64,000 nt of DNA from contig NZ_CP049015.1 of NCBI RefSeq assembly GCF_011064845.1, positions 1,364,001-1,428,000 of the forward strand, in the 5' to 3' direction. The notes below the pieces were generated by a model. That model saw only the letters and a list, made by a program, of their open reading frames with translations, searched no databases and was not told where the DNA came from. The translations under genes and the position numbers were made by a program. Each line of letters starts with the position of its first letter. Position 1 is the first letter of the stretch. Below are positions 1-64,000 of the stretch, piece by piece. Origin of the DNA: Citrobacter freundii ATCC 8090 = MTCC 1658 = NBRC 12681. GTDB taxonomy: Bacteria; Pseudomonadota; Gammaproteobacteria; Enterobacterales; Enterobacteriaceae.

Positions 1-17
1 AACCTGTATCCGTCTGT

Positions 18-48
18 AAAAAAACGGGGCGTGTGTATACCCGCCCCG
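18..48 (-). terminator. Intrinsic terminator downstream of purK
   Basis: Read on the - strand there is a 7-bp GC stem (CGGGGCG/CGCCCCG, arms 42-48 and 25-31) with a 10-nt loop, followed by a run of seven T residues (24-18). It begins a few bases after the purK stop codon and fits a Rho-independent terminator ending the purEK transcript. Confidence 0.85.
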
Positions 49-55
49 CGTCTTC

Positions 56-1123
56 TTATTTCAGCTTTGACTGCGCCCAGATAATACCGCTGGCATATTC
101 CGGCGGCAGCAGGGGGATAAGCGCTTCCAGTGTCGCGCTAAGGCGCGCGGTATCGCTGTCGCTCAGGTTCAGGTGACCCACCTTACGCCCTTCACGCACT
201 TCTTTGTCATACCAGTGCAGGTGTACCAGCGGTAGCTTCAGCCAGTCGTAGTTCAGGTCGCTACCAATCAGGTTTACCATCACCGAAGGATTATTCACCA
301 CCGGCGTAGGTAACGGCAGGTTGGTAATGGCGCGCAGGTGCAGCTCAAACTGGCTGATGCTGGCGCCGTTTTGCGTCCAGTGTCCGCTATTGTGCACGCG
401 CGGAGCCAGTTCGTTGATCAGCAGACCTTCCGGGGTGATGAAACACTCCATCGCCATCACGCCGACATAGCCCAGCTCCTGCATGATGGCGGAGAGCATC
501 GCTTCAGCCTGTGCCTGCTGTCTGGCGTTAGCCTGCGGGAACACCACGCTGGTGCGCAGAATGCCGTCCTGATGCAGGTTATGAGTCAGCGGATAGAAAA
601 CGGTGCTGCCGTCATGCGCCCGAGCGCCAACCAGTGAGACTTCGCCAGAGAAGTTGATTCCCCGCTCGACGATGCACTCGCCATAGCAATCATCCGGCAG
701 TTGTGCGGTTTCATTTGCGCGCAAACGCCACTGCCCACGACCGTCGTAGCCGCCGACGCGACGCTTGACGATCGCCAGCTCGCCGAGTTTGTCGAATACC
801 GCAGACCATTCGCTTTTATCTGCCAGCAGTTGCCACGGCGCAGTCGCCAGACCGAGCTTGTCAAAAAGCTGCTTTTGCGTCAGACGGTCGGCAATAATCG
901 GGAAGACGTCGCGGTTAACAAATGCCGGGTGGCGCGCCAGTTCGCGGGTGAGTGCCGTTTCCGGCCAGCGCTCAATCTCAGCGGTGATCACGCTTTGCTG
1001 AAAAGGGACAGCAGCCGGTTCAGCGTCCAGCCCGACGGGCCAGACCGCAATGCCCAGCGGCTCGCCGGCCTGACGCAGCATGCGTCCTAGCTGACCGTTA
1101 CCGAGTACGCAGACCTGCTTCAT
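56..1123 (-). CDS. purK: N5-carboxyaminoimidazole ribonucleotide synthetase PurK
   Basis: ATP-grasp enzyme of de novo purine synthesis. It carboxylates AIR with bicarbonate and ATP to N5-CAIR, which PurE then rearranges. The 355-residue product matches the family length. The N-terminus has the nucleotide-fold start [11 protein letters not shown], the middle has [13 protein letters not shown] typical of the ATP-grasp lid, and the C-terminal half has the metal/ATP segment [12 protein letters not shown]. The start codon overlaps the purE stop by 4 nt (ATGA), so the two are translationally coupled in a purEK operon ended by the terminator at 18-48. It is cytoplasmic. Identification is by recognition of the protein and the invariant purE-purK pairing. 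Confidence 0.97.
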
Positions 1124-1629
1124 GCCGCACCTCGCGGGTCCGGGTTTTCCAGCACTTCATCGGTTTGTGCTTTGCGCCAGTCGTCCAGACGCTGGTGTAA
1201 TGCTTTGTCGTGTGTAGCCAGAATTTGCGCTGCCAGTAGGGCCGCATTGGCCGCACCCGCTTTGCCGATCGCCAGTGTTCCAACGGGAATACCGCGAGGC
1301 ATTTGAACAATGGAGTAGAGGCTATCTACGCCGCTCAACGCTGCGCTTTGCACCGGAACGCCGAGAACTGGCACCAGCGTTTTCGCCGCAATCATGCCAG
1401 GCAAATGCGCTGCGCCACCGGCTCCGGCAATAATCACCTGATAACCGTTCTCTTCAGCGCTTTCGGCGAAGCTGAACAATTTGTCTGGGGTGCGGTGGGC
1501 GGAGACGACTTCAACATGATGCGGAACGTCCAGGATTTCGAAGATTTCGGCGGCGAACTGCATGGTAGCCCAGTCGCTTTTGGACCCCATCACGATGGCG
1601 ACACGCGCCGGATTATTGCGGGAAGACAT
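1120..1629 (-). CDS. purE: N5-carboxyaminoimidazole ribonucleotide mutase PurE
   Basis: Class I PurE moves the carboxyl group from N5 to C4 of the imidazole (N5-CAIR to CAIR). The 169-residue product carries the diagnostic motifs near the N-terminus: [10 protein letters not shown], then SAHRTPD (catalytic histidine) and [11 protein letters not shown]. It is first gene of purEK, and its stop overlaps the purK start. A PurR box lies about 70 nt upstream at 1701-1716, so purine repression is expected. Start choice is the ATG giving the usual family length. Enzyme and operon are well established in enterobacteria; nothing looks odd except the ERIC repeat just upstream of the operator. Confidence 0.97.
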
Positions 1630-1678
1630 GCGTCTGAAAACTCCTGTGGTGCACTACACTCGACTTTTGAGGCCACAG

Positions 1679-1716
1679 AGAATAGCATAATTAACCTTCA
1701 AGGAAAACGATTGCGC
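1679..1716 (-). promoter_or_regulatory. purEK promoter region with PurR operator
   Basis: On the - strand positions 1716-1701 read GCGCAATCGTTTTCCT, matching the PurR consensus ANGCAANCGNTTNCNT at every defined position except the first. A plausible -10 (TATTCT, 1684-1679) lies 17 nt after a TTTTCC hexamer (1707-1702), which would put the operator over the -35. The box match is read directly; the promoter hexamers are an inference. Confidence 0.75.
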
Positions 1717-1720
1717 GCTT

Positions 1721-1843
1721 TACACTTCACTCTTCAAGCTGCCTCTTTGTTGGCTGCATCTGCTCACCCTAGTCACTTACTTTTGTAAGCTCCCGGGGAC
1801 TCACAGATTTGCCGCCTCGATGCAACTCGAATTGTTTTGTGTA
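1721..1843. repeat. ERIC (IRU) repeat
   Basis: A 123-bp element carries the recognisable ERIC core. Its complement contains AAGTAAGTGACTAGGGTGAG and GTGAGTCCCCGGGAGCTTAC, close to the sites of the standard ERIC2 and ERIC1R primers. The right part includes the usual tail GCAACTCGAATTGTTT. It fills most of the purE-lpxH gap and its left end lies only 4 bp beyond the PurR box. Confidence 0.88.
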
Positions 1844-1867
1844 AAGAGGAGCTGGATATCTGCAGAA

Positions 1868-2590
1868 TTAAAACGGAAACGCGATTAGCTCAACGTCGCT
1901 GGGCGTGACTTTCACCATTGAGCCTTCGGTATGCCATGCGCCTAATACCACGCGGAAAGCGGGTTGCTCATTGGCCGTGAGTTCGTGGACAGCCGGACGG
2001 TGTGTATGTCCGTGAATTAACCACTGGACCTGATGTTTTTCCATCTCGTTAATCACGGCCTGCGGATTCACATCCATGATTTCCAGCGATTTACTGCTGT
2101 TGGCGGCTTTACTGTTGGCGCGCATTTTTGCGGCAATGCGCTGGCGAACAAACAGGGGCAGGGCGAGAAACAGCTTCTGTAGCCAGGGTTGATGTACTTT
2201 GGCGCGAAACGCCTGATAGCCTGCGTCGTCGGTGCATAAAGTGTCGCCATGCATGATCAGCACCTTGCGGCCATACAGATCGAGCACTTTTTCTTCGGGA
2301 AGCAAGGTCATGCCGCTCGCACGGGCAAAACGTTTGCCGAGCAGAAAATCACGGTTGCCGTGAATAAAAAAGCAGGGGACGCCGGAATCTGCCAGCGTTT
2401 TTATCGCTGCGGCCATTTCATGATGCAGCGGATTCGGGTCGTCATCGCCAATCCAGGCTTCAAACAGGTCGCCGAGAATGTATAGCGCATCGGCCTTGCG
2501 CGCATCGCCGGCTAAAAAACGCAGAAAACCGGCGGTGATCGCCGGTTCTTCTGTGCAGAGATGAAGATCTGCAATAAACAGTGTCGCCAC
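1868..2590 (-). CDS. lpxH: UDP-2,3-diacylglucosamine diphosphatase LpxH
   Basis: Calcineurin-like phosphoesterase that hydrolyses UDP-2,3-diacylglucosamine to lipid X and UMP, the fourth step of lipid A synthesis, acting peripherally at the inner membrane. The 240-residue protein shows the full metal-ligand series in order: ADLHL near residue 8, [29 protein letters not shown], and HGHTHRP near residue 195. The start lies 2 nt from the ppiB stop, so ppiB and lpxH are cotranscribed, as in E. coli. Essential housekeeping function; no oddities. Confidence 0.97.
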
Positions 2591-2592
2591 GA

Positions 2593-3087
2593 TTACTCGC
2601 TGACGGTCACGTTTTCGATGATAACGTCTTCTTTTGGCACATCCTGGTGCATACCGCTGCGACCGGTGGAAACGCCTTTGATTTTATCAACCACGTCCAT
2701 GCCTTCAACAACTTCAGCGAACACGCAGTAACCCCAACCCTGCATGCTTTCACCGGAGAAGTTCAGGAAGTCGTTGTCAGCAACGTTGATGAAGAACTGT
2801 GCGGTTGCGGAGTGCGGAGCCTGAGTACGCGCCATTGCCAGCGTACCACGGGTGTTTTTCAGACCGTTGTTCGCTTCGTTTTTGATCGCTTCTTTCGTGG
2901 CTTTTTGCTTCATGCCTGGCTCGAAACCGCCGCCCTGGATCATGAAACCGTTAATAACACGGTGGAAAATGGTGTTGTTGTAAAAACCTTCGCGGCAGTA
3001 GTCCAGGAAGTTTTTAACTGTTTCAGGCGCTTTATCATCAAACGTTTTGATTACGATATCGCCGTGATTAGTGTGGAAAGTAACCAT
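2593..3087 (-). CDS. ppiB: Cytoplasmic peptidyl-prolyl cis-trans isomerase B
   Basis: Cyclophilin catalysing cis/trans isomerisation of Xaa-Pro bonds in the cytoplasm. The 164-residue protein has the cyclophilin active-site run [13 protein letters not shown] near residue 45 and [13 protein letters not shown] near residue 90. There is no signal peptide, which separates it from the periplasmic PpiA. It is the promoter-proximal gene of ppiB-lpxH, divergent from cysS, with the two starts 173 nt apart across a short shared regulatory gap. Confidence 0.96.
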
Positions 3088-3260
3088 TTTTGCATCCTGT
3101 TCCGATAGATTGGTGCTTCGACCCCGTCAGGGGTCAGAGTTAGGGGTGTGTTATAGCATAACCGCAAGCTGTGATCACCTCGCAAAGTGTGCTGCTTCCG
3201 GTCTAAATTATGGGTATTATACAGACTTTACTATCCACACACGTCTACACGGAATCTTCG

Positions 3261-4646
3261 ATGTTAAAAATCTTTAATACACTGACGCGCCAAAAAGAGG
3301 AATTCAAACCTATTCATGCCGGGGAAGTCGGCATGTACGTGTGTGGTATTACCGTTTACGATCTCTGTCATATTGGCCACGGACGTACCTTTGTTTCTTT
3401 CGACGTCGTCGCGCGCTACCTGCGTTTCCTCGGCTATAAGCTGAAGTATGTACGCAACATTACCGATATTGATGACAAAATCATCAAGCGCGCGAATGAA
3501 AACGGTGAAAGCTTTGTCGCATTGGTCGACAGAATGATCGCGGAAATGCATAGCGATTTCGATGCGCTGAATATTCTGCGCCCGGATCTGGAGCCGCGCG
3601 CTACGCACCATATCGCTGAAATTATCGAAATCACTGAGCAGCTGATGGCCAAAGGTCACGCTTACGTTGCTGATAACGGCGACGTGATGTTCGACGTGCC
3701 GACTGACCCGAACTACGGTCAGCTGTCACGCCAGGATCTGGATCAGCTGCAGGCGGGTGCTCGCGTTGACGTGGTTGATGTGAAGCGTAACCCGATGGAC
3801 TTCGTGCTGTGGAAAATGTCCAAAGAAGGCGAGCCGAGCTGGCCGTCTCCATGGGGCGCTGGTCGTCCGGGCTGGCACATCGAATGTTCGGCGATGAACT
3901 GCAAACAACTGGGTAACCATTTCGATATTCACGGCGGCGGTTCGGACCTGATGTTCCCGCACCATGAAAACGAAATCGCGCAGTCCACCTGTGCGCATGA
4001 CGGTGAGTACGTTAATTACTGGATGCACTCCGGGATGGTGATGGTTGACCGCGAGAAAATGTCTAAATCGCTGGGCAACTTCTTTACCGTGCGCGATGTG
4101 CTGAAATACTACGACGCCGAAACCATTCGCTACTTCCTGATGTCGGGTCACTATCGTAGCCAGCTCAACTACAGCGAAGAGAACCTGAAACAGGCGCGTT
4201 CTGCGCTGGAGCGTCTGTACACTGCACTGCGCGGTACCGACAAATCCGTTGCCCCTGCGGGTGGCGAGGCCTTTGAAGCACGTTTCATTGAAGCGATGGA
4301 CGATGACTTCAACACGCCGGAAGCTTACTCCGTGCTGTTTGATATGGCGCGTGAAGTTAACCGCCTGAAGGGTGAAGATATGGCGGCGGCTAACGGTATG
4401 GCTGCGCATCTGCGCAAGCTCTCCAGCGTGCTGGGACTGCTGGAACAGGATCCGGAAGCGTTCCTGCAAAGCGGGGCGCAGGCGGATGACGGTGAAGTTG
4501 CTGAAATTGAAGCGTTAATCCAACAGCGTCTGGATGCGCGTAAAGCGAAAGACTGGGCGGCGGCTGATGCCGCGCGTGACCGTCTCAATGAGATGGGCAT
4601 CGTGCTGGAAGACGGCCCGCAGGGCACCACCTGGCGTCGTAAGTAA
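3261..4646 (+). CDS. cysS: Cysteinyl-tRNA synthetase
   Basis: Class I aminoacyl-tRNA synthetase charging tRNA-Cys. The ATG at 3261 is chosen because it gives a 461-residue protein, the usual length, beginning [10 protein letters not shown]; an in-frame upstream ATG at 3210 would add 17 unrelated residues. The HIGH-type motif is CHIGHGRTF near residue 36 and the KMSKS loop is EKMSKS near residue 268. The zinc site that selects cysteine is visible as YVCGIT, HIECSAM and FPHHENE. A single gene, followed by a REP pair. Confidence 0.97.
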
Positions 4647-4656
4647 CTCTCTATAT

Positions 4657-4733
4657 TGCCGGATGGCGGCTTACGCCTTATCCGGCCTACGATGGAATGA
4701 TCGGTAGGCCTGATAAGCGTAGCGCCATCAGGC
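4657..4733. repeat. REP pair (BIME) downstream of cysS
   Basis: Two facing REP units: 4657-4690 (containing GCCGGATGGCGGCTTACGCC) and 4703-4733 (containing GTAGGCCTGATAAGCGTAGC), separated by 12 bp. They lie between the convergent cysS and ybcI stop codons, the typical place for such elements, and may protect or terminate transcripts. Confidence 0.88.
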
Positions 4734-4737
4734 ACTA

Positions 4738-5262
4738 TTAATGACGTTTGTACCACCACAGCACACCCATCATCATAACGGCCGGCAGCCATACCCACAT
4801 CAACTCCGAAGTTATTACCTGATGCCCATACGGTGTGGCGTAGCGTGATAGCGCAAACGGGGCGACTTTAATCACCTGCCACGGTGCAAAGAAGCGTTCA
4901 TCCGACCACGGCCACAGCCAGCCGACGCCTTTGCCGCCTGTCGTAACGGAATCCAGCAGACTGTGTGACAGCAGTGAAACCGTCAGGAATAGCCAGCAGC
5001 GAATCAATCCCGCCTTAAACCATCGTCGGCCAATCAATACGCAGAGCAGCGGTACCACGAAGGCGAACAGCAGTGAGTGGGTAAATCCCCGGTGGCCAAA
5101 CACATTGCCATAGGCGACACCGAACTTAAATGACAACACATCGGCATCTGGCAGCATAGCCAGAACGACGCCAGCAAACAGTAATCGTGGGGGGATGACT
5201 TTAAGTCCGAGACCTAACCCTAAACAGAGCGGAACGGCTGCGTGGGTAACAATAGTGGGCAT
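4738..5262 (-). CDS. ybcI: Inner membrane protein YbcI (YdjM/DUF457 family)
   Basis: A 174-residue polytopic membrane protein with the conserved family opening PTIVTHAAVPLCLG and an internal HRGFTHSLLF segment. Histidines in the sequence THAAV...HRGFTHS...SHSLLD suggest the metal-dependent hydrolase signature of the YdjM/LexA-regulated membrane family. About four hydrophobic segments are evident. It sits in the same place (cysS-ybcI-ybcJ-folD) as in E. coli. The biochemical role is not established. Identification rests on sequence recognition and synteny. Confidence 0.9.
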   Translation of the reverse strand: MPTIVTHAAVPLCLGLGLGLKVIPPRLLFAGVVLAMLPDADVLSFKFGVAYGNVFGHRGFTHSLLFAFVVPLLCVLIGRRWFKAGLIRCWLFLTVSLLSHSLLDSVTTGGKGVGWLWPWSDERFFAPWQVIKVAPFALSRYATPYGHQVITSELMWVWLPAVMMMGVLWWYKRH

Positions 5263-5351
5263 GATGATCGCTTCGTGTGGAAAAACAACATGCTAACAGT
5301 TCACTGTGAAGCGGGGATGAAGTCATTATCTGAAAACGAGAGGGAGAAGTG

Positions 5352-5379
5352 GCCGGATACGGTGTTTACCTCATCCGGC
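5352..5379. repeat. Single REP-like palindrome
   Basis: Imperfect palindrome with terminal arms GCCGGAT/ATCCGGC (5352-5358 and 5373-5379), the conserved REP ends, just downstream of the ybcJ stop codon (ybcJ reads on the - strand). Confidence 0.6.
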
Positions 5380-5387
5380 ACTTAGGG

Positions 5388-5600
5388 TCATGCCACGACG
5401 CTAATGCTGTGACCTTCAAAGCTCACGGTCTGTCCGGCAACGATTTTGCAGCGTTTACGCGTTTCAACAACACCATCGACCTTCACTAACCCTTCGCCAA
5501 TAGCAATTTTTGCCTGGGCGCCGCTTTCGCTCCAGCCTTCCAGCTTCAGCAGATCGCAGAGTTCAACATGTGGGTGTTTACCCAGTGAAAATGTGGCCAT
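5388..5600 (-). CDS. ybcJ: S4-domain RNA-binding protein YbcJ
   Basis: A 70-residue protein consisting of one S4-like fold: VELCDLLKLEGWSESGAQAK followed by GLVKVDGVVETRKRCKI and a basic turn. The E. coli homologue is a small ribosome-associated-type RNA-binding protein of unclear role. Its start is 1 nt away from the folD stop, indicating coupling with folD (folD upstream, ybcJ downstream on the - strand). Confidence 0.93.
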   Translation of the reverse strand: MATFSLGKHPHVELCDLLKLEGWSESGAQAKIAIGEGLVKVDGVVETRKRCKIVAGQTVSFEGHSISVVA

Positions 5601-5601
5601 C

Positions 5602-6468
5602 TTAAACGTCCTTTACATCATGATATTCAACACACGCCTGCAGCGTGTTTTCGATAAGTGTGGCGACCGTCATTGGGCCTACGCCGCCGGGGACCGGCGT
5701 GATATATGACGCGCGTGCGGCAGCATCTTCAAAGACCACATCGCCAACAACCTTACCATTCTCCAGACGGTTGATGCCGACATCAATCACAATCGCACCT
5801 TCTTTGATCCACTCGCCAGGAATAAAGCCCGGTTTACCGACGGCAACAATTAGCAGGTCAGCATGCTCAACGTGGCGACGCAGATCTTTGGTGAAGCGAT
5901 GGGTGACGGTGGTGGTGCAGCCAGCCAGCAGCAGTTCCATGCTCATTGGGCGACCGACGATGTTTGAAGCGCCAATGACGACCGCATTCAGGCCGTAGGT
6001 GTCGATGTTGTAACGCTCAAGCAGGGTCACGATACCGCGCGGGGTACAAGGACGCAGGCGCGGCGCACGCTGACACAGGCGACCGACGTTATACGGATGA
6101 AAACCGTCAACGTCTTTATCCGGTGCAATACGCTCCAGCACTTTAACGTTGTCGATACCGGCAGGTAACGGCAGCTGTACCAGAATACCGTCAATGGTGG
6201 TATCTGCATTGAGCGTATCGATCAGCTCAAGAAGCTCCGCCTCGCTCGTGGTTTCGGGCAGGTCATAGGAGCGGGAGACGAACCCCACTTCGTCGCAGGC
6301 TTTGCGTTTACTCGCGACGTAAATTTGCGAAGCCGGATTGCTGCCTACCAGCACAACAGCCAGGCCTGGGGCGCGTAATCCAGCCGCTAAACGCGCCTGA
6401 ACTTTTTGAGCAACCTCAGAGCGCACCTGCTGCGCAATCGTTTTACCGTCAATAATCTTTGCTGCCAT
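5602..6468 (-). CDS. folD: Methylenetetrahydrofolate dehydrogenase/cyclohydrolase FolD
   Basis: Bifunctional cytoplasmic enzyme interconverting 5,10-methylene-, 5,10-methenyl- and 10-formyl-tetrahydrofolate with NADP. The 288-residue sequence contains the active-site lysine region [13 protein letters not shown] near residue 50, [10 protein letters not shown] near 98, the dinucleotide-binding stretch [12 protein letters not shown] near 163, and the C-terminal [11 protein letters not shown]. Length and motifs match the family. First gene of folD-ybcJ, divergent from the fim operon across 571 bp. Confidence 0.97.
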
Positions 6469-7039
6469 CAGAGAGAGGATTCCGTCTGTTACGTTAAATC
6501 GAAGGGGATGCCACTATTTTGTCAGAAGCGGGACGTGCTGTCAGTTTTCGTTTGCGTTTTTATGTGCGCCAGGGCCGTCACGGGCTGCAAATGGTGTCAG
6601 CACAAAGGCTGAAGCCTTACGAATAAATAGTAAGCATGCTAATTAAAATTAACGTGAATGAAACATCTCATCACCCTGGGTTCTTTATGGGTAATGCTTC
6701 ATAAACCAGACTGTTACGTACTATTACGGCGGCATTTAGGTAATATTAACCAAGACTTTTCTTAGATCCCATTAAGAATTAGCCAGGGCTATTAAAAGGA
6801 TTTGCAGGTATTTTTCATTAATTGAAATGTTTAATTTATCGCTGTGACGAATAGTCATATTCGCGAAGGATAATTAGTAAATCAAATACTCAGGAGAGTC
6901 GGGGTAAAAGGTTAGCTAATTCTCTTGCGATATATATCTTTACAGGATGCAGAGATAATTAGCCTGACATTTAATGTCGATAATGAAAACGGATCCCGCA
7001 GGATGCTGGAGCCGGATGTGTGTAATTCAAGGGAAATCC
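6469..7039. other. folD-fimA intergenic region
   Basis: 571 bp without a convincing gene. The right half (about 6610-6960) is AT-rich and should hold the fimA promoter. A short palindrome, CGAATA-GTCA-TATTCG, lies at 6848-6863. The 9-bp inverted repeat TTGGGGCCA of the E. coli fimS switch was not seen, consistent with Salmonella-type control through FimZ/FimY/FimW rather than DNA inversion. Confidence 0.6.
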
Positions 7040-7594
7040 ATGAAACGTAAATTAATGACCTCTTCTGTTATTGCCAGCCTGATGTTAGTCGCAGGTGCTG
7101 CGGTTGCAGCCGATCCGGTAAGCGTGAGCGGCGGTACTGTGCATTTTGAAGGTGAACTGGTCAATGCAGCCTGTGCAGTCAGTACTCAGTCATCCGATCA
7201 GGTTGTTACCTTAGGCCAGTATCGTACTGCCAGTTTTGCCGCAGTAGGTGATACAACGGCACAAATTCCGTTCTCCATCGTGCTGAACGACTGTGACCCG
7301 AAAGTTGCCGCAACCGCAGCTGTGGCTTTCTCTGGTCAATCCGATATTACCAACAACAACCTGCTGGCTGTCACTTCTGCAGATAACGGTACCACTGCCA
7401 GCGGTGTCGGGATTGAAATTCTGGACAATACGTCCACCGCGCTGAAGCCAGATGGTGCCACCTTCTCTACCGCTCAGGCTCTGGTAGAAGGGACCAACAC
7501 CCTGCGTTTCTCTGCGCGTTACAAAGCCACTGCCACCAGCGCTACGCCGGGTCAGGCAAATGCCGACGCGACGTTCATCATGAAGTACGAATAA
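7040..7594 (+). CDS. fimA: Type 1 fimbrial major subunit FimA
   Basis: Major pilin of a Salmonella-type type 1 fimbria. The ATG at 7040 is preceded by AAGGGAAA and opens a signal peptide ([22 protein letters not shown], cleavage near residue 23). An in-frame upstream ATG at 6974 would bury the signal sequence and is rejected. The mature chain has the chaperone-usher pilin hallmarks: Cys pair (NAACAVS and LNDCDPK), the QYRTASF segment and a C-terminal beta-zipper motif ending MKYE. The 184-residue length fits. A small hairpin follows before fimI, which could keep fimA expression above the downstream genes. Confidence 0.95.
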
Positions 7595-7624
7595 GCCGTT
7601 TTGATTTGCGCAAGGATGACGTTC

Positions 7625-7641
7625 GCCTCACTGGATGAGGC
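7625..7641 (+). other. fimA-fimI intergenic hairpin
   Basis: GCCTCA-CTGGA-TGAGGC gives a 6-bp stem in the 77-nt gap between fimA and fimI, without a T-run. It may stabilise the fimA message or attenuate read-through. Confidence 0.35.
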
Positions 7642-7671
7642 AATTTCCGGGGATGATGAAGGATGCGGCAG

Positions 7672-8205
7672 ATGATAGGGAAAGGCGTGGCGCTGGCGGG
7701 AATGCTGTGCGTACTGCCTGTGTTTGCACATACGGTAATACTGGAAAGTGGGCGCCTTCACTTACGGGGGCAGCTCGTCAATGGTGCCTGCACGGTCGCT
7801 ACTGACAGCCAAAATTTGCGGGTGCAAATGGGGCAGTATCGCACCAATGCTTTCTCTGGGACGGGGAGCTTTGCCTCTACCAGCGTGCCGTTTTCACTGC
7901 GCTTAACGTCATGCAGCTCCGATGTTTATGACCACGTTGGGATTGCGTTTGCAGGCGTGACGCCAGCGGAAGATCCGCAGGTTTTCCTTGCCAGTGGAGA
8001 TGCGTCTGCGGCTTCGGGGATCGGCCTGGAGTTATTTGACCAGCGCCAACGGCAAATTATTCCGAACGCGCTGCCGCTTCATTATGCGCCGATTATAACG
8101 CAAGAGATGACGTTTCATTTCACTGCTCGTTATCGGGCTGTCTCGGAAAATATAACGCCGGGAACGCTTCGTTCAGACGTGTGGTTTACGTTGGTTTATC
8201 CCTGA
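7672..8205 (+). CDS. fimI: Type 1 fimbrial protein FimI
   Basis: Fimbrin-like minor protein exported to the periplasm. Two in-frame ATGs compete: 7663 and 7672. The second is preferred because GAAGGA lies 8 nt before it; from there the protein has 177 residues with a short signal peptide ([19 protein letters not shown]). Pilin features are present: NGACTVAT and LTSCSSD cysteines, the MGQYRTNAF segment shared with FimA, and a C-terminal LVYP edge strand. Second gene of fimAICDHF. In related systems FimI helps terminate or anchor the rod; that role is inferred from the family. Confidence 0.9.
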
Positions 8206-8246
8206 TTTATTTCCCAACGATAATCACACCAAAGGTATTTGTAGCT

Positions 8247-8939
8247 ATGTTTAATTATCTAAAATCAGGTTTTATCCTTTTACTGTTCTTATTTCCTGTT
8301 GCCAGTGTTCAGGCTGCCGGAGGCATTGCATTAGGCGCTACCCGTGTTATTTATCCAGCCGATGCCAAACAAACGTCACTGTCTATTAGCAATAGTGATA
8401 CCAAAGAACGTTACCTGGTCAATTCATGGATTGAGAATAGCGCAGGTGTTAAAGAAAAATCGTTTGTGGTTACACCTCCGTTGTTTGTCAGCGAGCCCAA
8501 AAGCGAAAACACGTTGCGTATTATCTATGCAGGTGTTCCGTTGCCCAAAGATCGTGAGTCGCTGTTCTGGATGAACGTAAAAGCCATTCCGTCAGTCAAT
8601 AAAAACAGCCTTGAGGGCAAAAACGTTCTGCAACTGGCGATTCTGTCCCGCATCAAGCTTTTCGTCCGTCCGAATAATTTGCCGCAAATCCCGGAAGATG
8701 CCCCGGGGATGCTGACGTTTTCCCGTTCAGGCAACCACCTGAAAATTAACAATCCGTCAGCGTATTACGTCACGTTGGTCAATCTCAACGTGGGGAAAAC
8801 GAAGGTCGATAACGTGATGGTTGCACCGAAAAGTGATGCGCAGGTTCTGTTGCCAACAGGCGTGCAGGGCAACGTTACGTTCCAGACGGTCAATGATTAT
8901 GGCGCTGTGACCCCGGCCCAAACGGTTAGCGTGCGTTGA
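8247..8939 (+). CDS. fimC: Periplasmic fimbrial chaperone FimC
   Basis: PapD-like chaperone that donates a strand to fimbrial subunits in the periplasm. The ATG at 8247 follows AAAGG and gives 230 residues with a signal peptide ending near VQAAGG. Family motifs: [14 protein letters not shown] at the mature start, [10 protein letters not shown] near the middle, and [13 protein letters not shown], which marks the cleft with conserved basic residues. It sits between fimI and the usher fimD (7 nt gap). Confidence 0.95.
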
Positions 8940-8946
8940 GATAACG

Positions 8947-11568
8947 ATGAATAAGACAACGTATTTTCCTGGCCTGTTACCGGGGGTTACGCCACCGCTG
9001 GCGGGGGTGGCGTTGTCCACGCTGGCGGCGCTCTTTCCCTCTTTAAGCCATGGTGAAAGCTATTTTAATCCGGCCTTTTTATCTGCGGATACGGCAACCG
9101 TGGCGGATTTATCACGTTTTGAAAAAGGTAATCACCAGCCTGAAGGTGTTTATCGCGTGGATATCTGGCGCAACGATGAGTTTGTGGCTACTCAGGATAT
9201 TCGTTTTACGACCAGCGCGGGAAAATCCGGGGAGAAGTCCGGTGGGCTGATGCCGTGCTTTGGGCTCGACTGGGTGAAGCGCCTTGGCGTCAATATCGCC
9301 GCGTTTCCGGCACTCAGTAAGGATGCGAACGATACCTGCATCAATCTACCAGAGGCGATTCCAGGCAGCGAGATTGCGTTTGATTTTTCTACCCTGCGAC
9401 TAAACGTCAGCCTGCCGCAGGCGTCGATGTTAAACAGCGCGCGTGGCTATATTCCACCGGAAGAGTGGGATGAAGGCATCCCGGCTGCGCTGGTTAACTA
9501 CAGTTTCACCGGCAGCCGCGGGAGTGATACGGACAGCTATTTCTTAAGTATGCTCAGTGGCCTGAACTATGGCCCCTGGCGCTTGAGAAATAACGGCGCA
9601 TGGAGCTATTCCAAAGGTGACGGATATCACTCACAAAGCTGGAAAAACATCGGCACATGGCTTCAGCGCGCGATTATCCCGCTGAAGGGCGAGCTGGTGA
9701 TGGGTGACAGCAACACCGGCAACGACGTTTTTGACAGCGTCGGATTTCGCGGGGCGCGGCTCTATTCCTCAGACAGTATGTATCCCGACAGCTTACAGGG
9801 TTACGCGCCTACCGTTCGCGGTATTGCGCGAACAGCGGCAAAGCTAACCATTCGTCAGAATGGCTATGTGATTTATCAAAGCTATGTTTCACCGGGCGCT
9901 TTCTCGATAACCGATCTCAACCCGACGTCATCCAGCGGTGACCTTGAGGTGACGGTGGACGAAAAGGACGGCAGCCAACAGCGCTATACGGTGCCGTACT
10001 CCACGGTTCCCTTGTTACAACGAGAAGGGCGTTTCAAATATGACGTGGTCGCAGGGGATTTTCGCAGCGGCAATAGCCAACAATCTTCTCCATTCTTTTT
10101 CCAGGGAACATTAATTGCTGGGTTACCAGAAGGCTACACCGCTTACGGCGGTACGCAGTTGGCCTCACGCTACACGGCGGTGGTTTTAGGCACCGGCCGA
10201 AACCTGGGGGACTGGGGGGCGGTTTCTGTCGATCTGACCCATGCCCGCAGCCAACTGGCGGATGACAGTACGCACCAGGGGCAGTCATTGCGTTTTCTAT
10301 ATGCGAAATCGCTGAACAATTTTGGCACCAACTTTCAGTTGTTGGGATATCGCTACTCTACGCGTGGTTTCTATACCCTCGACGATGTGGCGTATCGCAG
10401 TATGGAAGGCTATGAGTACGAATACGACAGCGAGGGCAATCGCCACGATGTGCCCGATGTGAAGAGTTACCACAACCTGAGCTACAGCAAAAAGGGCCGT
10501 TTCCAGATAAACATTTCGCAGAATCTGGGGGATTACGGATCGCTGTATGTCTCGGGTAGTCAGCAAACGTACTGGAATACCTCAGACACCAATACCTGGT
10601 ATCAACTGGGCTATGCCAGCGGCTGGCAAGGTATTAGCTATTCACTCTCCTGGTCGTGGAATGAATCGGTTGGCATCTCCGACACCGACCGTATTGTCGC
10701 GTTCAATATGTCAATACCGTTCAGCCTGCTGAGCGGACGGCGCTACTCGCGAGATAGCGCCTTCGATCGCACCTACGCCACCTTTAATGCTAACCGTAAT
10801 AGCAATGGACAAAACAGTTGGCAGAGCGGGATCGGCGGTACGTTGCTGGATGGACGCAACCTGAGCTACAGCGTGAATCAGGGGCACAGCAGCACCAATG
10901 GCTACAGCGGAAACGCCAGTGCCAACTGGCAGGCGGCCTATGGCACGCTGGGCGTGGGATACAACTACGATCGCGATCAGCATGACTACAACTGGCAACT
11001 CTCTGGCGGCGTGGTAGGGCATGCGGATGGCATTACGCTCAGTCAGCCTCTGGGTGATACCAACGTGCTGATTAAAGCGCCTGGCGCACAGGGTGTGCGG
11101 ATAGAAAACCAGACCGGCGTTCAAACCGACTGGCGTGGATACGCGGTGATGCCGTATGCCACCGTCTATCGCTATAACCGTGTCGCGTTAGACACCAATT
11201 CCATGAACAACAATACCGATGTGGAAAATAACGTCAGCAGCGTAGTACCAACGCAAGGGGCGCTGGTGCGAGCTGCGTTTGATACACGAATCGGTGTGCG
11301 GGCGCTGATTACCGCCAAACATGCCGGTAAACCCGTGCCGTTTGGCTCTATTGTGCGGGAAAACACCAGTGGCGTGACCAGTATGGTGGGCGAAGACGGG
11401 CAAATTTATCTCAGTGGTCTGCCGCTAAAAGGCGAGTTGCTGATCCAATGGGGGGAAGGCGCAAACGCTCGCTGCGTGGCGCGCTATGCCTTGCCTGAGG
11501 AGAGTCTGAAACAGGCGGTGACGCTCACGAACGTGACGTGCGAATCTCCAACGGCACGACAGGAATAA
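8947..11568 (+). CDS. fimD: Outer membrane fimbrial usher FimD
   Basis: Usher forming the outer membrane pore that accepts chaperone-subunit complexes and assembles the fimbria. 873 residues, typical for the family. After a signal region (about residues 1-36), the N-terminal domain begins [20 protein letters not shown]. The central beta-barrel with plug includes [20 protein letters not shown] and the C-terminal domains include [12 protein letters not shown] and RCVARYALP with the usual cysteines. fimH starts 4 nt downstream, so they are tightly coupled. Confidence 0.96.
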
Positions 11569-11572
11569 TACG

Positions 11573-12580
11573 ATGAAAAGACAAACGGGTTTGTTACTGG
11601 GAAGCGCTTTACTGCTGATGGCACATTCGTCATGGGCGACGGTCTGCCATAACTCGAATGGCACGCCAACGGATGTTTTTTACGATTTGTCGAATGTCTT
11701 TAACAGCAGCAACAACCAGCCGGGACAGGTTGTAACGTTACCGGAAAAATCGGGCTGGATTGGCGTGAATGCCACCTGTCCGGCCGGAACGTCGGTGAAT
11801 TACACCTACCGAAGCTATGTCACTGAACTTCCGGTGCAAAGTACCGAGGGCGGTTTTCAGTATCTGAAGCTCAATGACTACCTGCTGGGAGCCATGAGCA
11901 TCACCGACAGCTATGCCGGGTTGTTTTATCCTCCGCGTAATTATATCCGCATGGGGACTCACCCCAACGTATCGAAACAGCAGCCTTTTGGCGTAATGGA
12001 TTCAAAGCTGGTGTTTAAACTCAAAGTGATCCGCTCGTTTATTAACATGGTTCCGATTCCGCGGCAGACGATGTTCAGCGTCTATGTCACGACCAGTACC
12101 GGAGATGCGCTAAGCACGCCGGTGTACACTATCAGCTACAGCGGTAAGGTGGAGGTTCCACAAAACTGTGAGGTGAACGCCGGGCAGATTGTTGAGTTTG
12201 ATTTTGGCGATATCGGCGCATCGTTGTTTAGCAAGGCGGGGGCAGGAAACCGGCCCGAAGGCATTAATCCGCAGACAAAAACCGTGGCGATAAAATGCAC
12301 CAACGTCGCCGCACAGGCCTACTTGACCATGCGTGTAGAGGCTGAGAAAGCCACCGGAAAAATGATGGTTTCTGACAACCCGGATTTAGGTTTTATCGTC
12401 GCCGATAGCAGTGGTAACCCGCTGACGCCTAACAATTTGTCCAGCAATATCCCATTTCAATTGGATGATAACGCCGCAGCCAGGGTCGGTATTCGGGCAT
12501 GGCCGGTCAGCGTGACGGGGAATAAACCTACCGAAGGGCCTTTTACGGCTCGTGGTTATCTGCGAGTGGATTATGACTAA
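11573..12580 (+). CDS. fimH: Fimbrial tip adhesin FimH
   Basis: Tip adhesin of 335 residues, the length of the Salmonella FimH type. Signal peptide of about 22 residues (ending SSWA), then an N-terminal lectin domain (about 23-195) with VCHNSNG and NATCPAGTSVNY cysteines, then a pilin domain starting near NCEVNAGQIVEFDFGDI that docks into the fibre by donor-strand exchange. Mannose binding is expected from the family but cannot be read from the sequence with certainty. Its last 8 nt overlap the fimF start. Confidence 0.92.
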   Translation: MKRQTGLLLGSALLLMAHSSWATVCHNSNGTPTDVFYDLSNVFNSSNNQPGQVVTLPEKSGWIGVNATCPAGTSVNYTYRSYVTELPVQSTEGGFQYLKLNDYLLGAMSITDSYAGLFYPPRNYIRMGTHPNVSKQQPFGVMDSKLVFKLKVIRSFINMVPIPRQTMFSVYVTTSTGDALSTPVYTISYSGKVEVPQNCEVNAGQIVEFDFGDIGASLFSKAGAGNRPEGINPQTKTVAIKCTNVAAQAYLTMRVEAEKATGKMMVSDNPDLGFIVADSSGNPLTPNNLSSNIPFQLDDNAAARVGIRAWPVSVTGNKPTEGPFTARGYLRVDYD

Positions 12581-13109
12581 CAAGCAAACGCCATTCGCAG
12601 GGGCGCTTCTGGCGATGGTGTCCCTGCTAACATTCAGTTCGTTGGGCCATGCCTCCTCGTCGCTGGGGGAAATCAATATTGAGCTGCGTGGCAACGTGGT
12701 GGACTTTACCTGTGCGGTGATTGCCAGCGACAGCAATAAGTCGGTGGAGTTGGGGACCTGGCCGACAAAGCAGCTTCAGACCAGCGGAGATACCACTCAA
12801 CCGGTCGCGTTTACGCTGAAGCTTGAAGGTTGCCCGCCGGGATCCGCATCGATAACGTTTTCCGGTACTCCGGCTCCGGGCACGACGCTGTTGGCGCTTG
12901 ATGATGCGGTCATGGCACAAAAGGTGGCGATTGAACTGCACGACAGCGATCGTACGCGATTACCGCTCGAACAGGCGAGCCAGGCCGTGGGGATTGATGA
13001 GAACGGCAATGCCACGCTGACCTTTTTCGCCAACTATATCGCGTTAGCCGATGGAGTTCAGCCTGGCGTCGCCAGGGCTGATGCCACGTTTATGATTAAC
13101 TATAACTAA
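12573..13109 (+). CDS. fimF: Minor fimbrial subunit FimF
   Basis: Adaptor pilin linking FimH to the rod. The ATG at 12573 overlaps the fimH stop (ATGACTAA), giving 178 residues with a signal peptide up to about GHASS. Pilin cysteines occur as VDFTCAVIA and LEGCPPG, and the chain ends MINYN with the penultimate tyrosine typical of chaperone-bound subunits. An upstream in-frame GTG at 12552 exists, but the overlapping ATG fits coupling. Last structural gene of the operon. Confidence 0.92.
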   Translation: MTNKQTPFAGALLAMVSLLTFSSLGHASSSLGEINIELRGNVVDFTCAVIASDSNKSVELGTWPTKQLQTSGDTTQPVAFTLKLEGCPPGSASITFSGTPAPGTTLLALDDAVMAQKVAIELHDSDRTRLPLEQASQAVGIDENGNATLTFFANYIALADGVQPGVARADATFMINYN

Positions 13110-13128
13110 TCAATAAGCTGATAAAATG

Positions 13129-13153
13129 CTCCCGAACGACATCTCGCCGGGAG
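13129..13153. terminator. Hairpin between convergent fimF and fimZ
   Basis: CTCCCG (13129-13134) pairs with CGGGAG (13148-13153) in the 49-bp gap between convergent fimF and fimZ. The following bases are T-rich but lack a clean T-run on either strand, so it is a probable bidirectional terminator of modest strength. Confidence 0.45.
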
Positions 13154-13158
13154 TGTTA

Positions 13159-13791
13159 TTACATTAACTCATGCATTTTTGCATAATCGATCAGCTCAAC
13201 GATGGTGTGCAACCCGAGCTTGGAGTAGATATTCGCCTTGTGAGCGCTAATCGTTTTATTGCTGAGTAACAACTGTTCAGCAATTTCCTTATTGGACAGA
13301 CCGTTTGCCAGATAACGCAAAACCGTAACCTCGCGGTTAGAGAGCGGCATGTCATTCAGCACACCTTTTTGTGCGTTTATATTGTTAATGAAATTAAGGG
13401 TGTCCGACGGGAAAAAAGAATATCCCGATAAAATCATTTTTACTGCATTGTAGATATCATTGAGATCCTTTCGTTTACTGACAAAACCATTTGCACCGGC
13501 CCGGATAGCACGCCCGGCATAAAAAGACTCCGATTTGGAAGAGAGAAACAGCACCCGAGTTTTCTCCTGCAGAGACTTTATTCTCTTGAGTAATGTAAAT
13601 CCATCCGAACCAGGTAGTTCAATATCCAGGATGACAAGATCGACCGGGTATGTGCGCAGGTGTTCTATTGCCGTACGGCTGTCGTCGGTTTTCAATACTA
13701 CCTGAATATTACTGTTTTTCTCGAGTAGTACTTCTATCGACATTCTGACAATAGGGTGTTCGTCCATAATGATAACGGATGCTGGTTTCAT
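13159..13791 (-). CDS. fimZ: Fimbrial response regulator FimZ
   Basis: NarL/FixJ-type response regulator that activates fimA in Salmonella. The start MKPASVIIMDEHP at 13791 gives 210 residues, the known length; an upstream in-frame codon at 13806 adds five residues. The receiver spans about residues 1-120 with the phosphoacceptor in VILDIELPGSDGF and the conserved lysine in GFVSKRKD. The C-terminal LuxR-type helix-turn-helix includes LSNREVTVLRYLANGLSNKE and ISAHKANIYSKLGL. No partner kinase gene is nearby. A large leader hairpin lies at 13873-13941. Confidence 0.95.
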   Translation of the reverse strand: MKPASVIIMDEHPIVRMSIEVLLEKNSNIQVVLKTDDSRTAIEHLRTYPVDLVILDIELPGSDGFTLLKRIKSLQEKTRVLFLSSKSESFYAGRAIRAGANGFVSKRKDLNDIYNAVKMILSGYSFFPSDTLNFINNINAQKGVLNDMPLSNREVTVLRYLANGLSNKEIAEQLLLSNKTISAHKANIYSKLGLHTIVELIDYAKMHELM

Positions 13792-14378
13792 TGTTGTATG
13801 CCTCAAACTGTTTGCGTATCTTGCGAATTTGATAAAACATCAGGCGTTATAATATTGTCAAATAGCCAAGAATTGTTCTGCGGGAAAACCGAATAAATAT
13901 TATTTCATCCTTGTTTATTCGGTTGTTCTTCTGCAGAACAATGAATTTGTGGAAAATCCATTTCACACCGGGAAAACTAACAATTAATCAGGAAACTGTG
14001 GGGATTATACCTGCTCTGTTCTTTCGGAAAAGACTTACAACATCCCGGTTGTTAATGTCAGTTAGGATATTCTGAAAGATCCAGATGTGTTAATGACTAT
14101 TGGTATTATTTATCTGCAGTTCGAATTATGGCAGATTGAAAATTTTTTTTAAATAGTAAAAACGATACAATAAACCAATTGTTTAGGTTTTGTTAAGGCT
14201 GCAATTAGGCTTTTTTATATTGAAATGCACAGAATCAGTAAGGTTAAGTGTGACAGTGGCACCAGGCATAATACCAGGAATAGTTGTAAATATTAAATAT
14301 TTGTAAAAATTAGATCTTTTTTCTTATTCAAGAATAAGTAGTTTCCTAAAAAATCTTATCGCACATAGGGTTATGGTG
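13792..14378. other. fimY-fimZ intergenic region
   Basis: 587 bp, strongly AT-rich, no supported gene. It contains the long inverted repeat at 13873-13941 and a perfect small palindrome CTTATTC-AA-GAATAAG at 14323-14338, 41 bp downstream of the fimY stop. It should carry the fimZ promoter and 5' leader. Confidence 0.6.
13873..13941. repeat. Long inverted repeat upstream of fimZ
   Basis: Left arm 13873-13897 begins TTGTTCTGC and ends ACCGAATAAA. Right arm 13914-13941 begins TTTATTCGGTTG and ends GCAGAACAA. The arms pair over about 22 of 25-28 positions around a 16-nt AT-rich loop. It lies 82 nt upstream of the fimZ start. No T-run follows on either strand, so a protein-binding site or leader hairpin is more likely than a terminator. 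Confidence 0.7.
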
Positions 14379-15101
14379 TTAAATTAAATGAAGAGAGGTA
14401 ACGTTGAGGCGGTGTATCAGATGCAAAAAGCGTTGTCTGCTGGGTAACCCCAGGCGCGTAATCAATTGGTTCAGGCGATAGATGATACGGTGGTAAGGTT
14501 GTGTTTGTAACAATGCAATCTTTTTTAAGGAGTTACCTTGTAAAAGTAAGGCAATCATCTCCCAATCGAGCTGATTTATGCGTCTGGAATGAATATAGTC
14601 AGGAACCGGCGATAATAAGGCGTGACGCACCTCCGGAAGGCGTAAATTGCGTGATAGGATATAAAATGGACCGGATAGTGAAATAAAGGTAGTCAGGTCT
14701 TCATCACGACTTGAAAGCATTATGAAGATCTGGATGTCATTACGCTGCTTAATTAGCTGGCGCAAACGTTCAAGTATATCGAAATAGGGGAGTGTTAAGC
14801 TTTCTATGTCAATCACTAACTGGCTAATTACTGGTTCTTGCATGCTGGGTAAGGCCGACTCAACGCTCTGGAAGACCGCCGTACGTGTGCCTGAGAATAA
14901 ATGTCGACTTAACGCATAGGCCAGGTAGTAGTCTGTTGTAATTATCGCCTGAGATATAGTGTCGTCCGGTAATGTGTATTCGAGTTTTTGCGCCAGATAC
15001 TCGAGCCGGTCAAATACTTGTGAGGTACAGTGGGGATATTGCCAGGTACAGTTAGTGTTTCGTATGCGGCGATAGCGGTCCCGGCGTTTTGCGCTGTGCA
15101 T
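14379..15101 (-). CDS. fimY: Fimbrial regulator FimY
   Basis: FimY activates type 1 fimbriae together with FimZ in Salmonella. The start at 15101 (MHSAKRRDRYRR) gives 240 residues, the known length; two in-frame ATGs upstream (15116 and 15158) are possible and ribosome-binding evidence does not clearly decide. The conserved body reads SQVFDRLEYLAQKLEYTLPD near the N-terminus, and the C-terminus has a LuxR-like helix-turn-helix (INQLDWEMIALLLQGNSLKK). No phosphoacceptor receiver is evident. Identification is by recognition plus position between fimZ and fimW. Confidence 0.9.
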   Translation of the reverse strand: MHSAKRRDRYRRIRNTNCTWQYPHCTSQVFDRLEYLAQKLEYTLPDDTISQAIITTDYYLAYALSRHLFSGTRTAVFQSVESALPSMQEPVISQLVIDIESLTLPYFDILERLRQLIKQRNDIQIFIMLSSRDEDLTTFISLSGPFYILSRNLRLPEVRHALLSPVPDYIHSRRINQLDWEMIALLLQGNSLKKIALLQTQPYHRIIYRLNQLITRLGLPSRQRFLHLIHRLNVTSLHLI

Positions 15102-15486
15102 CCTTTTCCATTCCATTTCTGTTGCGGCAGGTCTGGATAAATTGCTGACTATAAACATCCCTGACCCAAATTTTTGCCAGCGTAAAGGTCAATGTCCTTG
15201 TGCCGTTGGGTTTCAGTACTTCAACAATCATCAGACTGGCAATTGCGTATCCCATCAGAATAATCTGCCGGAAGTTTTCTGATGTCTTACTCAATGCCCA
15301 AAAGATCGTTTTATCCAGTTCAACCTCTCTCTGATATTAGATAAAATATTACCGGGTGTGTCTTTCTGTTACCCCGGAAATAGTATGGCTGGATTATTCT
15401 GGCAGTCTGCGGATAGGTACAGTAGGAGTCGATACTTAATCGAGGATGAGATATTTCTCAATAAAAATTAGGCAGAGATACCCCGT
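15102..15486. other. fimW-fimY intergenic region
   Basis: 385 bp without a convincing gene. In Salmonella an EAL-domain gene (STM0551) occupies this position between fimY and fimW; no EAL motif is readable here, so that gene appears absent. A TTG-initiated frame (15294 to 15052, - strand) runs into fimY but has no clear support. Confidence 0.5.
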
Positions 15487-16080
15487 CTAATTTTGTAGAA
15501 AATTCAGATGGGCGCGGATGTATCTTAAGAATTGCTGATCGTTTTTCACATGCAGCTTTTTCATTATGCCGCGGCGGGTCGCTTTGGCTTGAAGATCGCT
15601 TATTGAGAGTAGGTGAGCCGTTTCGGCTAAGGTATATCCGCTGGCGAGAAACATTAAGAACTTGCGTTCGTCGACAGAAAAGTTGCGGGTAGTGCAGTAA
15701 TGGCAGATAGTTGCAGGCACGTTGTTGCGCAGCGCACGTTTTTGCAGGATGGGGACTAATTTTTTAGTCATTTCCTCAACGTCATCTTCCCGATAGATCA
15801 GCGGCAACATGTACAGGCAGGGCCGGAACATCAGCTTATCTTTATCGTTTCTGTTGCAGATGACAACCCGGTGTTGGCGGCGGGTATGGATCGGAATCTG
15901 ATAGCAATCGGCGCTGAGCCAATCTTCATCCAGGGAGATAAACGCGATGTCAGCGCGATCGATATTCTCGACAGGTAAAAAGCAGATCTCCTGATGCCAC
16001 TGATTTGCCAGATGGGAGATGATGATTTTCAGTCCATGTTCGAAGTGACTGTTTTCTTCCTTGATGGCGATACTTAACAT
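15487..16080 (-). CDS. fimW: Fimbrial regulator FimW
   Basis: FimW is a negative regulator of type 1 fimbriae in Salmonella. The start MLSIAIKEENSHFEHG at 16080 gives 197 residues, as known; the open frame extends further upstream but without recognisable protein. A degenerate receiver-like N-terminal half (ENIDRADIAFISLDEDW) is followed by a LuxR-type helix-turn-helix: FSVDERKFLMFLASGYTLAE and KATRRGIMKKLHVKN. It is the gene closest to argU, as in Salmonella. Confidence 0.88.
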   Translation of the reverse strand: MLSIAIKEENSHFEHGLKIIISHLANQWHQEICFLPVENIDRADIAFISLDEDWLSADCYQIPIHTRRQHRVVICNRNDKDKLMFRPCLYMLPLIYREDDVEEMTKKLVPILQKRALRNNVPATICHYCTTRNFSVDERKFLMFLASGYTLAETAHLLSISDLQAKATRRGIMKKLHVKNDQQFLRYIRAHLNFLQN

Positions 16081-16114
16081 TAAAGAGTTCCTGAACCACT
16101 GGAGGGGTAAGGGA

Positions 16115-16261
16115 ATGTTAAGCAAAATCATAAATATTCTAAATACATGTATCCTTAAATCTGGCGTTTCGTGGGCTGAGTTGTTACCAGGTGATTTCCT
16201 GGATACCCTTGAACAAGCAGAAAAAATCAACATTCGTACACTTCGCCAGCAACTGAAATAA
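16115..16261 (+). CDS. Possible small protein between fimW and argU
   Basis: A 48-codon frame starting ATG at 16115 and preceded by GGAGGGG with 7-nt spacing, an unusually good ribosome-binding site. The product begins MLSKIINILNTCILKSGVSW and continues with an acidic then basic tail (DTLEQAEKINIRTLRQQLK). No family is recognised and it lacks an obvious signal peptide. It is divergent from fimW and ends 7 bp before the argU promoter. It could be a real small protein, a decayed remnant or chance. Confidence 0.35.
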   Translation: MLSKIINILNTCILKSGVSWAELLPGDFLDTLEQAEKINIRTLRQQLK

Positions 16262-16267
16262 AAGGCA

Positions 16268-16295
16268 TTGACTCAGCAGGCGCTGACCGTATAAT
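16268..16295 (+). promoter_or_regulatory. argU promoter
   Basis: TTGACT (16268-16273) and TATAAT (16290-16295) with a 16-bp spacer, followed by a GC-rich CACGCG discriminator typical of stable RNA promoters. The tRNA begins about 38 nt further on. Confidence 0.8.
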
Positions 16296-16333
16296 TCACG
16301 CGTTTCATCTGCATGAAGTAATTACTTCGCAAT

Positions 16334-16410
16334 GCGCCCTTAGCTCAGTTGGATAGAGCAACGGCCTTCTAAGCCGTAGGTCGTAGGTTCGAATCCTACA
16401 GGGCGTACCA
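16334..16410 (+). tRNA. argU: tRNA-Arg (anticodon UCU), argU/fimU
   Basis: 77-nt tRNA with encoded CCA. D arm TAGCTCAGTTGGATAGAGCA, anticodon loop CTTCTAA with anticodon TCT, and T arm GTAGGTTCGAATCCTAC are all intact. It reads AGA (and AGG by wobble). The acceptor stem is GCGCCCT/AGGGCGT, so position 1-72 is G-U rather than the G-C I recall for E. coli argU. In Salmonella the same gene, fimU, supports FimY translation. In E. coli it is the DLP12 prophage attachment site; no integrase follows here. Confidence 0.97.
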
Positions 16411-16447
16411 TTCAAAGTTAGTCCCTATGCTCAGCTTCAACGTACCG

Positions 16448-19213
16448 TTACGCGCGGGACGGTTTTTCTGCTTCCAGCCAATGTTCTACCTCATAAAGAC
16501 TTTGTTGGATCTCCTCTCTGAGTGAAAAATCACCCAACGGCTGCTGTTCAAGTGCTGCACACATCGTACTGGCTGAGTGCATTCCCATGCTGGCGCAGCT
16601 GCTTTTGAGCTGATGCGCCAGACGTTTTATCTGCTCGCGCTCATTTAAATCTCGCGCCGTGTCAATTTCATCTAATAAAGGAAGGGTGTGTTGCTTAAAG
16701 AGCGCTAACCATTCGTGCACCTTTTGCCATCCCATGACCTGGATATCCCCAGCCAATTGCTGAAAATCTAACCGTTTGTTGTCATTGTCTGATGCAAGCG
16801 GGAGAGACTCGTTGGCGTGCAGATAATGCGTAATAAGTCGACTGAGTTCATCCCGGGGAACCGGTTTTTGAATAATGCCGAGAAACAGGGTGCTGGTTCT
16901 TTGGTTTAGCGTTTCGTCGATGACGTGTGCGCTAAAGCCGATCAGGTTAAGTGCCGGATAGTCGTGGGCTAACTGCTGCGCCAGCGTGATCCCGTCGATA
17001 TCAGGAAGATCGAAATCAACCAGAGCAGCATTAAAGCTGGCATCTTCCCGCAACAGGCTTAACGCCTCCTCGGCACAGTCGACAGCGGTGACCTGTGCGC
17101 CATTGAGAGTGAGCATTTCTGTGCTGATGCGCTGCGTAAGGGGATTATCCTCGATAAGCAATAAGCGTAAGCCCTGTAACGATATGGAGCGTTGTGCGGG
17201 TTTAATGACGGGCATCGTGGTTGCCCGCAATGGCAGACGCAGCTGAAAACAACTCCCGACGCCGGGTGTGCTGGTAACGCTTAGTTCTCCCTGCATTGCC
17301 TTGGCGAGACTGGCGCTGATGGTGAGTCCGAGCCCGGTTCCTCCGCGTTTACCGCTTACCTGAACGAACGGCTGAAAAATATCGTGCTGACGGGCAGGGT
17401 CAATTCCGCATCCTGTATCCTCAACCTCAACATACCAGTCCTGATCTTCACGCCGACTACGCAGGATAATGTGTCCTCGATCGGTAAAGCGTAGTGCGTT
17501 GTTTAATAAGTTAGTAATGATTTGCCGGATACGGCGCGGATCGCCACGCAGGGAAGCGGGAACGTCATCGGCAAAATCCGCAACCAGCACGACCGGGCGA
17601 CCGCTAACGCGGCTGTTCATGAGTTGAAGCGTACTTTCCAGCAAGGGTTTGGGTTCAAAAGGCTCATCGCCTATCGCCACATTCTTTCCACCGGCTTCGA
17701 TGGCGGAATAGTCGAGGATATCGTTGAGGATGGTCAGTAGAGACTCGCCCGAGTCGGTGATTGCGCGTAGATTTTCCCGATGCTGTGCCAGGGCGGGATT
17801 GTCTGAGAGCAACTGCGCAGTGCCGAGGATACCATACAACGGAGTGCGTATTTCATGACTCATGGCGGCAAGAAACGCCGATTTTGCCTGGTTAGCTTTT
17901 TCAGCTTCTGCACGGGCCTGCCGGTGTTCAGATACCATAGAATGCAGCTCGGCGGTGCGAGCTTTAACCTGTGCGGCCAGATGTTTGCGATGGTTATTGA
18001 GGGCGTGAACGCTACTGCGAAAGGCATCCATCAACCGCCCGATGGTATCCAGCTCGCGAACGCCTGCGGTTTCCGGAAAGGGGGAGTCAATATCCCCCTC
18101 AAGTAGACGCTGCAACGCCTGGGTTTGCTGTGCCAGTGGGCGTGTGACTGAGCGATAAACCACACGCCAAAGTATAAGAATCAGCAAACATAATGACACG
18201 CCACCTAACAGCAGCAGCAAGTGTTGCCCGCGCTGGCTGGCCTGTTTGAGATGCGCCAGTCCGCTTTGATTGCGTTGGCCGATGATTTCCACCAACTGGC
18301 TGACTTCGCTACTGAAACGGGTAAATTGTTCGATATTATTCTGCGATAAGATCTGCAATTGGGTCGTGATGTCATTATCCTGGCGATACAGGGACAGCAG
18401 CTCAATATAACGGCTAATCGTATTGACGGTGTCGGCCACCTGAGTGCGCACCACTGGATCTTCAATACGTATTTGTCGGCGGTGAAGCACTCTGACGGCG
18501 GCATTCAACTGGCTTTCCAGCGCAGCCAGGTTATTCTGCGCCTGGTTATTCCCCAGATTCATCACCATTTGCTGCACGCGTAGCGCGCTCAGGCGCAGCT
18601 CATTCATCTGGTTATAATATTCCAGATCGATATCGATGAGCCTGTCCAACGCGTGTTCAGCCGCTTGCCCCTGATGACTCTCAATTAAATCATAAATGCT
18701 TGCCTGCGTGGCGCCCGCCGAGGTAGCTGCATTGCTGGCCTGGCCGCGCGCCATTTCGGCAACGTCAGCGGTGGCCTCAATAATTTGCTGGCTAAGTTGT
18801 TGCTGTTGAGCGCGTAATTTCAGGCGTTCGCCAACCATCTCCCCCTGATGGCTTAACGACTGGGCGATCTCTTTTTCCTGTTGTTCTATGGCCGAAGTAT
18901 CAAAGCCCTGTTCACGAAGAGTTTTGAGTAATGTGGTTATTTTCAGACTCTGGGCGGTTAGCATTCTCCCCTGAGCCAGCCACATATTTTCATTGTCTGC
19001 GGTGGTCAGATTTTGTGCGGAAAACAGTTCCCAGGCACTGGCCTCGCTGAGCTGGCGCGCCATATCCATGGTTGGAATTAGCGCCTGGGTATTGGCCTGC
19101 TCAACCTGGCTGACAAAACGCAGGTTATACCAGCCTGTCAGCGTACTGATAAGAGTCAGTGCCGCCATCAGCGCAAAGCCTATCCACAGTCGTTTGGTCA
19201 GAGATAAATTCAC
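16448..19213 (-). CDS. torS: TMAO sensor hybrid histidine kinase TorS
   Basis: Inner membrane sensor kinase that detects TMAO through TorT and phosphorelays to TorR. A GTG at 19213 is chosen as the start because it begins [10 protein letters not shown], the family N-terminus, giving 921 residues. Order: transmembrane segment (about 10-28), periplasmic helical sensor, second transmembrane segment near 335-355, HAMP, HisKA with [14 protein letters not shown], an ATPase domain with DTGCGIDP and [10 protein letters not shown], a receiver with [12 protein letters not shown], and an HPt domain with [14 protein letters not shown]. All phosphorelay residues are present. Divergent from torT across 82 bp. 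Confidence 0.96.
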
Positions 19214-19295
19214 TGTCTGGTCGCCACAGATTAAAAAGGTTGAGTCCAAAAGAGGAAAGCAACTAGGATAAAGCCTTATCAATGTTGAGGCTATC

Positions 19296-20327
19296 ATGCG
19301 CGTATTGGTTTTCCTGCTTATCACACTTTTTCCCGGCTTAAGTCACGCGGCCGGGTCTGCACTGCTGCGCTGGCAGGATACCCGGCAGTCAGTCTCGGTG
19401 CCGCTGACGGACGTTACTGCAAGCAAAGTCTGGAAACTGTGCGCGTTGTATCCCAGCCTGAAGGATTCTTACTGGCTTTCAGTGAATTACGGCATGCTTG
19501 AGGCGGCAAAAAAATATGGAGTAAGCCTGAAGGTGTTTGAGGCGGGAGGGTATCGTCAGTTCACCACGCAAAAAACACAAATCGCTCAGTGCCAGCAATG
19601 GGGCGCGGATGCCATTTTATTGGGCAGCAGCACAACGACTTTTCCGGATTTGCAGGCGCAGGTTGGTACGTTGCCGGTCATTGAGGTAGTGAATGCGATA
19701 CACGATCCGACGGTGAAAGCACGGGTCGGAGTTCCATGGTTCCAGATGGGTTACCAGCCAGGCCACTATCTGGTTAAGTGGAGCGCGGGAAAACCGTTAA
19801 AGGTCTTATTATTGCCCGGACCTGATGACGCCGGAGGCAGCCGCGAAATGGTGGCAGGATTCCGTCAGGCGATTGCCGGTAGTCAGGTGCACATCGTGGA
19901 TGTGGCGTTGGGGGATAATGATATTGAAGTTCAGCGCAACCTGTTACAAGAGATGCTTGAACGTCACCCGGATGTCGATGTGGTTGCCGGTACAGCAATT
20001 GCTGCGGAGGCAGCGATGGGAGAGAAGCGGAATCAGGGGACGCCGCTAACCGTTGTCTCTTTTTACCTGTCGCATCAGGTTTATCGCGGACTTAAACGCG
20101 AAAGAATCATTATGGCTGCCAGCGATCAAATGGTCTGGCAAGGTGAACTGGCGATTCAACAGGCTATCAGAGTATTACAAGGGCAACCGGTGCGGGAAAA
20201 TATCAGTCCGCCGATCCTGGTGCTCACCCCGAAAAATGCCGACAGCCAGCATGTTCAGCGCTCACTTTCTCCTGGCGGGTTCCGTCCGGTTTATCTGTAT
20301 CAGTACACGTCGGCTGCTAAAAAATAA
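19296..20327 (+). CDS. torT: Periplasmic TMAO-binding protein TorT
   Basis: Periplasmic binding-protein-fold partner of TorS that presents TMAO to the sensor. 343 residues with a cleavable signal peptide ([18 protein letters not shown]). The mature chain has the two-lobe binding protein pattern with [16 protein letters not shown] near the N-terminus, [12 protein letters not shown] in the first lobe and [15 protein letters not shown] near the hinge. Its 3' end overlaps that of torR by 28 nt in convergent orientation. Confidence 0.95.
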
Positions 20328-20992
20328 CCTTCGCCGTGCTGCGTCACCAGTAAATCAGCCCGTAGCTTATGGCGCAAACGGCGGATCAATACATCCACGG
20401 TGCGTAAGTCTGGATTGTCTACCCGTCGTGCCGAAAGCATACGCAGTAAACGTTCGCGGCTGAGAATTTCCCCCGGATTGGTGACAAAGGCGACCAGCAT
20501 TTCATACTCGGCGCGGGTGAGTTTGATCGTCTCATCGCCCAACTCCAGGGTATGCCGGGAGACATTCAGACAGTATCCGGCAAACTGATAGCAGTTATCT
20601 TTGGTCTCCGGCTGTGCCTGGCGGGCAAGATCGATACGCCAGAGCAAATTTTTAACCCGAACCACCAGTTCACGTAGCTCCAGCGGCTTAGTGACATAAT
20701 CATCAGCGCCCATTTCCAGGCCAACGATCCGGTCAATTTGATCGCTACGACCCGTCACCAGAATGATCCCTACCGTTGAGCGTTCGCGCAGGGCACGGGT
20801 CAGCATTAAGCCATTTTCGTCCGGGAGATTGATATCCAACAGAATAAGATCGACAGGATGTTGTGACATGATTTCACGTAGGCCTGTAGCGCTGGCGGTG
20901 ACCGAGACGTGGTAACCCTCCTGTTCAAAGTATGCCTGTAACCTCGCCTGGGTGACGGGTTCATCTTCAACAATTACAATGTGATGCGACAT
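20300..20992 (-). CDS. torR: TMAO response regulator TorR
   Basis: OmpR-family regulator that activates torCAD and represses its own gene. The start at 20992 (MSHHIVIVEDEPVTQ) gives 230 residues as in E. coli; a longer in-frame extension to 21049 would run across the tor boxes. The receiver has LILLDINLPDENG (phosphoacceptor) and YVTKPLELREL; the winged helix has LTRAEYEMLVAFV and RTVDVLIRRLRHKL. It is transcribed away from torC and shares its control region. Confidence 0.96.
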   Translation of the reverse strand: MSHHIVIVEDEPVTQARLQAYFEQEGYHVSVTASATGLREIMSQHPVDLILLDINLPDENGLMLTRALRERSTVGIILVTGRSDQIDRIVGLEMGADDYVTKPLELRELVVRVKNLLWRIDLARQAQPETKDNCYQFAGYCLNVSRHTLELGDETIKLTRAEYEMLVAFVTNPGEILSRERLLRMLSARRVDNPDLRTVDVLIRRLRHKLRADLLVTQHGEGYFLAADVY

Positions 20993-21010
20993 CCTGATGG
21001 CGTGCTCTTT

Positions 21011-21073
21011 CTGTTCATATCTGTTCACATTGTGCCGTAAGTCATTCATCCTGACCAGTGTTGCTGTTCACAT
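21011..21073 (+). promoter_or_regulatory. Four tor boxes (TorR sites) in the torR-torC region
   Basis: Decamers: CTGTTCATAT (21011-21020), CTGTTCACAT (21021-21030), TCATTCATCC (21042-21051) and CTGTTCACAT (21064-21073). The first two are direct and adjacent, and the last lies near the presumed -35 of torC, with TAAGAT (21082-21087) as a candidate -10. Layout matches the E. coli torCAD promoter, where TorR binding activates torCAD and represses torR. Confidence 0.9.
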
Positions 21074-21123
21074 TTGAGAAATAAGATCCTCTGTAACTAA
21101 ACCATAAAATTACAGGGGCTATT

Positions 21124-22302
21124 ATGCGGAAACTATGGAGGGCGCTGCTCAGACCGAGCGCACGTTGGTCAGTGTTGGCGCTGGTCGTTATCGGGATTGT
21201 GGTCGGTATTGCGCTGATCGTCTTGCCGCACGTTGGTATTAAATTAACCAGTTCTACCGAGTTTTGCGTGAGCTGCCACAGTATGCAGCCGGTTTACGAA
21301 GAATATAAACAGTCTGCGCATTTTCAGAATGCCTCCGGGGTACGCGCAGAATGTCATGACTGCCACATTCCATCCGATATTCCAGGCATGGTGAAACGTA
21401 AGCTGGAGGCCAGCAACGATATTTACCAAACCTTTGTTGCCCACTCTATTGATACTCCAGAGAAATTCGAAGCCAAACGCGCTGAGCTGGCGGAGCGCGA
21501 ATGGACGCGAATGAAGGAGAACAACTCCGCGACCTGTCGTTCTTGTCATGACTATGATGCGATGGACCACGCTAAACAGCATCCTGAAGCTGCGCGCCAG
21601 ATGAAGATTGCGGCCAAGGACAACCAATCCTGTATCGACTGCCATAAAGGAATCGCCCACCAGCTTCCCGATATGAGTAGCGGTTTCCGTAAGCAGTTTG
21701 ACCAGTTACGCGCCAATGCAAACGACGATGGCGAGACGCTCTACTCTCTGGACATCAAACCTATTTATGCCGCCAAAGGTGATAAAGAACCTGCAGGCTC
21801 ACTGCTGCCCGCTTCTGAAGTGAAAGTGTTAAAGCGTGACGGTGACTGGCTGCAAATTGAAATTGTGGGCTGGACCGAGAGTAATGGGCGTCAGCGCGTG
21901 TTGGCGCAACTGCCGGGCAAGCGCATTTTTGTGGCTTCCATTCGTGGCGACATCCAGCAGCACGTGAAGACGCTGGAGCAAACCACCGTTGCGGAAACGA
22001 ATACACCATGGAGTAAATTGCAGGCCACCGCCTGGATGCAGAAGGGCGATATGGTCAACGACATCAAACCTATCTGGGCTTATGCCGACTCGCTCTATAA
22101 CGGAACCTGTAACCAATGCCACGGCGCGCCAGAGAAAGAACACTTTGATGCTAACGGTTGGATTGGCACGTTGAACGGCATGATTGGCTTTACCAGTCTA
22201 GATAAACGTGAAGAACGTACCTTACTGAAATATTTGCAGATGAATGCCTCTGACACTACGGATAAGCCGCATGGCGATAAGGGAGAAAGCAATGAAAAAT
22301 AA
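21124..22302 (+). CDS. torC: Pentahaem c-type cytochrome TorC
   Basis: Membrane-anchored cytochrome that passes electrons from menaquinol to TorA in the periplasm. 392 residues with a single N-terminal transmembrane anchor (about 15-38). Five haem motifs are visible: CVSCH, CHDCH, CRSCH, CIDCH in the NapC/NirT-type N-terminal domain, and CNQCH in the C-terminal domain near residue 331. Preceded by AGGGG and controlled by the tor boxes upstream. torA begins inside its last 11 nt. Confidence 0.97.
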   Translation: MRKLWRALLRPSARWSVLALVVIGIVVGIALIVLPHVGIKLTSSTEFCVSCHSMQPVYEEYKQSAHFQNASGVRAECHDCHIPSDIPGMVKRKLEASNDIYQTFVAHSIDTPEKFEAKRAELAEREWTRMKENNSATCRSCHDYDAMDHAKQHPEAARQMKIAAKDNQSCIDCHKGIAHQLPDMSSGFRKQFDQLRANANDDGETLYSLDIKPIYAAKGDKEPAGSLLPASEVKVLKRDGDWLQIEIVGWTESNGRQRVLAQLPGKRIFVASIRGDIQQHVKTLEQTTVAETNTPWSKLQATAWMQKGDMVNDIKPIWAYADSLYNGTCNQCHGAPEKEHFDANGWIGTLNGMIGFTSLDKREERTLLKYLQMNASDTTDKPHGDKGESNEK

Positions 22303-24832
22303 CGATCTCTTTCAGGCATCTCGCCGACGTTTTCTAATGCAGTTGGGGGGCTTGACCGTAGCTGGTATGTTAGGGCCTTCGCTGCTCACGCCGCGTAGCG
22401 CCAACGCCGCAGAAGTCCAGGGCACTGGCGTCAAAGAGGGGATTCTGACCGGTTCTCACTGGGGGGCTATCCGTGCCACCGTGGTTGATGGTTGTTTTAT
22501 TGAGGCCAAACCGTTTGAGCATGATAAATACCCGTCAAAAATGATCGCCGGACTCCCGGATCACGTACACGGTGGGGCGCGTATTCGCTATCCGATGGTC
22601 CGCGTGGACTGGTTGCGTAAGCGCCATCAGAGCGATACCACTCAGCGCGGAGATAACCGTTTTGTACGCGTTTCGTGGGATGAAGCGCTGGACTTCTTCT
22701 ACCAGGAGCTGGAACGCATTCAGAAGACCTATGGTCCGAGCGCGCTGCTGACTGCCAGCGGCTGGCAATCGACCGGGATGTTCCACAATGCTTCCGGGAT
22801 GCTGGCACGTGCCATTGCGCTGCATGGCAACAGCGTGAGTACCGGGGGAGACTATTCCACCGGCGCCGCTCAGGTCATTCTGCCGCGCGTGGTAGGGTCA
22901 ATGGAGGTATATGAACAGCAGACCTCCTGGCCGCTGGTACTAGAAAACAGCAAAACCATTGTGCTGTGGGGTTCCGACCTGATTAAAAACCAGCAGGCGA
23001 ACTGGTGGTGTCCGGATCATGATGTCTACGAATACTACGAGCAACTGAAGGATAAAGTGGCGCGGGGTGAGATTTCGGTCATCAGCGTTGACCCGGTCGT
23101 CACCTCAACGCATGACTATCTGGGCCGCGACAAGGTTAAGCACATCGCCGTGAACCCGCAGGCTGATGTGCCGCTACAGCTGGCGTTGGCACACACGTTG
23201 TATACCGAGAAGCTCTACGATAAGCATTTCCTCGATAACTACTGCGTTGGGTTTGAGCAATTTCTGCCTTATCTGCTGGGCGAAAGTGACGGACAGCCTA
23301 AAGATGCCCAGTGGGCGGAAAAAATCTGCGGAATTGATGCAGATACGATTCGTGAACTGGCGCGGCAGATGGCGGGCGGCAGAACGCAAATTATTGCCGG
23401 CTGGTGCGTCCAGCGTATGCAGCATGGGGAACAGTGGGCGTGGATGATCGTGGTGCTGGCCTCGATGCTCGGTCAAATCGGTTTACCCGGCGGCGGCTTT
23501 GGCTTTGGCTGGCATTACAACGGTGCGGGCACCCCGGGGCGTAAAGGGATTATCCTGAGCGGTTTTTCTGGCTCCACCACCGTACCTCCTGTGCATGACA
23601 GCACCGATTATAAGGGCTACAGCAGTACTATTCCGATCGCGCGTTTTATCGATGCGATTCTGGAGCCGGGCAAAAACATTAACTGGAACGGCAAAACCGT
23701 TAAGTTACCGCCGTTGAAGATGTGTGTTTTTGCCGGGACCAACCCTTTCCATCGTCACCAGCAGATTAATCGCATTATTGAGGGATGGCGTAAGCTGGAA
23801 ACCGTCATCGCCATCGATAATCAGTGGACGTCGACCTGTCGATTCGCCGACATCGTATTGCCGGCGACGACCCAGTTTGAACGTAACGATCTTGACCAAT
23901 ATGGCAACCACTCCAACCGCGGAATTATCGCCATGAAGCAGTTGGTGCAGCCGCAGTTTGAAGCGCGTAATGATTTCGATATTTTCCGCGATCTTTGCCG
24001 CCGCTTTAACCGTGAAGAAGCGTTCACTGAAGGGCTGGATGAGATGGGATGGTTGAAGCGCATCTGGCAGGAAGGAAGCCAGCAAGGGAAGGGACGCGGT
24101 GTTCATCTTCCGGCCTTCGACGTTTTCTGGAATCAGCAAGAGTACGTTGAATTCGAACATCCGCAGATGTTTGTTCGTCATCAGGCCTTCCGCGAAGATC
24201 CCGACCTTGAACCGTTGGGGACGCCAAGCGGTTTGATCGAGATATATTCGAAAACCATTGCCGATATGCAATATGACGATTGCCAGGGGCATCCGATGTG
24301 GTTCGAGAAAATCGAACGTTCACACGGTGGGCCAGGGTCGCAACGTTGGCCGCTGCATCTGCAATCCGTCCACCCGGATTTCCGTCTGCATTCACAGCTC
24401 TGCGAGTCCGAAGCGTTGCGTAAGCATTACGCGGTAGGTGGCAAAGAGCCGGTGTTTATTAACCCACAGGATGCCAACGCCAGGGGCATTCGCAACGGCG
24501 ATATAGTTCGTGTATTTAACGCGCGTGGACAAGTGCTGGCCGGGGCGGTTGTCTCCGATCTCTACTCGCCGGGCGTGGCGCGCATCCATGAAGGTGCCTG
24601 GTACGACCCTGATAACGGTGGAGAAACCGGAGCGCTGTGTAAATACGGCAATCCGAACGTGTTAACGATAGATATCGGCACGTCTCAGCTGGCGCAGGCA
24701 ACCAGCGCCCATACTACGCTGGTGGAAATTGAGAAGTATACCGGCAAGGTGGATAACGTGACGGCATTCAGTGGCCCGATAAAAATGGTGGCGCAGTGTG
24801 AATATGTCCCGGCTGAGCAGGTGAAGTCATGA
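22292..24832 (+). CDS. torA: Periplasmic TMAO reductase TorA
   Basis: Molybdopterin (bis-MGD) enzyme reducing trimethylamine N-oxide to trimethylamine in the periplasm. The ATG at 22292 begins [20 protein letters not shown], a twin-arginine signal peptide (SRRRFLM) with a c-region ending near ANAAEV. 846 residues, close to the E. coli length. Family motifs: [29 protein letters not shown] (serine ligand region of the DMSO reductase family) and [16 protein letters not shown]. Translation is coupled to torC by overlap, and torD follows with an ATGA overlap. Confidence 0.97.
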
Positions 24833-25443
24833 TGAAAGACACCTCCCTGACAAAAGAACAAATGGCCTGCGTGTACGCCTGGCTGGCGCAGTTATTTTCC
24901 CGGGAGCGTGACGATGAAAGCCTGGGGCTTTTGCAGTCCAGCGAAATGGCTGAGTGGTTCGCGGTGCTCAAAGGCGAGCCGCTGCTTGAGGCGCAGGTCC
25001 TTCTGCTGGAGGCGAAAATTGCCGCGCTCAAGGTGCGGGAAGACGCTACCCTGGAACTGGCGGCTGATTTTTGCAGCCTGTTCCTGATGTCGGATAAACA
25101 TGCGGCGTTCCCCTATGCATCGGCTCATCTTGAAGGAGGGCCAAACTATGGGGTCATTAAACAACTATTATCTGATGCGGGCATGCAGGTAAGCGATACG
25201 TTTAGCGAGTCAGCCGATCATCTGGCAATTTTTATCGAACTGCTGAGCCATCTGCATTTTTCCCTGGCAGAGGCAGGACCGCGTCATCAGCAGGTTGATG
25301 CGTTGCGCAGAGAAACGCTGGCAGGGCTGTTACGCTGGTTGCCGGAGTTCACCACTAAATGCTGTCGGTATGATGACTTTGGTTTTTACGGCGCGCTAAG
25401 TCAGCTGTTGCTGGCTTTGGTCAGACTGGATAATCAGCGCTGA
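24829..25443 (+). CDS. torD: TorA-specific chaperone TorD
   Basis: Cytoplasmic chaperone that binds the TorA signal peptide and apo-enzyme, aiding cofactor insertion before Tat export. About 204 residues from the ATG at 24829 (a second ATG immediately follows). Conserved features: [15 protein letters not shown] near the N-terminus, [11 protein letters not shown], and [20 protein letters not shown], the TorD/DmsD helical core. Start overlaps the torA stop (ATGA). The neighbouring torYZ pair has no torD of its own. Confidence 0.96.
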
Positions 25444-25921
25444 GAGCAGCACATCCGGTGGTAATGAATCTGTTGCCTCCGTCGTATTGCTACGTTCACC
25501 TTATGTTTTTCACTTCTCTGAAACGATACTGTCTGTGAACGTGTTAAGGGTACTATCGCCGTACCCTTAACAATCCCGGCTCCCGGCGGGAAAATTGTTG
25601 CTGCGCAATACTCTCCGCTTATTCCTTCAGGCTACCGGGCCGGGCGCGAGGCAACATCCCTGTAAAACGCGCCCTGAACCCGCATCCCTGCGGGGTCTCC
25701 CGGCCTTACGGAAACACGTCGGCAATTTTCAGCCGGACCAGTCCACACTTGACCTCCTGCGCTTTGATTTGAAAATCGCTGAACAGCAAAACAGATTTAA
25801 CTGGAAATTAGGGCGTTGAAGCGATGACCTCGCTATGGTTGTTCCACTCCCAGTTATTTCCATGGTCTTTCATCTTCGTGAACTGAATGGCATTAGCACA
25901 TTCGCTCCCGTTTTAACCCTA
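25444..25921. other. torD-uspF intergenic region rich in hairpins
   Basis: 478 bp with no supported protein gene. It contains a perfect 11-bp inverted repeat (GTTAAGGGTAC, 25543-25553, with GTACCCTTAAC, 25561-25571), then AACAAT...ATTGTT around CCCG/CGGG (about 25570-25599). Further right are GGCCGGG...CCCGGCC and CCCGCA-TCCC-TGCGGG (about 25638-25705), and a CGGC/GCCG hairpin near 25711-25732. The density of palindromes suggests a repeat family or structured RNA. A 74-codon frame at 25595-25819 is not credible. Confidence 0.5.
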
Positions 25922-26350
25922 TCACCGTACAACCAGCACCGGACATTTCGCGTGGCGTACCACGGCTGCTGCCGTTGAACCCAGCAGATAAGTGCTAAAA
26001 CCGGGTTTATGTGAGGCGATGACAATAAGCTCGGCGTCTACTGATTCCGCCAGTTTGAGGATCTGATCCTTTGGCGGGCCGTAAACGACATGAGTTTGAC
26101 TCCTGCCTGCAGGAATATTGAACTGCTTAATAATCTCTTCGAGTTTTTCGCTGGCCTTGGCCTGCAGACCACTTCTGTCCGGGAATTCGGTAGAGTAGGC
26201 CAGCCCCAGCGAGGCATAGAACGGAACGGTAGGAATAACGGCTAAAAAGTGAACCTTCGCGGTTTTGGCATGCGCCTGAACCTGTGGAACTACATGGCGA
26301 GTCAAATCGGTTTCAGAGATATCAATGGGCACCAGAATTGAGCGATACAT
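25922..26350 (-). CDS. Universal stress protein, UspF-like
   Basis: A 142-residue cytoplasmic UspA-fold protein starting [20 protein letters not shown] at 26350, preceded by the strong AGGAGG ribosome-binding site. The ATP-binding signature of the UspF/UspG branch is present at the C-terminus: [15 protein letters not shown] followed by [15 protein letters not shown]. It resembles E. coli UspF (YnaF) closely but lies between torD and torY on the opposite strand, not at the K-12 uspF location, so it may be a second paralogue. Role in stress survival or adhesion is inferred from the family. Confidence 0.85.
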
Positions 26351-26660
26351 ATTCACTACCTCCTGTTTGTTTACCTCTACTCTGAGTGTAGCGAAAGTTG
26401 TCTTTGTATAATAAGTGACCAGATCAAGGTTACGTGCATAAATGTGCGTCAATGAAATGTGTGTGTCGCATGTCTGGCCGTATATGTATATGTGAGCAAA
26501 ATTGTAAGACAGATATCTTCATTAATACGTGTAATCAAAAAACAGAAAAGGGTTCTTTTTTATGTGTTTTCATTATATATTTAATTATATAACGTTTGTC
26601 ACCAAAGGATTAATTTCAACAGTTTTTAATCGTTATCAAACTTTTATTCTGATGTTTGTG

Positions 26661-26712
26661 TGATTAATAGTTAATCAAACTTTATGTTTGGTTTAAAATT
26701 CTAATTTTAAAC
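26661..26712. repeat. Two perfect AT-rich palindromes upstream of torYZ
   Basis: TGATTAA-TAG-TTAATCA at 26661-26677 and GTTTAAAAT-TCTA-ATTTTAAAC at 26691-26712. Direct copies of ATCAAACTTT flank the first (ends near 26645 and 26683). They could be operators for an unknown regulator. Confidence 0.5.
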
Positions 26713-26798
26713 GAAATTTGATATTTACATTTCGTTCTCATTAATTATGCGAGCCCCTTCAAACTTACCTATTGGCTGATTCTTATTTCTCTCTTCGC

Positions 26799-26812
26799 TT
26801 GATGAATATCAA
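26799..26812 (+). promoter_or_regulatory. FNR box upstream of torYZ
   Basis: TTGATGAATATCAA is a perfect match to the FNR consensus TTGATNNNNATCAA. A -10-like AT stretch (26828-26838) lies at the distance expected for a class II FNR-activated promoter, with torY starting 67 nt after the box. Confidence 0.85.
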
Positions 26813-26878
26813 TAAGTAGCTGCTTTAGTATATTTATTGTCTACCTCTAAAAGGGTATTCGTCTGATGGAAATATAAG

Positions 26879-27973
26879 ATGAGAAAAATAAATAAAACTA
26901 TCATATGGACGATGCTGCTGTGCATTGTTCTTGGTGCAGTTATTGTTTTGGCAGGGCAATGGACATTGCACAAAACCTCGAGCACGGAATTTTGTTTGTC
27001 GTGCCATACGATGCAGGCACCTTACGAGGAATATACCGGCTCGGTTCACTTCCAGAATCAGAAAGGCATTCGTGCAGAGTGCGCGGACTGTCATATCCCG
27101 GAGGGCGGGCTGGATTATCTGGTGGCTAAGCTGCGGGCCTCAAAAGATGTTTATCACCAGTTCATAACCAAAAAAATCGATACCCCGGAAAAATTTGAAG
27201 AACATCGTCTGGAGATGGCGCAAACCGTCTGGGCACAGCTCAAGGCGAGTGATTCTGCGACCTGCCGTAGCTGCCACAGTATGGACGCCATGGATCTTGC
27301 TGCACAAAGCGCGGATGCCCAGAAGATGCACAAAATGGGCATCGCGGAAAAGCAAACCTGTATTGATTGCCATAAAGGCGTCGCCCATTTCCCACCTGAA
27401 ATAAAAATGGATGACAGTGCGCTTAAAGGGCTTGAAGCGCAGTCAGCCTCTACTCCAGCCTCGGCAACTGAGCTTTATGCCGTAAGCAATACCGCGCTTG
27501 GCGATCTGGGAACTGTTTACCCGGCAACAAAAATGCAGGTTCTGAAAACAACGGACAACGCGCGACTGGTCGAGATTCGCGGTAGCCAGATGCAGGGAAG
27601 TGAACAGGTTATTTACTACGCAGCAGGGCAGCGTTTGATTCTTGCCAGCCTGAGTGAAAAAGGTCAGCAGTCGCTGAAGATCCTCTCCGACTGGAAAAAA
27701 GATGACTACGGCAATGCGTGGCGAGATGTCGTGCTGCAGGGCGAATGGAGCGGTTCCGCTCTCGCCAGCCGCGAACCCATGTGGGATTACGCACGCAAAC
27801 TCGACAATGTGTACTGCGCGGGTTGTCATGCGCCAATTCCGGCGAATCATTTCACGCTCAACGCCTGGCCTTCTGTGGCAAAAGGGATGGGTGCTCGTAC
27901 CAATATCAGTGAAAATGAACTGGATATCCTGAGCCGTTACTTCCAGTACAACGCGAAAGACATGAACAAATAA
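26879..27973 (+). CDS. torY: Pentahaem c-type cytochrome TorY
   Basis: NapC/NirT-type membrane cytochrome that delivers electrons to TorZ. 364 residues with an N-terminal anchor (about 9-28). Five haem motifs: CLSCH, CADCH, CRSCH, CIDCH and, near residue 318, CAGCH. It parallels TorC (35-45% identity by eye in the first half) but the closing segment [20 protein letters not shown] matches the TorY type. First gene of torYZ, 20 nt before torZ, and behind the FNR box. Confidence 0.94.
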
Positions 27974-27993
27974 GCGATAAATCAGGAGAAATC

Positions 27994-30438
27994 ATGAAAC
28001 TCACAAGACGTGACTTTATCAAGACGGCTGGCGCGGCAACCGGGACAATGGCGATTTCTTCGGTGATCCCAATGCCGGCCTGGGCCGAAGGCCAGAATGG
28101 CGGGGCAATCCTGACGGCAGCACGTTGGGGTGCGGTATACGTGGAAGTAAAAGACGGCAAAGTGGTTTCCTCAAAAGGTGCGTTGCCGAAAACGGTGCCG
28201 AACTCATTACAGCAAACCGCGCCGGATCAGGTTCATACCAATATCCGCGTTAAGTATCCGATGGTGCGCAAAAGCTATCTGGAAAACCCGGGTAAAGCGG
28301 ATGGTAAACGTGGTAACGATCCTTTCGTGCGTGTGAGTTGGGAACAAGCGCTGAAGCTCATTCACGAGCAGCATAGCCGGATCCGTAGCAGCTATGGCCC
28401 GTCCTCAATATTTGCCGGTTCCTATGGCTGGCGCTCCAGCGGCGTTCTGCATAAGGCGCAAACCCTACTGCAACGCTATATGAGCATGGCCGGTGGCTAC
28501 GCCGGTCATACCGGAGATTATTCAACCGGGGCCGCGCAGGTGATCATGCCTTACGTTGTGGGATCGGTTGAAGTCTATGAGCAGCAAACCACCTGGCCGA
28601 TGGTGCTAGAGCACAGTCAGGTCGTGGTGCTGTGGGGGATGAACCCGCTCAATACCCTCAAAATTGCCTGGAGCAGCACGGATGAACAGGGGATTGAATA
28701 CTTTAATCTGCTGAAAAAATCAGGGAAAAGCGTCATCGCCATCGATCCGATGCGTTCTGAAACCATCGAGTTCTTTGGTGATAATGCGACCTGGATTGCG
28801 CCACATATGGGGACCGATGTGGCGATGATGTTAGGGATCGCCCACACGCTGGTGAAGAAAAATCTTCACGACAAAGCCTTCCTGGAAAAATACACCACCG
28901 GATATCCGCAGTTTGAAGAGTACCTGCTCGGCAAGAGCGACAAAATTGAGAAAACCGCCGAGTGGGCATCTGGCGTGTGTGGCGTGCCTGCTGAGCAACT
29001 GGAAAAGCTGGCGGAAATTTTCTCCAGCAACAAAACCATGCTCATGGCAGGCTGGGGGATTCAGCGTCAGCAATACGGTGAGCAAAAACACTGGATGCTG
29101 GTGACTCTGGCGGCGATGCTGGGGCAAATTGGTACCGAAGGCGGTGGTTTCGGGTTCTCTTATCACTATTCTAACGGCGGTAACCCAACACGCACCGGTG
29201 GGGTATTGCCAGCAATTTCCGCCAAAATTGAGGGGGGATCATCTGCGGGCAACGACTGGGCGGTTTCTGATGCGGTGACCAGCCTGCCGGTAGCGCGAAT
29301 TGTCGAGGCGCTGGAAAACCCAGGCGGCAAATATCAGCATAACGGTAAAGAGCAAACCTTCCCGGATATCAAAATGGTCTGGTGGGCGGGTGGCGCTAAC
29401 TTTACCCATCATCAGGATACCAACCGCTTAATCAAAGCCTGGCAGAAGCCTGAACTGGTTGTCATCTCTGAGTGTTACTGGACCGCAGCGGCCAAACACG
29501 CCGATATTGTTCTGCCAATCACCACCTCGTTTGAGCGTAACGATCTGACCATGACCGGTGATTACAGTAACCAGCATCTGGTGCCTATGAAGCAGGTCAT
29601 CGCGCCGCAGTTTGAAGCGCGTAGTGATTTTGACGTATTTGCCGATCTGGCTGAGATGCTCAAGCCGGGTGGTAAGGCGGTCTACACCGAAGGCAAAGAC
29701 GAAATGGCGTGGCTGAAGCAGTTCTATGACGTTGCGCAAAAAGCCGCCCGCGCCCAGCGTGTCGCCATGCCTCAGTTCAACGCGTTCTGGCAGCAGAATA
29801 AACTGATCGAAATGCGTGAGAATGAAAAGAATAACAAATATGTGCGCTACGCGGATTTCCGCAGCGATCCGGTGATGAATGCGCTGGGAACGCCGAGCGG
29901 CAAGATAGAAATCTACTCGAAAACGATTGAAGGCTATCAGTATAAAGACTGTCCGCCGCATGCGTCCTGGATTGAACCGGATGAATGGAAAGGAACTGCG
30001 GATAAAGATCAGCTGCAGCTACTGACGGCGCACCCGGCACATCGTCTGCATAGCCAGCTGAACTACGCGTCGCTGCGTAAAGAATACGCGATTGCCAATC
30101 GTGAACCGGTGACGATTCATCCGGATGACGCGAAAGCCAGAGGGATTGCCGAGGGCGATCTGGTTCGTGTATGGAATGCTCGCGGACAGGTTCTGGTGGG
30201 GGCGCACGTCAGCGACGGTATCAAACCGGGAATCATCTGTATCCATGAAGGCGCATGGCCGGATATTGAAAACGGTATCTGTAAAAATGGCGGCGCGAAC
30301 GTGCTGACGGCGGATATCCCAACCTCACGGCTGGCGAATGGCTGTGCGGGGAATACCAGCCTGGTATATGCAGAAAAATTCACCGGTGAAGCGCCAAAAC
30401 TCACCGTCTTTGATGAGCCAGCAATTGTCACCATGTAA
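27994..30438 (+). CDS. torZ: TMAO/biotin sulfoxide reductase TorZ
   Basis: Periplasmic bis-MGD reductase of the DMSO reductase family that reduces N-oxides and S-oxides such as biotin sulfoxide. 814 residues with a Tat signal ([15 protein letters not shown], cleavage near PAWAEG). Motifs: [33 protein letters not shown] with the serine molybdenum ligand, and [15 protein letters not shown]. Close relative of E. coli TorZ (BisZ). A good ribosome-binding site (AGGAG) precedes it and an intrinsic terminator follows. Confidence 0.95.
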
Positions 30439-30452
30439 TGATGATGGCTGAT

Positions 30453-30481
30453 AAACGGGGGCCGTAAGGCTCCCGTTTTTT
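30453..30481 (+). terminator. Intrinsic terminator of torYZ
   Basis: ACGGGGGCC (30455-30463), loop GTAA, GGCTCCCGT (30468-30476) then a T-run to 30481. It begins about 15 nt after the torZ stop. Confidence 0.9.
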
Positions 30482-30510
30482 ATTACTGTTTGGGCAACGT
30501 TTTACTGTTG

Positions 30511-31314
30511 TTACTCAGCCAGCTCAATCACATCTCCCGTTGCCGGTGCGTCAGTTCCCGGAAGCCACAATCGCCCCCACGAACCGGTACAATGACAGCC
30601 GAGCAGTTTTTCGGGTTGCAGTTGCTTAATAAATTGTCGGGTCCGCCATAGCTTAGCGGGGGAGGCAGCACGTAAATGAAACCCACCGATCAGGGCATAA
30701 ATTTGGTTAACCCCTGTGATTTTCTGGCAATGGCGTACGATGTTCTCTATTCCCCGATGCCCGCAACCAGTAATGATGACTAACCCGCGTTCAGATTTAT
30801 AGATCAACACGCCTTCGTCACTGATGTAATCTGGTTGGAGTGTTTTTTCGCTAATCACACCATAGGATTGTGGCGTGGGGACGCTAATTTCCCCGGACCA
30901 CAAAAAGCGATTGCTGATAGCCAGCGGCTCGCGGGTGTATTCCATGATGAATCGAGAGTAGTTGTTATCACGCGAGAGTTTTTTAAGTTTTCGTGGTGTT
31001 CCCGCAACAGTAACTGAGGCGTATCGTTCACAGGCTATTTGGGGATGGCAAATGATACGGCTGTTATCCGCAAGCCACGGCACGCCGCCGCAGTGATCGT
31101 AATGGCCGTGCGACAGCACCACGGCGGTTAAGTGCGTCAGGTCCACGCCCATTTGTGCAGCGTTATGCATGAAGCTGCCATCCGGCCCGGTATCAAACAA
31201 TATTGTGGTCGTTTCATCCTGAACTAACAGACTTAATCCAGGCTTTGCCAGTAATGTTTTTCCAGCGCCAGCAGCACGTCGGTTTTCAAGCAGCACCGTG
31301 AGGGTCAAAGCCAT
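30511..31314 (-). CDS. Metallo-beta-lactamase-fold hydrolase
   Basis: A 267-residue MBL-fold protein of the COG1237 type (related to RFA-P synthase-like and other MBL hydrolases). The metal-binding signature VVLSHGHYDHCGG is near residue 65, a second GCGHRG motif near 182, and GGFHLRAA near 210; no signal peptide. The family binds two metals and often acts on pterin or phosphodiester-like substrates, but the substrate here is unknown. Convergent with torZ. Its start lies about 80 nt from the stop of the secreted protein gene. Confidence 0.82.
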   Translation of the reverse strand: MALTLTVLLENRRAAGAGKTLLAKPGLSLLVQDETTTILFDTGPDGSFMHNAAQMGVDLTHLTAVVLSHGHYDHCGGVPWLADNSRIICHPQIACERYASVTVAGTPRKLKKLSRDNNYSRFIMEYTREPLAISNRFLWSGEISVPTPQSYGVISEKTLQPDYISDEGVLIYKSERGLVIITGCGHRGIENIVRHCQKITGVNQIYALIGGFHLRAASPAKLWRTRQFIKQLQPEKLLGCHCTGSWGRLWLPGTDAPATGDVIELAE

Positions 31315-31397
31315 GTCTGACTCCAGTATTAAAACGGCATACTGTAATGCATGGCTGTTGAGGGTGCTGTGATCGCAGCGCTCTTTAGCGGTATCTG

Positions 31398-31904
31398 TTA
31401 TTCACGCACAATTTTGCCAGCGTTTCCTGCATCGCTGTCATTCCAGCTACCGCGACCATTTGTTTTAATGGTGTAAGTGGCATAACCGACGCGGAAGGTC
31501 ATCGTATCCTTATAGGTATTTACGTCACGCACTTCCTTACCATTGACGTAAACGCCGGAATCTTCGACGTGAATATCAACGCTGCGTTGACCATTGGCAA
31601 ATTTGGCCACGTAATTTCCGCTGAATTTGCCATCAATACCCGCATTATCGTGGTTATCCCGGCCTGTGGTATTTTGCTGCTCTTCACCATGGCGATGATG
31701 ACGATTTTGCTGGCTGTTATCGCTCTCGATAAAGCCATGATCGTGGTTCCACTGATAGGATTTGTTCACATCACAACCATTGAGTTCGCTCATTTGCGTA
31801 CAACCTGAACGTTCATATTTTTTCTGCATTGCCGGGGTAATTGCATATGCCGTTGTGGCCGTTGTCAGACCAAGGACCAGGAGGGTTAGCAGACGTTTAT
31901 TCAT
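31398..31904 (-). CDS. Secreted protein of unknown function
   Basis: 168 residues with a clear signal peptide (MNKRLLTLLVLGLTTATTAYA). The mature chain begins ITPAMQKKYERSGCTQMSE with a second cysteine at NGCDVNKSY, suggesting a disulfide. A middle hydrophilic, His/Asn/Gln-rich stretch (SQQNRHHRHGEEQQ) could bind metals. The C-terminal half is beta-rich (GKFSGNYVAKFANGQRSVDI, FRVGYATYTI). I do not recognise the family. It lies between the MBL gene and silE-cusSR on the same strand, so a link to metal stress is possible but unproven. Confidence 0.75.
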   Translation of the reverse strand: MNKRLLTLLVLGLTTATTAYAITPAMQKKYERSGCTQMSELNGCDVNKSYQWNHDHGFIESDNSQQNRHHRHGEEQQNTTGRDNHDNAGIDGKFSGNYVAKFANGQRSVDIHVEDSGVYVNGKEVRDVNTYKDTMTFRVGYATYTIKTNGRGSWNDSDAGNAGKIVRE

Positions 31905-32276
31905 TTTTCACTCACTATCATCATTAAGTTTATTTATAGGAACACGAGCTTTTTGGCTGTCATTTTTACGACGATGGCAGTCTCCCATTAAATATTAACG
32001 ACGCATACCAGGGGGAATCCTAATTTATAATTAGGGTGAGGTGATAAATGTTGTGATACGCAACATAATAAGTAGTTGATTTACGATTTTCACACAATCT
32101 GAATAAAGACTTAAAAGGTTTTTACTTTTTAATGGGAGATTTAATGAATTATTAATATTGACATTAACGATGAACAAGGATGCAGGCTTGTATATAAACA
32201 GGCCTGCACGGGGAGAGTAGTCCACAATATTCAAACTTAGCGTATTTATGGATATTGTCGTCAATACAGCTCGTCT
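31905..32276. other. Intergenic region between secreted protein and silE-like gene
   Basis: 372 bp, AT-rich, no gene. A hairpin TGCAGGCTTG-TATATAAA-CAGGCCTGCA lies at 32181-32208, downstream of the silE-like stop on the - strand. It lacks a T-run, so it may be a weak or Rho-assisted terminator. Confidence 0.5.
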
Positions 32277-32606
32277 TTACCCTTGAGTTGAGATCTGTGC
32301 GCGGTGCTGCTCGGCCTGTATCTCATGAGCAAATGAATGGCCGTTATTTACTGATTGGTGAACAACCATTGCTTTTTCATGTTCATTCATTTGTGAAAAT
32401 GATTGCGCATTGGTTGGTGTTGACGATGAATTATTTGCCTGCGAGGCATGTGCCTGCGCCATTTGTTGATGTGCAGAGGCATCACTGTTATTCATCATTT
32501 CATGAGCCATTGCGGCCTGTTGATGCACTTTAGGTGTTTCTGCCGCATTAACGCCAACTGAAATAAAAAACGCGATAGCTAAAAAAGAGGACATCTTATT
32601 CATCAT
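32277..32606 (-). CDS. silE: SilE/PcoE-like periplasmic metal-binding protein
   Basis: A 109-residue exported protein with a signal peptide (MMNKMSSFLAIAFFISVGVNA). The mature chain is His/Met-rich and resembles SilE/PcoE, intrinsically disordered proteins that buffer Ag(I)/Cu(I) in the periplasm: repeated units such as AMAHEMMNN, AHQQMAQAH, MNEHEKAMVVHQSVNNG and AHEIQAEQH give HxxM/MxxH/HEM-type sites. It is adjacent to cusSR, the order found in plasmid sil and pco operons but not in E. coli K-12 cus. Start could be at 32606 or 32603 (AGGAG lies upstream). Assignment rests on motif pattern and context. Confidence 0.8.
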   Translation of the reverse strand: MMNKMSSFLAIAFFISVGVNAAETPKVHQQAAMAHEMMNNSDASAHQQMAQAHASQANNSSSTPTNAQSFSQMNEHEKAMVVHQSVNNGHSFAHEIQAEQHRAQISTQG

Positions 32607-32651
32607 ATTTCTCCTGTTTGGGTTTACGGAAGAAAGTATAATTAATGGGGA

Positions 32652-32669
32652 CTGTCAGTGGCGTGACAG
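32652..32669 (-). promoter_or_regulatory. Inverted repeat in the silE upstream region
   Basis: CTGTCA-GTGGCG-TGACAG, perfect 6-bp arms, lying 46 nt upstream of silE. The half-sites TGTCA and TGACA also occur in the CusR box, in opposite relative orientation. A -10-like TATACT follows on the - strand near 32639-32634. A response-regulator site is possible, not shown. Confidence 0.4.
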
Positions 32670-32695
32670 GATTATGACGGTTGTGTCAGAGAATA

Positions 32696-32723
32696 GGTGA
32701 TGACAGGTATAAGCGTCATCACC
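32696..32723 (-). terminator. Hairpin downstream of cusS
   Basis: GGTGATGAC-AGGTATAAGC-GTCATCACC, perfect 9-bp arms, five bases beyond the cusS stop codon. No T-run follows on the - strand, so it could be a weak terminator or an mRNA-stabilising hairpin separating cusRS from silE. Confidence 0.45.
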
Positions 32724-32728
32724 ATAAA

Positions 32729-34180
32729 TTACATCGCGTGCTTGGGAAGCGTCAGAATAAAGCGAGTGACATAAGGATCGGAAGTTACCGAGACTTTTCC
32801 GTGATGGGCAATCACAATCGATTTCACAATCGCCAGACCAATACCGCTGCCTTCGCCTTTACGCTGCCGTGAAGGGTCCACGCGATAAAAGCGGTCAAAG
32901 AGTCGCGGAAGATGTTGCGGGGGAATGGGGGGGCCGGGATTCTCAACGACTATCTGGACCAGACCATCCGCCTCTTTCACCCGCACGGTTACCGACTCAC
33001 CTTTTGGCGTATAGCGCATGGCATTTGACAGCAGGTTACTCATTGCCCGGCGTAACATTAATGGGTCGCCTGAAACCCAGCATGCGCGTCCTTCAAACCG
33101 TAAACCAACCTCACGCTCCTCTGCCCAGGCTTCGAAAAAGTCGAACACTTTACCGACCTCATCAGCCAGATTGAGCGCTTTTTTTTCTGGGATCAGCTGA
33201 TTGTTATCTGCCTGCGCCAGAAACAGCATATCACTCACCATTTTCGACATACGGCCAAACTCTTCGAGATTGGAATACAGCACATCTTCCAGTTCTTTTT
33301 GGGTGCGGGTCTGGCTGAGCGCAATTTCCGTTTGGGTGACGAGGTTAGTTATTGGCGTGCGGATCTCATGGGCAATATCCGCCGAGAAGTTCGACTGACG
33401 TTTAAATACGTCCTCGATGCGTTCGAGCATGTGATTAAACGAACTAACCAGTTGTTCCAGTTCAATAGGCACAGCCTGCGGATCGAGACGGACATCGAGA
33501 TCTTTCGAGGTGATATTTTGGATGCGACGACTAACATTACGGATCGGTTCATGGCCTTTGTATACGGCGAACAGCACGATAAAAACAATCATGATGCTAA
33601 TCAACGAAGCCGTCATAATTAACTTGTTTTTCAGATCGTTAATATAGTGCAGGTGAAAATCGATCGATAACGCCAGATACAGCGTATATGCTGGTTTTCC
33701 ATCGGCAAGCTTTCCTACTGGCAGACGAATCATTCGCCAGTTAGACGATGTTTTCTGTCCGTGGATATGTCTGGAGGTTTGCAGTGTAGGGCCTGAGATA
33801 ATAAAAACGTCGCTGGCATGAGCATTTTTATCCGGCCTTGCGCTGGCGATAAATTGCCGAAGATCCGGCGCATTGGGCGAATGAAAAATGGCCTTCTGGT
33901 TGCTATCTACCAGAGAAATAATGACGTTCGAGTAACCCGCCACCACATTTTTTAGCGTTTCCAGTCGGCGTGATTCTGGCTCGTTAGGTTGGTTAATAAT
34001 CCGCTCCAGCGTGGTGCTAATCTCTTGTAAATCATTGATGTCCTGCTCGGCGAAGTGGACTTTCACGGAGTGGATCATTATCCATGCAAAGGCGAAAAAT
34101 GACGCAATTGTCGCCAGACTGATAAAAAAGGTTAGTCGTGTCGCCAGTGAAAAAGGGCGCCGCCATCGTTTACTGGCCAT
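32729..34180 (-). CDS. cusS: Copper/silver sensor histidine kinase CusS
   Basis: Inner membrane kinase sensing periplasmic Cu(I)/Ag(I) and phosphorylating CusR. The ATG at 34180 overlaps the cusR stop by 11 nt and follows GAGG; it gives 483 residues. Two transmembrane segments (about 15-37 and 190-210) flank a periplasmic sensor that includes a histidine-bearing stretch ([12 protein letters not shown]). Then HAMP ([20 protein letters not shown]), HisKA with [14 protein letters not shown], and an ATPase domain ending in [15 protein letters not shown]. Strong match to the CusS type. Downstream of cusR on the - strand, before silE. Confidence 0.95.
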
Positions 34181-34853
34181 CAGGAACCTCAAGCATATAT
34201 CCCACGCCGCGCACGGTCTGAATCAGTTTCGGCTCATAATCGTTATCAATTTTGGCGCGCAGACGCTTAACGGCGACATCGATGGCATTAGTATCGCTGT
34301 CAAAATTCATATCCCAGACCTGGGAGGCGATCAGCGAGCGGGGTAAAACTTCCCCCTGATGGCGCAGGAAAAACTCAAGCAGCGTAAACTCTTTGCTGGT
34401 CAGAGTGATGCGCGTACCGCTGCGGTTAACTTTTCTGCTGACCAGATCGACCATTAAATCCGCGACCTGAAACTGGCTTTCGACAATCACCGCCGCGCCT
34501 CGACGCAACAGCGTTCTGACCCGTGCCAGCAGTTCGGCGAAGGCAAACGGTTTAACCAGGTAATCATCAGCACCCAATTCCAGACCTTTAACCCGATGTT
34601 CAATGGTACCCAGTGCGGTGAGGAGAAGAATGGGCATTCCTTTGTTGGCGGAACGCAGCATCCGCACGATATCCCAGCCGTTTACATCCGGCAGCATGAT
34701 GTCGAGTATGAGCAGGTCGTAATCGCCGGTCATCGCCAGGTGATACCCGTTCAGGCCGTTATCCGCTAAATCCACGACAAAACCCGCTTCCGTCAGGCCT
34801 TTTGTCAGATATTCACCGGTTTTTTTCTCATCTTCGACTATCAAAACCTTCAT
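34170..34853 (-). CDS. cusR: Copper response regulator CusR
   Basis: OmpR-family regulator of cusCFBA. The ATG at 34853 ([16 protein letters not shown]) gives 227 residues as in E. coli; a longer in-frame form starts at 34868. Receiver phosphoacceptor in [14 protein letters not shown] and lysine in YLVKPFAF; winged helix with [17 protein letters not shown] and [14 protein letters not shown]. Nearly identical to the E. coli protein by eye. Divergent from cusC with a CusR box between them. Confidence 0.97.
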
Positions 34854-34930
34854 CGCATTCTCCTTCACGCACGGGTTGTGCGGACTTTCAATTCTAGGGA
34901 AGCGGGATCGGATAGCAATCGGTTATTGGG

Positions 34931-34952
34931 AAAATGACAGTTTTGTCATTTT
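34931..34952. promoter_or_regulatory. CusR box
   Basis: A 22-bp palindromic site, AAAATGACA followed by GTTT and TGTCATTTT, sits 78 nt upstream of cusR and 98 nt upstream of cusC. It matches the E. coli CusR binding site (AAAATGACAANNTTGTCATTTT) in both arms and would control both divergent operons. Confidence 0.93.
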
Positions 34953-35049
34953 CCTGTCACCGGTTAAACAGAGTCACTTTAGTTAAAGTACAGCACTATA
35001 AATTCCTACACATTTTAGGGACATCAGTCCGGTCAGGACGAGAAGAACT

Positions 35050-36432
35050 ATGAGCAAATTTAAGCTTCTTACTCTCAGCGCTATATTCGTGCTCGCCGGT
35101 TGTTCATTGGCGCCGGACTATCAGCGCCCGGCTTTGCCGGTGCCGCAGCAATTTTCTTTAAAACAGAATGCCCTGGTACCGGCTCCAGGTGAATATCAGG
35201 ACACGGGCTGGCGGAGCTTCTTCGTTGACTCCCAGGTAAAGGCGCTGATTGGCGAGGCATTGGTTAATAACCGCGATTTACGTATGGCTGTGCTAAAAGT
35301 TCAGGAAGCGAGAGCGCAATATGGCGTCACGGACGCTGACCGCTACCCGCAACTCACGGCAGGCTCCAGTGGTACATACAGCGGTAAATTAAAAGGTGAT
35401 AGCAGCACCGAACGTGAATTCGAAGCTGGACTCAATCTTAGTTTCGACCTGGATTTCTTTGGGCGGCTAAAAAATATGAGTGAAGCTGAGCGACAGAATT
35501 TCTTTGCCAGCGAAGAAGCGCGTCGGGCGGTGCACATCTCATTAATCTCCAACGTGTCGCAAAGTTATTTTAATCAGCGTCTGGCTTACGCGCAGTTGCA
35601 AGTTGCTGAAGAAACGCTGCAAAACTACCAGCGCTCTTACGCTTTTGTAGAGAAGCAACTGGTAACCGGTAGCACCAACGTACTGGCGTTGGAACAAGCG
35701 CGCGGTGTGATCGAAAGTACGCGTAGCGAAATTGCCAAGCGTAAAGGTGATCTGGCGCAGGCCAATAACGCGCTGCAGTTGTTGCTGGGTACATACGGGA
35801 AATTACCCGATGACCACGCGCGCAGCCGTGGGGATATTAAACCGGTAACGCTGCCGCCATCGCTCTCGTCGCAAATACTGTTGCAGCGCCCGGATATTAT
35901 GGAAGCTGAGCACGGATTATTGGCGGCAAATGCCAATATCGGTGCTGCGCGGGCGGCATTTTTTCCGTCTATAACGTTAACCAGTTCCGTGTCCAGTAGC
36001 AGCAGCGATCTTTCCAGTTTATTTAATGCCGCCAGCGGCATGTGGAATTTTGTCCCCAAAATAGATATTCCAATATTTAACGCCGGACGTAATCAGTCCA
36101 ATCTCGACCTGGCAGAAATTCGCCAGCAACAGTCGGTAGTGAATTACGAACAAAAAATTCAGAACGCGTTTAAAGAAGTGGCGGATGCACTGGTGTTGCG
36201 CCAAAGCATTGCCGATCAAATTAGCGGGCAGCAGCGTTATCTGGATTCATTGCAAATCACACTACAACGCGCCAGAGCGCTTTATCAGAATGGTGCAGTT
36301 AGCTATATCGAAGTATTAGACGCAGAACGTTCTTTATTCGCTACGCGGCAATCGCTGCTCGATCTTAATTACGCCCAACAGGTTAATGAAATTAAGCTGT
36401 TTGCTGCCTTAGGCGGCGGTTGGGTGGAGTAA
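35050..36432 (+). CDS. cusC: Outer membrane efflux channel CusC
   Basis: TolC-like trimeric channel of the CusCBA Cu(I)/Ag(I) exporter. 460 residues; lipoprotein signal with lipobox LAGC, acylated cysteine at 18, then SLAPDYQRP. Typical family features: GWRSFFVDSQVKALIGEAL, repeated coiled-coil helices (RAQYGVTDADRYPQL near 110) and a second repeat with RPDIMEAEHGLLAANANIGAA. First gene of cusCFBA; cusF starts 32 nt after its end. Confidence 0.95.
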   Translation: MSKFKLLTLSAIFVLAGCSLAPDYQRPALPVPQQFSLKQNALVPAPGEYQDTGWRSFFVDSQVKALIGEALVNNRDLRMAVLKVQEARAQYGVTDADRYPQLTAGSSGTYSGKLKGDSSTEREFEAGLNLSFDLDFFGRLKNMSEAERQNFFASEEARRAVHISLISNVSQSYFNQRLAYAQLQVAEETLQNYQRSYAFVEKQLVTGSTNVLALEQARGVIESTRSEIAKRKGDLAQANNALQLLLGTYGKLPDDHARSRGDIKPVTLPPSLSSQILLQRPDIMEAEHGLLAANANIGAARAAFFPSITLTSSVSSSSSDLSSLFNAASGMWNFVPKIDIPIFNAGRNQSNLDLAEIRQQQSVVNYEQKIQNAFKEVADALVLRQSIADQISGQQRYLDSLQITLQRARALYQNGAVSYIEVLDAERSLFATRQSLLDLNYAQQVNEIKLFAALGGGWVE

Positions 36433-36464
36433 TCCTTAATATTAACCTTTCAGGAGCATCAATT

Positions 36465-36812
36465 ATGAATACGACCGCCAAAGCTGTGCTGTTTAGTCTT
36501 TTCTCTATGATCATGTTTAACGCTCAGGCCAATGAGCATCAGCATGGTGAGATGATGAATATGCAGCCAGCGGCTCAACAGGAACAACTCATTAGCGCTA
36601 CCGGGGTGATTGAAGCTGTTGATATGGGAAGTAAAAAGATTACGATCAAGCATGATCCTATTCCTGCGGTGAACTGGCCAGCCATGACGATGCGTTTTAC
36701 ACGGGTTGCCGATACGAAGGCTGATGATATTAAGCCAGGCGATAAGGTCGCGTTTACGTTTGTTCAGCAGGGAAATCTCTCTGTGTTACGCGATATTCAC
36801 ATCAGTAAATAA
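36465..36812 (+). CDS. cusF: Periplasmic copper/silver chaperone CusF
   Basis: Small OB-fold metallochaperone that hands Cu(I)/Ag(I) to CusB. The ATG at 36465 follows AGGAG; 115 residues with a signal peptide ending near AQANEH. The metal site is complete: histidine in ITIKHDP, the capping tryptophan in PAVNWPAM, and two methionines in AMTMRF. An N-terminal His/Met stretch after the signal (HQHGEMMNMQ) is a possible extra metal-binding tail. Confidence 0.95.
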   Translation: MNTTAKAVLFSLFSMIMFNAQANEHQHGEMMNMQPAAQQEQLISATGVIEAVDMGSKKITIKHDPIPAVNWPAMTMRFTRVADTKADDIKPGDKVAFTFVQQGNLSVLRDIHISK

Positions 36813-36888
36813 CGTTCTCGTTGGTCTCTTTTATTCTTGCCCGGGTTTTTGCGAACGCGGGTGAGACTATCGCGCAATGGAAATCACT

Positions 36889-38181
36889 ATGGCGTCTTTA
36901 AATATTAAAAATACCGCGCTTATTCTTGCTGGCATGATTGCCGGTGGGGTTATTTCTGTCGGTATTTATACTTATTATTCATCCGCAAAAGCAACGGCTG
37001 AAACCGGGCAGGCTTCGCCAAAAGAAGCCAGAAAAGTGTTGTTCTGGTACGACCCCATGTACCCAAACACGCGTTTTGATAAACCGGGTAAATCGCCATT
37101 TATGGATATGGATCTGATCCCGAAATATGCCGATGAAGAGACCGCGAACGCGTCATCACCAGGCGTGCGCATCGATCCTACACAGACCCAGAACTTGGGG
37201 CTGAAAACAGAGCCAGTGCGTCGTGGACCACTGCACTACGCGCAAACTTTCCCGGCCAACGTTAGTTATAACGAATACCAGTTTGTTATTGTCCAGGCAC
37301 GCTCAGCGGGCTTTATCGAGAAGGTTTACCCACTGACCGTGGGGGACAAAATTAAGCAAGGCGCGCCGCTGATCGACCTGACTATCCCCGATTGGGTTGA
37401 GGCGCAGAGCGAATATTTATTGCTGCGAGAAACTGGCGGCAGCGCGACGCAGGTGGAAGGAATTCTGGAGAGATTACGTCTGGCTGGAATGCCTGAAGCG
37501 GATATTCAGCGTTTAAAATCGACGCGTAAAATTCAGACCCGCTTTACCCTGAAAGCGCCTATTGATGGGGTGATCACCGCATTCGATTTGCGTACTGGTA
37601 TGAACATTTCCAAAGACAATGTGGTCGCGAAAATTCAGGGTATGGACCCGGTATGGGTCAGCGCGTCGGTCCCGGAATCTATCGCCTGGCTGATTAAAGA
37701 TGCCTCGCAATTTACCATCACCGTGCCCGCCTGGCCGGATAAGCCTTTCACCATCAGCAAATGGAGTATCTTACCCAGCGTTGATGCTACCACGCGTACG
37801 CTCCAGCTCCGTTTACAGGTCGATAATCCTGACGAGGCGCTCAAGCCCGGGATGAATGCTTACCTGCAACTGAAAACACAAAGCGAGCCAATGCTGCTGA
37901 TCCCGTCTAAAGCGCTAATTGATACGGGTACCGAGCAGCGGGTAATCACCGTTGATAACGAAGGCCGATTTGTGCCGAAACAGGTTGCGGTATTCCATGA
38001 ATCTCAAGGACTGACGGCTATCCGCTCCGGCCTGACCGAAGGCGAAAAAGTGGTTTCCAGCGGTCTGTTCCTGATTGATTCCGAAGCGAATATCTCTGGC
38101 GCACTGGACCGTATGCGCGCCCAGAACAGTAAGACGCAAGACGCAGCCGCCATGCCAGCCCAGGCTACCCATTCACACTGA
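36889..38181 (+). CDS. cusB: Membrane fusion protein CusB
   Basis: Periplasmic adaptor linking CusA to CusC and accepting metal from CusF. The ATG at 36889 (MASLNIKNTALILAG) is preferred over 36877, because the SilB-type proteins begin MASLKIK and GGAA lies 8 nt upstream; it gives 430 residues. The metal-binding methionines occur in FWYDPMYPNTRF and SPFMDMDLIPKY. The lipoyl/hairpin region and VFHESQGLTAIRSGLTEGEK close the chain. N-terminus and length look more SilB-like than E. coli CusB (407 residues). Confidence 0.94.
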   Translation: MASLNIKNTALILAGMIAGGVISVGIYTYYSSAKATAETGQASPKEARKVLFWYDPMYPNTRFDKPGKSPFMDMDLIPKYADEETANASSPGVRIDPTQTQNLGLKTEPVRRGPLHYAQTFPANVSYNEYQFVIVQARSAGFIEKVYPLTVGDKIKQGAPLIDLTIPDWVEAQSEYLLLRETGGSATQVEGILERLRLAGMPEADIQRLKSTRKIQTRFTLKAPIDGVITAFDLRTGMNISKDNVVAKIQGMDPVWVSASVPESIAWLIKDASQFTITVPAWPDKPFTISKWSILPSVDATTRTLQLRLQVDNPDEALKPGMNAYLQLKTQSEPMLLIPSKALIDTGTEQRVITVDNEGRFVPKQVAVFHESQGLTAIRSGLTEGEKVVSSGLFLIDSEANISGALDRMRAQNSKTQDAAAMPAQATHSH

Positions 38182-38192
38182 GGATATGATAA

Positions 38193-41100
38193 ATGATTGA
38201 ATGGATTATCCGCCGCTCGGTGGCAAACCGTTTTCTGGTGATGATGGGGGCGCTGTTTCTCAGTATTTGGGGAACCTGGACCATCATCAATACCCCGGTT
38301 GATGCGCTGCCCGATCTCTCTGATGTTCAGGTGATCGTCAAAACCAGCTATCCGGGTCAGGCGCCGCAAATTGTTGAAAATCAGGTGACCTACCCGCTGA
38401 CCACCACCATGCTGTCGGTACCGGGCGCGAAAACTGTGCGTGGTTTCTCGCAGTTTGGTGATTCCTACGTGTACGTCATTTTCGAAGATGGTACCGATCC
38501 TTACTGGGCGCGCTCGCGCGTACTGGAGTACCTCAACCAGGTTCAGGGAAAATTGCCGGCTGGCGTTAGCGCGGAAATGGGACCGGACGCCACGGGTGTC
38601 GGCTGGATATTTGAGTACGCGCTGGTGGATCGCAGCGGGAAACACGATCTGGCGGAATTACGTTCTCTTCAGGACTGGTTTTTAAAGTATGAGTTAAAAA
38701 CGATTCCCAACGTGGCGGAAGTCGCCTCGGTAGGCGGCGTGGTTAAACAGTATCAGGTCGTTATTGATCCGATGAAGCTGACGCAATATGGCATCAGTCT
38801 GGCGGACGTGAAATCAGCGCTGGATACGTCGAATCAGGAAGCGGGCGGCTCATCTGTTGAGATGGCTGAAGCGGAATATATGGTCCGCGCCAGTGGATAT
38901 CTGCAAACGCTCGATGATTTCAATAACATCGTCCTGAAAACAGGGGCCGACGGTGTACCTGTTTACCTGCGCGATGTGGCGCGCGTACAGATTGGGCCGG
39001 AAATGCGCCGTGGGATCGCCGAACTGAATGGCGAAGGCGAAGTGGCGGGCGGGGTGGTTATTCTGCGGTCCGGTAAAAATGCGCGTGAGGTGATCTCCGC
39101 GGTTAAAGCCAAGCTCGATACGCTGAAAAGTAGCCTGCCGGAAGGCGTAGAAATAGTTACAACATACGATCGCAGTCAGCTCATTGACCGCGCCATTGAT
39201 AACCTGAGCTACAAGCTGCTGGAAGAGTTTATCGTTGTTGCGCTGGTGTGTGCATTGTTCCTGTGGCATCTGCGTTCTGCGCTGGTGGCGATTATTTCCC
39301 TGCCGCTGGGGCTGTGTATCGCGTTCATCGTGATGCATTTCCAGGGGCTGAACGCCAATATCATGTCGCTGGGGGGCATTGCCATTGCCGTCGGGGCGAT
39401 GGTCGATGCCGCCATCGTGATGATTGAAAACGCCCATAAGCGGCTGGAAGAGTGGGGGCATCAGCATCCGCATGAAAAGCTGGATAACGCAACGCGCTGG
39501 AAGGTCATTACTGACGCCTCGGTAGAAGTCGGCCCGGCATTGTTCATCAGCCTGCTGATTATCACATTGTCGTTTATCCCTATTTTCACGCTTGAGGGGC
39601 AAGAGGGGCGACTGTTCGGGCCGCTGGCGTTCACCAAAACGTATGCCATGGCAGGTGCGGCGTTTCTGGCCATCGTGGTTATTCCAATCCTGATGGGATT
39701 CTGGATCCGCGGAAAAATACCTGCAGAAAGCAGCAACCCGCTTAACCGTTTCCTGATCCGTATTTACCATCCGCTATTGCTGAAGGTATTGCACTGGCCC
39801 AAGACCACCATTCTGGTGGCGGTGCTTTCAATACTGACGGTTATCTACCCGCTGAATAAAGTCGGTGGTGAATTCCTACCGCAGATTAACGAAGGTGACC
39901 TGCTGTATATGCCTTCGACATTGCCGGGGATCTCAGCGGCACAGGCAGCGGACATGCTGCAAAAAACCGACAAGCTGATCATGACCGTTCCGGAAGTGGC
40001 GCGCGTGTTTGGTAAAACCGGTAAGGCAGAAACCGCAACAGACTCTGCACCGCTGGAAATGGTTGAAACGACGATCCAACTGAAGCCGCAGGACCAGTGG
40101 CGTCCGGGGATGACGATGGACAAAATCATTGCCGAGCTCGATAAAACCGTACGCTTGCCGGGACTGGCGAATCTGTGGGTTCCGCCGATTCGTAACCGTA
40201 TCGACATGCTCTCTACGGGGATCAAAAGCCCAATTGGCATTAAGGTGTCAGGTAACGTTCTGGCAGATATCGACGCCACGGCGGAGCAAATTGAAGAGGT
40301 GGCCAGAACCGTGCCGGGCGTCTCTTCGGCGCTGGCTGAGCGCCTGGTCGGGGGGCGCTATATCAATGTGGATATTAATCGGGAGAAAGCGGCCCGGTAC
40401 GGAATGACCGTCGGCGCGGTGCAACTGTTTGTCACCTCTGCGGTCGGAGGCGCAATGGTCGGCGAAACGGTGGAAGGGATTGCACGTTATCCGATTAACC
40501 TTCGCTATGCGCAGAGCTATCGTGATAGCCCGGAAGCGCTGCGTAATCTGCCCATTCTGACGCCCATGAAACAGCAAATCACGCTGGCGGATGTCGCCGA
40601 CGTGACGGTGGTTTCGGGGCCTTCGATGCTGAAAACCGAAGATGCGCGACCAACCAGCTGGATTTACATCGACGCCCGCGATCGTGACATGGTCTCAGTG
40701 GTGAACGATCTGAAAAAAGCGATCGCTGAAAACGTACAGTTAAAGCCGGGGACCAGCGTGGCGTTTTCCGGGCAGTTCGAGCTGCTTGAGCGCGCCAGTC
40801 ATAAGCTCAAACTGATGGTGCCGATGACGCTGATGATAATCTTCGTTCTGCTTTATCTGGCCTTCCGTCGCTTTGGTGAAGCGCTGCTGATTATCACCAG
40901 TGTGCCTTTTGCGCTGGTGGGCGGCATCTGGTTCCTTTACTGGATGGGGTTCCATATGTCGGTTGCAACCGGAACCGGATTTATCGCCCTGGCAGGTGTT
41001 GCTGCGGAGTTTGGCGTGGTGATGCTGATGTACTTGCGCCACGCTATTGAAGCCGAACCTGCGTTGGAAAATCCGCAAACCTTTACGGCGGATAAGCTGG

Positions 41101-41336
41101 ATGAAGCGTTATATCACGGTGCTGTGCTGCGCGTGCGCCCGAAAGCGATGACCGTGGCGGTGATTATTGCAGGTCTGTTACCTATATTGTGGGGGACGGG
41201 AGCTGGCTCAGAAGTCATGAGCCGCATAGCCGCGCCGATGATTGGCGGCATGATCACCGCACCATTGCTCTCTCTGTTCATTATTCCGGCCGCTTATAAG
41301 CTGATGTGGCTGCACAGGCATCGCCACCAAAAGTAA
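38193..41336 (+). CDS. cusA: Cu(I)/Ag(I) efflux RND pump CusA
   Basis: Heavy-metal RND transporter, 1047 residues, forming the inner membrane pump of CusCBA and driven by proton flow. The three-methionine export site is intact: M573 (LLYMPST), M623 (LEMVETT) and M672 (NRIDMLS). Proton-relay region [20 protein letters not shown] is in transmembrane helix 4, and [20 protein letters not shown] in helix 10. Twelve transmembrane segments. Starts 11 nt after cusB. Confidence 0.97.
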
Positions 41337-41350
41337 TGCCCTGAAGCGCT

Positions 41351-41382
41351 CGTCTGCCTCGGTTTTACTGCCGAAGCAGGCG
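41351..41382. terminator. Hairpin between convergent cusA and rclR
   Basis: CGTCTGCCTCGG (41351-41362) can pair with CCGAAGCAGGCG (41371-41382) with one mismatch and one G-U around an 8-nt loop. It lies in the 51-bp gap between convergent genes and probably ends both transcripts, although T-runs are weak. Confidence 0.5.
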
Positions 41383-41387
41383 TTGCG

Positions 41388-42242
41388 TTATACCGTCAAC
41401 GCTTTCACGCGTTTGCGGTACTCGCCCGGCGTGCAGCCAAATTCCCGTAAAAAGACTTTATGAAACGACGATTCGCTGGCGTAACCCACCGACTCGGCAA
41501 TAACGATTAACGGCTGTGTACCGCGCGATAGCATCTGGGCGGCGAACTGCAGGCGCAGCGCGGTTAACACCGCCAGCGGCGTGGAGTTTGATACTTCACG
41601 GAATAGCTGTGCGAAGCTGGCCCGCGACATATGTGCACGTTTTGCCAGTTCTTCGACGGTCCAGGCAAAAGCCGGTGACTCCAGCATCATGAATACAACG
41701 GCTCCAAGCCTGGGGTGCAGCAGTAAATTCAGCACATTTTTAGCGGGTGTCGACTGGGCGAGCCACTCGCGAACGGTTAACGCGAACAGCGTAGCGCATT
41801 GCTGGCTGCAAACGATGCTGGAGCCAGGCAGGTCGTTGATGTATTCCTCCTGCATTAGCGTAATCATGGCCTTCAGCCAATGGCTGACGGGGCTGTTCTC
41901 CTCAGGCGCCAGTAATAATACTTCCGGAAGCGCGGTTAAAAAATAGCGTGAAGATGCCTGTAATCGCAGGCTCCCGCAGACAATATGCGTTTGTTCTTCC
42001 CCTGTCTGGCACAGACGATGCGCGGAGTTTTGCGGCAGAATGACTATTGTTCCAGGGCGTAATGTGGAAGATGTTCCGTCAGGCATATCCAGTTGAGCGA
42101 ATCCCTGGGTTACCGTATGCCAGCGAATAACGGACAGTTCACCCGCCGCATGCGGTAGTTGCCAGTCCCTGCTCAACAGGCAGTTTTGATCAATCGAGCC
42201 CTGCGGGTCGTTAAGCATAAGTAATCGGCTAAGTGCGTCCAT
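41388..42242 (-). CDS. rclR: Reactive chlorine-sensing regulator RclR
   Basis: AraC-family activator of rclABC that senses hypochlorous acid by cysteine oxidation. The ATG at 42242 (MDALSRLLMLNDPQG) gives 284 residues as in E. coli. Both sensor cysteines are conserved, C21 (DQNCLLS) and C89 (HIVCGSL). The C-terminal AraC DNA-binding domain has ELAKRAHMSRASFAQLFREV and IAESVGYASESSFHKVFL. Divergent from rclA with a 236-bp gap. Confidence 0.94.
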   Translation of the reverse strand: MDALSRLLMLNDPQGSIDQNCLLSRDWQLPHAAGELSVIRWHTVTQGFAQLDMPDGTSSTLRPGTIVILPQNSAHRLCQTGEEQTHIVCGSLRLQASSRYFLTALPEVLLLAPEENSPVSHWLKAMITLMQEEYINDLPGSSIVCSQQCATLFALTVREWLAQSTPAKNVLNLLLHPRLGAVVFMMLESPAFAWTVEELAKRAHMSRASFAQLFREVSNSTPLAVLTALRLQFAAQMLSRGTQPLIVIAESVGYASESSFHKVFLREFGCTPGEYRKRVKALTV

Positions 42243-42411
42243 GAAGACTCCTGGGCAGTTTTTGCTAATGCTAATTGAGATGAAAACAATGCTATTACAC
42301 ATAATTTTATTAATAATTTTATGGTATTAGTTTAATTACTCAATAAGTTGAGTGGAAGGGGAAGAGTGGTTTTTTAGACGATCTGACAGTAATTGGCGCG
42401 TTATGGATACA

Positions 42412-42457
42412 TTGTTCGTGCATCGCTAAACCTATAATTCAGTTCAACAAACGAACA
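42412..42457 (+). promoter_or_regulatory. rclA promoter with candidate RclR site
   Basis: TATAAT (42433-42438) with a -35-like TTGTTC (42412-42417). An inverted repeat TGTTCGT (42413-42419) / ACGAACA (42451-42457) brackets the -10, and GTTC-N7-GAAC lies at 42442-42456. Position and symmetry suit a regulator site, RclR being the obvious candidate. Confidence 0.5.
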
Positions 42458-42478
42458 GTGACATGGCGGAGAGACAGC

Positions 42479-43804
42479 ATGAATCAGTATCAGGCGATTG
42501 TTATCGGATTTGGTAAAGCGGGTAAAACGCTGGCGGCAACACTGGCCAAAACGGGTTGGCGGGTAGCGATTATTGAACAGTCAAACACCATGTATGGTGG
42601 GACATGCATCAATATCGGCTGCATTCCCACCAAAACCCTGGTACACGATGCTGAACTTCAGCATGACTTTGCCGCAGCGATGCAGCGCAAGACCTCCGTT
42701 GTCAGTTTTCTGCGCGATAAAAACTTCCACAATCTTGCCGATCTGGAAAACGTGGATGTGATTGAAGGTCGTGCTGAATTCATTGATAACCATACAGTGC
42801 GGGTCGTACAGCCAACAGGTGAGGTTGAACTGAGCGGCGAGAAAATCTTTATTAATACTGGCGCCCAGTCAACGATTCCGAACGTTGAGGGATTAACCAC
42901 GACGCCTGGCGTATTTGACAGCACCGGGTTGTTGAATTTGACGCAACGTCCCGAGCGTCTGGGCATTTTGGGCGGTGGGTATATCGGCGTTGAATTCGCA
43001 TCGATGTTTGCCAACTTTGGTAGCAAAGTCACTATTTATGAAGCAGCTCCGCAGTTTTTGCCTCGTGAAGACCGGGATATTGCTGACACTATCGCCAACA
43101 TTTTACGCGACCAGGGCGTTGAGCTGATCCTCAATGCCAACGTGCAATCGGTCTCCTCTCACGATAGTGCAGTACAGTTGCACATGCCGGAAGGTACCCA
43201 GACGGTGGATGTGCTGCTGGTGGCATCGGGTCGCAAACCGGCGACTGAAAATCTGCAGCTGCAGAATGCGGGTGTAGATGTAAATGACCGTGGTGCCATT
43301 ATTGTAAATAAATATCTACGTACCTCGGCAGATAACATATGGGCAATGGGCGATGTCACTGGTGGATTACAGTTTACCTATATCTCGCTGGATGACTTCC
43401 GTATTGTGCGCGACAACCTGCTAGGCGAGGGGGTACGTAACACGGGTGATCGTCAAAATGTACCATATTCCGTCTTTATGACGCCGCCGCTTTCCCGCGT
43501 CGGAATGACTGAAGAACAGGCTCGTGCCAGCGGTGCGGCGGTGCAGATCGTGACGTTGCCGGTAGCGGCTATCCCGCGTGCGCGGGTGATGAATGATACC
43601 CGTGGCGTACTTAAAGCGGTGGTGGATAGCGAAACGAAACAAATATTAGGTGTGTCGCTGCTGTGCGTGGATTCTCATGAAATGATTAATATCATCAAGA
43701 CGGTTATGGATGCGGGGTTACCTTATACCACATTGCGTGACCAAATATTTACCCATCCAAGCATGAGCGAATCACTAAACGATCTCTTTTCGCTCATTAA
43801 ATAA
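42479..43804 (+). CDS. rclA: Flavin disulfide reductase family protein RclA
   Basis: Pyridine nucleotide-disulfide oxidoreductase fold, 441 residues from the ATG at 42479. RclA protects against HOCl and has been shown in E. coli to be a Cu(II) reductase. FAD-binding GFGKAGKTLA near residue 11, redox pair C43/C48 in GGTCINIGCIPTKT, NAD(P)H-binding GILGGGYIGVEFASM near 165, and the FAD segment IWAMGDVTGGLQFTY near 290. An intrinsic terminator follows before rclB. Confidence 0.95.
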   Translation: MNQYQAIVIGFGKAGKTLAATLAKTGWRVAIIEQSNTMYGGTCINIGCIPTKTLVHDAELQHDFAAAMQRKTSVVSFLRDKNFHNLADLENVDVIEGRAEFIDNHTVRVVQPTGEVELSGEKIFINTGAQSTIPNVEGLTTTPGVFDSTGLLNLTQRPERLGILGGGYIGVEFASMFANFGSKVTIYEAAPQFLPREDRDIADTIANILRDQGVELILNANVQSVSSHDSAVQLHMPEGTQTVDVLLVASGRKPATENLQLQNAGVDVNDRGAIIVNKYLRTSADNIWAMGDVTGGLQFTYISLDDFRIVRDNLLGEGVRNTGDRQNVPYSVFMTPPLSRVGMTEEQARASGAAVQIVTLPVAAIPRARVMNDTRGVLKAVVDSETKQILGVSLLCVDSHEMINIIKTVMDAGLPYTTLRDQIFTHPSMSESLNDLFSLIK

Positions 43805-43826
43805 TAATAGCGTAGTCTACATATTT

Positions 43827-43850
43827 GCCCCACCCGTGTGGGGCTTTTTT
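43827..43850 (+). terminator. Intrinsic terminator after rclA
   Basis: GCCCCAC-CCGT-GTGGGGC (43827-43844) followed by six T residues. It separates rclA from rclBC, implying attenuation or a second promoter for rclBC. Confidence 0.88.
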
Positions 43851-43968
43851 ATTTGTTTTTATATTTCCTGATACTAATTGACAGTTATTTTGGCGTTACG
43901 GATGAAATAAAATAAAGTGACATGTTTTATTATATTTCCACTGAAATAACTTGTTAATGGGAATAGAA

Positions 43969-44205
43969 ATGAACATGTTTAAAACTACGTTACTAATGAC
44001 TGCATTACTGACTGCTCCGGTGACATTTTCCGTGTTAGCGCAAACCGAGGTTGCCCACGTGAGCGTATCGACTGTGTCTGGCACTCCTTCCGTGGTGGAA
44101 GATGCCATTGCGAAACTGGCACAGGAAAAGAAAGCGACTTCCTGGAAAATTACCTCAATGCGCATTGATAGCAGCACTCACGCAACGGCAATTTTGTACA
44201 AGTGA
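43969..44205 (+). CDS. rclB: Small periplasmic protein RclB
   Basis: 78 residues from the ATG at 43969 (MNMFKTTLLMTALLTAP), preceded by GGGA; the length equals the E. coli protein. Signal peptide ending near VLAQT, then a DUF1471-like (YhcN/BhsA) beta-alpha-beta domain with SVSTVSGTPSVVEDAIAKLA and SSTHATAILYK. DUF1471-type proteins are associated with stress in enterobacteria. Its stop is 11 nt before rclC. Confidence 0.9.
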   Translation: MNMFKTTLLMTALLTAPVTFSVLAQTEVAHVSVSTVSGTPSVVEDAIAKLAQEKKATSWKITSMRIDSSTHATAILYK

Positions 44206-44216
44206 GGAGAGCCGGA

Positions 44217-44777
44217 ATGGAAAAATATCTTCGTATATTGGGCAAAGGTGATAGGGTTGGATTAACCTTGATTCGCCTGAGTATCGCGATTGTTTTTATC
44301 TGGATTGGGTTATTAAAATTTGTACCTTACGAAGCCGACAGCATTACGCCGTTTGTCGCCAATAGTCCGGTAATGTCATTTTTTTATGAGCATCCAGAAG
44401 AATACAAACAACATTTAACCCACGAAGGTGAATTCAAACCGCAGGCTCGTGAATGGCAGACGGCGAATAACACGTATACGTTCTCAAATGGCCTGGGCGT
44501 AGTCGAAGTTCTTATCGCTTTGCTGGTGCTGGCTAATCCTGTTAGCCGTTGGCTGGGATTAATTGGCGGCGTTCTGGCATTTGCCACACCAATTGTAACT
44601 TTATCATTTTTAATAACCACACCAGAAGCATGGGTGATGCCGCTGGGTGATTTACACCACGGATTTCCGTACTTGTCAGGTGCTGGACGGTTGGTGTTAA
44701 AAGATACGTTAATGTTGGCGGGAGCGGTGATGATCATCGCGGATTCTTCCCGATCAATTATTAAGCAAAAGTATTGA
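44217..44777 (+). CDS. rclC: Inner membrane protein RclC
   Basis: 186-residue DUF417/DoxX-like membrane protein with about four transmembrane segments: VGLTLIRLSIAIVFIWIGLL, VVEVLIALLVLANPVS, LAFATPIVTLSFLI and LKDTLMLAGAVMIIA. The conserved family segment KFVPYEADSITPFVANSP follows the first helix. The ATG at 44217 follows GAGGAG. Contributes to HOCl resistance in E. coli, mechanism unknown. Last gene of rclABC, ended by a strong terminator. Confidence 0.94.
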   Translation: MEKYLRILGKGDRVGLTLIRLSIAIVFIWIGLLKFVPYEADSITPFVANSPVMSFFYEHPEEYKQHLTHEGEFKPQAREWQTANNTYTFSNGLGVVEVLIALLVLANPVSRWLGLIGGVLAFATPIVTLSFLITTPEAWVMPLGDLHHGFPYLSGAGRLVLKDTLMLAGAVMIIADSSRSIIKQKY

Positions 44778-44837
44778 ATTTTTAACGTTGTACCCTCTGC
44801 AAGACAGTAAGCCACTATAGTTCGATTCGGTAATTAC

Positions 44838-44865
44838 CGGGCCAGCAGGACGCTGGCCTTTTTTT
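44838..44865 (+). terminator. Intrinsic terminator after rclC
   Basis: GGCCAGC-AGGAC-GCTGGCC (44840-44858) followed by seven T residues, 60 nt after the rclC stop. Confidence 0.92.
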
Positions 44866-45355
44866 CTGCCCTAAGGGAAATTTATGTTATACATGAAATA
44901 CAATGATTCGCTTTGCCACAATAACCAGTCGGACTTATATTACTGATTAATAATATAGTTACGTAAGCATCTTCTTTCTTCTTTCGATAGCGCACCAGTT
45001 CGCATATTGCGTAGTTCCTCCATCAAAATCCATTCATTTTTCTCTGTTTTTTTCTGTGCAATTCTTGCTATTTGTTATCTCAAAATGACACTTTAAAAAA
45101 AATTGTTATGCACTTTTGTTATAATTAATCAACACGTTCGCATGGTTTTAGGCATGACTTCAGCTAGAATTAACTTTGATTAAATGTTTTTACGTATCAA
45201 TAAATGGCTAAAGATAGTTAAAAACTTAATTTTTAACCAACTGTTCGACATGGAATCCACTATGGTAATTAAGCACCAGGGGTGGATGCTGATCTCGCGT
45301 TTTGTGAGTAACCAAACGCGAGACATATCTTAAATATGGAAATAAGGGTTTTAGA
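44866..45355. other. Upstream region of the PilZ gene
   Basis: 490 bp, AT-rich, no gene. A TATAAT sequence at 45120-45125 is a possible -10. The last 65 bp include a perfect 10-bp hairpin (45293-45323) that would lie in the 5' leader of the PilZ-LuxR-EAL transcript. Confidence 0.5.
45293..45323 (+). promoter_or_regulatory. Leader hairpin before the PilZ gene
   Basis: TCTCGCGTTT (45293-45302) and AAACGCGAGA (45314-45323), perfect 10-bp arms with an 11-nt loop, ending 32 nt before the start codon and without a T-run. It could be an operator or an RNA leader element controlling the c-di-GMP module. Confidence 0.55.
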
Positions 45356-46051
45356 ATGAGCTTTGGATTAGCAAAGGAAGATAAGTTTGAAATCATAGCT
45401 ACCCTTCGTGAAGAGCTGCACAAGAAAACGAAACTGGAAGTGTTATGTGAAAACAGTAGCGTTATCACGCAGTTAGAGAAGGTTGATTTCGAGCGGTTTG
45501 TTATCTCCTGGCACGAAGACATTGCTCCTGAAAAGGTCCAATACTTTATCCTGCACAGCGAAAGCGGGATTGTGAAATTTAGTGCCAGATTCGAGCAAAC
45601 CCCATCAGCAGGTGCAGAAGTAGGATTATCCTACCTCATACCGGATTTGATTTTCTTTGCCCAGCAGAGACAAAATCAGCGTTTTTCCTTCATGAAGGGG
45701 TATGACTTTTTCTGTTTTGGTCGTTACAAAAATGGAGAAAACTACTCTTTCAAGATTAAAAATATCTCGCAGGGTGGTTGTGCGTTAATCGTTAAAGATG
45801 TAAACGCCCGTTTTCTTTATAAAGATGCGGTGATTAAAAATGCATCTCTGGATTTCGATACATTTGGCAGTTTACAACTGGACTTAAAAGTGATCGATGT
45901 CGTCCTGATCAATGAGTTTGATGAGGATAACCAGTTGTATTCCTGTCATCAGATCTCGTGTGAGTTTGATTTTAAAAATCGTCGTGAAGAAACTGAAGTC
46001 GAGAAAATTATTATTAAATTTTTAATGAGTAACAAGATTAGAAGCTTATAA
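45356..46051 (+). CDS. YcgR-like PilZ-domain c-di-GMP receptor
   Basis: 231-residue cytoplasmic protein. The C-terminal PilZ domain (about residues 100-225) has the c-di-GMP-binding RxxxR motif as RQNQR in FAQQRQNQRFSF near residue 105 and the (D/N)xSxxG motif as NISQGG near residue 138. The N-terminal half (about 1-95) resembles the PilZ-N/YcgR-type flagellar brake domain arrangement. Start ATG at 45356 follows AAGGG. It leads a + strand series with a LuxR-type gene 6-15 nt downstream and an EAL gene. No flagellar genes are nearby, so the effector target is probably something else, perhaps the autotransporter or its regulators. Confidence 0.85.
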   Translation: MSFGLAKEDKFEIIATLREELHKKTKLEVLCENSSVITQLEKVDFERFVISWHEDIAPEKVQYFILHSESGIVKFSARFEQTPSAGAEVGLSYLIPDLIFFAQQRQNQRFSFMKGYDFFCFGRYKNGENYSFKIKNISQGGCALIVKDVNARFLYKDAVIKNASLDFDTFGSLQLDLKVIDVVLINEFDEDNQLYSCHQISCEFDFKNRREETEVEKIIIKFLMSNKIRSL

Positions 46052-46066
46052 GGAACGGTGAACAGG

Positions 46067-46654
46067 ATGTTGATGTGTGGCAGTGATAATTTTGTGGGCA
46101 ATGGTATGTTTGCCTACCTCACCAGCAAACATGTACCGATACAAACATTCCAGTTTGAGGATATGTTGCATCAGTCATCATTATGCCAGCATCAAACCAT
46201 GGTTTTTAATATCATCGATAATGAACATGCGTGTTCGGACATTGTTCAGTTTTTGAATAAAAACCGATTCAAATTTTATAATAACGTCGTGGTGATTGTT
46301 GCTGATAGTTTGGTGGCGAAATTATGCGTAGAGTTATTATATGTCGAAAAAATAATAGTTTTGACTGAAAAATCTTCATTGCGTGATTTTGGTCAATTGG
46401 CGACATTATCAGTCGGGAAATGGAACCCCCGACTGTATCGTTCGCAGAAAAGATTAACCGAAAGAGAGCAGCAGATCCTGAACTTACTGGTAAGTGGTTA
46501 TACAGCCAAAGAAATTTCTGAGTTAGTTAGCCTGAACTATAAAACGATTCAGGCACATAAGATGAGAGTCGTCGCCAAGCTTGGCCTGACCAATACCTCT
46601 GATTTAAATAAGTTAATTGTCAGATTTACCCATCGTATGTCTTTTTTACCCTAA
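46067..46654 (+). CDS. LuxR-type transcriptional regulator (left)
   Basis: About 195 residues with a C-terminal LuxR/NarL helix-turn-helix (LTEREQQILNLLVSGYTAKE, then NYKTIQAHKMRVVAKLGL). The N-terminal 125 residues look like a degenerate receiver (MCGSDNFVGNGMFAYLTSK) without a recognisable phosphoacceptor triad, as in RcsA, BglJ or FimW-type auxiliary regulators. The start is ambiguous: GTG at 46058, ATG at 46067 or ATG at 46073 all have partial ribosome-binding sites. Immediately follows the PilZ gene and is probably cotranscribed with it. Target unknown; the facing autotransporter is the natural candidate. Confidence 0.8.
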   Translation: MLMCGSDNFVGNGMFAYLTSKHVPIQTFQFEDMLHQSSLCQHQTMVFNIIDNEHACSDIVQFLNKNRFKFYNNVVVIVADSLVAKLCVELLYVEKIIVLTEKSSLRDFGQLATLSVGKWNPRLYRSQKRLTEREQQILNLLVSGYTAKEISELVSLNYKTIQAHKMRVVAKLGLTNTSDLNKLIVRFTHRMSFLP

Positions 46655-46754
46655 CCTGACCATTCTTTTCTGATGTAATACACCTAATAGTAGATACAAT
46701 TCGGGAGTGATTTTGACTGGTTTTTAATGTTATGATTTGTAGAGGGAGAGGGGA

Positions 46755-47522
46755 ATGTTTAATTCCAGTGAGGTGCTAACCGCGCTTGAAAAGGCTTTGA
46801 ATACCAGTCAACTTTATATGGTTTATCAGCCTATTTTCAATTTACATGCCCAGCGTATAAGCGGATTTGAAGCATTAATGCGTTGGAATAGTCCTCAGAT
46901 GGGTATGATCTCTCCCGATGTTTTTATTACGTTACTGGAAGATAGCGGCAATATTATTTCAATTGAAGATATGGTTACTCACTCTCCGTGGGATGTTGCA
47001 ACTTCCTGGCCTGACCCCATTGTATTATCCGTCAATATTTCCGCGCTTGAATTCTGCGATCCTCTGTTACCCCAACGCGTCAGACAAAATCTTACCACCT
47101 CCGGATTGCCGGTCCATCGATGCCAAATAGAGGTCACCGAAACGTCACCGCTGTACGACAGTCAGATTGCGGCTAAAAATATGACGGAATTAAAGGCGAT
47201 AGGGGTCAAGCTTGCGCTTGATGATTTTGGAACCGGTCATGCTAATCTTAATTACCTGTTGAAATACCCTTTTGATACCTTAAAAATTGATAAAGAATTT
47301 GTCACTGGCATTGAACCCGACACCCGATCGACAAAGATTGTTGAGGGTATTATTTCACTGGCGCATAATTTTGGTATCGAAGTTCTTGCCGAAGGGGTGG
47401 AAACCCAGTCCCAGCTGGACCGGTTGATGCAGATTGGTTGTGACAAAATTCAAGGCTTTTTCATTTCGCCCCCGGTGCAGGCACAAGAGATCCCTTCACT
47501 CTTAGCGCAATATAATCGTTAA
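46755..47522 (+). CDS. Stand-alone EAL-domain c-di-GMP phosphodiesterase
   Basis: 255 residues forming a single EAL domain with no sensor or membrane segment. The catalytic series appears complete: FEALMRW (EAL), LSVNIS (Asn), IEVTET (Glu), LALDDFGTGHANL (Asp-Asp), LKIDKEF (Lys), VLAEGVET (Glu) and KIQGFFIS (Gln). It should therefore hydrolyse c-di-GMP to pGpG. The ATG at 46755 follows GAGGGG. It lies 100 nt after the LuxR-type gene on the same strand and convergent with the autotransporter. E. coli PdeL fuses a LuxR domain to an EAL domain; here they are separate genes. Confidence 0.9.
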   Translation: MFNSSEVLTALEKALNTSQLYMVYQPIFNLHAQRISGFEALMRWNSPQMGMISPDVFITLLEDSGNIISIEDMVTHSPWDVATSWPDPIVLSVNISALEFCDPLLPQRVRQNLTTSGLPVHRCQIEVTETSPLYDSQIAAKNMTELKAIGVKLALDDFGTGHANLNYLLKYPFDTLKIDKEFVTGIEPDTRSTKIVEGIISLAHNFGIEVLAEGVETQSQLDRLMQIGCDKIQGFFISPPVQAQEIPSLLAQYNR

Positions 47523-47573
47523 TCCTTCCGTATTTACGTTTCCCAATCCCTTGATTGTTCCACGTTGCTGGTA

Positions 47574-47606
47574 AGTCTGTAGGCCTGATACGCGTCGCGC
47601 ATCAGC
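47574..47606. repeat. REP-like fragment
   Basis: GTCTGTAGGCCTGATACGCG followed by TCGCGCATCAGCC resembles the GTAGGCCTGATAAGCGTAGC REP unit seen near cysS, with changes. It lies between the convergent EAL and autotransporter genes. Confidence 0.5.
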
Positions 47607-47627
47607 CACCCCTGTAATACTATAAGC

Positions 47628-47657
47628 AAAAAAAAGCCCCCTGCTAAACAGGAGGCT
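47628..47657 (-). terminator. Intrinsic terminator of the autotransporter gene
   Basis: On the - strand GCCTCCTG, a short loop and CAGGGGGC are followed by a run of eight T residues (A-run 47628-47635 on the + strand). It begins 18 nt past the autotransporter stop. Confidence 0.9.
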
Positions 47658-47674
47658 GGCGAGTTTATGTCAGC

Positions 47675-50600
47675 TTAGAACGATTTCTTAAAGCCGATAG
47701 AGGCATTGACCGGCGCTTCGATCTGCGACTTACTGCCGCCGTTGCTGAATTGCGTACCCAGCTCACCGTAGACCTGCAGGTTTCTGTCGATAGACCATGA
47801 CAGGCCGGCTGCAACTTCAGTGCTGGAGTACTGCTGTGAAGATTCCAGCGTAGTGGTGGCTACCGCATTGCTAAAGTGCGTTTTGTCTTTTGAACCCAGA
47901 CCCTGCCAGACGTTAACCCTGCCGTACGGCTGGAATTTGCCATGGTTGGTGTCATAGTCAGCGACCAGACGCACGCCCAGACGCGCGGTAAAGGAGTCTG
48001 CGGTATCCATTTTCACTTTCGTTGGGGTCACACCATCCAGTGTGCTGTTATCAAAGTCGCTGTACTGGTAGATCAACTGAGCCTGAGGCTCCAGACTCCA
48101 TGCGCTGGCGCCTAAACGGAACGATTTACCCACCTCTGTCGACGCCGTCAGCGTGTTGCCTCTGACGGTATACGAGCCATTGTTACCGGTCGCCGTCAGG
48201 CGGGATTTATGGTTACCGTACTGCAGGACGTTATCAACATACATACCGTCACCCGAGAACCAGGTCGCATAGCCACCGACGTAAAATGCGTTGTCGTCGA
48301 TGTTACCGCCTTTGCCATCGCTGCCTGTCTTCGTGCCTTTCACGTTGCTGTCGATATCAAGGATGCTGGTATACATCCCGGCTTTCCAGCTTTCGTTAGC
48401 ATACATATCAACGCCGACCTGGATACCCATGGTATGGGAGCTGGTTTGCGTACCGGCAGCATCATCCAGTTTGGTTTTACCGGAGTAGCCAATCATTCTT
48501 GCCCAGGCGCGATTGTCTTCATCAATGCCCGGTTTAACCTCGTCCCCCATACGTTGGTGCATGTTACCTAACAGGCTAATATCACCCTGACGTACTACGC
48601 TGGCGAGGCCAGAATACAGCATGGTTTCTGGACGGTATTCACTTCTCAGATACCAGTTTTCACCCTGGCCCTGAGCATTACCCGCATGTAGTTGGTACTC
48701 AAACGCACCTGCAGCCATACGATCGGCGGCAAGATGGAAGGCATCCCGTGAGGTTTGCGCGGTTGTGGTTGCGCCATTGAGCGCAGTCACCACTTCGATA
48801 CCATCCCCAATGGTCGGCGCGCCAAGACCAGAACCATCGACATCCAGCAGTGTGCTACCGCTGGCTTTACCGCCATCGATAATCAGACGGTCGGCAATGC
48901 CTGCTCCGCTACCATTCTGGATAGCTGCCATGTTGATAGTCCCTTTTTCGCCGGTGTAATCCCCTTTGACGGTTAAGGTTGTGCCAGTCTGCTGACCGAT
49001 GAGCGAGACATCGCCACCGTTGCTCAGGCCCGCTACCGTCTGGTTATAGCCCTGCGTGTTCAACGTGGTGTCTGCGACTACATAGTGGTGTGATGCGCTA
49101 CTCAGGGTGTTGGTATTACCCGCTTGCAGCACGCCGTTGGCGATCAACGTAGCGCCGCTGTAGCTGTTTTCACCTTGCAGCTCGGTAATGCCGCTACCGG
49201 TCTGATGCAGCTGGCCTTTACCACTGATATTGCCGGTCAGCGCCAGGGTATCGCCACGATTGACGTTGAGTACGCCGTTATCAATGATATCCCCCTGAAT
49301 GCTGCCAATATCACCGCCGTTACCCAGTTGTAAAACACCTTGTTCGATGGTGGTGCCACCGGTGTAGGTGTTATCCAGCGTCAGGGTGAGGGAGCCTTTA
49401 CCGGTTTTGGTCAGTTGACCGTTACCTTCGACTTCCGTCAGCAGAGAAACGTCATGCCCGTTGGTGTCGAATGTCCCGCCGCCGGATTCCAGCGTCACCT
49501 GACGGGCAGTATCAAACGCTTCGCCATACTTCAGCGTACCGCCATTAAAGGTAATTCCCGTATCTGCCGCACCCAGGTTGGTATCACCCGCCACCTGCAG
49601 CGTCCCTGAGGTGATGGTGGTGCCACCGCTGTAAGTATTGTCGCCGGTGAGAATCAGCGTACCGAGATCGCCTTTATTCAGGCCGCCGGTACCACGGATA
49701 ACGCTGTCGATAGTGGCGGTGTAACTGGCGCCGTCTACTGTGCCATCGCCGACACGAATCAGGGTGTTTGCCGTGTTGGTGGTAATGGCTTCTCCGCCCA
49801 CACGATAACCATCGGTGGCGAACTGCGCGCCGCTGATGATGACATCGCCTTTGCTGTTATCGACGGTTACGTTGCCCGCTTCACCCTGGAAGACGGCGAA
49901 TGCGGCATCGGTAAACGGTGCGTTCAACGCGCCTTCTGGCGTCGATTCATCGGTGGTCCAGTTGTCGTTACCCTGGCTGGATTGCCAGATACCGTCGCCG
50001 CCGTTAATGACGCCGTTATTTTTCAGCTCGCCATTCTCACCGCCGGTGCCGTCCCAGAAGCGCAGCGTCAGTCCGGCGTGGTTGACCAGGTTGACCTGAT
50101 TTTTCACCGATGTCTGCACGTACAGGCTGTCAGCTGCTTCCGGTGCGTTAGCAATATCCATCACATTGTTGGTCAATGTGCCGGTGTAGTTGATGACGCG
50201 GTAAACGCCCACATCAAAGCTTCCGCCTGGTGAGGTTTCAATGTTGAGCTTACCGTCGAGCGTCAGATCGCCATTTACGTCAATCAAGTCGTTGAAGGCA
50301 CCGCCCGGGGTATAAGCCTGACCAAACTGATAATCCAGTTGGGCGTTATCACTGAGCGTCAGAGAACCGGTAGTCAGTTTACCCACACTGTTGATAGCTG
50401 CACCTGCGGTAATATGCGCGTCGTCCAGCACATCAACAGCGCCGCCGATAATACCGTTACCGCCGAGCGTTGCCCCGGATTTCACCGTCACCTGGCCAGT
50501 AGCCGCAGACTGATTACCGTTGACCAGCAGCACGCCTTCATTGACGTCCGTGGTGCCGGTGTAAGTGTTATCGCCGGTCAGCGTCAACGTACCGTCACCG

Positions 50601-53600
50601 ATTTTTACCAGGCTGCCGTCGTTGCCGCTGATAATACCGCTGATGGTGTCATCAAGATGCAGATTACCCAGCGACAGTTCTTTATTGCCCAGTTCGACAT
50701 TACCCGCGCCGGACAACGAGCCGATAGACGTTGCGCTGTCGACTGCGCTGATATCGACCTTACCGCCCACCAGGTTTTTAACGACGGTGTTCTCTGCCAT
50801 CGCATAGTCAGCAAAGGTCATCAGTCCGCTGTTATTCACGGTGGCATTGCCCCCGCTGGCATTTTCTTCCAGCGCCAGGGTACTGTCTTTTGACACGTTA
50901 ACCGTCGCGTTGCCCGCACTGGCGTTGTTGGTTAACACCGCTTTCGCCGTGCCCGTCAGGTTCAGCATTGCGCTTGCGGCGGTGACGTTATCCGCCAGCG
51001 TTAACAGGCTGTCGGCGATGTTCATAGTCAGGGATTTCAGGCTGGTATCTGTCCCGCTGACATTGAGCGTCGCACCCTTATTGACGTTCACGGTGCTGCT
51101 TTCATTACTGCCAAAGGCTCCGGTTTTGCTGACGTTGACCGTCACATTGTTGGCGTTTCCGGTACCGGCAATTTCAGTGTCGCCTTTGTAGCTGTTTGCA
51201 CGGTCGAGCGACAAGGTGCTGCCCGCATCACTAGAGCTGCTGGTGACTTTCAGTTTACCCTCGCCGGTAATCTCACCGGTTGGCGTGAAGTGGTGCGAAT
51301 TAAGGTCAAACACCGCAGCATTCTCATTCGCTCCCAGCTCAATGGTGCGATTGCTGGTCAGGTCCGCGCCCAGTTGCAGCGTTGAACCGTTATTGATGGC
51401 CAGGTCAGTTCCGCTCTGGCCGAGATTGCTGTCGGAGGAGATCTGCAACGTGCCGCCATCAATGCGCGTGCCGCCGCGATACTCGTTGTCACCGCTGAGG
51501 ATCAGACGGCCAAGGTCGGTTTTCACCAGCGTCAGCTTGTCAGCAGTACTGGCCTCGCGGATAACGGACTCAATGGTCGCGGTATAATTTTGCCCCGCGC
51601 CACCGGCGCCAACGCGCACCAGCAGTTCGCCAGTCCCCGGCGTCTGGCCTGCGTGGGTCGCGTTTTCCGTGGTGGCATACGCGTTAAGCGCATCGCCTTT
51701 AACGACATAGCCATCGGCATCAAACTGTGCTCCGGAGAAGTTAATTTCTCCCGCGGCGTTATCCACGGTAACGGTACCGCCTTTGGTGGTGAAGACGGCG
51801 AAGGACTTCTGTGCCCAAGGGGCGTTACCCTCACCGGTTGCGGTGGTCCAGTTGTTATCACCCTGACTGCCGATTGCCATCCATTTGCCATCGCCACCGT
51901 CAATTTTGCTGTCGCCTTCAATGCCGGACGCGCCGTGGCTCTGATTAACGGTTGCGCCGTCCCAGAACTGCAGGGTAACGCCGTTGGCATTCACCAGGTT
52001 GACCTGTTTGTCGATGGAGGTCTGAACAAAAATATTGCTCTTATCCTGGCTATTCGGTATCGCGCCTAATTCCAGCGTCTGGTTATCCAGCGTGCCACCG
52101 TAGTTATAGATACGGTACACGCCCGGTCCGAAGTTACCACCCTGTGAAGTGGTGACGTCCAGAGTCCCGTCCAGTTGCAGATCGCCTGCGACGTTAATCA
52201 GATCGTTTAGCGCGCCGCCTGGCGTATAGGCTTGACCCAGTTCGAAAGCGGAGGTCGTTTTGCTGCCAAGCTGCAGATTACCGTTAATGGATAACGTACC
52301 CGCACCGCCGTCACCGGCGCTGAGGGTAGAGGCATCGTTCATCAGCACGTCGCCGCCGATCACCCCGTTACCCCCCAGCGTCGCCGTACCGCTTACTTTG
52401 GTCACACCCGTCGCGGCACTCTGATTCCCTTTCACCAGTAGCGTACCGCTGGTGACGGTCGTGTCGCCGGTATAGGTGTTATTGCCCGTCAGGCGAGTAA
52501 TACCGTTACCAATCTGCTGTAACGCACCGATCCCGGAGATTACGCCGCCAAGCAGCACATCATTGGCCCGATTAATCGCCAGTACGCCATTGTCGATGAT
52601 GTCAGACACGGCGTTGACTCCGCCTGTATTTCCGCCGTCACCCAACTGCAGCGTACCGGTTTGATCAATAGTGGTAGAGCCGGTATAGGTGTTGTTGGCG
52701 GTAAAGACAGTGGTGCCGCCCGCCGCGCGTTCAAACTTCCCATCACCGCTGATGACGCCGTTATAGATCTGCGCAGCCGCCGTATCGCCCTGCGTGTCAA
52801 AGATGACCCGGCTGCCTGCACCCTGAGTCGTCACATTGTAGTCAGCGATGGTCGCGGCAGTGCTGGTGGACTCGCCGTGATCGCCGGTACGCAGCGTTGC
52901 GCCATTGGTAACCGCAATGGTTTTACTTGCCAGTTGCAGACGATCGACGATGCGCATATCTGCACTTGAACCGCTAATGGTCAGTGAGTCCCAACCCGTG
53001 CCGATGTTGGTACCGGTGGTCAGGTTATCGCTGCTCAGGCTGCCAATTTTCGCACTGTTACCGTGTGTATTGGTGAAGGTGAGGGCGTTGCCACTGCCGG
53101 CTTCGGTAGTGATATGGCGCGTTTTATCCAGCGTCACATTGCCGATGTTGGCTTTATTGTTGCCGCCGGTTCCGGCGAAATTCACCTCGCCCGCAAAGGT
53201 TCCGCTTTGCCAGTTAAAGGTGTCCTTGCCTTCTCCGGTGTTGATGACGCCACTGGTGATACCCTGGCTGATATCAATGGTGTCATTGCCCTTGCCAGAT
53301 TGAATCGCCACTGCTGTATCGTTGATAGCCTGAAGGGTACCGGTATTGGTGATTTTTTTATTGCTGTCACCGCTGGCATCAATAACGGGTGCGGTGGTGC
53401 TGGCAGAGATAATTTTTCCGCTATTGGCTATTGCGCTAACATTTTTAGCGATGATTGCAGAACCACCTGCGCTGTCGTAGACGTTGATATTGGCATTGGT
53501 GGTGACCTTACCGTCCGTATTGGCGCGAATACCGCTGCCTTCGCTGTTATGCACCTCAACGGTATAGCCTTTGCCGATGGTCAGATTGCCTGTCACTGCG

Positions 53601-56600
53601 TCACCATTGCGCTGCTCAAAGGCGAAGCCGGTACCTTTACCGTTAACGTTCAGAATGTTATTCAGGCCATCTTTCATGTTTAACGCGACGCTGGTACGGA
53701 TCCCCGGACCGTCGTTGGCATTGATAGTGACATCGTTGAGTGTGATATCGGTATTGTTGGCGTCGTTTTGAATGCCAGCACCAGTACCTTCGGCGCTAAT
53801 AATCACCCCTTTGGCAGCCAGCTTACCGGCTCCTGTATCAAGACGAATACCATCGGCCGAACCATTAGTCGTGATGGCATCACCGGCATTACCGGTAATA
53901 CTCAGGCTGGCACCGTTGGTCAGCAGAACCCCTGCGGTTCCATCATCAACTTGAATCTGACCCAATTTTTTAATCTGTGCGTTCGAACCCGAAGCTTGTA
54001 CGCCAATGCCGTTACTCACATGTAAGGCAGCGGTCGCGTTATTGGTTAAACTCCCGCCTTGTTGCACGTTAACACCAATGCTGTCGGTGCTGGCAAGATC
54101 GATAATTGCCTGGGTATCGAGGATCAGGCTGCCCTGGTTCCTTGCCACATAGGCAATAACCTTGTTGCCGCTGGCTTCTGAAGTGATTTTTGCGTTTGAA
54201 GTGAGGATGGTCGGAGTGGCGCTACCTTCTGCGTTGCCATTCAACTGATGAGCCTGACCGTCCACTACCCCGGCAATGGTTCTTTCACCGGTTAAATTGA
54301 TGGTGGTTTTATCGCTGATGTTACCTGTGGCACCGCCTTCAATCAGCAGCGCGGCGGAGTCGGTGCCCTGCACGGTGAACGTGGCTTCGCCGGTATCCAC
54401 ACTACTGCCTGTGCCCGTCGCTAATACGCCAACGGACTGTTCGCCGCTTAAGGTCAGGTCAAGGTTTGAGCTGGGCTGACCGTCAGGAGTGGTGGTGTTA
54501 CCGGCCAGCATTGCACCATTGGCAATACGGAAAATGGTGGTGCGATCTTGCCCGTTGTCATTCATTACCGCCTGACCAATATTCGCAGTTGCGCCTTTAC
54601 CATACAGGTAATAGCCAATCTGATCGGTGCTGTTGAATGCCGGGCTACTCAGACTGTCGACGTTAGCGACGGCGTTATCACGCACGTGTACGCCGATGTT
54701 CCCGGCTTTGTTTAGCGTGATGTTGGAATAGACGTTGACCACTGCCTTTCCATCTTTGCCACCTTCAGCCCAGACGGCATAGTTACGGTTACCGACACTA
54801 CCTTCACCATCAACTACGATAGAGCCTGAAGCGCTGGTCGTGGCTTCGGCATTTTTGTTAGTTGCGCTGACGTGGATGCCGACGTTGTTGGTGCCGTTGA
54901 CGTTAATCTTGCCGTCGTTGCGAATTTCCTGATTATTTTCCGCGCCGCTGTCACGCACGGTGATACCGTAGTTCCTGCTACTCCCCGCGCTGGAATCGCC
55001 ATTGATCACGATATTACCGGTATTGATGACGTTGCCGGTCGCGTTACCAATCAGCATACCCGCGGCGTTACGTACGCCGGTTCCCAGCGTGATAAGGCCG
55101 TTGTTAATCACCTCTTTGGCGCTCTTGGTCATGATCCCGGCGCTCAGACTTGAACCGCCTGACATGGTGACATCTTTAGACGGATCACTTGCGTTACGGC
55201 CAAGATAAATAGAGGCACCTGCGCTGTTGGTAAAGGTGGCGTTGTCGGCGACTTCTACGCCATAGGCGATGCCGCTGCCGTAGGATGCACCGTTTTTGCG
55301 CCCGTCCACGACGTTGATATCGCCGTTGTTGACCCCTTGAGCATTGTCAGACAGTTGCATACCAATGGCCAGCGTCAGCTCGCCAGCGGGTTTGTCCTTA
55401 CTCCAGGGATCGGCGGCAGAAGCGGTGCCGAAGTTATCGGTGGTGATCGCCTGGTTGATGGTACCTTCGTTGGTGATTTGACTGGCGCCTTGCCCCTGCA
55501 TACCAAATGCGCCATAGCTGTTGACGTTTTGGTTGCCGTCTTTATCAATAAACAGCCCGGAGTTGATGATCCCGTTGTTGGTTGCCGTCGCGTCTTTTGC
55601 CAGCATGCCAATCGCCAGGCTTTGCCCGGTAGACGTGCGTAATGCGTTCAGCTCACCAAGGTTAGTGATAACCCCACCATTAATGGCTTTCATCACGCCA
55701 TTAATACTGCCGTCAACGGCAATAATCGCGTCTTTGTTCAAGGTGCCGGAGGTGCCTGCGCCGTTGGCATAGATGGCATGTAACTCACCACGGCCAGCGG
55801 TCGCGTTGTTGGTATGTGACAAACCGTCGGTCCAGACGTCGTAATCCCAGCTGAGTATGTCAGCTGGCTTACCGGAGGTGAGCAGATTTTCAATCAGCTC
55901 GGCGTACTTTGTTTGTGCTGCGGTGACGGTTGTGACTTCCTCCGCATCTATCCACAGCTGGATTTGGCTGACTTTTTCACCATCAGGGTTTTGTGCCGCG
56001 TCGTCGCTTTTGCCCAACAGCCAGTCATTGAATTCGGCCAGTTCTTGTGTGTTGGTAATGGTAAATGTGCGCTCCCCGGTTTCGACGACCTTGCCATCCT
56101 CGTCATAGCCATAGGTCATCAGCGAAAATTCATCGCCAAACACGGAGGTTTGCGCTGAACCGGTGAACGTTTTTTCAGGGATCACCGGGGCTGCGTTAAA
56201 TTTTATATAGTTATCTGACTGCCAGTTCACCTGGCTTGCAGTACCTTGCGCTTCCAGCAGCGAGGAATCTTTTGCCAGCAATTCGATGGTATTGGCTTTG
56301 TCACGCACATTGAGGGTGTCGTCGCCAATATTCAGATTCGCAATGGAGCCATTTGTCGCCAGGGCGATACCAAATTGCTTATAGATTTCTGATTTCTGAG
56401 CATCAAAGGTGTTTAATACCGCATCGCCGACTTGCGCTTCGGTAAGAAAACCATTTAACTCATTGGTATCAAAGACTTTGATGGTTGTTTTTTCGCCGGG
56501 AAACGCCGGATCGTTGATATCAAATTCTGTGCTCTGCGAAGGCGTCGACGACTGGTTGTAAGTCAAGTATTCCGCCAGTTCTTCAGAGTTGGTAATGGTT

Positions 56601-57013
56601 TTTACGCTCTGGTCAGGGCTGGTTGCCAGCAGGGTGATTTTGCCGCTTTCCAGCAGTTCCCGGATAGTGGTTGATTCAACAACGCCGCTTTGACCCGGGC
56701 TAAATGTTGGGATTGCACCACTGATATTCAGTGCCTGACCGGTGGTGTTATCTTCATATAAGAAGCCGTAGTCGTGGATACCCTCATAAACCCCAGCGGA
56801 AATACCTGTCTTGAAGTCTTCATGAATATCGTGTTCACCCGTTGCGGTAATCTGGGCTGCAGAAGCCAGCAATGAAGCACCGCTTAATGCGCCAGCTGCC
56901 AGTACGGCGACAGTTTTACGCGAGCTGCTTTTTTTCTTTCCTTTCGTTAATTCAGAAACGACCACCCAGATACCGAGCGCCGCGTTCCAAATAATGCTGT
57001 AAACTTTGTTCAT
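47675..57013 (-). CDS. Giant autotransporter adhesin (type Va, ESPR, PATR repeats)
   Basis: 3112 residues. Residues 1-25 form an extended signal peptide (ESPR: MNKVYSIIWNAALGIWVV), followed by a basic stretch and hydrophobic core to about residue 53. Residues about 60-430 are an N-terminal domain I do not recognise. From about 430 to 1300 is Gly/Asn-rich repeat sequence expected to form a long beta-helix, followed by about eight PATR-like repeats (NTYTGxTTI type). Two related modules, about 1506-1915 and 2145-2529, duplicate one another. An RGD occurs at 2586-2588. A pertactin-like autochaperone lies at about 2690-2810 and the outer membrane barrel at about 2833-3112, ending GFKKSF. Start follows AAGGG at 7 nt. 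It is probably an adhesin or biofilm protein; receptor unknown. Confidence 0.93.
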   Translation of the reverse strand: MNKVYSIIWNAALGIWVVVSELTKGKKKSSSRKTVAVLAAGALSGASLLASAAQITATGEHDIHEDFKTGISAGVYEGIHDYGFLYEDNTTGQALNISGAIPTFSPGQSGVVESTTIRELLESGKITLLATSPDQSVKTITNSEELAEYLTYNQSSTPSQSTEFDINDPAFPGEKTTIKVFDTNELNGFLTEAQVGDAVLNTFDAQKSEIYKQFGIALATNGSIANLNIGDDTLNVRDKANTIELLAKDSSLLEAQGTASQVNWQSDNYIKFNAAPVIPEKTFTGSAQTSVFGDEFSLMTYGYDEDGKVVETGERTFTITNTQELAEFNDWLLGKSDDAAQNPDGEKVSQIQLWIDAEEVTTVTAAQTKYAELIENLLTSGKPADILSWDYDVWTDGLSHTNNATAGRGELHAIYANGAGTSGTLNKDAIIAVDGSINGVMKAINGGVITNLGELNALRTSTGQSLAIGMLAKDATATNNGIINSGLFIDKDGNQNVNSYGAFGMQGQGASQITNEGTINQAITTDNFGTASAADPWSKDKPAGELTLAIGMQLSDNAQGVNNGDINVVDGRKNGASYGSGIAYGVEVADNATFTNSAGASIYLGRNASDPSKDVTMSGGSSLSAGIMTKSAKEVINNGLITLGTGVRNAAGMLIGNATGNVINTGNIVINGDSSAGSSRNYGITVRDSGAENNQEIRNDGKINVNGTNNVGIHVSATNKNAEATTSASGSIVVDGEGSVGNRNYAVWAEGGKDGKAVVNVYSNITLNKAGNIGVHVRDNAVANVDSLSSPAFNSTDQIGYYLYGKGATANIGQAVMNDNGQDRTTIFRIANGAMLAGNTTTPDGQPSSNLDLTLSGEQSVGVLATGTGSSVDTGEATFTVQGTDSAALLIEGGATGNISDKTTINLTGERTIAGVVDGQAHQLNGNAEGSATPTILTSNAKITSEASGNKVIAYVARNQGSLILDTQAIIDLASTDSIGVNVQQGGSLTNNATAALHVSNGIGVQASGSNAQIKKLGQIQVDDGTAGVLLTNGASLSITGNAGDAITTNGSADGIRLDTGAGKLAAKGVIISAEGTGAGIQNDANNTDITLNDVTINANDGPGIRTSVALNMKDGLNNILNVNGKGTGFAFEQRNGDAVTGNLTIGKGYTVEVHNSEGSGIRANTDGKVTTNANINVYDSAGGSAIIAKNVSAIANSGKIISASTTAPVIDASGDSNKKITNTGTLQAINDTAVAIQSGKGNDTIDISQGITSGVINTGEGKDTFNWQSGTFAGEVNFAGTGGNNKANIGNVTLDKTRHITTEAGSGNALTFTNTHGNSAKIGSLSSDNLTTGTNIGTGWDSLTISGSSADMRIVDRLQLASKTIAVTNGATLRTGDHGESTSTAATIADYNVTTQGAGSRVIFDTQGDTAAAQIYNGVISGDGKFERAAGGTTVFTANNTYTGSTTIDQTGTLQLGDGGNTGGVNAVSDIIDNGVLAINRANDVLLGGVISGIGALQQIGNGITRLTGNNTYTGDTTVTSGTLLVKGNQSAATGVTKVSGTATLGGNGVIGGDVLMNDASTLSAGDGGAGTLSINGNLQLGSKTTSAFELGQAYTPGGALNDLINVAGDLQLDGTLDVTTSQGGNFGPGVYRIYNYGGTLDNQTLELGAIPNSQDKSNIFVQTSIDKQVNLVNANGVTLQFWDGATVNQSHGASGIEGDSKIDGGDGKWMAIGSQGDNNWTTATGEGNAPWAQKSFAVFTTKGGTVTVDNAAGEINFSGAQFDADGYVVKGDALNAYATTENATHAGQTPGTGELLVRVGAGGAGQNYTATIESVIREASTADKLTLVKTDLGRLILSGDNEYRGGTRIDGGTLQISSDSNLGQSGTDLAINNGSTLQLGADLTSNRTIELGANENAAVFDLNSHHFTPTGEITGEGKLKVTSSSSDAGSTLSLDRANSYKGDTEIAGTGNANNVTVNVSKTGAFGSNESSTVNVNKGATLNVSGTDTSLKSLTMNIADSLLTLADNVTAASAMLNLTGTAKAVLTNNASAGNATVNVSKDSTLALEENASGGNATVNNSGLMTFADYAMAENTVVKNLVGGKVDISAVDSATSIGSLSGAGNVELGNKELSLGNLHLDDTISGIISGNDGSLVKIGDGTLTLTGDNTYTGTTDVNEGVLLVNGNQSAATGQVTVKSGATLGGNGIIGGAVDVLDDAHITAGAAINSVGKLTTGSLTLSDNAQLDYQFGQAYTPGGAFNDLIDVNGDLTLDGKLNIETSPGGSFDVGVYRVINYTGTLTNNVMDIANAPEAADSLYVQTSVKNQVNLVNHAGLTLRFWDGTGGENGELKNNGVINGGDGIWQSSQGNDNWTTDESTPEGALNAPFTDAAFAVFQGEAGNVTVDNSKGDVIISGAQFATDGYRVGGEAITTNTANTLIRVGDGTVDGASYTATIDSVIRGTGGLNKGDLGTLILTGDNTYSGGTTITSGTLQVAGDTNLGAADTGITFNGGTLKYGEAFDTARQVTLESGGGTFDTNGHDVSLLTEVEGNGQLTKTGKGSLTLTLDNTYTGGTTIEQGVLQLGNGGDIGSIQGDIIDNGVLNVNRGDTLALTGNISGKGQLHQTGSGITELQGENSYSGATLIANGVLQAGNTNTLSSASHHYVVADTTLNTQGYNQTVAGLSNGGDVSLIGQQTGTTLTVKGDYTGEKGTINMAAIQNGSGAGIADRLIIDGGKASGSTLLDVDGSGLGAPTIGDGIEVVTALNGATTTAQTSRDAFHLAADRMAAGAFEYQLHAGNAQGQGENWYLRSEYRPETMLYSGLASVVRQGDISLLGNMHQRMGDEVKPGIDEDNRAWARMIGYSGKTKLDDAAGTQTSSHTMGIQVGVDMYANESWKAGMYTSILDIDSNVKGTKTGSDGKGGNIDDNAFYVGGYATWFSGDGMYVDNVLQYGNHKSRLTATGNNGSYTVRGNTLTASTEVGKSFRLGASAWSLEPQAQLIYQYSDFDNSTLDGVTPTKVKMDTADSFTARLGVRLVADYDTNHGKFQPYGRVNVWQGLGSKDKTHFSNAVATTTLESSQQYSSTEVAAGLSWSIDRNLQVYGELGTQFSNGGSKSQIEAPVNASIGFKKSF

Positions 57014-57116
57014 ATATAACCCTTGTCTACATTCCTGTTATGTATGTGTTAATACGTTGAGTTGTTGGCTATGGTTGGCACGCGGATGTGCTACCCGGTA
57101 ATGGATTTTGGAAATA

Positions 57117-57167
57117 GGGTTTCCTTCCGTGCGATGCGGAATTAAAAAAGCGATCCGGAAGAAAACC
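57117..57167 (-). other. Hairpin between right LuxR-type gene and autotransporter
   Basis: GGGTTTCCTTCCG (57117-57129) pairs with CGGAAGAAAACC (57156-57167) across a 26-nt loop, with one mismatch. It lies in the 196-bp gap between the two - strand genes and may attenuate read-through from the regulator into the adhesin or bind a regulator. Confidence 0.5.
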
Positions 57168-57209
57168 TCTTTAAATAATAACCGTGATAATTGTCCTTAA
57201 ATAAGTCAG

Positions 57210-57788
57210 TTACGGCTGGCTATAGTGGGAAATGGTGTACTTGAGCCGGGTGTTATTTTTGCCGAGTTTTCTGGCAATATTGCTTTTGTACGCCCCGATG
57301 GTTTTTTCACTTTTTTGTGATGCCCCGGCGATTTGTGTCAGTGACCATCCTCGGGCAAGCATCATCATTACGTTAAATTCGTTAGCTGTAATTTTTGTGT
57401 GTAGTTCTTTGATACTTTGTTGTTTTTTGTTTTGCGTGATACGTGTGACGGTCTGTAATAGCTGATCAAGGCTGGTGTCTTGATCGAGAAATTGCATGTT
57501 CTTCCCGCAAACGGTTTGAAAAATGGCAAAGGTAGCTTCATCTGCCAAAACAATAATTTTGGTGACAGGTCGCAAAGCCATGTTGCGGATAATCCTGGCA
57601 TATTTTAAAAAATCTGATTTGTCAGGATTAATGATGATGCAATCCGTTTCATAAGGGAGCATTTTGACAGCAGAAAGTGTCTGGGAGGAGTAGTACGTGA
57701 TATCAATAAATAATGATGAGCCACGTAGGATTTCTCGCATGCCTAGCCAAGGGTAAATTGAGTCACCCAAAAAAATAGCTTTTGACAT
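57210..57788 (-). CDS. LuxR-type transcriptional regulator (right)
   Basis: 192 residues from the ATG at 57788 (MSKAIFLGDSIYPWLGMREI), preceded by AAGGAG. The C-terminal helix-turn-helix reads ITANEFNVMMMLARGWSLTQ and SEKTIGAYKSNIARKLGKNN. The N-terminal half is a receiver-like fold with IIINPDKSDF where a phosphoacceptor would lie, so phosphorylation is doubtful. It resembles the RcsA/BglJ/FimW class of accessory regulators, some of which pair with RcsB; that is an inference. It lies directly upstream of the autotransporter in the same orientation and is its likely regulator. Confidence 0.82.
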   Translation of the reverse strand: MSKAIFLGDSIYPWLGMREILRGSSLFIDITYYSSQTLSAVKMLPYETDCIIINPDKSDFLKYARIIRNMALRPVTKIIVLADEATFAIFQTVCGKNMQFLDQDTSLDQLLQTVTRITQNKKQQSIKELHTKITANEFNVMMMLARGWSLTQIAGASQKSEKTIGAYKSNIARKLGKNNTRLKYTISHYSQP

Positions 57789-58404
57789 AACGATCTCCTT
57801 GAAATTTTGGTGCAAGCAGTCGCCTCTTTTTTTAGGTTAAAAAAGAGTTTCTTGCGACGCGTGAAATGTTAATTAAATCTCGTATAACGTTCTGTGCTGT
57901 GAACGTATCCTTATTAATTCCAGATCAAACAGAAATTCTCTGTATTAATTAGAATCATTAACTATCCTTAAAGTGGATATTACACTTTGTTAAAATTTAA
58001 GATAAATCGTTTATTTCAGCTCTGCGTAAATGATTGATAGATTTCGCTTATGGATCGGGATAATAATAAGAAGGAGGTTTGTATAAAGGCAGTGTATTCC
58101 TAGGGTTAAAGAAAGGTATTTATATGTAATGGCTTTAATTTCAATAAGATACTCATTTTTCTTCATGGGATTAATTGAGGATAGGAGAATTCTTAATCCT
58201 GGCCAGGACGCAGGAAGTGGAAGGTTAGGAGAAGAGGGAAATATTGCCGAATTTACACCTATCGGCTAAAAATAGGATTATTCCAGATGATATTACTGCG
58301 TTAAAGCAAGTGATTAGTGTTTTATCCTTTTTTGGTCTTTTTGTGCCTAATGTTGAAATCTGGCTTGCAGGTGTCATTTTGTCTTAATGCGCTAGCGATA
58401 GCGC
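57789..58404. other. Intergenic region right of the autotransporter module
   Basis: 616 bp, AT-rich, no gene supported. An AAGGAGG sequence at 58072-58078 is not followed by an open frame. A palindrome GCGCTA-GCGA-TAGCGC (58389-58404) abuts the J-domain gene stop and may serve as its terminator. This gap marks the edge of the accessory block. Confidence 0.5.
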
Positions 58405-59580
58405 TTAGCCCGCCAACAGCTCCTGCTCAACCTGTTGCACCTGTTGTTCCAGCGTATTGCGGATTTCCGTAAGCGCCCGTTGTTGATCGGAGAAGTAGGC
58501 CTCTTTATCTGTCACGGAGGTGGCAAGCCGCCAGGCGTTCTCCGCTTCCAGTTCGGTAATCTCTTTCAGCAGCGCGTTAATGTGTTCTCTGAGCTGTTGT
58601 ATTTTGCTGCGTAAATGCTGCAAATCGTTCAATCGGTCACTCGCCATCATCGGTTCGAGGCCGCTTTGCAATTGAGTTAGTAGCGCCCGGACGGCGGCAA
58701 GATCGGCATTTTGGCGTGCCTGGTTAAGCTGCACCATCATCTGATGCGCTTTCTCTTTCAGATCATCGGCTACCACGTCCGGGTGGCAAAGACGGCTGGC
58801 CTGACGCCACAGGCGTTTTAGCTCATTACGTTCATCAGAGGAAAGCCGCTGGTCACGACTAAAACGATGCTGCGCATCCTGCTGCTGCTCCTGATATTCA
58901 TCATATTCATGGCTGGCCTCTTCCTGTGCCTGACGGGTTGCGCTGTCGTCCTGGCGAGAAAAGTCGTTTTCCAACTCACGAATCTCCGCCAGAAGGGCGG
59001 TAATCAGTTCCGTTTGTTGCTGAATACGTTGGCGTGTTTCCACCGATTCGCGCGAATCTGAATTCTGGTTCATCCAGTGCTGCTTGAGCCTTGCCAGTTG
59101 ATCAACAGCCTGGGAAATATAGTGCTGGCAGGATTGATAGTCTTTTTCCCGGCGTTTTCGCTCCGCTTCCTGTTTGCGCTGGGCGCTGGCGGCGAGCTGT
59201 TTACGCAGTTCGAGAATGCGGCTCATCAGCGGTCCAAGACGAAGGTGATACAGATCGTTGAAATCATCGAGGATTTGAATGCGCGTGTTGCGCTTATCGA
59301 TCAGGTCACGCAGCTGTGTTTCGAGCGCTTTGAGTTCCAGCTTACTGGCGGCAATGGCTGGATCCTGCCACGTAGAGACTGCCCGTTGAGATTGCAGCCA
59401 GGCCGAGATTTCACGCAGGGCATCACTAAAGCGTCGTTCTTCGATCGCCTGCACAATGGTGCCTGGCACGACGGATAACGGCTCATTTTTAAGATGCGCC
59501 ACCTGCTGGAAAATAATTTCCTCATCTTCCAGTTCAATAGCGCTTTTGACGATTTCCAGTCGTTTGATGATCTTATTCAT
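58405..59580 (-). CDS. J-domain coiled-coil protein
   Basis: 391 residues, soluble, highly charged, largely helical. A J-domain-like segment lies at about 248-300, with the HPD motif at 266-268 in RLCHPDVVADDLKEK, suggesting it can stimulate an Hsp70 ATPase (DnaK or HscA family). It is flanked by coiled coils at about 120-245 (QRKQEAERKRREKDYQ, QEEASHEYDEYQEQQ) and 310-391. No zinc finger or glycine-rich DnaJ region, so it is a class C type J protein. Function unknown; monocistronic and divergent from pheP. Also found by recollection in other Citrobacter-type genomes, which I cannot verify. Confidence 0.75.
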   Translation of the reverse strand: MNKIIKRLEIVKSAIELEDEEIIFQQVAHLKNEPLSVVPGTIVQAIEERRFSDALREISAWLQSQRAVSTWQDPAIAASKLELKALETQLRDLIDKRNTRIQILDDFNDLYHLRLGPLMSRILELRKQLAASAQRKQEAERKRREKDYQSCQHYISQAVDQLARLKQHWMNQNSDSRESVETRQRIQQQTELITALLAEIRELENDFSRQDDSATRQAQEEASHEYDEYQEQQQDAQHRFSRDQRLSSDERNELKRLWRQASRLCHPDVVADDLKEKAHQMMVQLNQARQNADLAAVRALLTQLQSGLEPMMASDRLNDLQHLRSKIQQLREHINALLKEITELEAENAWRLATSVTDKEAYFSDQQRALTEIRNTLEQQVQQVEQELLAG

Positions 59581-59826
59581 GACAGTCGTTGCCTGGCCTG
59601 ACTCAAAAACGAGTGGCTGAAGTACAACAGGTTCACCCGTTTGAAAATGTTAGAAAAACAGTAAAGCGCATTCTGTGGCCTGTCATGCCTTTTCGTCCAG
59701 AATAATTCACCGTAATTATGAACAAACGCAATGCTACAGGCACGGCAGGTCCTTATTGCGCCTTGCGACAACCAGGTTGAAATGTTAAAAGAAGCCCCTT
59801 CAATAAAAACGACACAGGGGAAGGGC

Positions 59827-61221
59827 GTGAAAAACGCGTCAACTGCATCTGACACCAGCGTGTCTGATGCCGCGTCAACAAATGAGCCGACGCTTCAACG
59901 AGGGTTGCAAAACCGCCATATTCAGTTAATTGCACTGGGCGGTGCAATTGGTACGGGCCTGTTTTTGGGCATTGGCCCGGCTATTCAGATGGCGGGACCT
60001 GCGGTGTTACTGGGTTACGGTGTGGCCGGGATCATCGCTTTTTTGATCATGCGTCAACTGGGCGAAATGGTAGTGGAAGAACCCGTTTCCGGATCCTTTG
60101 CCCACTTTGCCTATAAATACTGGGGACCGTTCGCGGGTTTTCTGTCCGGTTGGAACTACTGGGTGATGTTTGTGCTGGTCGGTATGGCGGAACTGACAGC
60201 GGCCGGGATCTATATGCAGTACTGGCTGCCCGATGTCCCGACCTGGATTTGGGCCGCGGCATTCTTCGTGATCATCAACGCCGTCAATCTGGTCAACGTA
60301 CGTCTGTATGGCGAAACGGAATTCTGGTTCGCACTGATTAAAGTGCTGGCCATTATCGGCATGATAGGTTTTGGCGTGTGGATGCTGTTTTCCGGTAACG
60401 GCGGGGAACATGCAAGCATCGATAACCTGTGGCGTTACAACGGCTTTTTTGCTACCGGCTGGAACGGATTAATTCTGTCGCTGGCAGTGATTATGTTCTC
60501 CTTTGGCGGGCTGGAGCTTATCGGGATTACCGCCGCGGAAGCGCAGGATCCGCAGAAAAGCATTCCAAAGGCGGTAAACCAGGTGGTGTACCGTATTCTG
60601 CTGTTTTACATCGGTTCTCTGGTGGTGCTGTTGGCGCTATACCCGTGGGTGGAAGTGAAATCCAACAGCAGCCCGTTTGTGATGATATTCCATAATCTTG
60701 ATAGCAACGTGGTGGCTTCTGCGCTGAACTTTGTCATCCTGGTGGCTTCGCTGTCGGTGTATAACAGTGGCGTCTACTCTAACAGTCGTATGCTATTTGG
60801 TCTCTCGGTTCAGGGGAACGCGCCGAAGTTCTTAACCCGCGTCAGCCGTCGCGGCGTACCGGTGAATTCACTGATCCTTTCCGGTGCTATTACGTCGCTG
60901 GTGGTACTGATCAACTATGTGCTGCCGCAAAAGGCCTTTAGCCTGCTGATGGCGCTGGTGGTGGCGACGCTGCTGCTGAACTGGATTATGATCTGCCTGG
61001 CACATCTGCGATTCCGGGCGGCGATGCGTCGCAAGGGACGTGACACGCAGTTTAAAGCGCTGCTGTATCCAGCAGGGAACTACCTGTGTATTGCTTTCCT
61101 TGGCATGATCCTGGTGCTGATGTGTACGATGGATGAGATGCGCCTGTCAGCTATCCTGCTGCCAGTGTGGATCATTTTCTTGTTTGTGGCCTTCAAACTG
61201 CTGCGTCGTAAGTCCCGCTAA
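59827..61221 (+). CDS. pheP: Phenylalanine-specific permease PheP
   Basis: APC-family amino acid/proton symporter of the inner membrane. A GTG at 59827 begins VKNASTASDT, matching the E. coli N-terminus, and is preceded by AGGGGAAGG; it gives 464 residues. An upstream in-frame ATG at 59731 would add an unrelated tail. Twelve transmembrane segments; the conserved substrate-binding loop LIALGGAIGTGLFLGIGPAI is in helix 1 and FSFGGLELIGITAAEAQDP in helix 6. In E. coli it lies next to cusA; here they are 18 kb apart. Confidence 0.96.
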   Translation: MKNASTASDTSVSDAASTNEPTLQRGLQNRHIQLIALGGAIGTGLFLGIGPAIQMAGPAVLLGYGVAGIIAFLIMRQLGEMVVEEPVSGSFAHFAYKYWGPFAGFLSGWNYWVMFVLVGMAELTAAGIYMQYWLPDVPTWIWAAAFFVIINAVNLVNVRLYGETEFWFALIKVLAIIGMIGFGVWMLFSGNGGEHASIDNLWRYNGFFATGWNGLILSLAVIMFSFGGLELIGITAAEAQDPQKSIPKAVNQVVYRILLFYIGSLVVLLALYPWVEVKSNSSPFVMIFHNLDSNVVASALNFVILVASLSVYNSGVYSNSRMLFGLSVQGNAPKFLTRVSRRGVPVNSLILSGAITSLVVLINYVLPQKAFSLLMALVVATLLLNWIMICLAHLRFRAAMRRKGRDTQFKALLYPAGNYLCIAFLGMILVLMCTMDEMRLSAILLPVWIIFLFVAFKLLRRKSR

Positions 61222-61243
61222 GTTTCTACCTATCTTGTTGCTA

Positions 61244-61270
61244 CCGATCCCATCGTCAGGATGGGATCGG
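61244..61270 (+). terminator. Perfect hairpin downstream of pheP
   Basis: CCGATCCCATC (61244-61254), loop GTCAG, GATGGGATCGG (61260-61270): an 11-bp perfect stem 22 nt after the pheP stop. No T-run follows, so termination may be weak or serve transcript stability. Confidence 0.55.
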
Positions 61271-61336
61271 ATCCTCCCTCAACGTTTATCGTGACCGTTC
61301 TCGCAATTTTGCTTTTGCTGACAGGATCTTTATTTT

Positions 61337-61380
61337 GTAATCGATTACTTTTCTATTGAATCTATTTTGTAATCGATTAC
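61337..61380 (+). promoter_or_regulatory. Paired LacI/GalR-type operators
   Basis: Two identical palindromes, GTAATCGATTAC, at 61337-61348 and 61369-61380, each within TTTTGTAATCGATTACTTTT. Centres are 32 bp apart, close to three helical turns. The symmetric half-site with a central CG is typical of LacI/GalR-family repressors. They lie 21 bp before the transporter start. Confidence 0.8.
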
Positions 61381-61400
61381 TTTTTAAGGGTGGGGCAAAA

Positions 61401-62642
61401 ATGGTGTCAACAACCGAAAGTAGTGGAAAACAGAGCGTACAGTACCGGCTGCTGGTGCCCCGGCTGTCGCTAATGATGTTCTTACAGTTCTTTATCTGGG
61501 GAAGTTGGTCCGTCACGCTGGGGCTGGTGATGAGCCAGCACAACATGTCACTATTGATTGGGGATGCGTTTTCAGCCGGGCCCATTGCTTCTATTCTGTC
61601 GCCGTTCGTCTTAGGGATGCTGGTAGATCGCTTCTTTGCCTCGCAAAAGGTGATGGCAGTGATGCACCTTGCTGGTGCGGCAATCCTGTGGTTTGTTCCG
61701 CAGGCATTGGTGGCGCAAAACGGCGCGCTGTTGATTGGTCTGCTGTTTGGCTACACGTTGTGCTATATGCCAACTCTGGCGCTTACTAACAACATTGCTT
61801 TTCATAGCCTGTCGGATAAGGACAAAACCTTCCCGGTGGTGCGGGTGTTTGGCACCATTGGCTGGATTGTTGCGGGGATCTTTATCGGTGTAACCGGAAT
61901 TTCAGACACCACCGGCATCTTTACGCTGGCGGCGATTATCTCTGTGATTCTGGCACTCTACAGCCTGACGCTGCCCAACACACCAGCACCGGCGAAAGGA
62001 CTGCCGGTAAAAGTTCGCGATCTGTTTTGTGCGGATGCTTTCGCCTTACTCAAGGTTCGTCACTTTTTTGTTTTCTCACTCTGCGCGACGCTCATCTCTG
62101 TGCCGTTGGGAACCTATTACGCATATACCGCGTCGTTTCTTGCTGATGCGGGCGTTGGCGACGTCAGTACGGCGATGTCATTTGGTCAGATGTCTGAAAT
62201 TTTCTTCATGCTGGTAATCCCTTTCCTGTTCAGACGCCTGGGCGTGAAATACATGCTGTTAATCGGGATGTGCGCCTGGTTCGTGCGTTATGCCTTCTTT
62301 GCCCTCGGCATCAGCGAAGAGGGCAGATTCCTGCTGTATCTCGGCATTCTGCTGCACGGCGTGTGTTACGACTTCTTCTTCGTGGTCGGCTTTATTTACA
62401 CCGATCGTATCGCCGGGGAAAAAGTAAAAGGTCAGGCGCAAAGCATGATCGTCATGTTTACCTATGGGATCGGGATGCTGCTGGGCTCGCAAATTTCAGG
62501 CGCACTTTACAACCGGCTGGTGGCGGGGCAAACCGTGCCTCAGGCATGGACCACATTCTGGTGGATCCCGGCAGTAGCTGCCGCAGTCATTGCCGTGATT
62601 TTCCTTTTCTCTTTCAAGTATGACGATAAAGAGCAGGCGTAA
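61401..62642 (+). CDS. NHS-family nucleoside/sugar proton symporter
   Basis: 413 residues from the ATG at 61401 (MVSTTESSGKQSV), preceded by AAGGGTGGGG. Twelve transmembrane segments; MFLQFFIWGSWSVTLG near residue 25 and GVCYDFFFVVGFIYTDRIAG near 335 mark the NupG/XapB/YegT (nucleoside:H+ symporter) branch of the major facilitator superfamily. Substrate unknown: with the isomerase and oxidoreductase downstream, a sugar or glycoside is more likely than a nucleoside. First gene of a putative operon. Confidence 0.82.
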   Translation: MVSTTESSGKQSVQYRLLVPRLSLMMFLQFFIWGSWSVTLGLVMSQHNMSLLIGDAFSAGPIASILSPFVLGMLVDRFFASQKVMAVMHLAGAAILWFVPQALVAQNGALLIGLLFGYTLCYMPTLALTNNIAFHSLSDKDKTFPVVRVFGTIGWIVAGIFIGVTGISDTTGIFTLAAIISVILALYSLTLPNTPAPAKGLPVKVRDLFCADAFALLKVRHFFVFSLCATLISVPLGTYYAYTASFLADAGVGDVSTAMSFGQMSEIFFMLVIPFLFRRLGVKYMLLIGMCAWFVRYAFFALGISEEGRFLLYLGILLHGVCYDFFFVVGFIYTDRIAGEKVKGQAQSMIVMFTYGIGMLLGSQISGALYNRLVAGQTVPQAWTTFWWIPAVAAAVIAVIFLFSFKYDDKEQA

Positions 62643-62657
62643 TTTTTAGGAGGGGTT

Positions 62658-63686
62658 ATGAAAACCATCAAAGGGCCTGGCATTTTTCTGGCGCAATTTA
62701 TCGGGGAACGCCCGCCATTTAACACCCTGGAAGGCGTGGCAAAATGGGCAGCGGAGCTGGGCTATAAGGCATTACAAGTCCCGTGTAATCACAAGTCGCT
62801 GTTTGATGTCGAACAAGCTGCTGTAAGTCAGGCCTATTGTGATGATATTCGCGGGATGCTGGCCGGGCATGGGTTAGTGATTAGCGAATTATCGACCCAT
62901 CTTGAAGGTCAACTGGTTGCAGTCCATCCGGCTTATGATGACGCTTTTGACGGATTTGCTCCGCCATCTGTACGCGCTAATCCGCAGGCCAGACAGGCGT
63001 GGGCCATCGAAACCTTACACCAGGCCGCTGCGGCTTCGCAAAGACTGGGGCTGACTGCGCATGCCACGTTTTCAGGTTCGCTCGCCTGGCCTTTCTTTTA
63101 TCCATGGCCACCGCATAATCGTCAGCGTTTTGAAGAGGCCTTTCTGGAGCTGGCGCGGCGCTGGAGACCGATTCTCGATCGCTTTGATCATCATGGGGTG
63201 GATGTTTGCTTTGAGATCCATCCCGGCGAAGATCTGCACGATGGCGTGACGTTTGAGCGTTTTCTGGCGCTGGTTGATAATCATCCTCGCTGCAACATTC
63301 TCTATGATCCTAGCCATCTGTTATTGCAGCAGATGAATTATCTTGGATTTATCGATGTTTACCATTCCCGCATTAAAGCGTTTCACGTCAAGGACGCTGA
63401 GTACCACGCCAGTAGCCGTAGCGGTGCCTATGGCGGTTACCAGCCGTGGCTCGATCGTGCCGGGCGTTTCCGTTCCCTGGGGGACGGGCAGGTCGATTTC
63501 AAAACGATCTTCAGCAAGCTCACACAATATGATTTCCCTGGCTGGGCGGTGCTGGAATGGGAGTGTTGCCTGAAAGACGCGCAAACCGGGGCGCGTGAGG
63601 GGAGTGATTTTATACGCCGCCATATTATTCCGGTTTCTGCACGCGCATTTGATGATTTCGCCGCTGGCGATGAGGTACGCAAATGA
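62658..63686 (+). CDS. Sugar phosphate isomerase/epimerase family TIM-barrel protein
   Basis: 342 residues with the xylose isomerase-like TIM-barrel pattern: FNTLEGVAKWAAELGYKALQ near residue 20, SELSTHLEGQ near 77, VDVCFEIHPGEDLHDG near 178 with a metal-ligand glutamate and histidine, CNILYDPSHLLLQQMN near 212, and IKAFHVKDAEYH near 238. Such proteins act with Gfo/Idh/MocA dehydrogenases in catabolism of inositol-like or oxidised sugars. AGGAGG precedes the ATG and the stop overlaps the next gene (ATGA). Confidence 0.8.
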   Translation: MKTIKGPGIFLAQFIGERPPFNTLEGVAKWAAELGYKALQVPCNHKSLFDVEQAAVSQAYCDDIRGMLAGHGLVISELSTHLEGQLVAVHPAYDDAFDGFAPPSVRANPQARQAWAIETLHQAAAASQRLGLTAHATFSGSLAWPFFYPWPPHNRQRFEEAFLELARRWRPILDRFDHHGVDVCFEIHPGEDLHDGVTFERFLALVDNHPRCNILYDPSHLLLQQMNYLGFIDVYHSRIKAFHVKDAEYHASSRSGAYGGYQPWLDRAGRFRSLGDGQVDFKTIFSKLTQYDFPGWAVLEWECCLKDAQTGAREGSDFIRRHIIPVSARAFDDFAAGDEVRK

Positions 63687-64000
63687 TACAGGTTGGCATT
63701 ATTGGTAGCGGATTTATTGGACCTGCACATATTGAGGCATTGCGTCGACTCGGCGGTGTGAACGTGGTGGCGCTCTGTGATAGCTCGCTGGCGGTTGCCC
63801 AGGAACGTGCAGATGCTCTTCATATTCCTCATGCGTATGGCAGCGTTGAGGCGCTGCTGGCGCATCCCGGACTGCAGGTAGTGCATAACTGTACGCCGAA
63901 TTATCTGCATGCCGACATCAATCGGCAGATTTTACGCGCGGGCCTGCATGTGTTTTCAGAAAAGCCGCTGTGTATGACGCCGGATGAGGCTCGTGAACTG
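63683..64000 (+). CDS. Gfo/Idh/MocA-family oxidoreductase (truncated by window end)
   Basis: The first 106 codons of an NAD(P)-dependent oxidoreductase. The nucleotide-binding GSGFIGPAHIEAL lies near residue 8, VVHNCTPNYLHAD near 67, and the family signature EKPLCMTPDEA near 92. Typical full length would be about 350-400 residues, so most lies beyond the window. Start overlaps the isomerase stop, implying coupled expression. Probably oxidises the sugar or polyol handled by the upstream gene products; substrate unknown. Confidence 0.85.
   Translation, partial: MIQVGIIGSGFIGPAHIEALRRLGGVNVVALCDSSLAVAQERADALHIPHAYGSVEALLAHPGLQVVHNCTPNYLHADINRQILRAGLHVFSEKPLCMTPDEAREL

Follow-up and report, generated by a model that had tools for sequence, protein, structure and literature searches.

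A MrkHI-type c-di-GMP regulatory module facing a giant autotransporter gene in Citrobacter

A locus of Citrobacter freundii at positions 45356-57788 of the window, i.e., the whole 64 kb stretch of DNA that was analysed, probably represents a MrkHI-type c-di-GMP control module with an EAL phosphodiesterase that faces a giant autotransporter instead of a fimbrial operon, and whose MrkH drives the luxR2-autotransporter unit. The ORF check and the Pfam/NCBIfam profiles bear out the frames described in an earlier sequence-only reading: five intact genes, in which a PilZ, a LuxR-type, and an EAL gene converge on a 3112-residue ESPR/PATR autotransporter with its own LuxR-type regulator. On the plus strand, the mrkH-like gene (45356..46051, 231 aa) encodes a YcgR-N-like and PilZ c-di-GMP-dependent regulator with R105/R109 and NISQGG motifs. 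It is separated by 6 nt from the mrkI-like gene (46058..46654, 198 aa), a LuxR/GerE regulator recognised by the GerE profile. A larger gap precedes the EAL gene in the mrkJ slot (46755..47522, 255 aa), predicted to be a stand-alone EAL phosphodiesterase. On the minus strand, luxR2 (57210..57788), the second LuxR/GerE gene with a GerE profile match, encodes 192 aa from its ATG, or 201 aa from an upstream TTG. It is followed by a conserved gap or leader devoid of a MrkH box (57014..57209) and by the autotransporter gene (47675..57013), whose product is an adhesin candidate. Between the convergent genes, a hairpin conserved in the alignment of 17 loci (47636..47656) lies beside an A run, read as a T run on the minus strand, and is likely the terminator of the autotransporter gene. 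An Rfam sroD match on the minus strand at 47631-47728 was discarded as weak (26.3 bits for a gathering threshold of 50, E 0.14).

The sequence-only reading was aware of no named system with such a layout. The layout is, however, that of Klebsiella mrkHIJ, which PMC3161979 describes as converging on mrkABCDF, the operon for type 3 fimbriae; mrkHIJ and mrkABCDF form the type 3 fimbriae control system of Klebsiella pneumoniae and Citrobacter koseri (PMC3161979, PMC3828302). Judged from gene content and order, the layout of the PilZ-LuxR-EAL trio is thus already known. The two systems, as well as the Klebsiella-type locus L077, share the gene order and its convergence on an adhesin unit; further likenesses to mrkHIJ-mrkABCDF are the full-length homology of MrkH and MrkI, the near-abutting mrkH and mrkI genes followed by a gap before the EAL gene, a composite operator at mrkH, and the mrkA-box core at the adhesin unit. 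The mrkHIJ-type layout here differs in facing an autotransporter instead of the type 3 fimbrial operon. This single autotransporter comes with a LuxR gene of its own, and mrkABCDF is absent; MrkH is 40% identical to that of L077, the EAL protein belongs to another lineage, no box precedes the EAL gene, and the adhesin unit lacks a second operator element. In the accessible parts of the open-licence PMC literature, including PMC12635112, PMC3310003, PMC11445613, PMC5717340, PMC3882659, and PMC12501221, no description was found of a MrkH beside or controlling an autotransporter. MrkH, which PMC5055493 introduces as the first c-di-GMP-related regulator of type 3 fimbriae expression to have been characterised, is treated for type 3 fimbriae alone in the available text of the publications found.

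The MrkH-like protein matches the Pfam MrkH_YcgR_like family (PF22363) with 72.3 bits for a cut-off of 27, while the PilZ model, at 20.5 bits, stays slightly below its cut-off of 22.5. It shares the YcgR-N and PilZ architecture of the YcgR flagellar brake, but this identity was rejected: the YcgR equivalog model reaches 44 bits for a cut-off of 400, YcgR proper (5y6f) is matched with an E-value of only 8e-5 against 1e-53 for Klebsiella-type MrkH chains, and the gene sits in an adhesin locus and keeps most of the basic DNA-contact residues of MrkH. Both c-di-GMP motifs, RxxxR and D/NxSxxG, are present (RQNQR at 105, NISQGG at 136). Using the c-di-GMP-binding and DNA-contact residues given in PMC5055493, the arginines R107 and R111 (Klebsiella numbering) are kept in all autotransporter-linked MrkH sequences having the residue (20 and 19, respectively). 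The DNA-contact patch R125, K127, K154, K163, K207, R209 reads R, K, R, K, D, K here, with five basic residues of six, K207 being replaced by D or E in the autotransporter-linked cluster. Its binding of c-di-GMP and DNA and its activation of transcription are predicted.

The MrkI-like protein shares 30% identity with MrkI of L077 over nearly its full length; PMC5344390 presents the role of MrkI as disputed even in Klebsiella. The EAL protein displays an EAL domain at 225 bits in Pfam. Its frame holds the motifs EAL, SVN, EVTE, DDFGTG, LKIDK, EGVE, and IQGF, a set that we take to mark an active enzyme. Despite its mrkJ slot, this protein is not a MrkJ orthologue, since it shares 28% identity with MrkJ of L077 over 148 aa, whereas the MrkJ proteins of four mrk loci are 47-81% identical to each other. 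The autotransporter matches the ESPR, PATR (six matched stretches), and AC_1 profiles of Pfam and the autotransporter barrel of NCBIfam. With its ESPR signal, PATR repeats, autochaperone, and C-terminal β-barrel, it is a classical (type Va) autotransporter. A structured leader in the luxR2-autotransporter gap was considered and dismissed (fold z-score of -1.24, equalled by 20 of 200 shuffles).

Upstream of mrkH, a MrkH-box-like site TACGTATCAATA (45191..45202, plus strand) contains a TATCAAT core, followed after N12 by a second element, ATAGTT (45214..45219, plus strand), with the spacing that L077 shows at its mrkA and mrkH promoters. The window thus presents the Klebsiella operator TATCAAT-N12-ATAGTY at mrkH. 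In genome G185, this composite operator has exactly two matches genome-wide, the mrkA and mrkH promoters. At mrkH, it occurs in 15 of 17 genomes of the genus and in 15 of the 16 genus loci that were aligned with the window to give the set of 17; the TATCAAT core itself is found in 17/17 of these. It is not universal, however: two of the three genomes of a second genus have ATAGCT instead, the composite operator not being found, and neither TATCAAT nor the composite operator precedes mrkH at two distant mrk loci, L082 and L083. Within the 17 loci, TATCAA is absent from both the mrkI-EAL and the luxR2-autotransporter gaps; in Klebsiella, mrkJ has a MrkH-bound box, as reported in PMC5344390.

On the side of the adhesin, a MrkH-box-like site AATCTATCAATC (58032..58043, minus strand) upstream of luxR2 matches the Klebsiella mrkA MrkH box GATCTATCAATG at 10 of 12 positions. 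Its 11-base core is unchanged in all 20 clusters (the 17 aligned loci and three from the second genus), and AATCTATCAAT is present upstream of luxR2 in 17/17 and 3/3 of them. TATCAAT is the sole 7-mer shared by every one of the 17 mrkH and 17 luxR2 upstream regions. Within the 64 kb, the exact Klebsiella mrkA-box 10-mer ATCTATCAAT has a single occurrence, located upstream of luxR2, a position where it is found in the 17 aligned loci and the three second-genus clusters; a second copy lies ~10 kb away, within the autotransporter gene, in 5 of 16 loci. By chance, 5.05 12-mers with up to two mismatches are expected per window, and six were found; in shuffles of the luxR2 upstream region, the probability of such a 12-mer is 0.07, and that of the exact 10-mer 0.005. 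At the adhesin promoter, the box core is kept in 17/17 and 3/3 loci, and ATAGTY at N12 is found in 0/17. A sigma-70 promoter near the box was not retained, three sites having been found for 3.9 expected.

This asymmetry between the two promoters would fit mere adjacency, with no direct control of one unit by the other: MrkHI and the EAL protein would regulate only themselves and distant targets (e.g., other fimbriae), luxR2 and the autotransporter would respond to LuxR2 and other inputs, and synteny would reflect vertical inheritance of one chromosomal island. Three genomes do retain regulators without the autotransporter, and conservation across the genus is not independent, since its 17 genomes are relatives. 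Nonetheless, the invariance of AATCTATCAAT amid AT-rich surroundings, much of which vary between loci in the alignment, the convergent layout equal to that of mrk, and the lack of a type 3 fimbrial usher across the 20 genomes examined (see below) make this explanation unlikely.

The cluster is syntenic in 16 other genomes, with 78-98% identity per protein, and is therefore more than a chance assembly. Of 17 genomes of the genus, 16, which are all those having MrkH, contain the five genes in order, as do the three genomes of the second genus. Among 295 genomes of the family, LuxR2 orthologues were found in seven, always with the whole cluster. The rare co-occurrence that would have spoken against the sequence-only reading was thus not observed, and its view of a dedicated c-di-GMP switch for the adhesin stands as the best reading. 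Its label "self-contained" is wrong, because no diguanylate cyclase is found among the five genes; scanning the 64 kb for motifs revealed no GGDEF protein, with a single GGEAF hit that lies in an unrelated reading frame. The five genes are not strictly gained and lost together, since G157, G074, and G166 carry regulators alone (mrkHIJ, mrkHI, or mrkH), and mobile copies of the autotransporter travel without intact regulators.

A search for mrkC, the type 3 fimbrial usher gene, in 20 genomes of both genera, the window's own genome not being among them, gave no orthologue (best match 41%), while the control, two genomes carrying true mrk loci, gave 100% and 90%. The idea that the cluster serves type 3 fimbriae encoded elsewhere in these genomes was dropped on this ground. 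In C. freundii, mrk genes do occur in some strains, having been detected in 14.3% of uropathogenic isolates (PMC2900259). The locus might also be a decaying remnant of a mrk locus that lost its fimbrial operon and kept its regulators by chance beside an unrelated autotransporter. MrkHI pairs without a neighbouring usher (L045, L078) and the stops interrupting mrkH of G126 and the autotransporter of L032 would fit such a decay, which is nevertheless very improbable: the 19 clusters retrieved all have the five genes in order, only two with one stop each, and the autotransporter-linked and pheP-locus MrkH proteins form one supported clade, separate from fimbria-linked MrkH (tree support 100/100). 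Moreover, G166 has both an autotransporter-type MrkH and a separate mrk locus, so that the former is not simply a mrk locus after loss.

The restriction of LuxR2 to autotransporter-bearing genomes in the sample of 295 also accommodates a different route, compatible with the preferred reading, in which LuxR2 activates the autotransporter directly and MrkH has an effect only via LuxR2, or in which envelope stress becomes the main input through RcsB-type partnering of MrkI and LuxR2. For both LuxR proteins, the best NCBIfam match among RcsB partners is BglJ, RcsA being also listed; we take both to pair with RcsB, but all these matches are far below cut-offs. A sequence resembling the RcsAB consensus, TAAGAATTCTCCTA, occurs at 58182-58195 but is a weak lead, with a probability of 0.02 in shuffles and, at 8 of the 17 loci, 3-4 mismatches. 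This alternative is possible, if fairly unlikely.

Under the preferred reading of a MrkH-driven autotransporter, we infer the following circuit. A rise in c-di-GMP, synthesised elsewhere in the cell, would be sensed through binding to the PilZ domain of MrkH, and c-di-GMP-loaded MrkH would then bind TATCAAT-type operators. It would activate its own mrkHI operon, yielding positive feedback, and, from the box ~245 nt before the luxR2 ATG, a putatively co-transcribed luxR2-autotransporter unit. The autotransporter would then be displayed at the surface as an adhesin. Degradation of c-di-GMP by the EAL protein would limit the response, and MrkI and LuxR2 may act as accessory LuxR-type regulators tuning both promoters.

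Beyond this locus, MrkH-MrkI pairs adjoin surface-adhesin operons at L080, L081, L084, and L085; these differ in encoding chaperone-usher fimbriae, in being divergent rather than convergent, and in having no EAL gene seen nearby. On plasmids of E. coli and Enterobacter, the autotransporter gene is found next to ISKpn26/IS5-type insertion sequences and lacks intact regulators. Such plasmid copies parallel the history of plasmid-borne mrkABCDF without mrkHIJ, which, according to PMC5023117, was IS-mobilised away from the c-di-GMP module and lost its MrkH box; in both cases, insertion sequences separate an adhesin from its module and the box is lost, the mobilised adhesin here being an autotransporter. 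A wider proposal, to which we give a nearly even chance, sees MrkH-MrkI as a portable transcription switch responding to c-di-GMP and found beside adhesins of several unrelated classes (type 3 fimbriae, other usher fimbriae, and the Citrobacter giant autotransporter), in the last case driving luxR2-autotransporter; allelic exchange would diversify the surface-exposed tip under an unchanging switch, from which the autotransporter would escape through IS mobilisation onto plasmids.

Closely resembling regulators facing a giant surface protein in the same arrangement, and not a fimbrial operon, suggest that Citrobacter has put a Klebsiella-like switch to use for another adhesin. If so, the conserved MrkH-type module opposite an autotransporter would make the switch modular with respect to the adhesin. 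The locus lends itself to comparing the evolution of a PilZ transcription factor and of its operator after their output has been swapped, and would provide a specific, testable c-di-GMP-controlled surface protein for a Citrobacter group whose representative genomes, as analysed here, are devoid of a type 3 fimbrial usher.

The five genes lie between rclC (44202-44777) on one flank and a gene of 391 residues (58405-59580), followed by pheP (59731-61221), on the other. The sequence-only reading had described them correctly: all are intact, at the coordinates it gave. The first (45356-46051, forward strand) encodes a 231-residue protein with an MrkH/YcgR-like N-terminal domain and a PilZ domain. 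It is followed after 6 nt by a LuxR-type gene (46058-46654, 198 residues) and, 100 nt further, by a gene (46755-47522) for a 255-residue protein in which motif inspection found the EAL motifs. Convergent to this trio is the giant autotransporter (47675-57013, reverse strand), a 3112-residue protein with ESPR, PATR, autochaperone, and barrel parts; upstream of it, on the same strand, lies a second LuxR-type gene, luxR2 (192 residues from the ATG at 57788, ending at 57210). No GGDEF protein turned up when the window was scanned for motifs. Most of the nearest named hits to the autotransporter (99-100%) carry the label Citrobacter freundii, and all nine named loci returned by the PilZ-protein search are Citrobacter. 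C. freundii isolates are reported to differ in a putative autotransporter, CF74_1207 (PMC3310003). The luxR2-autotransporter gap (57014-57209) is strongly conserved, including the ~90 nt directly before the ATG, and contains a TTCCG...CGGAA inverted repeat; it has no Rfam match, and its fold is not significant. A weak, sub-threshold Rfam sroD match (47631-47728, reverse strand) spans the 3' end of the autotransporter gene and its likely terminator.

Compared with solved structures, the PilZ protein gives an E-value of 1e-53 to Klebsiella-type MrkH and only 8e-5 to YcgR (5y6f). Chain 5ejl is a Klebsiella entry by name; three 5k-chains carry the name YcgR in the file, and their first 39 residues shown are those of MrkH from the Klebsiella-type mrk locus (L077, genome G185) except for one residue. 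According to PMC3161979, Klebsiella mrkH-mrkI-mrkJ lie directly downstream of the type 3 fimbrial operon mrkABCDF, with convergent transcription, and RT-PCR gave a product across mrkH-mrkI and none across mrkI-mrkJ. At L077, the order is an usher, two genes, and then convergent EAL, LuxR, and MrkH genes. No named system with the layout of the window had come to mind from the sequence alone; the PilZ-LuxR-EAL trio nevertheless has that of mrkH-mrkI-mrkJ (L077; PMC3161979), and the window repeats the convergent arrangement with the autotransporter where Klebsiella has the fimbrial operon. MrkI of the window is 30% identical to that of L077 over nearly its full length (E 5e-31). The EAL protein shares 28% over 148 residues with L077 MrkJ, whereas the MrkJ proteins from four mrk loci agree among themselves at 47-81%, which rules it out as a MrkJ orthologue. 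LuxR2 resembles each of the two MrkI proteins at no more than about 20-22%.

In Klebsiella MrkH, R107 and R111 bind c-di-GMP, and six basic residues are reported as critical for DNA binding (PMC5055493). Placed by alignment on the MrkH proteins encoded beside the giant autotransporter, the two arginines are present in every row having the residue (20 and 19), the G126 row being shortened by a stop, and five of the six DNA-contact positions are basic, K207 being replaced by D or E. For the left half of the cluster, the most fitting name is an MrkHI-type module whose EAL gene is non-orthologous. It is not claimed as a member of the mrkHIJ-mrkABCDF system itself; three features tested for were not found.

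In the genus of the nearest compared genome, MrkH occurs in 16 of 17 genomes and the autotransporter passenger in the same 16. Identities to the window are 86-94% for MrkH, 88-98% for MrkI, 85-98% for EAL, 78-94% for the autotransporter, and 83-97% for LuxR2, and 15 of the 16 autotransporter frames are open, with an internal stop in L032. In the seventeenth genome (G009), the contig breaks off after the first 22 codons of luxR2 and still includes the box; either the cluster is lost or the assembly has a gap. The family sample comprised 295 genomes, with up to 10 LuxR and up to 2 autotransporter candidates scored in each genome. Among the candidates scored, LuxR2 orthologues (at least 63%) were found in seven genomes, all with the full cluster, and autotransporter orthologues (at least 68%, passenger piece) in eight, of which one, in G200, is a mobile copy. 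Ten genomes have MrkH at 52% or above; the three extra ones have it in the same pheP neighbourhood, with no autotransporter beside it, retaining mrkH, mrkI, and the EAL gene (G157), mrkH and mrkI (G074), or mrkH (G166). Co-occurrence of the five genes holds within the genus, where all 16 genomes having MrkH carry them in identical order and orientation, and does not extend to these three, which keep MrkH without the autotransporter. A LuxR2 copy at 99% (protein P0136) is labelled Escherichia coli, on contigs of up to 44.9 kb, through either transfer or mislabelling.

In the MrkH tree, from which the shortened G126 row was left out and in which several long branches were flagged by the tool, the autotransporter-linked and pheP-locus proteins form one clade (100/100, 22 rows), separate from fimbria-linked MrkH. 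The autotransporter-linked rows by themselves are not one resolved clade (40% of bootstrap trees). Among 24 genomes searched, only G185 and G166 have a type 3 fimbrial usher orthologue; in the 17 and three genomes of the two cluster genera, ushers reach 41% or less among the matches listed. G166 holds two different MrkH, one at the pheP locus, where MrkI, EAL, and autotransporter are all missing (L074), and one in a true mrk locus (L082). The latter locus encodes a distant MrkH of its own (31%), MrkI, and EAL, and the mrkC next to them is 90% identical to the L077 gene; this separate locus fits C. koseri as PMC3161979 describes it.

Ten distant MrkH loci have an usher inside 20 kb (L077, L079-L085, L087, and L089); among the usher matches listed, none lies at the MrkHI pairs L045 and L078 or at the outgroup loci L086, L088, and L090. 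L045 and L078, without an adjacent usher, belong to the same genus as L077. At L080, L081, L084, and L085, MrkH-MrkI pairs adjoin chaperone-usher operons with ushers of ~870 residues, versus 828 for mrkC, and no EAL gene was seen near them. Autotransporter relatives in other genera are 34-56% identical by segment. None of nine such loci (L112-L120) has MrkH, MrkI, EAL, or LuxR2 matches nearby, so that in the loci examined the regulators are confined to the Citrobacter-type cluster.

The MrkH box of Klebsiella mrkA is GATCTATCAATG (PMC5023117), centred at -78.5 relative to the mrkA start (PMC3828302). Alignment of the upstream regions of the window and 16 genus loci (n=17) shows TATCAAT before mrkH (in the box-like site at window 45191-45202, forward) and AATCTATCAAT before luxR2 (in the box-like site at 58032-58043, reverse) in all 17, the base following the latter being C, but G in L034 and L039. 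TATCAAT is the sole 7-mer in all 17 mrkH and all 17 luxR2 upstream regions, and TATCAA occurs in neither the mrkI-EAL nor the luxR2-autotransporter gap of the 17 loci. Within the 595 bases upstream of luxR2 in the window, the shuffle probability is 0.005 for the exact 10-mer ATCTATCAAT and 0.07 for a looser 12-mer match; across the entire window, 12-mer matches stay at chance level (6 found versus 5.05 expected), and an additional ATCTATCAAT lies within the autotransporter gene at 5 of 16 loci. The second-genus clusters (L071-L073) all have the luxR2 box and TATCAAT at mrkH.

The same reading at L077 recovers both known promoters, mrkA (CATCTATCAATG) and mrkH (TACATATCAATC), with ATAGTT or ATAGTC at N12 after each box. 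Searched across 23 whole genomes, the composite TATCAAT-N12-ATAGTY has exactly two matches in G185, these two promoters. It stands at mrkH in 15 of 17 genus genomes, the exceptions being G012 (ATAGCT) and G009 (no mrkH in the assembly), with 0-2 more matches per genome elsewhere; the reversed composite gives 0-2 per genome, seven in total versus 33. Of the three second-genus genomes, just one has it at mrkH, the other two having ATAGCT there; in G166 it stands at the pheP-locus mrkH and not at L082. TATCAAT is absent before mrkH in L083 and L075 (G157). The mrkH operator is well conserved within the genus and common to the Klebsiella-type locus, yet not universal. At the luxR2 unit, ATAGTY is found in none of the 17 loci; its mrkA-type core without the second element makes it a candidate MrkH operator, which is suggestive, not decisive. 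The RcsAB-like motif TAAGAATTCTCCTA (58182-58195; shuffle P 0.02) lies ~140 bp upstream of this box and is partially conserved across the 17 loci.

The autotransporter was aligned over 14 sequences (the window, 12 of the 16 genus loci, and L071 of the second genus). In columns 1-1000, identity to the window is 51-72% for L033, L034, L040, and L041 and 74-96% for the remaining eight genus loci; past column 2000, it is 82-100% for all twelve. The MrkH of L034 is almost identical to those of L036 and L042, and its tip is 54-70% like that of L036 and 87-92% like that of L033. The distal passenger (52200-57013) shows two strongly different tip alleles among genus loci, even between loci with near-identical MrkH. 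This pattern is consistent with an exposed tip that may be exchanged by recombination while the regulators remain constant.

The autotransporter also occurs as a mobile piece of 9986 bp (47067-57052), comprising the autotransporter, a truncated EAL gene, and a 39 nt leader. At about 99%, part or all of it is found in 13 plasmid-sized E. coli records (two examined, both plasmids); it is carried by seven Enterobacter plasmids (whole on five; one examined) and by a 4.7-Mb contig of G200. Four copies (L027, L028, L111, and L146) sit beside ISKpn26/IS5-type elements. Annotated IS5-family transposase genes stand at both ends in L027 and L146, L111 (G200) has two unannotated frames of the same 326 residues at the same junctions, and IS26 adjoins the EAL end in L028. 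All four share an identical autotransporter-side junction 39 nt before the ATG, and the box, mrkHI, and luxR2 are therefore missing from them. In the same way, mrkABCDF on plasmids is without the MrkH box and an intact mrkHIJ, and it uses an IS1-associated promoter (PMC5023117).

The support is stronger for autoregulation of MrkH than for its control of the autotransporter, and the absence of the operator at some mrkH genes slightly reduces confidence in an mrk-like action on luxR2-autotransporter. The most likely reading, to which we give a fair though not strong probability, is that the MrkHI-type module would act on luxR2-autotransporter as the mrkHIJ-mrkABCDF system does.
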